From a virus: a stretch of 24,604 nt of DNA. Made by a program: the position numbers and the translations under genes. Of the stretch, positions 1-24,604 are shown one piece after another; the first letter of the stretch is position 1, and each line of letters starts with the position of its first letter. Where the stretch lies: positions 1 through 24,604 of the IMG/VR virus record IMGVR_UViG_3300008963_000031, one strand, 5' to 3'. The notes under the pieces were generated by a model. That model was not told where the DNA came from. It did not search any database and was given only the letters and a program-made list of their open reading frames with translations.

Positions 1-348
1 CCACTTTATCAACAAAGAGTTAGCGCCTACGAACAAGCCATAGCTAACGGCCAGATCAACTCTACATCAATTAAACAATTCCGCTCAGATGATAACGCAG
101 CACTAGAGAGTATCGCTAAATCTATCGATGAAAACTGCGTAAACGTGAAAGAGACAAACAACATAGACGACAACGCGTATTACTTATGTAATAACATCAG
201 TTCGACTTACAAAACCACGTTAAGAATACTTAGCCTAAATTCTGAAGGGTACGCGATAAAAGCAGATGGTTACGATAAGAAAACATTTGAAGACGCTTTA
301 AACCAGGCTAAATACGCTGGCCAACGCATTGTAGACATGAAGAAGTAA
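1..348 (+). CDS. 3' part of an unrecognised protein
   Basis: The reading frame is open from the first base of the window to a TAA at 346-348, so the true start lies upstream of the window. An in-frame GTG at 145 exists but has no convincing ribosome site, and the upstream codons read as ordinary protein. The visible 115 residues are hydrophilic, rich in Asn, Asp and Lys, with two cysteines about 21 residues apart (in ENCVN and YLCNN) and no membrane segment in the visible part. I do not recognise a family. It lies tail to tail with the minus-strand gene ending at 399, with the palindrome at 356-392 between them. On a circular phage map this would be whatever follows the tail genes, so a morphogenesis or accessory role is possible but unproven. 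Confidence 0.6.
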   Translation, partial: PLYQQRVSAYEQAIANGQINSTSIKQFRSDDNAALESIAKSIDENCVNVKETNNIDDNAYYLCNNISSTYKTTLRILSLNSEGYAIKADGYDKKTFEDALNQAKYAGQRIVDMKK

Positions 349-349
349 C

Positions 350-398
350 GCATTACATTATATGCAATGCATATTAAGCATTGCATATAATGCATTAC
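350..398. repeat. Perfect inverted repeat flanked by GCATTAC direct repeats
   Basis: Arms CATTATATGCAATGC (356-370) and GCATTGCATATAATG (378-392) are perfect 15-bp complements around a 7-nt loop. GCATTAC occurs directly on both sides (350-356 and 392-398). The site lies between two convergent genes, so it could act as a bidirectional terminator. However, it is AT-rich and lacks a good T tract, and its 12-mer TATGCAATGCAT recurs exactly at 1878-1889. A protein-binding site is therefore at least as likely. Confidence 0.7.
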
Positions 399-749
399 TT
401 AATGCGGTCTATAATCATGTTTTAGTTTCATAAAAACACTCAAACGCTCTAAATAGCTATCCATACTTGCTTTATTACTATCTGGAACGCAAGAATCATC
501 ATAAAAATAAAACACATCAAGATTTTCTAGATCTGGCTTATGAGCAATTTTTAGCACCTTTGTGCGTGTTAATCCTTTTATCGGTACAGCATAATTCGCA
601 TAATCAACATAATCGCCTTTCATACCTAACGGTTTATAGTGTCGATTAAGGACAACATAATAGTTTTTCTTGGATCGATAACGCCTATCTGATTTGTCAA
701 AAGTAATCTTTTGCACACAGTAAGGCATAAAAAGCCATCTAACGGACAC
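399..749 (-). CDS. Hypothetical protein, small basic-aromatic
   Basis: 116 residues, starting at a GTG (747-749) that sits one base past the TAG stop of the upstream gene. A strong GAGGGGG at 754-760 gives good Shine-Dalgarno spacing, so translation is probably coupled to the gene before it. An internal ATG eight codons in has no ribosome site. The protein is rich in Tyr, Lys and Arg, starts with a beta-strand-like stretch and ends in a helical, charged tail. No signal peptide, membrane segment or recognisable motif is seen. It is the last gene of a minus-strand three-gene run (1755 to 399). Function not recognised; a phage accessory or early protein is likely from context only. Confidence 0.65.
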   Translation of the reverse strand: MSVRWLFMPYCVQKITFDKSDRRYRSKKNYYVVLNRHYKPLGMKGDYVDYANYAVPIKGLTRTKVLKIAHKPDLENLDVFYFYDDSCVPDSNKASMDSYLERLSVFMKLKHDYRPH

Positions 750-750
750 A

Positions 751-1029
751 CTACCCCCTCATTAATGATTGCTGGCCATTTAGCAGCATTAGCAACCGTT
801 GCCACTTATCATCGGGCATCGGCCTATAAGAATCATTCATTGCATACCAACGCCGCATAGTACGCGTACTTGCTTCAGTTGGAGGCATATTAAGACAAAG
901 ACAAACCCCAGGCCATGTAGTATCTAATCGTGATCTTAAATCGTTAAGATACGCTTTGACCTTTTCCGGCGTTTGTTGTTCGCACTCAATGGTAATTACA
1001 CCAGTAATATTTTTTATTACCAGAGACAT
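751..1029 (-). CDS. Small protein with possible HTH segment
   Basis: 92 residues from an ATG at 1027-1029 with GAGG a few bases upstream. The N-terminal third reads as two strands and a helix. The stretch around residues 51-83 (ASTRTMRRWYAMND followed by MPDDKWQRLL) resembles the pattern of small phage regulators in which a recognition helix with RT-RRW is followed by a P-x-x-KW-x-LL helix. On that basis I suggest a DNA-binding role, with low certainty. It sits second in a minus-strand operon, separated from the gene before it by a short GC-rich hairpin and followed at one-base distance by the gene at 399-749. It could equally be an unrelated small phage protein. Confidence 0.6.
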   Translation of the reverse strand: MSLVIKNITGVITIECEQQTPEKVKAYLNDLRSRLDTTWPGVCLCLNMPPTEASTRTMRRWYAMNDSYRPMPDDKWQRLLMLLNGQQSLMRG

Positions 1030-1042
1030 AAAACCTCAATTA

Positions 1043-1058
1043 AGGGGCTTTCGCCCCT
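1043..1058 (-). other. Short GNRA-loop hairpin between two operon genes
   Basis: On the minus strand, AGGGGC and GCCCCT flank a GAAA loop. This is a 6-bp GC-rich stem with a classic stable tetraloop that overlaps the TAG stop of the upstream gene. Only a broken T-rich stretch follows (TTAATTGAGGTTTT), so it looks more like an attenuating terminator or an mRNA-stabilising hairpin than a full terminator. Confidence 0.5.
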
Positions 1059-1755
1059 AGTTAATAACCAATTCACCTGTAACCCCTCGTGCTAAGTAGT
1101 CAAGGAAATGGAAAATATTTCCATTCTTAAAGTCAATCTTTGATAGGTTGCTTTTAATTTGGTTACGATACTCTGGCATCGAGTCTAACGACTTTAGCAA
1201 CATGCCGTAGGTGTAACCGAAGTGGCCAGGCAATGAAATTTCATCGTCCAGTTCGCGCCCCTTTTCTTCGATCATTGTTTTAGTGAAGTGGTAAAAGTCG
1301 GATTCGGTGTTTACCGCTACTTTCTCTTCAACTGGTAAACTTTCGGACTCGACACGGTCAGAGCGGTTAAGTGGAGAAATAAAACCAGACTCGATAAACG
1401 CTTTAACAGCTGCGTAAGACATACGCGGCTTTTCTTCTTTCTTAACTACTTCGATTTCCTCAACTTGAACCGGTGCAAATGTGATATTGAAGTAACCACG
1501 GAAAGCACTAACGTATAGCTCTACTGGCTGGCCTTCGTCGTCGCACACTAGACGGATAGTTTCAATCTTTGAGTAATTGTCAGCAATGAACTTGATAACG
1601 AATTCAGCGCTAACCTGACGAGCATCATCATACGTATAGCAATCTGACATCATATCGAAAGAGTAGTGATTGTATTCAATGTGAGTAGCTAGATCTAAAA
1701 GAGCAGCAATTTTTTTAGAAGCGTTTTTGCGGATTGAGCCAGTTTTGTAAGTCAT
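1057..1755 (-). CDS. Hypothetical protein, first gene of a repeat-controlled operon
   Basis: 232 residues if translation starts at the ATG at 1753-1755, preceded on the minus strand by an AGGATAGGA stretch at suitable distance. The frame stays open up to 1842, but the first ATG there falls inside the promoter palindrome, so the shorter form is preferred. The N-terminal part (residues 1-90) looks like a compact mixed domain, then comes a charged Glu/Lys/Val linker around residues 95-110. The C-terminal part (from about 145) looks helical and acidic. No catalytic motif or membrane segment was recognised. It leads the operon 1755-399. Its promoter overlaps one of the repeat sites that recur upstream of parA, so it may belong to the same regulon. 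Confidence 0.65.
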   Translation of the reverse strand: MTYKTGSIRKNASKKIAALLDLATHIEYNHYSFDMMSDCYTYDDARQVSAEFVIKFIADNYSKIETIRLVCDDEGQPVELYVSAFRGYFNITFAPVQVEEIEVVKKEEKPRMSYAAVKAFIESGFISPLNRSDRVESESLPVEEKVAVNTESDFYHFTKTMIEEKGRELDDEISLPGHFGYTYGMLLKSLDSMPEYRNQIKSNLSKIDFKNGNIFHFLDYLARGVTGELVIN

Positions 1756-1818
1756 GTTATCGATTCCTATCCTATCGGGTAACGGCCAATCCGCCCCCTG
1801 TCTTGTTTCGATGTAGGT

Positions 1819-1847
1819 ATAGTACACAACAACAAAAAGCATTGCAA
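1819..1847 (-). promoter_or_regulatory. Sigma70-type promoter overlapping a palindrome
   Basis: On the minus strand TTGCAA (1842-1847) is followed after 17 bases by TACTAT (1819-1824), a fair sigma70 match reading toward the gene at 1755. The -35 box lies inside the left arm of the perfect palindrome at 1834-1864, the geometry expected for a repressor operator. Confidence 0.45.
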
Positions 1848-1891
1848 CTATTGCAATGCTTTTTTTGCATTACTTTTTATGCAATGCATTA
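1834..1891. repeat. Palindrome and GCATTAC/GCAATGC motif cluster
   Basis: AAAAAGCATTGCAA (1834-1847) and TTGCAATGCTTTTT (1851-1864) form perfect 14-bp arms around a 3-nt loop. They are followed by TTTTTGCATTAC (1862-1873) and TATGCAATGCAT (1878-1889). The first 12-mer recurs exactly upstream of parA (6043-6054), and the second recurs at 361-372. The cluster overlaps the promoter of the 1755 operon and the end of the gene at 1889-2068, where the hairpin plus T tract could also serve as that gene's terminator. Confidence 0.7.
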
Positions 1892-2068
1892 AAGCTCAAT
1901 GTTAGTCTTGGTGATCTCACCATCGCTGTTCATATGTATAGTGACTTCATCATCGAACACAATGATCACGCTACCATCCTCATAGGTAAAGACCTCGATA
2001 CAATCAAAACCCTGTGCCTGTTCAAATATCTTCTTAGCAGACACTTTCACCACTTTATCTATCTTCAT
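1889..2068 (-). CDS. Small hypothetical protein
   Basis: 59 residues from the ATG at 2066-2068, with AAGG nine bases upstream. A TTG six codons earlier is a poorer start. The sequence begins with a Lys-rich helix-like segment (residues 1-20) and continues as an acidic, strand-rich half with alternating hydrophobic residues (EVFTYEDGSVIIVFDDEVTI). This suggests a small alpha-plus-beta domain. No family recognised. Its stop codon lies within the repeat cluster at 1834-1891. It is transcribed in the same direction as the 1755 operon, but the palindrome separates the two. Confidence 0.55.
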   Translation of the reverse strand: MKIDKVVKVSAKKIFEQAQGFDCIEVFTYEDGSVIIVFDDEVTIHMNSDGEITKTNIEL

Positions 2069-2086
2069 TAAAACTACCTTATTCAA

Positions 2087-2457
2087 TATACAAGACCGCT
2101 ACAGGCTGAGCGGAAAACGAAAGAAATTTTCGGCGAAAAAACAACTCATCCCCCCCCACCTCCGAGCTTTAGCAACCTTTTAACGCGAAAAATGATTTAT
2201 TTGCAAACCACGCCGCCACATACCGCCGTACAAGGGCTTACAGCGACCAACCCGAGTCCCGATACTTTTCAAAATTGCACTTCTTAGAAAGCGTTCTAGG
2301 CGGCATTCTAGCGGCCATCAATATAAGTGATTGAAACTCTAGGGAGAATTTTTTTTCGAGCATTCCTAAGCTTCAAAATGAACATTTCTATAGTTCTGTA
2401 AGAAGAAGCTTATTTGCACTTACTTTTCAACAACTTATACCCTATAAGAAAGAATTT
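2087..2457. other. Non-coding 370-bp region, candidate origin, cos or control site
   Basis: No convincing gene on either strand. Visible elements are: an imperfect dyad CCGCT...AGCGG (2096-2113); a run of eight C (2150-2157); GCCGCC/ACCGCC repeats around 2211-2228; TAGAA-N4-TTCTA followed by TTCTAGGCGG and TTCTAGCGG (2286-2314); an AT tract (2349-2356); the 16-mer TTCCTAAGCTTCAAAA (2363-2378), which recurs inverted at 5632-5647; and a perfect dyad CTTATA-CCC-TATAAG (2434-2448). The repeat density is what an origin, cos site or complex operator would show. I cannot tell which. Confidence 0.4.
2363..2378 (+). repeat. Left copy of a 16-bp inverted repeat pair
   Basis: TTCCTAAGCTTCAAAA here is the exact reverse complement of 5632-5647. 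The two copies bracket the block that carries the two small genes, the hairpin region, repA and the CI/Cro-like switch. Confidence 0.75.
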
Positions 2458-2763
2458 CTATTTTTCAAAAGAAGGGTAACGCAATGGTAAACGAATAGTA
2501 AGCTCTCGATACTCACGAACTTGTAATTGCAAACCATCCGTGAGTTTCAACATACGGTATGTATGTTTTTTATACCTTAGTGGCTTTTCTAGTTCTTTAA
2601 CCATGACTCCTATTTCAACAGGTATGTTATGGAAAATGAAATCCGACATTTTGACCATGCTTGTTTTTGGCACACTGATATACAACACTCCAAATTGTTC
2701 CAAAATTTCACCGCGCCAAATGCCACTATTTTTTAGCGCCTGTATTAATTTTTCCGATGTCAT
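2458..2763 (-). CDS. Hypothetical protein coupled to an HTH-like gene
   Basis: 101 residues. The start is the ATG at 2761-2763, because AAGGAG lies seven to eight bases upstream; the longer frame to 2805 has no such site. The gene begins inside the end of the upstream gene (38-bp overlap), so the two are translationally coupled. The N-terminal helix (SEKLIQALKNSG) is followed by strand-rich sequence with hydrophobic alternation, and the C-terminus is Arg/Leu-rich. No recognised motif. It could be the second half of a two-gene regulatory or defence pair with the gene at 2726-3031. This pairing is inference from the overlap alone. Confidence 0.6.
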   Translation of the reverse strand: MTSEKLIQALKNSGIWRGEILEQFGVLYISVPKTSMVKMSDFIFHNIPVEIGVMVKELEKPLRYKKHTYRMLKLTDGLQLQVREYRELTIRLPLRYPSFEK

Positions 2764-3031
2764 TCGTGATCTCCTTCTTACAAATCCGGCAATACTTATC
2801 GCCACTATCTAGCGTTGAAATTTCATGTTGGCAAAGTGACTGTATCAATTCTTTTGCTGCGAGTTCGGCGGCCGTTCCACTTATGGCCAGCGCGATAAGT
2901 TCCGAGAACTTGGGTTCATACGTTCCACTTCTTCTATCTTTAACCGCACCTTCACTAATTCCAAGATACAAACCACATTCGATATTTTTAAAACCAGCAG
3001 CCCTTTGAAGTTCGATAAATATTTCTTTCAT
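2726..3031 (-). CDS. Small HTH-like protein with C-terminal Cys/His cluster
   Basis: 101 residues from the ATG at 3029-3031; the frame extends to 3082, but those codons cover the probable promoter. Residues 1-45 read as a helix-turn-helix of the phage-repressor kind: helix, then LGISEGAVKDRRSG as turn and recognition helix, then YEPKFSELIALA. The C-terminal third has C-x-H and later C-x-x-C (LCQHE and YCRICKK), a plausible zinc site, though the arrangement is not one I can name. A 13-bp perfect dyad (3052-3064) lies just upstream, consistent with autoregulation. It heads a two-gene unit with 2458-2763. A DNA-binding regulator is the most likely role. Confidence 0.6.
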   Translation of the reverse strand: MKEIFIELQRAAGFKNIECGLYLGISEGAVKDRRSGTYEPKFSELIALAISGTAAELAAKELIQSLCQHEISTLDSGDKYCRICKKEITNDIGKINTGAKK

Positions 3032-3051
3032 CTTAACCACTTTTATTTTTA

Positions 3052-3064
3052 GTTGGAATCCAAC
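3052..3064. promoter_or_regulatory. GTTGGA-A-TCCAAC operator-like dyad
   Basis: A perfect 6-bp inverted repeat with a one-base centre lies 21 bases before the start of the HTH-like gene. An AT-rich stretch containing TATTAT on the minus strand lies just beyond it. The position fits an operator between promoter and start codon. Confidence 0.45.
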
Positions 3065-3129
3065 CAAAAATAATAATATCACAATTTACACAAAATTTCG
3101 CCAAGACTAGCCCTGCTAGACCAGGGGGT

Positions 3130-3289
3130 GTCGGGGGCTTGCCCCTGACGGGGCGCTGAAGTTTCCTAACGCAAAATTGTATAGAGCTTTGCTGACCATC
3201 TATAACGCGTTAGGCGTCAGTTCGCTTGCGAACAAGATACGCCGCTTCCGAACTAGTATCATCCGGCTTGTGGGGACTTGTCCCCACAA
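3130..3289. other. Three CTTG-loop hairpins, oriT-like region
   Basis: Three hairpins share the same CTTG loop: 3130-3149 (stem GTCGGGGG with CCCCTGAC, one G-T pair), 3220-3233 (GTTCG/CGAAC) and 3268-3289 (TTGTGGGGA/TCCCCACAA). Between the first two, CCTAACGC (3165-3172) pairs with GCGTTAGG (3207-3214), with TATAGA/TCTATA inside. The segment is GC-richer than its surroundings and holds no convincing gene. The GGGGGTGTCGGGG...CCCCTGAC layout reminds me of mobilisation origins next to MobA/MobL relaxase genes, but no relaxase is present in the window. The oriT idea is a tentative inference. Confidence 0.4.
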
Positions 3290-3447
3290 TGCACAGGAGA
3301 ACTGCACTAATGACCAAATTATATTTAGATAGATAATCAAAGAGAGATATTGCAATAAAAATTGCTGAAGTTGAATCAAACATCAGAACACCAGTTGCAT
3401 TATATGTATATAGATAGAAGAACCGGCACAGATACACACAGCGCTAC
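3290..3447 (+). other. Interrupted reading frame after the hairpins
   Basis: AGGAG at 3296-3300 lies ten bases before an ATG at 3310, which opens a frame of eight codons to a TAA. The same frame continues for a further 26 sense codons to a TAG (3416-3418). This could be a short leader peptide or the decayed start of a gene that once followed the hairpin region, as mobilisation genes do. TTGCATTATATG at 3395-3406 also resembles the inverted-repeat motif near 384-394. Low certainty. Confidence 0.25.
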
Positions 3448-3451
3448 TCAA

Positions 3452-3493
3452 ATGGATCAAAAAATGGATCAAAAAATGGATCAAAAAATGGAT
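3452..3493 (+). repeat. 12-bp tandem repeat with GATC in each unit
   Basis: ATGGATCAAAAA is repeated three times exactly (3452-3487) and followed by a half unit ATGGAT (3488-3493). Each full unit carries one GATC Dam site. It lies downstream of repA, beyond its terminator, where it could be an iteron-like or Dam-controlled origin element. Read as protein it encodes Met-Asp-Gln-Lys repeats in a frame that begins after a TAA at 3356 and ends at a TGA just past 3500. There is no ribosome site, so a DNA role is favoured. Confidence 0.75.
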
Positions 3494-3572
3494 GTGCAAT
3501 ATTGAGTATCTAACTATTATTTGCTACTATATCTGGGTGGAAATTTGCCTTACATATAGAAATTAGTCAACG

Positions 3573-3623
3573 AAAAAAGCGTAGCCACTAAGTCTGTTAT
3601 AGATTAGTTGGGTACGCTTTTTT
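3573..3623 (-). terminator. Terminator downstream of repA
   Basis: AAAAAAGCGTA (3573-3583) and TACGCTTTTTT (3613-3623) are perfect complements. The stem extends imperfectly through GCCACTAA and TTAGTTGG to a loop of about 10 bases. An A tract on one side and a T tract on the other make it usable in either direction. It lies 25 bp after the repA stop codon. Confidence 0.75.
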
Positions 3624-3647
3624 ATTGGTTATTTTTACGGCTACGAC

Positions 3648-4478
3648 TTAGCCTGGCGGCGCTTCAGTCCATCCAGAAGCTTTTAGACGACGAAGAACAA
3701 GATAATTAAGATCAGCTTCACTCATCGCTTGGAACTCAGCAACGTTATATTCTCGCTTAATCTGGCTAATAATCATTGCTATTGCTTCATCGCGAGTCTT
3801 ACAGCGCTTAAGCGCAGCTGACGAACGAAAGCCTAGTTTTAAGCTTAATCTTTCTGTGTGCTTCTTAAAGGCATAACCGTAAACACGATCACGCACCTCT
3901 AGAAGCGCTTCTTTCAAAGTTAATTTGCTTTTTTCTAGTGCTTTTTGGTGTGCTTCGAAAATTTCATCAACAAGACCTTGCGCACATCGGCGCTCGAAGA
4001 ACTTGTTAGTTACGCGAAGAACGCGAGGTAGGTAAACGCCAGTGTTGGGTATAACCTGGCCGTTATCATCAACTAGGTTAGGTTTGCGAACCAAACCAGC
4101 TTTAGGATCATTAGAAGAGGCTTTCCCAGGGAAAGCCTCTTCTAATTCGCCCAACTCAATGAGATCGTGCAAATGTCTGCTTACCGTTGATTTATCAACG
4201 CCTACTTTATCAGCATACTGTGCAATGGTTCCCGCCGTGCAAAATGTAAACGTTTTTAGATCGAGATTGTCCGTAATACACAACATTAGGTTAGTCATGT
4301 TTTTACGCTTGATTCTGTTGGGGTAGGATTTGCCGATCGCGAACCAACGGCGAGCATAACCAGCATAGTATGCAAAGGCACCGTCAGAAAAGGATCTACA
4401 CGCTTTCCATAAACAAGAGGGCTTTTGTCTTACCTCAAAGTCATAGTTAGCGATGCTGTCAAAAGAGATTTGCGCCAT
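3648..4478 (-). CDS. repA: IncFII-type plasmid replication initiator RepA
   Basis: 276 residues, close to the roughly 285 of IncFII RepA. Residues 81-110 form a winged-helix recognition segment (AGTIAQYADKVGVDKSTVSRHL). These are followed by GVYLPRVLRVTNKFFE, matching the IncFII pattern where a similar HTH is followed by a CYIP-type strand and a long Lys/Arg-rich helical C-terminus. The C-terminal half here (from about 165) is likewise helical and basic. The inferred role is to bind the origin and recruit host replication proteins for theta replication of the prophage-plasmid. It starts 9 bp after the stop of the Cro-like gene with only a weak ribosome site, so translational coupling is likely. 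No CopA/Tap-style leader is visible. Odd: codons 112-123 are an almost perfect DNA palindrome. The family call is from memory; a divergent winged-helix initiator of another class remains possible. Confidence 0.7.
   Translation of the reverse strand: MAQISFDSIANYDFEVRQKPSCLWKACRSFSDGAFAYYAGYARRWFAIGKSYPNRIKRKNMTNLMLCITDNLDLKTFTFCTAGTIAQYADKVGVDKSTVSRHLHDLIELGELEEAFPGKASSNDPKAGLVRKPNLVDDNGQVIPNTGVYLPRVLRVTNKFFERRCAQGLVDEIFEAHQKALEKSKLTLKEALLEVRDRVYGYAFKKHTERLSLKLGFRSSAALKRCKTRDEAIAMIISQIKREYNVAEFQAMSEADLNYLVLRRLKASGWTEAPPG
4111..4145. repeat. 35-bp perfect palindrome inside repA
   Basis: TTAGAAGAGGCTTTCC (4111-4126) and GGAAAGCCTCTTCTAA (4130-4145) are perfect 16-bp complements around a 3-nt loop. 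The palindrome lies in frame at codons 112-123, encoding LEEAFPGKASSN, between the winged helix and the following strand. This is where IncFII RepA proteins are shorter. As RNA it would form a strong stem-loop. Confidence 0.85.
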
Positions 4479-4487
4479 AAACTATAA

Positions 4488-5000
4488 CTATCCAGGCATA
4501 AACATTTTGTTAATTACGACTGGATCAATGCTTCCTCTTTCTATAAGAAGATCAAAATCTATTGGCGATATAGTTGTTTCCTGGCTGCCTAGCAGCTGCC
4601 CCCAAACAAATAGTGTTGAAGTGACAATCTCACTCATACCAAATACCTTTGCTAGATCACATAAAGAAATCATAGCACCTTTGTAATTATCTACACTTTC
4701 GCCATTGGCTTTGGAAATGTTAGCTTTTTCAATAACATGACTAGCAATCAAAAAAATAGCATCGTTTAGGTCGGGAATAAATTGCTTATCAGAAGAGTGC
4801 GACTTACGATAACCAGCGAACAATTCTGGCGATACTTCGCAACGAGAAACACCCGTAGCACGTTCGAAATCTAACAACCTATTTGCTGGAACATGCTCTT
4901 TTTTCATATAATTAGCAACGGCGGTTAGTGTAACCCCCATTTTCTCGCTAACGATCTTCTGACCGCCGGCACTTATCACTGCATCACTAACAACACCCAT
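4488..5000 (-). CDS. YdaS/Cro-like regulator upstream of repA
   Basis: 170 residues from the ATG at 4998-5000, with GGTGG about eight bases upstream. Residues 1-60 closely follow the YdaS/Cro-like HTH pattern: ISAGGQKIVSEKMGVTLTAV, then a VPANRLLDFERATGVSR segment and a SPELF end. The remaining 110 residues are mostly helical and of unknown function, longer than usual for this family. It faces a CI-like gene across a 111-bp operator region, so it is probably the Cro-side member of the switch. It is co-transcribed with repA. YdaS proteins have been described both as toxin-antitoxin partners and as phage Cro-like regulators; context favours the regulator. Confidence 0.7.
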   Translation of the reverse strand: MGVVSDAVISAGGQKIVSEKMGVTLTAVANYMKKEHVPANRLLDFERATGVSRCEVSPELFAGYRKSHSSDKQFIPDLNDAIFLIASHVIEKANISKANGESVDNYKGAMISLCDLAKVFGMSEIVTSTLFVWGQLLGSQETTISPIDFDLLIERGSIDPVVINKMFMPG

Positions 5001-5111
5001 AGTTTAGACCACCATAAACATAATGACCATATAGTACATATTAAAAAAGACTATAGCAAATCAAACATAAAGTTTTTATTATTAAACTATTAGTTTAGTA
5101 GAGGTAGTCTT
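5001..5111. promoter_or_regulatory. Divergent switch region with TAAAC/GTTTA operators
   Basis: The gap between the two divergent regulators carries three related dyads: GTTTA-N8-TAAAC (5003-5020), AAAC-N5-GTTT (about 5064-5076) and TAAACT-ATT-AGTTTA (5083-5097). The region is strongly AT-rich and must hold promoters for both directions. Repeated half-sites of this kind are expected for competing CI-like and Cro-like proteins. Confidence 0.6.
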
Positions 5112-5477
5112 ATGTCATCTTTAGCAGAACGATACAAAAATGCGCGTATTGCAGCTGGGTTATCGCAAGGCGACCTAGCAAAACTGACACATTGCACAAC
5201 AACCGTTATCAGTAAGATCGAAAGAGGTTTAACTAATACACCTAGAAATTTCGCGTTACACGCTAAGTATCTGGGAGTTAGTGAGGTTTACCTTATGTAT
5301 GGCCAAGACATTAGATCTGAGCCAGACATTATCGAGCCAAGCCCACAATATAACGAGTTAAACAAAAACCTACTGATACTAGATCGTAAAGGTCTACTGC
5401 ACGGTGATATATTTCGTGTTATTGAAGGCGCTGTTGCGCTTGCTGTTAGAACAGAAAGCAGACAAGTAGCGAGCTAA
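5112..5477 (+). CDS. CI-like HTH repressor (small)
   Basis: 121 residues from the ATG at 5112, with AGAGG seven bases upstream. Residues 4-60 are a typical Cro/CI-type HTH_3 domain: YKNARIAAGLSQGDLAKLT, then TTTVISKIERG as recognition helix, then a closing helix at AKYLGVSEVYLMYG. The remaining 60 residues lack the Ser/Lys autocleavage domain of LexA-type repressors. It is a short repressor, possibly dimerising through the C-terminal helical part and not directly cleaved by RecA. It is transcribed away from the Cro-like gene and ends in a strong terminator. Inferred role: lysogeny maintenance, possibly with copy control of repA. Confidence 0.75.
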   Translation: MSSLAERYKNARIAAGLSQGDLAKLTHCTTTVISKIERGLTNTPRNFALHAKYLGVSEVYLMYGQDIRSEPDIIEPSPQYNELNKNLLILDRKGLLHGDIFRVIEGAVALAVRTESRQVAS

Positions 5478-5491
5478 CCCAAGAACGCTTT

Positions 5492-5522
5492 AAAAGCCCA
5501 GGCCATATGCCTGGGCTTTTTT
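5492..5522 (+). terminator. Rho-independent terminator after the CI-like gene
   Basis: AAAAGCCCAGGC (5492-5503) and GCCTGGGCTTTT (5509-5520) pair perfectly around CATAT, followed by further T. It lies 14 bp after the stop codon. Confidence 0.9.
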
Positions 5523-5733
5523 GTTGGTTTTACGCTTTTGGCGTTCCAATTGATATCAAACTACACTTGTAACGTGGTTAACATATTTACAACATTAGAA
5601 TCATGGTCTACAGACGCTAGAAAACTATCACTTTTGAAGCTTAGGAAGCGGTTTTAGGCGCAACGTCAATTCACTGGGGCGGCTTATGTATAATATGTTA
5701 AATAGGGACTTTTATTTTAAATTTTAGAGGCTT
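5523..5733. other. Non-coding stretch between the switch and ogr
   Basis: No gene seen. It contains CGCTAGAAAA (5615-5624), the right copy of the 16-bp inverted pair (5632-5647), GCGGTTTTAGGCGC directly after it, and a TATAAT at 5689-5694 with no good -35. CTAGAA/TTCTAG and GGCG elements echo those at 2286-2314, suggesting the two non-coding regions bind the same protein. Confidence 0.4.
5632..5647 (-). repeat. Right copy of the 16-bp inverted repeat pair
   Basis: TTTTGAAGCTTAGGAA is the exact reverse complement of 2363-2378, about 3.3 kb away. Confidence 0.75.
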
Positions 5734-5763
5734 TCGACATACCTATGACTTTTTGTTTATAAT
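5734..5763 (+). promoter_or_regulatory. Sigma70 promoter for ogr
   Basis: TCGACA (5734-5739) and a perfect TATAAT (5758-5763) are 18 bases apart, reading toward ogr with an expected transcript start near 5770. ATTGCATAT directly at the -10 end (5762-5770) matches 380-388, so the same factor that binds the GCAATGC repeats might act here. Confidence 0.6.
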
Positions 5764-5797
5764 TGCATATCTTTTTTATTATAGCGGAGGAAGGACA

Positions 5798-6031
5798 ATG
5801 AAAGTTTTTAAACCGACCTGTCCTAATTGCGGAGGCAGAAACACAACAATACGCACTAGTAAGAGCGACGATATACGCTTACACGTACACTATTGCGATT
5901 GCTTGGAAGAACATTGTTTAACTCGCTTTGTTGTAGAATCAACGACAACAAAAATCCTTTCTACGCTTAACGATGAACTTAAAAAAACCAAAACCCCTCA
6001 ATTAGATCAAATCCCCCTCAATCTCGCATAA
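5798..6031 (+). CDS. ogr: Ogr/Delta-family late transcription activator
   Basis: 77 residues from the ATG at 5798, chosen because GGAGGAAGG lies directly upstream; the longer frame from 5753 overlaps the promoter. The protein has the Ogr/Delta layout: CPNC (Cys8, Cys11), a basic RTS motif at 19-21, then Cys35 and Cys40 spaced C-x4-C, followed by a hydrophobic RFVVEST end. In P2 and relatives these four cysteines bind one zinc, and the protein activates late promoters by binding dyads upstream and contacting RNA polymerase alpha. Here it should activate the divergent late operons starting at 12355 and 12493. It heads the plus-strand block that continues into parA. Confidence 0.88.
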   Translation: MKVFKPTCPNCGGRNTTIRTSKSDDIRLHVHYCDCLEEHCLTRFVVESTTTKILSTLNDELKKTKTPQLDQIPLNLA

Positions 6032-6116
6032 TTGCAAAACACTTTTTGCATTACACTTTACGTATTGCATTTTATGCGTTACATTACCTTTATCAACTTA
6101 GATAGAGGTAGCAGCA
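6032..6116 (+). promoter_or_regulatory. Repeat-rich leader of the partition operon
   Basis: Contains TTTTTGCATTAC (6043-6054), GTATTGCATTTTATGC (6062-6077) and ACATTACC (6081-6088). The first is identical to 1862-1873. A possible promoter is TTGCAT (6046-6051), 18 bases, then TTTTAT (6070-6075). In ParA/ribbon-helix-helix systems the leader repeats serve as operator and sometimes as centromere. Confidence 0.5.
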
Positions 6117-6662
6117 ATGGAACAAATCATTCTTGCAATCATGGCATCTAAAGGCGGCGTAGGTAAAAGCGCATTAGCTAAGATGTTCCATAAAGAATTA
6201 ACCAGGCAAGGTTATAAAGTAAACGGCAAAGACGGCGACACTCAGCAGCACTTTAACGCTTACATGTCCACACAACCTAGCTTTGAAAATCCAGATGTAA
6301 CAATTGTGGATACGCAGGGCGCCTGGACAAGTGACAACGAAAGCCTTATCCATCACATCAAAAACGACAACTATAAAATTATCGTTCCATTTAAACCAAG
6401 CGACGAAGATCTAAAAGAAGCTTTGCTAATGGCTCAACGTCTAAAGAAAATGGATGCGCTAAATAATGCAGTTTTTGTCGTAAATGAAACTTATAGAGAC
6501 TTTGATGCTGAAGCAAAATCATTTTGCGACAGACTGCGCGAACGCGGACTAATCGTTTCTAAATGGCAGTTCCAAGACCTCAGAGCAATTCAACGCGGCC
6601 AAAATACGGGTAAGGCACAAAAACAAGTGCAACGATTTTTACATGAACAGGGTATTGCATAA
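6117..6662 (+). CDS. parA: ParA-type partition ATPase
   Basis: 181 residues, short for the family (ParF types are about 200). It has the deviant Walker A KGGVGKS at 12-18, the D-x-D switch at 39-41 (DGDTQQ), and the Walker B strand with VDTQG at 64-68. It lacks the N-terminal HTH of P1-type ParA, so it belongs with small ParF-like proteins. These polymerise or pattern on the nucleoid and move plasmid copies when stimulated by a partner bound to the centromere. AGAGG precedes the ATG at good spacing. The gene directly downstream (11 bp) encodes a ribbon-helix-helix protein, the expected partner. Its presence argues that the prophage is maintained as a low-copy plasmid. Confidence 0.88.
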   Translation: MEQIILAIMASKGGVGKSALAKMFHKELTRQGYKVNGKDGDTQQHFNAYMSTQPSFENPDVTIVDTQGAWTSDNESLIHHIKNDNYKIIVPFKPSDEDLKEALLMAQRLKKMDALNNAVFVVNETYRDFDAEAKSFCDRLRERGLIVSKWQFQDLRAIQRGQNTGKAQKQVQRFLHEQGIA

Positions 6663-6673
6663 AGGGGGCAACA

Positions 6674-7042
6674 ATGGGATTAGAAAACTGGGGCGGAGAA
6701 AAGAACGCTACCGCCATTGACCAAATAGACAACGCTTATGTTCCTAAAAGTGAACATGAACGTTTAAAGACACTTGAAACCTTACGCCAGCAATGGTCTG
6801 AAATAGATAACAAAGACCAGAAAGCGATAAAGGCATTTATTGATAACAACATTTCATCGCCTTATTTTGACGAGTTTATTGCAACGGCCGAAAAGAAACA
6901 GGCATTCAATGTAACGTTACGAATGAGTCCGCTAGCTTACTTTCAATCTCAGGTTATTTTAGGAAGTCAAAAGGAGCATAAAACACTAGGCAATATGTTT
7001 AACTCCATCATTGGAATGATTTACAAGAATCAACAGAAGTAA
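6674..7042 (+). CDS. ParG-like centromere-binding protein (ribbon-helix-helix)
   Basis: 122 residues. The C-terminal 50 residues fit a ribbon-helix-helix: a strand (AFNVTLRMS), helix PLAYFQSQVILGSQ, a turn at KTLG and a second helix NMFNSIIGMIYKNQ. The N-terminal 70 residues are charged and probably flexible, with a helical stretch around 29-52. That matches ParG-like partners, whose tail stimulates the ATPase and whose RHH dimer binds short repeats. Position right after parA supports this. Likely DNA targets are the GCATTAC/TTGCAT elements in the leader at 6032-6116. The assignment is structural reasoning, without a named family hit. Confidence 0.65.
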   Translation: MGLENWGGEKNATAIDQIDNAYVPKSEHERLKTLETLRQQWSEIDNKDQKAIKAFIDNNISSPYFDEFIATAEKKQAFNVTLRMSPLAYFQSQVILGSQKEHKTLGNMFNSIIGMIYKNQQK

Positions 7043-7050
7043 AGTAAGGA

Positions 7051-7080
7051 CTGGCTGCAAGCTTCGACCCAAGCAGCCAG
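7051..7080 (+). other. Hairpin after the partition genes
   Basis: CTGGCTGC (7051-7058) pairs with GCAGCCAG (7073-7080) around a 14-nt loop. No T tract follows, so it is probably not a strong terminator. It may stabilise or process the mRNA between the par genes and the small-gene block. Confidence 0.45.
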
Positions 7081-7122
7081 GAACACAACTAACCCAAGTA
7101 CACCATACTTAAGGAATCAATC

Positions 7123-7281
7123 ATGCTTAATGCGAATTGTACAAAACTATCTGATATACGTCTAACTGAACTTACATCGATACCATTAGCAAACCTATTC
7201 GAAATACTCAGTCAAAAGCCTTTAGACGTACAACAAAGCATTCTCGAAATGCGTAGCTACCTGTTAAAGCAAGGACGTTAA
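7123..7281 (+). CDS. Small hypothetical protein, 52 aa
   Basis: ATG at 7123 with AAGGA seven bases upstream, TAA at 7279-7281, two bases before the next gene's ATG. The product is Leu/Ile-rich and amphipathic: a first part around KLSDIRLTELTSIPLANLFE and a second helix around PLDVQQSILEMRSYLLKQG. This suggests a small helical bundle or protein-protein adaptor. No membrane segment and no recognised family. It opens a tightly packed plus-strand run that continues to 8340. Confidence 0.65.
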   Translation: MLNANCTKLSDIRLTELTSIPLANLFEILSQKPLDVQQSILEMRSYLLKQGR

Positions 7282-7283
7282 TC

Positions 7284-7922
7284 ATGTCTAACTCAAGTCT
7301 ACAGCAACTAAAACAAATTGTTGAACGAACAGACGGTGCAACACTTATAGAACGTGGGCTAATGCTTAGCCTTATTAACAATGTTGACAAGCAAATCGAG
7401 CATGTCATTGAAAAGCTAGATATGTGTTGCGGAACATCGGCTAATAAGGTTGAGATCCAAGAATACCTAGAAATGATGCGCCTTAATATCGATTTAGTAA
7501 CCACTGGCGCAAGTTATGCTGAACTTTTCCAACTTAACCGCTTACCTAAAGACGCGGTTTTGTCAGCAAAACCATATGATGACCCAACACTTGAAGATGT
7601 AATTACGGCGTTATCTCAGCCAGGAACACTACTACCATCTTCATCCGCTTCAGCCTCACTGTTTGCGGAGTCACTTAATACCATGATCAACAAACTTGAA
7701 AGTAACGAGGAAGCCAGAGGTAATCTGTATTGTGGTGAAAAGATTTTCGAAGCTATAAAGCGCAAAGTAGGGGTTATCTATGGAGCGGAGTTTAATTGGT
7801 TTGATGTGAAAATTATGCGAATGCCTCACCTCGAACCATACTCGTTGGCAAGTGACGATCCCGAAATAGTCAAAGCTATGGAAGAGTTTATCGATAGAAA
7901 AAGAGGAACAAGCAATGAGTAA
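7284..7922 (+). CDS. Hypothetical helical protein
   Basis: 212 residues from the ATG at 7284, with AAGGA eight bases upstream inside the previous gene's end. Mostly helical: residues 1-45 contain LQQLKQIVER and NNVDKQIEHVIEKLD, then a Cys-Cys pair (MCCG) near 48. A Ser/Ala-rich linker follows around 115-125 (SSSASAS), and the C-terminal region ends acidic then basic. No catalytic motif, membrane segment or known family recognised. The last codons overlap the next gene by 8 bp. As part of an early-type operon after par, it may serve phage replication or host takeover, but nothing in the sequence shows this. Confidence 0.65.
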   Translation: MSNSSLQQLKQIVERTDGATLIERGLMLSLINNVDKQIEHVIEKLDMCCGTSANKVEIQEYLEMMRLNIDLVTTGASYAELFQLNRLPKDAVLSAKPYDDPTLEDVITALSQPGTLLPSSSASASLFAESLNTMINKLESNEEARGNLYCGEKIFEAIKRKVGVIYGAEFNWFDVKIMRMPHLEPYSLASDDPEIVKAMEEFIDRKRGTSNE

Positions 7923-8100
7923 AGAACGCGACTTTCTTGTTAATGCTACGATTACGGTTAACGTAGAAGTTGAGGTTAGCGCCGAAAATAAAGAAGATGC
8001 TAAGTTACGTGCTGAACATGCTATTTATGATGGCACATATGAATGTAAAGACTTAGAAAACGACCCCATCATTAACTGGGCGAAACTTCAAAATGACTGA
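7915..8100 (+). CDS. Small strand-rich hypothetical protein
   Basis: 61 residues, overlapping the previous gene by 8 bp (ATGAGTAA) with AGAGGA upstream. It has an alternating hydrophobic stretch, ATITVNVEVEVSA, followed by a helix with an EDAKLRAEHAI pattern. This strand-strand-helix layout is seen in many tiny phage proteins of unknown function in which a beta segment is followed by an ENKEDA-type helix. No enzyme motif. It shares an 8-bp overlap with the following gene, so it is translationally coupled on both sides. Confidence 0.6.
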   Translation: MSKERDFLVNATITVNVEVEVSAENKEDAKLRAEHAIYDGTYECKDLENDPIINWAKLQND

Positions 8101-8269
8101 TAAAAAACAATCAGACGAACTGCAAAAGGTTCAAATAGCAGAAATTCGAAACAACATCAGATTGAAATCACTAGGATTCTATCAACGCTGGCTTATAATC
8201 TGGTTAGTTATTGGTGGGTTTATCAAACTGGACATTGCCAAGGAGGTTATAACGTGGATAAGTGGATAG
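8093..8269 (+). CDS. Small single-span membrane protein, 58 aa
   Basis: ATG at 8093 overlaps the end of the previous gene; stop TAG at 8267-8269. The N-terminal 32 residues are charged and helical (KKQSDELQKVQIAEIRNN). One hydrophobic segment, WLIIWLVIGGFI, lies at about 33-44, followed by a short amphipathic tail. This suggests an inner-membrane protein with a cytoplasmic N-terminus. Its 3' part contains the AAGGAGG ribosome site and start of the next gene. Unknown role; superinfection exclusion or membrane signalling are speculative possibilities. Confidence 0.6.
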   Translation: MTDKKQSDELQKVQIAEIRNNIRLKSLGFYQRWLIIWLVIGGFIKLDIAKEVITWISG

Positions 8270-8340
8270 AGAATCACAGCACCTTAACTGCTATCATCAT
8301 TGCTGCTTTTGGCCTTTGCTTAGGCTACGCAGTCTTCTAA
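8254..8340 (+). CDS. Tiny membrane peptide, 28 aa
   Basis: GTG at 8254 with a near-ideal AAGGAGG seven bases upstream, and TAA at 8338-8340 just before the terminator. The peptide is a short polar N-terminus (DKWIENHS) followed by a single hydrophobic helix (LTAIIIAAFGLCLGYAVF). The strong ribosome site and position inside an operon make it a real gene despite its size. It overlaps the previous gene by 16 bp. Such peptides may act in the membrane as exclusion factors or lysis helpers; no evidence distinguishes these. Confidence 0.55.
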   Translation: MDKWIENHSTLTAIIIAAFGLCLGYAVF

Positions 8341-8345
8341 CACAC

Positions 8346-8372
8346 AAGCCCCGTTAAATACGGGGCTTTGTT
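8346..8372. terminator. Bidirectional terminator between converging blocks
   Basis: AAGCCCCGT (8346-8354) and ACGGGGCTT (8360-8368) flank TAAAT, followed on the plus strand by TTGTTATT. It closes the plus-strand block from ogr onward and overlaps the stop codon of the minus-strand late operon. Confidence 0.85.
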
Positions 8373-8905
8373 ATTCTTACGGTCAAACCGTAGAGCACCA
8401 TTGATTCCATTAAGTACCAAGCGTATAGAACTGGCAGCACCTCGATATCATCACGCCCCCAAATCGCAGCTAACCAGGATATCTCAGTGAAGAAGTACCC
8501 CACTAAAAAGATGATCGATTGAAACTTAATAAAGCTTTCACTGTTGAGCAATCGCACCAACATAACGCAGCTGGCCAACATGTTAATCAATGACCACACA
8601 TAAACAACAAACATCGAGGCTGGAACTAAGAACGGAACCGGCAACCATAGCCAGTACCACCATTTCAAACGTGAAGCTTTAGCAGTATGGCCAAGCAACA
8701 GGTTTGTTTGTATCGCCCACAAACACCAGAGCGATTGAGTGATTATCAACTGATATTCTTGTGTGTAGTCGATAACCCAACCAATCACCAAGACACACCA
8801 AAGAGAGACGATAAGCAGCAGTATATGATCGCCTTTCTTTACCGCCAGGTGCATTGCGTAAACGCTAGCCATTACGCATAGAAAAAACAGGCTGTAGACT
8901 ATCAT
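8354..8905 (-). CDS. Polytopic membrane protein at the end of the P-Q operon
   Basis: 183 residues from the ATG at 8903-8905, overlapping the previous stop as ATGA. Very hydrophobic with five to seven likely membrane spans, starting at residues 2-20 and 28-46, and rich in Trp (for example KWWYWLWLPVPFLV). Some spans carry charged residues, and a short Lys/Arg tail ends the protein. No transporter or enzyme signature recognised. Its position in a late operon after a holin-like gene could mean a lysis accessory role. A lysogenic-conversion or exclusion protein is also possible. The stop codon lies in the terminator stem. Confidence 0.65.
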   Translation of the reverse strand: MIVYSLFFLCVMASVYAMHLAVKKGDHILLLIVSLWCVLVIGWVIDYTQEYQLIITQSLWCLWAIQTNLLLGHTAKASRLKWWYWLWLPVPFLVPASMFVVYVWSLINMLASCVMLVRLLNSESFIKFQSIIFLVGYFFTEISWLAAIWGRDDIEVLPVLYAWYLMESMVLYGLTVRITKPRI

Positions 8906-9195
8906 TTAAACTTTCTCAGTAGCTTAGCTAAGCCATTCTTTATCAGCAGATTAACAAAATCATCGGCAAGAAACGCACCCAATAGAATCGATATAACGAT
9001 CTTATTCTGTGACCAGTTCTGGTCGAGTGCGTAGTAAGTCACTAGCATTGCAACAAATATCGATGTAGACAACGCTTTAACGACTCGCATCAATGTGACT
9101 TTATCTGGCGGAAAAAACATCCTTACCGCCACGACAATTAAACTAACAATAAATGACTGAAACGTAATGTAGAAAAAGAACTGCAAATCAATCAC
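8902..9195 (-). CDS. Holin-like small membrane protein
   Basis: 97 residues from a GTG at 9193-9195 with AAGGG upstream; no internal ATG gives a sensible protein. Three likely membrane spans: about 8-25, 40-57 and 64-80, ending in a Lys/Arg-rich tail (KNGLAKLLRKFK). The layout resembles LydA-type phage holins and the other holin candidate in this phage (18954-19283). Both share an IVVA segment, a charged loop, a second span and a C-terminal basic tail. It overlaps its neighbours by 8 and 4 bp. It might be a second holin, an antiholin, or an unrelated small membrane protein. Confidence 0.5.
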   Translation of the reverse strand: MIDLQFFFYITFQSFIVSLIVVAVRMFFPPDKVTLMRVVKALSTSIFVAMLVTYYALDQNWSQNKIVISILLGAFLADDFVNLLIKNGLAKLLRKFK

Positions 9196-9499
9196 TACGA
9201 TTACCCTTTATAAAGGTAGCGGTTCTATCCTTTCCCTGTGCCATATCAAAGCCAACATAAGGACGAGGGACGTAACCGGCAACATTAACCCAAACACTAC
9301 CAGGCCAACAATTAGCGACAGATTGAGCGCTAATCAAACTTGGTGCGCAGCTATTACAAATATAGTGCGCTTTCTTGCCTTCAAACATGTTACGCGTGAC
9401 CTTGTAACCTACCTCAAACTTAAACAATAGGCCGCAGTTCTTACACTCACGAAAGAAGAACGGCCAACATCGTTTAACAACTTGCTGAGCATTTTTCAT
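9188..9499 (-). CDS. Zinc-finger-like hypothetical protein
   Basis: 103 residues from the ATG at 9497-9499, with GGAG nine bases upstream. Residues 19-53 carry C-x2-C and C-x2-C pairs (CKNCG and ICNSC) separated by about 28 residues, a zinc-ribbon-like spacing. The rest is basic with a VPRPYVGFD segment and no membrane span. It starts just 3 bp after the portal stop codon and overlaps the holin-like gene by 8 bp, so it is part of the P-Q transcript. A DNA-binding or host-interaction role is possible; no family recognised. Confidence 0.6.
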   Translation of the reverse strand: MKNAQQVVKRCWPFFFRECKNCGLLFKFEVGYKVTRNMFEGKKAHYICNSCAPSLISAQSVANCWPGSVWVNVAGYVPRPYVGFDMAQGKDRTATFIKGNRSD

Positions 9500-9502
9500 A
9501 AT

Positions 9503-10522
9503 TTAGCTCTCCAAGAAAGACGGTTTATCAAAAATAATTTGCTTACCTTTTGGCATGATTGAGTTAACACTAGATAACAGCTTTTGCATTGGTCGCACCT
9601 CATTTTCGTAGTACGTCTTGTTGTACTTTTCTGGATCGCCCATCGCACTACCTTGCGTTGGAATAATACCGCTCAAACCTGGCGGAAATCGATGCGCTAC
9701 CATTACGTCCTGTGACGATACCGTTTTAATAGTGTTGAACTCATCTTTAGTTGATACGTCACCAACTGGCATTAACTGCACGCCCTTTTCCTGCCCGTTT
9801 GGTATGTTGATAAGCAAAGATTTAAAATTACCCACGCCACGCGAATTCTTTAGAGCGTCTTGTAGATTCTTTTCAACTTCCGGTGACATATTTGGATCGG
9901 TGGTATAAAGAATGAAGCCCATGTGCGCGCCGTTCTTGTAATAACGACGACGAAATAACGTTGCGTCCTCAGCTAGCATTGCAGACTGTAGGCCACTTAG
10001 GTAATCAGGTAGACCGTAAATATTTTGCTTTGGATCGTATAACTTCACGTGGAAGATTTCGCCGGCTTTAAACCAGGTACGCGTTTCGTCCGAGTTAAGG
10101 CGCACAAAGCGATTGTTTTTACCTTTTCGCATTGGTTGCCAGGGAACGTGCGCTAGTCGTACCGGTTGATTTAAAAAGTTGTAGAACACCTGGTAAGCAC
10201 ATTGACCGAATCCGACTAAATCTTTAGCTAGGTTCATCATGTCAGTAAATAAGAGGACATCCTCGTTAACGTGATAGTCTTTTGCTAGGATTCTTGCTCT
10301 AGCCTCAACGATAGAACCGTGATAACTGTTGGCTATCATCATGTCGGATAGTGAATCCGGCTCAATTGGTGGGGTGTAGAACTTTTCAAATTCGTCGTAT
10401 TCAACGCCGTCATAATGAGCCGGATTTTTAACATCGACCCTTTCAATACCACCAAAAGAAAAAACGGTTTGCTCACCTTCTTTCTTTTCGTCTACATCGG
10501 TTTTAATAGTTTCATCTTGCAT
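9503..10522 (-). CDS. Q: P2-family portal protein (gpQ)
   Basis: 339 residues, against about 344 for P2 gpQ. The sequence has the family hallmarks: an N-terminal YTPPIEPDSLSDMM stretch, a central fold with YLSGLQSAMLAEDATLFRRR and KNGAHMGFILYTTD, and a C-terminal VMVAHRFPPGLSGI with the PxKYNKTYYENEVRP helix. It forms the dodecameric ring at the capsid vertex through which DNA is packaged and to which the tail joins. It starts 3 bp after the terminase stop codon with a weak ribosome site, suggesting coupling. The P-then-Q order on the strand opposite to the rest of the late genes is the P2 arrangement. Confidence 0.95.
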   Translation of the reverse strand: MQDETIKTDVDEKKEGEQTVFSFGGIERVDVKNPAHYDGVEYDEFEKFYTPPIEPDSLSDMMIANSYHGSIVEARARILAKDYHVNEDVLLFTDMMNLAKDLVGFGQCAYQVFYNFLNQPVRLAHVPWQPMRKGKNNRFVRLNSDETRTWFKAGEIFHVKLYDPKQNIYGLPDYLSGLQSAMLAEDATLFRRRYYKNGAHMGFILYTTDPNMSPEVEKNLQDALKNSRGVGNFKSLLINIPNGQEKGVQLMPVGDVSTKDEFNTIKTVSSQDVMVAHRFPPGLSGIIPTQGSAMGDPEKYNKTYYENEVRPMQKLLSSVNSIMPKGKQIIFDKPSFLES

Positions 10523-10525
10523 TGA

Positions 10526-12355
10526 TTAGAGATCCATTTTATAGGTTGAGTGACGTTTTTTATTCACGTTAAGACCTTCTTTAATAAGAGCATGAGACAG
10601 AGCAAAGAAAGAGTCAGCATGTCCAGTCTCTTCCGTTCTATCTGCAACAAAGGTCATTTGTCCTTTGCCTGTTGTTTTCCGTTTGATGGCCATAAATGAA
10701 ACACCTATCGTTTTTTCTGTTGCTGGCCATAGAATTCGGCTGTGTTGAACAACATCTAGCATTTTCAACACCAATTCCGTTTTACTTTGGATCGAGTAGT
10801 TAATAAGCATTGCGCGAGGGAAGAACGCCGAAACTAACTCACCAACCCCTGAACCAATGCCGGATACATCAATACCTATATGTGTTACGTTGTATCTTTG
10901 CGTTAATAACTCCACCTGGTCAGCTTGCCATTGCCAGTTAAAGCCCTTCCATTCGAAGCCTTCAAGAACGCGAAACTTATCTTTGAATTTATCCAGTTTC
11001 GCCACAGCGTTATAGCCATCAGGCGGAGCAACCACGAAACATCGAGCAAAATCCCCCGTTCGCGCTGGATCGTATCCTAGCCAAACTTCCTTATCCCCAA
11101 ACGGCCTAGCTATATTGTTTTCCAGATCAAAATCATCCCAATCATCGATATCGACAGCACATGATTCGATGTCTTTTAGCTTGAAGATACTGTCCGCTTC
11201 ATCCATGAACTGACATAGGAATAGATAAGCAAAGGCATCACTACTGTAGCGTTCTGCCAGGTCTTCACGATTGATAAAAGTATTTCCGCCGGCTATTGCG
11301 TCATCAATGGTGATAGCAAAACGCCAGCGCTTGTCGGGGCATAATTGCGGCGTTTTCCGCAAACGATCGATAGTAGGAAACTCTATATCAAGACGTTCTT
11401 TGTCTTGACCTTTCCACCAAGAACCAGACCAAAGCGGAAACGCGCTGTGTTGTTTTGTTGATGGCGTAGAAAATACGGTGATAGTGAACTGTGACAACGT
11501 GGCCATAGCTGAAGCCACTTCGTATATTTGTGCAAACTTGTTAATCCAGAACGCCTCATCAATGTAAACGTCTGAACTATACGATTGCGCCGTATTTTTA
11601 TTTGTACCTAAGAATCGAAGTTCAGCACCGTTAGATAACTTAATTGGATTACCAGTTAACTCGATGTCTAAGAACTCTTTAGCAATGTGAATAATGTACG
11701 AACGGAACACCTCAGCCTGGGCGCGAGAAGCAGAGAGGAACGTTTGATTTTTACCGGTGAAGATAGCCTTGTATAACGCCTCGCCCGCAGCCTCGTACGT
11801 TAAGCCAATCTGACGGCTTTTTAATGTCCAGCGCTCACGTTGATTACGGTTGTTAAATTGGATCTTTTGGTATTGAAATAGGCTACCAATCCATTTTTGG
11901 AATGACTCTTCCGTAACACCGGATATATCATTTTTACTTTTCTTTTTACGACTTCTACTTCGTCGCCCTTCAGAAAAACTAAATCCCGCATCCTCGCCAG
12001 CTGCTTTGAATTTGTCTAATTCAGCTTCAGCTTGTTTTATAGCAAGCTTTCTTTCTTCTAACTCACAATTAGCCTTACGAAAAATGACCACGTTTTTAAT
12101 GAGTCGGTCTATTTCATCAAGTTCTAATTTCGTCTTCTTTTCACGGTTAATAAGCTGCTTTAATCGAAGTTCTAAAAGCTGCTCAGTGTCATATTCAGAA
12201 AGCAAATCATCCCAACTGAATTTTTTTATCCAGTTGTAAATTGTGCGTGAACCATTGACCCCAACAGCATTCGCAATTTCATTGGGGTTCATACCTTCGA
12301 GATATAACCGCTTAGCTTTATCTCTCTGTTCGTCTGTATATCTAGAATTTTTCAT
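10526..12355 (-). CDS. P: Terminase large subunit (gpP)
   Basis: 609 residues, close to P2 gpP (about 590). An N-terminal HTH (residues 5-47, GMNPNEIANAVGV) and a long coiled-coil-like segment (60-120) precede the ATPase. Its Walker A-like SRQIGLT is at 180-186 and its Walker B VYIDEAF has D266/E267. The C-terminal RNase H-type nuclease has likely metal ligands D429 (GYDPARTGD), D496 (GIDVSG) and D581 (GHADSF). It cuts and pumps DNA with gpM into procapsids. P2 terminase is known to use closed circular monomers, which fits a plasmid prophage. The start codon sits in a perfect palindrome and the ribosome site is weak, so translation may be restrained. Confidence 0.95.
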   Translation of the reverse strand: MKNSRYTDEQRDKAKRLYLEGMNPNEIANAVGVNGSRTIYNWIKKFSWDDLLSEYDTEQLLELRLKQLINREKKTKLELDEIDRLIKNVVIFRKANCELEERKLAIKQAEAELDKFKAAGEDAGFSFSEGRRSRSRKKKSKNDISGVTEESFQKWIGSLFQYQKIQFNNRNQRERWTLKSRQIGLTYEAAGEALYKAIFTGKNQTFLSASRAQAEVFRSYIIHIAKEFLDIELTGNPIKLSNGAELRFLGTNKNTAQSYSSDVYIDEAFWINKFAQIYEVASAMATLSQFTITVFSTPSTKQHSAFPLWSGSWWKGQDKERLDIEFPTIDRLRKTPQLCPDKRWRFAITIDDAIAGGNTFINREDLAERYSSDAFAYLFLCQFMDEADSIFKLKDIESCAVDIDDWDDFDLENNIARPFGDKEVWLGYDPARTGDFARCFVVAPPDGYNAVAKLDKFKDKFRVLEGFEWKGFNWQWQADQVELLTQRYNVTHIGIDVSGIGSGVGELVSAFFPRAMLINYSIQSKTELVLKMLDVVQHSRILWPATEKTIGVSFMAIKRKTTGKGQMTFVADRTEETGHADSFFALSHALIKEGLNVNKKRHSTYKMDL

Positions 12356-12367
12356 GCTTCAAGCATG
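12353..12367 (-). promoter_or_regulatory. Palindrome over the terminase start codon
   Basis: CATGCTT-C-AAGCATG is a perfect 7-bp-arm palindrome that includes the ATG of gene P. The only Shine-Dalgarno-like bases (GAAG) lie in the same stem, so an mRNA hairpin would hide both. Confidence 0.5.
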
Positions 12368-12393
12368 ACACATACCGCCGTCTATCTTATTTG

Positions 12394-12429
12394 GCAAAAG
12401 TTGGTAATGGAGCCATTACCAACTTTTGC
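12394..12429. promoter_or_regulatory. 36-bp palindrome between divergent late operons
   Basis: GCAAAAGTTGGTAATGG (12394-12410) and CCATTACCAACTTTTGC (12413-12429) are perfect complements with a 2-bp centre. The site lies 39 bp from the P start and 63 bp from the O start. In P2 relatives Ogr binds dyads near -55 of late promoters, and this is the best candidate here. The sequence does not show the P2 TGT-N12-ACA form. Possible -10 boxes are TAAGAT (minus strand, 12384-12389) and a poor one near 12461. Confidence 0.6.
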
Positions 12430-12492
12430 AGATCGTAATAAGCCGACTTTGCTTTTAGGCTAAACATATCAAGCAATAACGGTAACAAAACG

Positions 12493-13476
12493 ATGGCACT
12501 AGAAACCGGATACAAAATCATAGGGACAGCTGGCGATACTGTTGATGGTCGCGTGATTGATGAAAAGTGGCTTAAGCAACTGGTTAAGAACTACAGCACG
12601 GATAAGTATGTAGCTGTTATAAATCTCAATCATTGGAATCCTAAATGGTATGGCACCTACGGAAAGGTGTTATCCGTAAAGCTAACCAAGAACGATGAAG
12701 GGAAAGTTTGCGTAGCTGCAAACATAGAACCTAATCAAAAGCTAATTGATATTGCTCGTGAAGAAATTCTATTTACCTCAATGGAAATCGATCCAGATTT
12801 TCAAAAGAGTGGCGAGGCATACCTTATTGGCCTAGCCGTTACCCCTAAGCCGGCATCTGTTGGCACTGAACAAATTTCATTCTCTAGCGAACCGCTACAG
12901 AACTACCACACCACCGATTTCTATCAGTTCGATTTTACGGACATGGCAGAACCTGACCAGGACACACAAGAAGGCAAGTTCAGAACCTGGTTAAAAAAAT
13001 TCATGACAGATTCAGAAAATCAAGAAGAGGAACCACCAATGAGCGGAAGCGGCGTTGATGAAAAAAAACTAGAGGAACTGACAACCCAGCTTTCCTCGTT
13101 AACAGCATTGCTAAGCAAACAGTTTAGCACTGAGAACACCCCACCTAAATCTAGTGACGATGCGGTTAAGCTAACGGAGCAGTTAGCCCCTATTTTGGAA
13201 AAACACGGTATCAAGCTCTCTATTGAACAGCCTAAGTCTGACTCTGAACGAATCGATGACCTATTTAGCAAGATCGATGAATTGGGCAAAAAGCTAGGTA
13301 ACGAACCTGACAAAGAAAAACAGCCAGGTGATCAAGCAGACAAAAAGCAGCTAGAAGAACTTCAGCAGCAAATCAGCAAGATTAGCGAAACTCTGAATCT
13401 GGCAATCAATGGCGAGAAACCAGGCACTGACGCTGGCGAACAAGCTAACGGTAAAGACGACGATAGCTTCGTTTAA
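12493..13476 (+). CDS. O: Capsid scaffold and prohead protease (gpO)
   Basis: 327 residues, against 284 for P2 gpO. The N-terminal half is the serine protease: likely triad D18, H47 (INLNHWNP) and S96 (LFTSMEID), with the GLAVTPKPASVGTE stretch typical of the family. The C-terminal half is highly charged, Gln/Glu/Lys-rich and coiled-coil-like with low-complexity repeats of ELQQQISKI type, the scaffold that shapes the procapsid. It cleaves itself, capsid protein N and perhaps portal Q. The ATG at 12493 has only a weak ribosome site. It opens the plus-strand late operon. Confidence 0.93.
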   Translation: MALETGYKIIGTAGDTVDGRVIDEKWLKQLVKNYSTDKYVAVINLNHWNPKWYGTYGKVLSVKLTKNDEGKVCVAANIEPNQKLIDIAREEILFTSMEIDPDFQKSGEAYLIGLAVTPKPASVGTEQISFSSEPLQNYHTTDFYQFDFTDMAEPDQDTQEGKFRTWLKKFMTDSENQEEEPPMSGSGVDEKKLEELTTQLSSLTALLSKQFSTENTPPKSSDDAVKLTEQLAPILEKHGIKLSIEQPKSDSERIDDLFSKIDELGKKLGNEPDKEKQPGDQADKKQLEELQQQISKISETLNLAINGEKPGTDAGEQANGKDDDSFV

Positions 13477-13503
13477 CAATCAATCAAAATAGGAGCTTAA
13501 ACG

Positions 13504-14823
13504 ATGGCTTTTAAATCTACTGAATTATCTAAAGCAATTCGCGCTTATTGCGATGGCATGGCCTTATCATTTGGTGTTGATACCACAAAAGAAATGTTCG
13601 ATGTCACACCACCAAAAGAAATCAAACTTCGTGAAGCTATCATCGAAGGCAGCGAGTTCTTAAAGAAAATCAACGTAATGGACGTTGATCAAACTGAAGG
13701 CGATGCAGTCACGGTTGGCACCGACGAAATGGCAACAGGTCGCGCAGCACTTGACGATGGACGTTTTCAAGGCGCTGGCGTAGGCATGACCGGTAACGCC
13801 TACAAGCTGCAAGAAACAGACACGATGGTAAAAATGTCTTGGTTACAACAGGCCGCCTGGATTAATGCCGGTTCACAAGGTCAGTTTAACCGCTTAGTTG
13901 CTTCCTACACTAATCAACAAATTGCCGCGGATATTGTAAAGGTTGGCTGGAATGGCCGCGAAGCAAAACGACCTACTGACCCTAGCACATACCCACTAGG
14001 ACAAGACGTTAACGAAGGCTGGCAAGCGCACGTTGAACGTCTTGCACCTGAACAAATCGTAAAAGATGACGGCGAAGGCAACCCTATTTACTTTGACCCT
14101 GAAGGCACTAAAGACGCCGACGGTAAACCGTTGTACACCTACAAGACGCTTGACGCGATGGCCAGCGATCTAATTAACAGTGTGTTAGCACCAAAATATC
14201 GTAGCTCACCTGACCTGGTTGTTTTGGTTGGCCATGATTTGATCGCAGCAGCGCAATACAAGTTGTATAGCGAAGCAGATAAACCAAGTGAACATAACGA
14301 TGCTCAAAAGCTAGATAAATCTATTGCTGGCCGACCTGCTTATGTTCCGGCTTACTTCCCTGGTAATCGTATGGTTGTTACATCATACAAAAACCTATCT
14401 GTATATAACCACCGCGGTACTAAGCGCCGTAAAGTACGAGACAACGACGACAAAGCACGTATGGAATCTACTTACTGGCGTATGGAAGATTACATGGTTG
14501 AACGCTTGGATAAATACGCGGCGTTTGATGAAGACTCTGTCGTTATTGGCTCATCTACTGAAGCGCCAGCAGCACCAACCATTACAACACCGCCAGCAGA
14601 TCAAAGCGTAGCTATTGGTGCAACAGCAACGTTCTCTGTTGTAGCTGAAAACGCCGACTCTTACGAATGGCGCCTAGATAACGATGTTATCGGCGATAGT
14701 TCAGCAAACGCTGATATCGATACAACGGGCATGACTGCCGGCGATTACACAGTGAAAGTAACTTGTATGGGCGAAGGCGGCAGCAAAGAAGCAACCGCAA
14801 CGTTAACTGTAACGTCCGCTTAA
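13504..14823 (+). CDS. N: Major capsid protein (gpN) with C-terminal Ig-like domain
   Basis: 439 residues, against 357 for P2 gpN. Residues 1-350 follow the P2-type HK97-fold capsid: KFLKKINVMDVD-like early segment, MSWLQQAAWINAG, then PDLVVLVGHDLIAA and VPAYFPGNRMVVTSYKNLSVY, ending with YMVERLDKYAAFDE. From about residue 355 there is an added domain: Ala/Pro/Thr linker, PADQSVAIGATATFSV, an ADSYEWRLD strand with the core Trp, and DYTVKVTCMG-EATATLTVT at the end. This is the layout of an Ig-like fold. Such domains on capsids or tails usually sit outside the particle and may bind surfaces weakly. A strong AGGAG precedes the ATG. Cleavage by gpO near the N-terminus is expected. Confidence 0.95.
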   Translation: MAFKSTELSKAIRAYCDGMALSFGVDTTKEMFDVTPPKEIKLREAIIEGSEFLKKINVMDVDQTEGDAVTVGTDEMATGRAALDDGRFQGAGVGMTGNAYKLQETDTMVKMSWLQQAAWINAGSQGQFNRLVASYTNQQIAADIVKVGWNGREAKRPTDPSTYPLGQDVNEGWQAHVERLAPEQIVKDDGEGNPIYFDPEGTKDADGKPLYTYKTLDAMASDLINSVLAPKYRSSPDLVVLVGHDLIAAAQYKLYSEADKPSEHNDAQKLDKSIAGRPAYVPAYFPGNRMVVTSYKNLSVYNHRGTKRRKVRDNDDKARMESTYWRMEDYMVERLDKYAAFDEDSVVIGSSTEAPAAPTITTPPADQSVAIGATATFSVVAENADSYEWRLDNDVIGDSSANADIDTTGMTAGDYTVKVTCMGEGGSKEATATLTVTSA

Positions 14824-14841
14824 CCGTAGGAGAATAGCCAC

Positions 14842-15564
14842 ATGGTATCACCAATGCAGCGTAGAAGAATGCGACTTGATGCGGAGCGAAAAGCAAAATC
14901 CGCAGGTGTTCAAGCGAGTAATACAGCAAGCGATAACAACCAAAAGTCGGGGAGTTCTACCAATGCTTGGGATCTCGTTAGAAGCACAATTGATGCTGAT
15001 ATTAAGCAGCTAAAGAAAATTAAACCTTTAGCTCAAAAAATCGAATACAAACAAAAAGTGATCGAGAACTATCAGCCTTATCTAACACGAAGTGACATTC
15101 CTGTTGATATCAAAATGCTTTTGATGGTGTGGCTATTCGACATTGGCAAGATTGGAGACGCAATAACAATCTGCATCGATGCGATAGAGAAGGGCTACAA
15201 AATGCCAGACTTTATCAAATCATCATCACCGGAGTTCTTAGCAGATACCGTCTTCGATTGGTCGGAAAAACAGTTTAAGGCCGGTCATTCTGCCGCGCCT
15301 TATTTTGACCAAGTATTCAAGCTAGTTACTGAAAAGTTCAACACCTACGAAGTCATCAAAGCTAAGTATTACAAACTGGCTGGCTTGATGGCACTTGGTA
15401 AGCATGGCGCTCATCCTCGCCACGTATCAGAGCCAGAGCGATTAAAAACCGCATTGGCCATGTTTACCAAGGCCGATCAAATTTACGACCGCGCCGGCGT
15501 TGGAACACGCATTGCTGAGATTAACAAACGTTTGGCCATTCTTATGATTGACCACAACGATTAA
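14842..15564 (+). CDS. M: Terminase small subunit (gpM)
   Basis: 240 residues (P2 gpM: 247). It begins with the basic start typical of the family (SPMQRRRMRLDAERKA), then helical segments, and contains LLMVWLFDIGKIGDAI, DTVFDWSEKQFKAGHSAAPYFDQVF and ARHV-type sequence near the end. It recognises cos DNA and directs gpP to the cut site. AGGAG lies nine bases upstream of the ATG. The gene sits in the invariant O-N-M-L order. The GKHGAHPRHVSEPERLKTA segment near 195 keeps the family pattern. Confidence 0.93.
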   Translation: MVSPMQRRRMRLDAERKAKSAGVQASNTASDNNQKSGSSTNAWDLVRSTIDADIKQLKKIKPLAQKIEYKQKVIENYQPYLTRSDIPVDIKMLLMVWLFDIGKIGDAITICIDAIEKGYKMPDFIKSSSPEFLADTVFDWSEKQFKAGHSAAPYFDQVFKLVTEKFNTYEVIKAKYYKLAGLMALGKHGAHPRHVSEPERLKTALAMFTKADQIYDRAGVGTRIAEINKRLAILMIDHND

Positions 15565-15592
15565 AGACTCCCAACCCCACCGCGGCATAGTG

Positions 15593-15631
15593 GGAAATAA
15601 CAATAGCCAAGGGGCATAGGGTGTTATTTCC
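15593..15631 (+). other. Long-range inverted repeat between M and L
   Basis: GGAAATAACA (15593-15602) and TGTTATTTCC (15622-15631) pair perfectly, with a small GCC/GGC stem in the 19-nt loop. CCCAC/GTGGG just before it can form an alternative stem. No T tract follows. It is probably an mRNA structure or an internal control site in the late operon, because this is the only sizeable gap (99 bp) between O and the tail genes. Confidence 0.5.
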
Positions 15632-15663
15632 ATCAACTATCGCCGCCCTATTACGAGGTGTGT

Positions 15664-16131
15664 ATGACACGTTTTCAACATCAAAAAGAAGCAGATAGCA
15701 GTTATCCAGATGAGATCCAAACGCCAGAGTTTTGGCCAAACATCAGTATGTCTGACTTTCAAAATATTAAACGCATACCCACTGAATACGATGCTGGCCA
15801 GCAGCGTAACGCATTAGTCCGAGCGATTAATAACACAATCATTGAGTTAGGCGCCTGGGAACAAAGCCAGATACAGGCCGGAAAAACCAATGCTAATCAA
15901 TGTGGCCAGATTATCGACGGAAAAGGCGCTGCGGAATCTCTGTTCATTTCCGCAGTGTACGACTTAGCCAAAGCAACACTGTTAACGCACTTCAAAACAG
16001 TTAACCGCCGTGAAGAAGCGAATAACGAAGCCAAAGAAGAACGCAGCACATACGATGAATTGGTGCGCGAGTGGCAACGTTCAGTACGCGGCATTTTAGA
16101 AATCAGTTCAGCATCAGTATTACTGCTATGA
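15664..16131 (+). CDS. L: Head completion/stabilisation protein (gpL)
   Basis: 155 residues if it starts at the ATG at 15664 with GAGG five bases upstream; a GTG two codons earlier overlaps the ribosome site. Family features: PEFWPNISMSDFQNIKRIPTEY near the start, a QQRNALVRAINNTIIELGAWEQ helix, and a YDLAKATLLTHFKTVNRREEANN segment. gpL closes the filled head and joins head to tail. Its TGA overlaps the next ATG. Confidence 0.9.
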   Translation: MTRFQHQKEADSSYPDEIQTPEFWPNISMSDFQNIKRIPTEYDAGQQRNALVRAINNTIIELGAWEQSQIQAGKTNANQCGQIIDGKGAAESLFISAVYDLAKATLLTHFKTVNRREEANNEAKEERSTYDELVREWQRSVRGILEISSASVLLL

Positions 16132-16637
16132 GTAGCATTGAATCTAACAGCATCAGTTACATGCAAGAGCTAGGTAACGATATAGCCAACTATATTGACC
16201 GCGTACTAGGCAGCTCAGGCAAAGATAAGTTTGATGCTTATATGACTGAAGGAAACATGATCCCCATGTTTAAAGATATGGGCGATGGGATGCTAATTGG
16301 CCAGTTTCGTTACACCGCCGTTTTCAGTATCGAAGATATGCCAACAACCAAAATTGATCCATACGTTGTTATGGCGCGAGTCATGGCCTGGATAACCGAT
16401 TATGACCGAGAACGCGAGAAACATAATTTAAAAGCGCCGTTGGTCAACATCGATGCTTATAACAACGGAACGCTAGCAGACATGGAAATTACATCCGAGT
16501 TTGTCGAAAGCATTACCGCCAAGTTAGCGCCAGATGGTGAAACAGGAGATATCACTTTCGCTGGCAAAGAATGGAACGTTCAGCCCTACGTTGTGTACGT
16601 AGCCGAAGATGGCGAGGTCATGCCAAACGATGCTTAA
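16128..16637 (+). CDS. R: Tail completion protein (gpR)
   Basis: 169 residues from the ATG at 16128, which overlaps the L stop as ATGA. Features fitting P2 gpR are an alternating strand region GMLIGQFRYTAVFSIEDMP, the VMARVMAWITDYDRERE helix and a DMEITSEFVESITA stretch. The family is needed to finish the tail at its head-proximal end. It has the typical late-gene place between L and S. P2 gpR is 155 residues. Confidence 0.85.
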   Translation: MSSIESNSISYMQELGNDIANYIDRVLGSSGKDKFDAYMTEGNMIPMFKDMGDGMLIGQFRYTAVFSIEDMPTTKIDPYVVMARVMAWITDYDREREKHNLKAPLVNIDAYNNGTLADMEITSEFVESITAKLAPDGETGDITFAGKEWNVQPYVVYVAEDGEVMPNDA

Positions 16638-17316
16638 TGTTGAAGTTTCGCAAGCACAGATGCAGCAAGCTATTAACACGTTAAAGCTTGCCAGGTTAAC
16701 ACCGGCTAAAAAACGCCGAGTATTACGCCGCGTTGGTAAAGCAGTTATCCGTGACGCAAAACAAAACATACGCAAACAACAAGACATCCACGGCAAAGCC
16801 TTTGAAAAACGCAAAGGACGTTCCAAAAAGAAGCTGCTTAAAAACTTAGCTAGGCCACTTTCCGAAAAGGTTTTGAATGATCGCGTTCGCGTTGATTACT
16901 TCAAGAATAAAGGCGCTGGCCGAATTGCTTACGAACAGCAACACGGCGTTGCGGAAAATTGGACAGCAGACCGGCTGAAAAAAGTTCGCAGCAAAAGCAG
17001 CGAAGACTCAGCCAAGCAGTACAAAGAGCCGGCGACTAGGCAGCAAGCAAAACGCTTGATTGATGCTGGCTTTACCATTCGCCGCAAAAGCGGAAAAGGT
17101 AGAAAAAAGCCTAGCGTTAGATGGATCACCGACAACTTAACCCAAGGGCAATTTGGCGCAATCTATCGCGAGCTAACAGGGGATAAGCCTAAGAAGTCAT
17201 GGAAGATTCAACCACCTTCACGCGAGTTCTTAGGCATGAGTGATAAAGAAGCTCAGAAGCTATTAGCCGACGAGTTAACCAAACAACTAACAGGATCGAA
17301 ACATGGCTCTAGGTAA
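16630..17316 (+). CDS. S: Tail completion protein (gpS)
   Basis: 228 residues, longer than P2 gpS (150). The start is taken at the ATG at 16630, overlapping R by 8 bp; the frame is open from 16609 but lacks a ribosome site there. Family pattern: LTPAKKRRVLRRVGKAVIRDAKQNIRKQ, then the very basic KAFEKRKGRSKKK stretch, then GRIAYEQQHGV. The C-terminal extension (from about 130) continues basic with PSVRWITDNLTQGQFGAIYRE and ends acidic-to-basic. HP1-type phages commonly have such longer S homologues. It helps join tail to head. The end overlaps the sheath gene by 14 bp. Confidence 0.85.
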   Translation: MLNVEVSQAQMQQAINTLKLARLTPAKKRRVLRRVGKAVIRDAKQNIRKQQDIHGKAFEKRKGRSKKKLLKNLARPLSEKVLNDRVRVDYFKNKGAGRIAYEQQHGVAENWTADRLKKVRSKSSEDSAKQYKEPATRQQAKRLIDAGFTIRRKSGKGRKKPSVRWITDNLTQGQFGAIYRELTGDKPKKSWKIQPPSREFLGMSDKEAQKLLADELTKQLTGSKHGSR

Positions 17317-18469
17317 AGTTCAGGTTGATAACATCAACCAATATCAGAGTGAACCAGACGAGGTAGAACGCCGCTTTGTTTTTATTGGCAAAACCTCAAT
17401 TTCATCTCTACACAATAAAGTAACCGCAGTTAATGCCGGCACCGATTTTGACACTCTCTTTAGCGAAGTGGCGGAGGGTTCAACACCGGATAGCGACTCA
17501 TACGCTTATAAGGATTTGGTTGCTGCACAATTAAATGCAGGTCAAAACTGGACAGCTGCATTTATTGGCCTTCCTGACGATGGAATTTGGACTGACGCTT
17601 TAGATTTAGCAATTCAATTAAATAGCTATGAGGCCGCGGTCATTAGTGACCCTGTATCCGCAATAGAAGATCTAGAAGCTGCTAAATCCAAAATGGCAGA
17701 GGTTCAATCAAAAAAAGCGCAATACATGTTTACCATGATGCGAACAAAACCGATTGATGGCAATCCTGACCCTGAAGCAACAGAAAGCCAAGATTGGCCA
17801 GCTTATGTTACTTCACTTGCTGAACTGGTCGATGGTTTTGTGTCTGAACGCGTTATGTGTATCCCAACGCTATTCGAAAATGATCTAGGCATCTTAGCTG
17901 GCCGTTTATGTGACCGAACAGTAACCGTTGCCGATTCACCAATGCGAACCAAAACAGGGACGCTTATTGGCATGGGTTCAGCAAGCACAGATAAAACCGG
18001 TGCAGTTATGCCAGATACTATCTTTGCTGAGTTAGACGCGTTGAGCTTCAGCGTTCCTCAGACCTACCCTGGCGAGAAAGGTTGGTACTGGGCGGACGGC
18101 AACACATTTGATCTACAAACCGGTGATTACAAGCTAATCGAAAACCTACGTGTTGTTTTAAAAGCATGCCGCAAGGTTTACGCAATTGCGATTCCAACCA
18201 TTGCCGACCGTTCGCTAAACAGTTCGCCTCAAAGCAACGAGAAACACAAAGGCATTTACCGCAAGCCACTTTTGATTATGTCCAAAGCGACTCAAATCAA
18301 CGGCACACCGTTCCCAGGGGAAATTTACCCACCTGGCGACAATGCGATTGAGATCAACTGGATGTCGATGTTTAAGGTGAACATTTACATCACCGTTCGC
18401 CCATACAACAGCCCTAAAGATATTACGGTAGGCGTTGGGATTGATTTAAGCGTTAACGAAGAAGGATAA
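17303..18469 (+). CDS. Contractile tail sheath protein (DUF2586 type)
   Basis: 388 residues from the ATG at 17303 with AGGA upstream. The sequence matches the DUF2586 sheath of HP1/K139-type phages rather than P2 FI: VERRFVFIGKTSI near the start, the central LAGRLCDRTVTVADSPMRTKTG, then VVLKACRKVYAIAIPTIADRSLN, and the conserved C-terminal PPGDNAIEINWMSMFKVNIYITVRP strand. It forms the contractile outer tube. Unlike P2, where FI lies downstream of the fibre genes, here it follows S directly, the HP1-like order. Confidence 0.85.
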   Translation: MALGKVQVDNINQYQSEPDEVERRFVFIGKTSISSLHNKVTAVNAGTDFDTLFSEVAEGSTPDSDSYAYKDLVAAQLNAGQNWTAAFIGLPDDGIWTDALDLAIQLNSYEAAVISDPVSAIEDLEAAKSKMAEVQSKKAQYMFTMMRTKPIDGNPDPEATESQDWPAYVTSLAELVDGFVSERVMCIPTLFENDLGILAGRLCDRTVTVADSPMRTKTGTLIGMGSASTDKTGAVMPDTIFAELDALSFSVPQTYPGEKGWYWADGNTFDLQTGDYKLIENLRVVLKACRKVYAIAIPTIADRSLNSSPQSNEKHKGIYRKPLLIMSKATQINGTPFPGEIYPPGDNAIEINWMSMFKVNIYITVRPYNSPKDITVGVGIDLSVNEEG

Positions 18470-18473
18470 CAAC

Positions 18474-18932
18474 ATGCCTCAGTTTTCTGGTTTAGAAGTT
18501 GATGTCTCAGTAGGTGATAAAGACATCACAGTTAAGAAAGTAACGGTATCCATTACCGACAACTCAAAAACGGCCACATCGAAAGGTGTACCAGACGGAC
18601 GTTTACCAGGCAGTGTCGAAGGTACGGTCACGTTTGAAATGGATACGTACAACTTCAACATTTATTCGGACATGGCAAAGAATGCCGGCTCCTGGCGCGG
18701 TATCGAACCATTCGACTTTATGGCTTACATGAAGAAAGCCGGTAGCGACCTATCACTAAAAATCGAAGCGTTTGGTTTAGCACCGAAGCTAACCGACCTA
18801 TTAGATGCCGACACAGACAGCGAAGATGGGCTAGTTCATAAAATTGAACATGATATTACGAGTTCAGATTTTGTACGCGTTAACGGTGTTCCAATCCTGA
18901 AAGAGAGCGAAACCGAGCACATTAGCAACTAA
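18474..18932 (+). CDS. Tail tube protein (DUF2597 type)
   Basis: 152 residues, with AAGGA seven bases before the ATG. It has a strand-rich sequence starting MPQFSGLEVDV, with TVKKVTVSITDNSKTATSKG, VEGTVTFEMDTYNF and DFMAYMKKAGSDLSLKIEAFG, as in DUF2597 proteins paired with DUF2586 sheaths. It forms the inner tube through which DNA passes. It lies 4 bp after the sheath gene. Confidence 0.85.
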   Translation: MPQFSGLEVDVSVGDKDITVKKVTVSITDNSKTATSKGVPDGRLPGSVEGTVTFEMDTYNFNIYSDMAKNAGSWRGIEPFDFMAYMKKAGSDLSLKIEAFGLAPKLTDLLDADTDSEDGLVHKIEHDITSSDFVRVNGVPILKESETEHISN

Positions 18933-18953
18933 TAACAATAAGGAGCGTCAGTT

Positions 18954-19283
18954 GTGCTTCAAAACATTTCAGACAAGTTGAATGAGAGTTCAACGTTATT
19001 GATTGTCGTAGCACTTGGTTTTCTAGCAAGCATTTTAAGGACAGAAGAACACACATTCCGCTCAGTGATTACGGGCGTTGTTTTTGCTGGCTTTGTTGCT
19101 TATGCAGCCAACCTGGGACTAATTGGATTAACCGCTATCTATGAAAATCAGAGGATCGTTATTGTTGGTTGTTTGACATACCTCAACCGCTACGTTCTGG
19201 AAGTCATAAACAAGTTTGGGGAAAGCTTTGCTAACAACCCTAAGCAAGCGATAGCAAACATTAAGGAGCTTTGGAAGCGATGA
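18954..19283 (+). CDS. Holin (LydA-like)
   Basis: 109 residues from a GTG at 18954 with AGGAG eight bases upstream. Three hydrophobic stretches: LLIVVALGFLASIL, VITGVVFAGFVAYAANLGLIGL and a weaker one at IVIVGCLTYLNRYVLEVI. A charged tail ends in KELWKR. The pattern and the position directly before the endolysin (ATGA overlap) fit a LydA-type holin that opens the inner membrane at lysis time. Confidence 0.8.
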   Translation: MLQNISDKLNESSTLLIVVALGFLASILRTEEHTFRSVITGVVFAGFVAYAANLGLIGLTAIYENQRIVIVGCLTYLNRYVLEVINKFGESFANNPKQAIANIKELWKR

Positions 19284-19819
19284 AGAAAGTAGCAATTGTG
19301 GTTGGCCATTGGCCAACGTCTATAGATGGCGGCGCGTACAACGACGATTTAAAAATCTCAGAGTTCGATTTCAACAACCCGTTAGCGGCTTTGGTTTGCG
19401 AAAGATTGCGACAACATAACGTATTGCCTGTTTTGATGTATCGCGAAACCTACGACAACTTACCAGATCAAATTAATCAAACAAACGTTGATGTTTGCGC
19501 GGAGTTGCATTGTAACGCTCACAACGGTTCAACTTCCGGTGCAGAGGTACTTTATTACTACAACTCAGCAAACGGCAAGCGTCTTGCTGAATGTATTCAA
19601 CCTCGATTAGTTGCATGTATGGGAGAAAGTGACCGAGGCGTGAAACCTCGCCAGAAAGGGCAAGACGGCTATCACTTACTAGTTGGTACATCGATGCCAA
19701 CCGTTATTGTCGAGTCATTATTTATCGATAACACGCAGTCGTTAGAGCGCGGACTCGAAAGACGAGAGGCGTTAGCCGATGCAATAGCGCTTGGTATTGT
19801 TGAATTCTTAGAAGGCTAA
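19280..19819 (+). CDS. Endolysin, N-acetylmuramoyl-L-alanine amidase
   Basis: 179 residues from the ATG at 19280, overlapping the holin stop. The Amidase_3 fold is recognisable: VAIVVGHWP (zinc ligand H10), SEFDFNN (E28), AELHCNAHNG (H77) and TVIVESLFIDN (catalytic E145). It cuts the amide bond between MurNAc and L-Ala of peptidoglycan. No signal peptide, so release depends on the holin. The YNDDLKISEFDFNN segment is typical of phage rather than host forms. Confidence 0.9.
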   Translation: MKKVAIVVGHWPTSIDGGAYNDDLKISEFDFNNPLAALVCERLRQHNVLPVLMYRETYDNLPDQINQTNVDVCAELHCNAHNGSTSGAEVLYYYNSANGKRLAECIQPRLVACMGESDRGVKPRQKGQDGYHLLVGTSMPTVIVESLFIDNTQSLERGLERREALADAIALGIVEFLEG

Positions 19820-19822
19820 ATC

Positions 19823-20236
19823 GTGAACTTACTTTCATGGCCAAGAATCATAACCGCCGTTGTGCTCATCGGCTTTCTATATACGGCTTATAACGCCGTA
19901 TATAGCGCTGGCTATGAGTCAGCCTCGCTGAAGTATGAGCAGGACATGACCGAGCAAGCAGCAAGCTATCAACAACAACGAGAAGAAAAAGAGCAACAAG
20001 CTTACCAAGCTGGCCTAAAGGCCGCTAGTAACAGTGACAATGTCACGAAAATTTACGTACCTGTTGAGAAGGAGATCATTAAATATGTGTCCAAGCCGGT
20101 TGATACAACTTGCAATGCTGATTTCGTTGCTGAGTGGGTGCGAATCCACAACCAAGCTGCAAACCCAAGCAAGCACACCAGTACCGCCGGACGCATCGTT
20201 AATGATTCCGCCGCCGCAGGAACTAGCAGAAATTGA
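19823..20236 (+). CDS. Inner-membrane spanin (Rz-like)
   Basis: 137 residues from a GTG at 19823, 3 bp after the endolysin stop. A signal-anchor helix (IITAVVLIGFLYTAYNAVY, about 9-27) is followed by a Gln/Glu/Lys-rich coiled-coil region (30-70), then DNVTKIYVPVEKEIIKYVS and a Cys near 97 (TTCNADF). This is the i-spanin layout. It fuses inner and outer membrane together with its partner, whose gene starts inside this one in another frame (20085). Confidence 0.85.
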   Translation: MNLLSWPRIITAVVLIGFLYTAYNAVYSAGYESASLKYEQDMTEQAASYQQQREEKEQQAYQAGLKAASNSDNVTKIYVPVEKEIIKYVSKPVDTTCNADFVAEWVRIHNQAANPSKHTSTAGRIVNDSAAAGTSRN

Positions 20237-20387
20237 AGCAGTCGTCGTCGAACGTAACGACTTGCGCTTAGCGTTACCGACGATTTCAAACAACTATAAA
20301 ACTTATCACCTAATTAAAGAAAGGCTCATAGGTTTACAACAATACGTCACTATTTTGATGAACAAGGAAAAAGACGATGTCGAATAA
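20085..20387 (+). CDS. Outer-membrane lipoprotein spanin (Rz1-like), nested in Rz
   Basis: 100 residues from the ATG at 20085, chosen because AAGGAG lies ten bases upstream within Rz. It has a lipoprotein signal: LIQLAMLISLLSGC with the lipobox LSGC at 15-18, then a Pro-rich segment (ASTPVPPDASLMIPPP) typical of o-spanins. A helical C-terminus (QELAEIEAVVVERNDLRLALP and later LIGLQQYVTILMNK) is longer than in lambda Rz1. The first half overlaps Rz out of frame, and the end overlaps the tail chaperone by 11 bp. Confidence 0.85.
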   Translation: MCPSRLIQLAMLISLLSGCESTTKLQTQASTPVPPDASLMIPPPQELAEIEAVVVERNDLRLALPTISNNYKTYHLIKERLIGLQQYVTILMNKEKDDVE

Positions 20388-20733
20388 AAATCAAACTGAA
20401 TCAAAAGCACTACCAGAAAACGAAGCACTGAAAATTCTAGATGCTTTTGCTAACAAAAATGAAATTACAGTGCCGTTGGTTATGAATGGCCAAATGCTAC
20501 ATGAAGGCATCAAATTTGACGTACCACTAGAACGCTATAACAAGTTCTTAAATGACAGTCAGAGTGGCAAACAATCTGTAACAGCGATCGCTAAAAACTT
20601 TCTGGTCGATATTGTTTGCGATGAACACAAAGACTTCTTAGTTAAAGCGCTACGTGTAAAAGGCGTTTTGAACTTCTTTATGGACAAAGTAACTAGCCAA
20701 GCACAACCGAACTTTGGTGAAACACTGGACTAA
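20377..20733 (+). CDS. Tail assembly chaperone (E-like)
   Basis: 118 residues from the ATG at 20377, with AAGGA eight bases upstream in the Rz1 end. It contains EITVPLVMNGQMLHEGIKFDV and YNKFLNDSQSGK, as in phage tail assembly chaperones of the TAC type, and a helical end. It should bind the tape measure during tail building. The -1 frame opens at 20721 and continues to 20921 without a normal start codon, so a longer frameshifted form is expected, as in other tailed phages. Confidence 0.8.
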   Translation: MSNKNQTESKALPENEALKILDAFANKNEITVPLVMNGQMLHEGIKFDVPLERYNKFLNDSQSGKQSVTAIAKNFLVDIVCDEHKDFLVKALRVKGVLNFFMDKVTSQAQPNFGETLD

Positions 20734-20921
20734 TCACCGCTCTAGCTGAATCACATAAGAAAAATCGAGTCAGCCAGTTGCTAGCATTGAGGCGGCATTA
20801 TCTGCCCCATGAAAAGGATGATATTGATAATTTAGCTAGGGCGATTTGGTTAGACGAACATCATCAAGAATTGTTAGCAATGGCTGTAAATAAGGGAATC
20901 GCTAAATCCTTTGGTAAATAG
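20721..20921 (+). CDS. Frameshift extension of the tail chaperone (E'-like)
   Basis: The -1 frame is open from just after a TGA at 20718-20720 to a TAG at 20919-20921. It gives about 66 extra codons, reading for example ITALAESHKKNRVSQLLALRR, then LPHEKDDIDNLARAIW and HQELLAMAVNKGIAKSF. The first ATG, GTG or TTG is deep inside and lacks a ribosome site, so the frame must be entered by slippage between 20721 and 20733, before the TAA of the shorter form. No canonical X-XXY-YYZ heptamer is visible there (the bases are GAAACACTGGACTAA). Context and the helical, basic product strongly suggest an E-E' type fusion. Confidence 0.65.
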   Translation, partial: NTGLITALAESHKKNRVSQLLALRRHYLPHEKDDIDNLARAIWLDEHHQELLAMAVNKGIAKSFGK

Positions 20922-20932
20922 TAGGTGCAACA

Positions 20933-21598
20933 ATGAATGATGATCTATACAACGAAATCCTACAAAACGGTCTAGGGCTAAACAGCCCTAGCCTTGATCT
21001 AACTTCCGGCGCTATCACTACGCTTAATGATGCAAACGCCGCTGTAGATTCTTTACCTATTGCAGTACCGCCAGCTGACGGCGTAACACAAGAACTGGTA
21101 GACGAAACCCACGCCGCTATCAATTCCGCAACGCTTGTTATGACCGATGCACAAAGCCAAATGCAAACCAACCTAGATAACATGTTCGCCACTATAAATA
21201 GCGCTTCAGGTGTTAACCGCCTTGAAGACGTTAGCGGTTGTTCCAACCTAACGAACGCAACCGGCACACTCACGGGCGAAGCCGACGAGTTTATAAATGG
21301 CATCAACTCTACAGCACAACAACAAATTGATGCTATCAACGACTATTTAGCCGGCACTATCGACACGGAGCAGTTAACGCAAATTCTAGATAGTTTAAAT
21401 AGCACCTACGACACATACGAAACCCAATTTAAAACCCTGTTGGATAACGAGTTAGCCTTAATCAACGACATGACCAACAAACTAAAGTCTTCCAGCCTAG
21501 CGAAAAGCGTAGAGCTTCTTTGGTCTGACCCTTGCGCCCAAGCAATTTTAGATCAAACGCTATCACCAGAGATTAAGGACATTTTAAATGGCGGCTAA
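20933..21598 (+). CDS. Putative tail-associated virion protein
   Basis: 221 residues from the ATG at 20933, with AGGTG upstream. Ser/Thr/Asn/Ala-rich, mostly helical, no membrane span. Two central cysteines at most (SGCSN and DPCAQ), with an INSTAQQQIDAINDYLAG helix region and an acidic early half. It lies between the tail chaperone and the tape measure and overlaps the latter by 11 bp. HP1-like phages carry a gene of similar size at this place, so a tail component or tape-measure partner is likely. No named domain recognised. Confidence 0.65.
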   Translation: MNDDLYNEILQNGLGLNSPSLDLTSGAITTLNDANAAVDSLPIAVPPADGVTQELVDETHAAINSATLVMTDAQSQMQTNLDNMFATINSASGVNRLEDVSGCSNLTNATGTLTGEADEFINGINSTAQQQIDAINDYLAGTIDTEQLTQILDSLNSTYDTYETQFKTLLDNELALINDMTNKLKSSSLAKSVELLWSDPCAQAILDQTLSPEIKDILNGG

Positions 21599-23534
21599 TC
21601 AACTGAGTTATACCGTTTGGCTAAATGACCGAACGCAAAAAGGCTTTAAGTCCATTCAAAAAAACATGAATGGCCTAAAGTCGATGGCTAACCAAGTTAA
21701 CCAGGCTTGGACATCGGTTGGTGTTGGCATGGCTGGCGTTTGGGGTACAGGTATGGCCTTCGATGGCCTAACTAAACCGGCGCGAGAAATGGACGCGGCA
21801 CGCGGCGAGCTAATGTCATTGCTCGATGACAACGGAATGCAAACCGCTGACATTGTGCAGAATCAAGCAATGGACTTTTCCGAACGTTACGGTAAAAGCG
21901 CCGCTGAGTTTGTGCGCGCCTCTTATGATATTCAATCTGCTATCGATGGTTTGAGCGCTGACAACTTAGCATCGTTTACCAACGCATCAGGCGTTCTGGC
22001 CACAGCAACCAAAGCAGACACAGCAACCATTACAAATTACATGGGCACCATGTACGGCATTTTCCAAAAAAATGCGAATGCGATGGGTAAGGATAAATGG
22101 GTAGAACAAATAGCTGGCCAAACTGCAACCGCTGTAAAAATGTTCAAAACAACAGGTAACGCAATGAATGAGGCTTTCGCTGGTCTTGGTGCACGAGGCG
22201 CTAACCAAAACATCAGCGCAGCTGAGCAGTTCGCCGTTCTTGGTACGTTGCAATCCTCACTAGGCGGCAGTGTTGCTGGTACGGCCTACGCTGGCTTTTT
22301 GGACGCCTTACCGAACGCGCAAAAAGTGTTAGGTTTAGATTTTGCCGGCGCAGACGGTAAAGCTCTAGGCATGATAGATATCATCGATAAGATCAAAGGT
22401 AAGTTAGGCGACAACTTAGGCGTCGAACAAACCGGCATATTAACAAAGGCATTCGGTACTAATGCCGCTGCGGTAATACAAGGACTATGGGATAAAACCG
22501 ACTCGCTAAAAGGTAGCATCGAATCACTGAATAATGTTACTGGCATGGAAAAAGCGATCACGATGGCGCAAAGCATTGCCGACCCATACGAACAACTAGC
22601 ACAAGCAGCTAATAACGTTCGTGTTGTTTTTGGCCAAGCGTTAAGCGGTTCATTGCAACCATTTATTAACTACATGATTTCCGGCGCGCAGACTTTAAGG
22701 CGCTGGATAACCTTATTCCCTAATTTAACCAAACTAGCCGGTTATATGACTATTGGCATAGCAGCACTCGCCGCCACGATGTCAATTTTAGCCGTTATTA
22801 CGGGTATCACTACATTAGCTTGGACTGGATTAAAAGCAACATGGATAGCAACCAAGTTTGTAGCTAAGGGGCTTTGGAGTGTTTTAACGTTCCTACCAAA
22901 ACTTCTTATCTCTCTCACTATGGCCACGGTTCGCTCTACCGCGGCGACCTGGGCGGCTAATGCGGCCTGGACGGTACTTAATCTTATCTGGAAAGGCAGC
23001 AAGTTTTTAATAGGCGGCTTAGTCGGTGGTGTTATGGGATTAGGTCGAATGCTAATTTCAGTGATTCCGGCCGTGTGGGGCGTTGGCTCTGCATTTATCG
23101 CAACTATCGGTTGGATACCACTATTAATCGTTGGTGTTATTGCCGCCGTTGCCGCTCTTTGGGCGTATTGGGATGACTTCTCAGCCTGGTTTGTTAGCGC
23201 TTGGGATTCTGTGATTGGTTGGTTTAACAAAGCCTGGGAAGCGGCGCTAGGTTGGCTAGTTGATGCTATGAGCGAAGTTTCTAGCTGGTTTAGTGACGAA
23301 GAAGCGGCACTAAACGTAACAAGCAGACAAGAGCAGCTTAACGAACACTTACCGCAGGTAAACCGAACCACTGACGCAACACAAGCGCAACCGGTAGCCG
23401 GCGACTACATCACAAATGCAATGAAATCAGCCACAACCAACAACACTAACAGCATTGGCCAAGTGAGCATTTATCCTCAGCAGTTCACTGACCCTAACGC
23501 AATCAACAATATGTTTATGAGGTTCTCATCATGA
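21588..23534 (+). CDS. T: Tape measure protein (gpT-like)
   Basis: 648 residues, with AAGGA eight bases before the ATG. The N-terminal 330 residues match the phage tape-measure core: SYTVWLNDRTQKGFKSI, then MDAARGELMSLLDD, AADIVQ-type helices, ETASFVRASYD-like segment, TATAVKMFKTTGNAMNEAFAGLG. Hydrophobic segments follow at about 380-530 (LAGYMTIGIAALAATMSILAVI, then GSAFIATIGWIPLLIVGVIAAV), with a Trp-rich amphipathic region (YWDDFSAWFVSAWDSVIGWF). The length sets the tail length: 648 residues predicts a tail of roughly 100 nm using the usual 0.15 nm per residue. Shorter than P2 gpT (815). Confidence 0.92.
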   Translation: MAANQLSYTVWLNDRTQKGFKSIQKNMNGLKSMANQVNQAWTSVGVGMAGVWGTGMAFDGLTKPAREMDAARGELMSLLDDNGMQTADIVQNQAMDFSERYGKSAAEFVRASYDIQSAIDGLSADNLASFTNASGVLATATKADTATITNYMGTMYGIFQKNANAMGKDKWVEQIAGQTATAVKMFKTTGNAMNEAFAGLGARGANQNISAAEQFAVLGTLQSSLGGSVAGTAYAGFLDALPNAQKVLGLDFAGADGKALGMIDIIDKIKGKLGDNLGVEQTGILTKAFGTNAAAVIQGLWDKTDSLKGSIESLNNVTGMEKAITMAQSIADPYEQLAQAANNVRVVFGQALSGSLQPFINYMISGAQTLRRWITLFPNLTKLAGYMTIGIAALAATMSILAVITGITTLAWTGLKATWIATKFVAKGLWSVLTFLPKLLISLTMATVRSTAATWAANAAWTVLNLIWKGSKFLIGGLVGGVMGLGRMLISVIPAVWGVGSAFIATIGWIPLLIVGVIAAVAALWAYWDDFSAWFVSAWDSVIGWFNKAWEAALGWLVDAMSEVSSWFSDEEAALNVTSRQEQLNEHLPQVNRTTDATQAQPVAGDYITNAMKSATTNNTNSIGQVSIYPQQFTDPNAINNMFMRFSS

Positions 23535-23851
23535 GCGATTCTATTTACAGAGACCTGTTGATTGTTGGGGAAGATGTTGTGCTCGATGTCGGTAGAAACC
23601 CAATCATAACGACAGACCGAAGCGTTATTGCTCAAGATATTAAACATGCCATTTTAGAAAGTGGGCTTGCAGTCCAGCTGGTAGCAGAACGCAGCCCCTC
23701 AGAAATAGCCGATGTAGAGCGACAAATCATTCTACTGGCCGAAGATGATATCCGAGTAATACCAGGCACCGGCAAAATTCAGATGATACAAGAAAAACGA
23801 CTGCTTACCGCTAGAAGCTATGAATTTGGAGTAATTGAAGCATGGCTATGA
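23531..23851 (+). CDS. Baseplate protein, DUF2590 (W-like)
   Basis: 106 residues from the ATG at 23531, overlapping the tape measure stop as ATGA. Pattern: IYRDLLIVGEDVVLDVGRNP, TTDRSVIAQDIKHAILESGL, then LLAEDDIRVIPGTGKIQMI. This matches DUF2590 proteins of HP1-type phages, which are shortened relatives of the gp25/GpW baseplate wedge family. It precedes J, as W does in P2. Confidence 0.82.
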   Translation: MSDSIYRDLLIVGEDVVLDVGRNPIITTDRSVIAQDIKHAILESGLAVQLVAERSPSEIADVERQIILLAEDDIRVIPGTGKIQMIQEKRLLTARSYEFGVIEAWL

Positions 23852-24604
23852 CCGACGACCCACAAAAAGACTTTGAGCAAGCCGTCAAGAACGCCGGCAC
23901 ACCGACGACCGAAGAAGAGGTCAAGGAGCTATTTAAGCAAGAAAATATAGATCAAGGTGCGTTGATTAATAATGATTCTGAGATGTCCCCATTTTGGCGC
24001 CTCATTGAATCCATTGTAACAAAGGCGTACTTCTGGTTGCTTAATGCTTTGCTTAAATTGGTACTTCCTCAATCGTTCGTTAAGACTGCGACTGGCCGAT
24101 TTGTGGATCTTTATCTTTGGTCAGTCAACCTGACACGCAAAGAGGCCAGCAAAGCAAAAGGTTACGTCATCTTTGAACGCGAACCTGACGCCCCAGAAAT
24201 AACGCTTCCAGCTGGTTTTACTATTAGCACTGAACAAATCAACGGCGTTGTTTATCGCTTGGTTGTACCGGATGAAATTATTTTGCCAGCAGCCGAAGAA
24301 TCATTTTCTGTTGATTGTATTGCGGAGAAAGCCGGCGATGACTACAACCTAGCAGGGTTCTATTACCAAATCCCACAAACCGCCTTACCTGGTTTAATTC
24401 GAGTTTATAACCCCGACGATTGGCTAACCGAACCTGGCCAAGATGAAGAGGAAGACGACGACGCAAAAGAACGTTACCGCTCAGCTTACCAAAGTGTTTC
24501 TGGTTGGTTTATCGATGACAAATACAAACTCATTATGTCCGAGTTTGGCGGAGTAAAAACAGACCAGATTTATATCGAACATGGGGCGCCACGCGGAGCC
24601 GGTA
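23842..24604 (+). CDS. J: Baseplate J-like protein, 5' part
   Basis: The frame opens with two ATGs (23842 and 23848) overlapping the previous stop and runs off the window end; 254 codons are visible. After an acidic N-terminus and a helix (YFWLLNALLKLVLPQSF) comes GRFVDLYLWSVNLTRKEASKAKG, then strands PAGFTISTEQINGVVYRL and AEKAGDDYNLAGF. An acidic EEDDDAKERYR turn leads into the conserved helix with a Trp. This is the Baseplate_J pattern (contractile-tail baseplate wedge). Tail fibre genes would be expected beyond the window. Confidence 0.88.
   Translation, partial: MAMTDDPQKDFEQAVKNAGTPTTEEEVKELFKQENIDQGALINNDSEMSPFWRLIESIVTKAYFWLLNALLKLVLPQSFVKTATGRFVDLYLWSVNLTRKEASKAKGYVIFEREPDAPEITLPAGFTISTEQINGVVYRLVVPDEIILPAAEESFSVDCIAEKAGDDYNLAGFYYQIPQTALPGLIRVYNPDDWLTEPGQDEEEDDDAKERYRSAYQSVSGWFIDDKYKLIMSEFGGVKTDQIYIEHGAPRGAG

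Follow-up and report, generated by a model that had tools for sequence, protein, structure and literature searches.

Described elements related to the window

Plasmid lysogeny of a P2-like phage was demonstrated by experiment in 2010 for Burkholderia phage KS14 (NC_015273; Kisquattuordecimvirus, Peduoviridae), which carries P2-like virion genes, a ParA and a replication initiator, and has no tyrosine integrase. P2-like late genes also occur on two circular plasmids. Plasmid paPv10 of Arsenophonus nasoniae (33.8 kb) has the full late set, a ParA-like ATPase and a replication initiator protein A, and plasmid pZZM401 of Zymomonas mobilis (37 kb) combines P2-like late genes with a ParA and its small partner; neither plasmid has an annotated integrase. 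The phages HP1, K139 and phiO18P and the Vibrio P2-like phages encode an integrase and a gpA-type nicking protein. In the IncFII and IncL/M plasmid replicons (RepA_IncFII_LM) a winged-helix RepA is accompanied by origin-like DNA 3' of repA, and copy control is exerted by antisense RNA (copA/inc, tap) together with a leader peptide.

The window analysed here is the whole of IMG/VR record IMGVR_UViG_3300008963_000031 (24,604 nt), which is classed there as a linear fragment. Alongside P2/HP1-like virion genes it encodes a RepA-like protein with a winged helix, a ParA accompanied by a small partner, and an activator resembling Ogr. The elements above resemble it in the features listed, yet each differs from it in replication or partition genes. 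The KS14 initiator is RepM-like (NF038290, E = 4e-44), paPv10 retains a P2-type gpA and its ParA and Rep are different ones, and the pZZM401 ParA belongs to ParA_partition (NF041546, E = 1.7e-71), with no IncFII-like Rep recognised on that plasmid. HP1, K139, phiO18P and the Vibrio P2-like phages share the order and sequence of the capsid and tail genes with the window but, in addition to their integrase and gpA, have no such ParA.

Late genes and phylogenetic placement

The coordinates given in the original prediction agreed with the sequence. The P2/HP1-like late gene set that it described was found, but the genes span 9503-24604, past the end assigned at 12493, and the contig is incomplete: gene J is truncated at the right end, and an ORF of unknown function at the left. 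Comparison with HP1 and K139 puts the missing portion at ~8-10 kb, comprising the rest of J, the tail fibre, the baseplate and possibly int/attP. P2-type capsid, terminase and portal genes are present, with Q-P divergent from O-N-M-L as in Peduoviridae. The minus strand encodes the portal (Q, 9503-10522; phrog_68, E = 3e-107) and the terminase large subunit TerL (P, 10526-12355; phrog_5909, 1e-86). The plus strand encodes the scaffold (O, 12493-13476; phrog_73, 3e-53), the major capsid protein (MCP; N, 13504-14823; phrog_70, 2e-94), the terminase small subunit TerS (M, 14842-15564; phrog_74, 4e-45), head completion protein L (15658-16131) and tail completion protein R (16071-16637), both assigned by tblastn to HP1/K139-type phages, and tail completion protein S (16609-17316; phrog_26, 2e-21). 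These are followed on the same strand by the tail sheath (17303-18469; phrog_907, 8e-104), the tail tube (18474-18932; phrog_1182, 1e-47), an N-acetylmuramoyl-L-alanine amidase endolysin (19271-19819; Pfam Amidase_3, 7e-26), the tape measure protein (21588-23534; phrog_28, 6e-77) and baseplate J, which is cut by the contig end (23842-24604; phrog_6, 2e-35).

Outside the same population, the closest virus found is IMGVR_UViG_2660238287_000001 (L010), with 55% identity in TerL, 54% in MCP and a shared gene block. Both have a C-terminal extension of the major capsid protein (residues ~353-437 in the window, phrog_3995). They form a clade inside the HP1/K139 branch with support of 100/100 in the TerL tree and 100/97 in the MCP tree, and constitute a lineage separate from KS14, paPv10 and pZZM401, all of which fall in the P2 branch. 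No ParA was found in the other 28 rows of the HP1/K139 branch, of which those with annotation encode an integrase. L010 also encodes a ParA and partner, but the pair is of another type that is also present on Vibrio plasmids; its ParA matches the one on the Vibrio vulnificus conjugative plasmid pC4602-1 at 100% identity. In contrast to the window, L010 has a different gene order after the portal and no RepA match.

CI/Cro-like switch and partition genes

The region left of the late genes is organised around a divergent CI/Cro-like switch. The leftward set is headed by a Cro/YdaS-like regulator (4488-5000, minus strand; Pfam YdaS, 6e-8) and includes the RepA-like initiator. A CI-like HTH repressor (5112-5477, plus strand; phrog_8, 1e-10; HTH_3, 3e-8) is divergent from the Cro-like gene, and the rightward set runs Ogr, ParA, partner. 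The predicted Ogr/Delta-like late-gene activator (5798-6031, plus strand) is borne out by matches that are weak yet consistent (phrog_603, 4e-6; Pfam Ogr_Delta, 0.0024, below the cut-off).

ParA (6117-6662, plus strand) was also correctly recognised. The 181-residue protein has the deviant Walker A motif KGGVGKS and no N-terminal HTH, as in type Ib partition ATPases, and it passes the cut-offs of Pfam CbiA (2e-7) and AAA_31. Its relatives, at 36-44% identity, are encoded by Vibrio and Photobacterium plasmids, some of them conjugative, and no ParA in the phage collection matches it at 1e-3. The gene that follows (6674-7042, plus strand) encodes a small, ParB/ParG-like putative partition partner. 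A partner gene lies downstream of ParA in 9/9 Vibrionaceae relatives examined, and the C-terminus of the window protein aligns with the small partner directly downstream of the plasmid ParAs. These observations support a role as partner; as to the ribbon-helix-helix (RHH) fold originally proposed for it, the C-terminus looks RHH-like by eye, but an HMM search of 6674-7042 gave no family match as RHH. No parS site was identified.

No integrase was detected in the 24.6 kb of the window by PF00589 or by tblastn, with positive controls, in agreement with the original prediction, and none was found in the 24.4 kb of L010. The slot downstream of the repressor, which holds int in HP1 and K139, is occupied by ogr-parA-partner in the window. 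Six gpA/Rep queries likewise gave no tblastn match in the window, with positive controls; a gpA gene may lie in the missing ~8-10 kb. gpA is not strict for Peduoviridae, as KS14 is classed in that family without a match to P2 A.

The RepA-like initiator

RepA (3648-4478, minus strand) comprises 276 residues, with a winged helix and a C-terminal region. Residues 143-265 match NCBIfam NF040977 (RepA_IncFII_LM) with E = 1.2e-4, or 1.9e-6 when the record is searched alone, at 21.9 bits against a curated cut-off of 70; Pfam IncFII_repA (PF02387) gave no match. Profile-profile comparison with the IncFII-L/M-type RepA yielded E = 5e-7, whereas 40 column shuffles reached 0.06 at best. This signal derives mostly from the winged helix, and the C-terminal region alone gives little. 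The AlphaFold model has a mean pLDDT of 58 and its fold search was uninformative. The similarity at the sequence level supports RepA as a remote relative of the IncFII/L-M RepA and not a member of that family, so that of the proposed "IncFII-type Rep" the homology is retained, together with the shared downstream elements described below, and the membership is not. Winged-helix matches taken alone would allow RepA to be read as a phage regulator; a role as a mere regulator is countered by the collinear C-terminal IncFII-L/M match and by the shared 3' elements.

Relatives of RepA were absent from phages and plasmids searched by tblastn and from viral and genome contigs scanned by pattern, and were found only by whole-genome search, in 8/330 Vibrionaceae genomes. 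Four of them neighbour PM2-type coat and packaging genes on large contigs, and in three relatives (L105-L107) an integrase-like gene adjoins chromosomal genes. The family also supplies the putative initiator of integrated tailless prophages of PM2 type that carry a tyrosine integrase. The window Rep is therefore compatible with integration, and alone it is no proof of plasmid lysogeny.

Non-coding DNA downstream of repA

Elements located 400-540 nt 3' of repA in the window recur, similar in position and strand, in a genuine IncFII-L/M-type Vibrio replicon (L094) and in two conjugative Vibrio plasmids. The first is a hairpin element, GAAGCGGCGTATCTTGTTCGCAAGCGAACTG (3218-3248, minus strand, 403-433 nt 3' of repA), a putative part of the replication origin. 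It is identical at 28/31 positions to an element 273 nt 3' of the above-cut-off RepA_IncFII_LM gene of L094, and at 25/31 positions to one 295 nt 3' of RepA in a tailless prophage (L108); shuffled sequences give no more than 20 identities. The second is CAGCGCCCCGTCAGGGGCAAGCCCCCGACACCCCCTGGTCTAGCAGG (3112-3158, minus strand, 493-539 nt 3' of repA), with GGCGAAATTT a short distance beyond it. Its match in Vibrio sp. B1ASS3 plasmid 3 is 94% identical over 47 nt and that in pVNTG4 82% identical over 83 nt; these counterparts lie 507-589 nt 3' of the gene for the 275-aa putative Rep of their plasmids. The motif YCTRGCA..GCRA, a pattern picked after inspection, occurs downstream of 10/21 rep genes against 0.07 expected.

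Between repA and these elements lies a 12-bp tandem array, AAATGGATCAAA x 3.7 (3450-3493; Tandem Repeats Finder score 88, 100% match), whose repeats are candidate iterons. An inverted repeat with a T-run (3573-3623; fold z-score -5.0) is likely the repA terminator. DnaA-box-like sites did not exceed chance expectation, and an Rfam search, a limited test of antisense-RNA control, returned no relevant RNA family. The G+C-rich segment 3112-3158 bears no convincing likeness to the ends of HP1, P2, K139, phiO18P or other phages, which argues against a cos site. Nor is it a generic dispersed repeat, being absent from 330 Vibrionaceae genomes with 3 mismatches allowed and from viral contigs as an exact match. 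An origin of transfer is a further candidate reading of this segment.

Lifestyle of the phage

Virion genes and plasmid replication and partition genes lie on one element, as in a phage-plasmid. The window is best explained as part of a temperate, contractile-tailed, Peduoviridae-like phage of the HP1/K139 branch that is probably kept as a low-copy circular plasmid prophage. The original prediction had inferred such a plasmid prophage, which is the reading best supported by the virion genes, the plasmid-type ParA and partner and the shared 3' elements; on this linear, incomplete contig, circularity and the absence of int are presumed. The precedent of KS14, whose prophage is a plasmid and which has a ParA but lacks a tyrosine integrase, supports this lifestyle for P2-like phages. 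RepA would bind and open the downstream origin and drive plasmid-type (theta) replication in lysogeny, perhaps also in the lytic cycle, replacing P2-type gpA rolling-circle replication. ParA and its RHH-like partner would segregate the plasmid prophage, replacing integration. CI would repress the leftward genes, and Ogr would turn on the late genes, whose terminase may package circular monomers.

A less likely explanation is an integrating HP1/K139-like phage in which gpA was swapped for a RepA-type lytic initiator, parA and its partner are accessory, and int/attP lies in the missing 8-10 kb. The prophage setting of the four RepA relatives and the integrases of the other annotated HP1/K139-branch phages, a branch in which no further ParA was found, fit this explanation. 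However, active partition by a plasmid-type ParA and partner has no clear use in an integrated prophage, neither the window nor L010 yielded an integrase, and the usual int slot is taken. It is very improbable that a P2-like prophage sits in, or is fused with, a larger (conjugative) plasmid that owns Rep and Par: a 2.15-kb stretch with 93% identity to pC4602-1 begins within ~1.6 kb after the phage genes of L010, and the nearest ParAs to that of the window are plasmid-borne, but in the window itself a phage-type CI/Cro-like switch and the Ogr-like gene sit between RepA and ParA/partner, and no conjugation gene stood out among its ORFs.

Implications

With the plasmid prophage as the preferred reading, we lean towards the view that RepA and its 3' origin elements are one replicon that moves among Vibrionaceae IncFII-L/M-type plasmids, integrated PM2-type tailless prophages and an HP1/K139-branch phage. 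In the phage, this replicon and a plasmid parA/partner cassette would jointly have taken the place of gpA and the integrase, giving rise to a new phage-plasmid lineage. The novelty originally suggested for this combination holds in part: a few other P2-like phages were already known to live as plasmids, KS14 since 2010, but as far as was searched none was found in the HP1/K139 branch or with such a replicon. If true, the HP1/K139 branch, part of a family whose members are usually described as integrating, would contain a phage-plasmid lineage of its own, and the shared non-coding DNA would illustrate how a phage can acquire a plasmid replicon by exchange. A single Rep family is found both in integrated tailless prophages and in the window phage and resembles plasmid initiators; it would therefore also offer a testable case of whether int as against partition genes, and not the initiator, decide between integration and plasmid lysogeny.

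Virion module and control region

The 24,604-base record, which the window covers entirely, is likely a phage-plasmid, as the original prediction had it, and falls in the HP1/K139 branch: a virion module is combined with RepA and a ParA/partner pair, and no integrase was found in the window. IMG/VR classes the record as linear, which often denotes a fragment. The P2/HP1-like virion module extends from position 9503 to the right end (24604). It comprises the portal, terminase large subunit (TerL), scaffold, major capsid protein (MCP), terminase small subunit, head and tail completion, sheath, tube, amidase, Rz/Rz1-like and tape measure genes, and the start of baseplate gene J. The late gene set, predicted to be full, is present from the portal through the start of J, but lacks the remainder of J, gene I, the genes for the tail fibre and the final baseplate genes found in HP1 and K139; comparison with these two phages places the missing part at an estimated ~ 8–10 kb. 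The MCP has a C-terminal extension (14560–14820, ~ residues 353–437) that resembles portions of tail-protein families and is common to the window and its sister record L010 (IMGVR_UViG_2660238287_000001); the other matched P2-like capsid proteins have none. Three leftward genes without family matches (8354–9499), two of them apparently encoding membrane proteins, separate the early region from the portal gene.

The control region contains a CI-like helix-turn-helix (HTH) gene (5112–5477, plus strand) and a divergent Cro/YdaS-like gene (4488–5000, minus strand), the latter followed leftward by the RepA-like gene (3648–4478). On the rightward side, a terminator-like hairpin (5492–5520) and a promoter-like sequence (5734–5763), both consensus matches only, precede the Ogr-like gene (5798–6031), which is followed in the same direction by parA (6117–6662) and the gene of its small partner (6674–7042). 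HP1 and K139 carry the integrase downstream of the repressor, the position held in the window by ogr-parA-partner, and this gene order suggests that the three genes replaced the integrase. Searches for an integrase (PF00589) and for a gpA-type rolling-circle replication protein found neither in the window or L010, and the same queries were positive in control phages; this agrees with the prediction of no integrase within the window.

Partition genes

The partition genes are a stronger sign of plasmid lysogeny than RepA. ParA possesses the anticipated deviant Walker A motif (KGGVGKS) and lacks an N-terminal HTH. No relatives were detected among 50,697 phage records at 1e-3. The plasmid search matched 36 records, mainly from Vibrio and Photobacterium, the best 36–44% identical; these plasmids include pWMD-P1-1 and pWMD-P2-1, both with conjugation genes. 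The gene directly downstream of parA encodes a 104–129 residue product in all nine Vibrionaceae relatives examined, in keeping with the proposed partner; by eye its C-terminal segment looks ribbon-helix-helix-like, a fold that no HMM confirmed. One of the closest full-length ParA/partner relatives resides amid mostly hypothetical genes on CP099948.1, a 40-kb V. parahaemolyticus plasmid that is possibly another phage-plasmid or a satellite.

RepA and the adjacent non-coding DNA

RepA did not match Pfam IncFII_repA. Its C-terminal half matched NCBIfam RepA_IncFII_LM at 1.2e-4 (1.9e-6 for this record alone), under the curated cut-off. Searching 330 Vibrionaceae genomes with RepA yielded eight relatives, with 27–36% identity across the matched parts. 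Profile–profile alignment of eight RepA proteins with six IncFII-L/M-type RepA proteins gave an E value of 5e-7 over 226 columns (best of 40 column shuffles, 0.06); the winged helix provides most of the signal, the C-terminal part alone giving 0.007–0.016. These comparisons support remote homology to IncFII-L/M-type RepA but not membership in that family, and the predicted IncFII-type Rep stands in the former sense only. The repA coding sequence contains, at 4110–4146, a perfect inverted repeat of 18 bp whose halves are 1 nt apart.

Four RepA relatives (L105–L108; G174, G325, G258 and G226) are located on 1.1–2.0 Mb contigs. A PM2-type coat protein (PF18628/PF25513) was confirmed in L106–L108 and the phrog_2666 packaging ATPase in L105–L107; a tyrosine integrase adjoins chromosomal-looking genes in L105 (PF00589), with similar ORFs in L106 and L107. 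PM2-like tailless prophages are common in Vibrio (PMC11630473). Since this initiator family also serves integrated prophages, RepA by itself cannot prove plasmid lysogeny.

The most telling evidence is the origin-like non-coding DNA 3′ of repA. In plasmid R1, oriR lies immediately 3′ of repA. This IncFII oriR is the site of RepA and DnaA action (PMC5883639). A 31-nt element (3218–3248) agrees at 28 of 31 positions with an element 273 nt 3′ of the RepA_IncFII_LM gene of the Vibrio replicon L094, a gene far above the model cut-off, and at 25 of 31 with an L108 element located 295 nt 3′ of repA (shuffled segments, 20 at most). Its short stem shows compensating changes. The L094 segment is also found between genes in eight Vibrio plasmids. 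A G+C-rich hairpin element (3112–3158) is common to the window and two Vibrio plasmids with conjugation genes (Vibrio sp. B1ASS3 plasmid 3 and pVNTG4), with 94% identity (82% across a longer stretch); the counterparts lie 507–589 nt 3′ of a 275-residue putative Rep. No further PLSDB record was found by blastn, and a 27-nt core is absent from the 330 Vibrionaceae genomes; a role as origin of transfer was considered for this element. A perfect 12-bp tandem array sits between repA and both conserved elements. The motif YCTRGCA..GCRA occurs on the same strand, 396–581 nt past the stop codon, in 10 of 21 segments 3′ of rep genes (0.07 expected), an illustrative count as the pattern was picked after inspection and several segments are related. 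The 3′ elements of the integrated PM2-type prophages are of the same kind as those of IncFII-L/M-type plasmids, with 96 nt at 93% identity common to L094 and L106, which suggests that the two share a replicon.

Relationship to other P2-like plasmid prophages

Record L009, of the same population, is 100% identical to the window; the closest virus outside it is L010 (TerL 55%, MCP 54%). The TerL and MCP trees group the window with L010 (100/100 and 100/97) inside the HP1/K139 branch. Such a ParA was found in 0 of the other 28 rows of that branch, in a limited, author-chosen sample with several genomes covered only in part. The L010 ParA/partner pair is of another type: its ParA has an identical counterpart on the V. 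vulnificus conjugative plasmid pC4602-1, which also matches the surrounding 2,154 bp at 93% identity. At 17828–21520 of L010, a hicAB-like pair and this ParA/partner/Rpn segment come after the phage genes; L010 may be a phage-plasmid, or a phage joined or fused to a plasmid.

Burkholderia phage KS14, which has ParA and no tyrosine integrase, was established experimentally in 2010 as a P2-like plasmid prophage, with plasmid DNA recovered from lysogens (PMC3091744); its record also contains a RepM-like initiator. In Arsenophonus nasoniae, four extrachromosomal elements are made up of nothing but circularised prophage DNA (PMC7157526). A P2-like plasmid of this species, paPv10, carries ParA and a Rep, and pZZM401 is similar to it. 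KS14, paPv10 and pZZM401 fall in the P2 branch of the TerL and MCP trees. One circular and one linear phage-plasmid genus are active in V. crassostreae, the available portion of that account leaving the virion type unstated (PMC13230959). Given these precedents, the P2-like plasmid prophage is a kind already known; what is new, within the records covered, is its HP1/K139 branch and its type of replicon.
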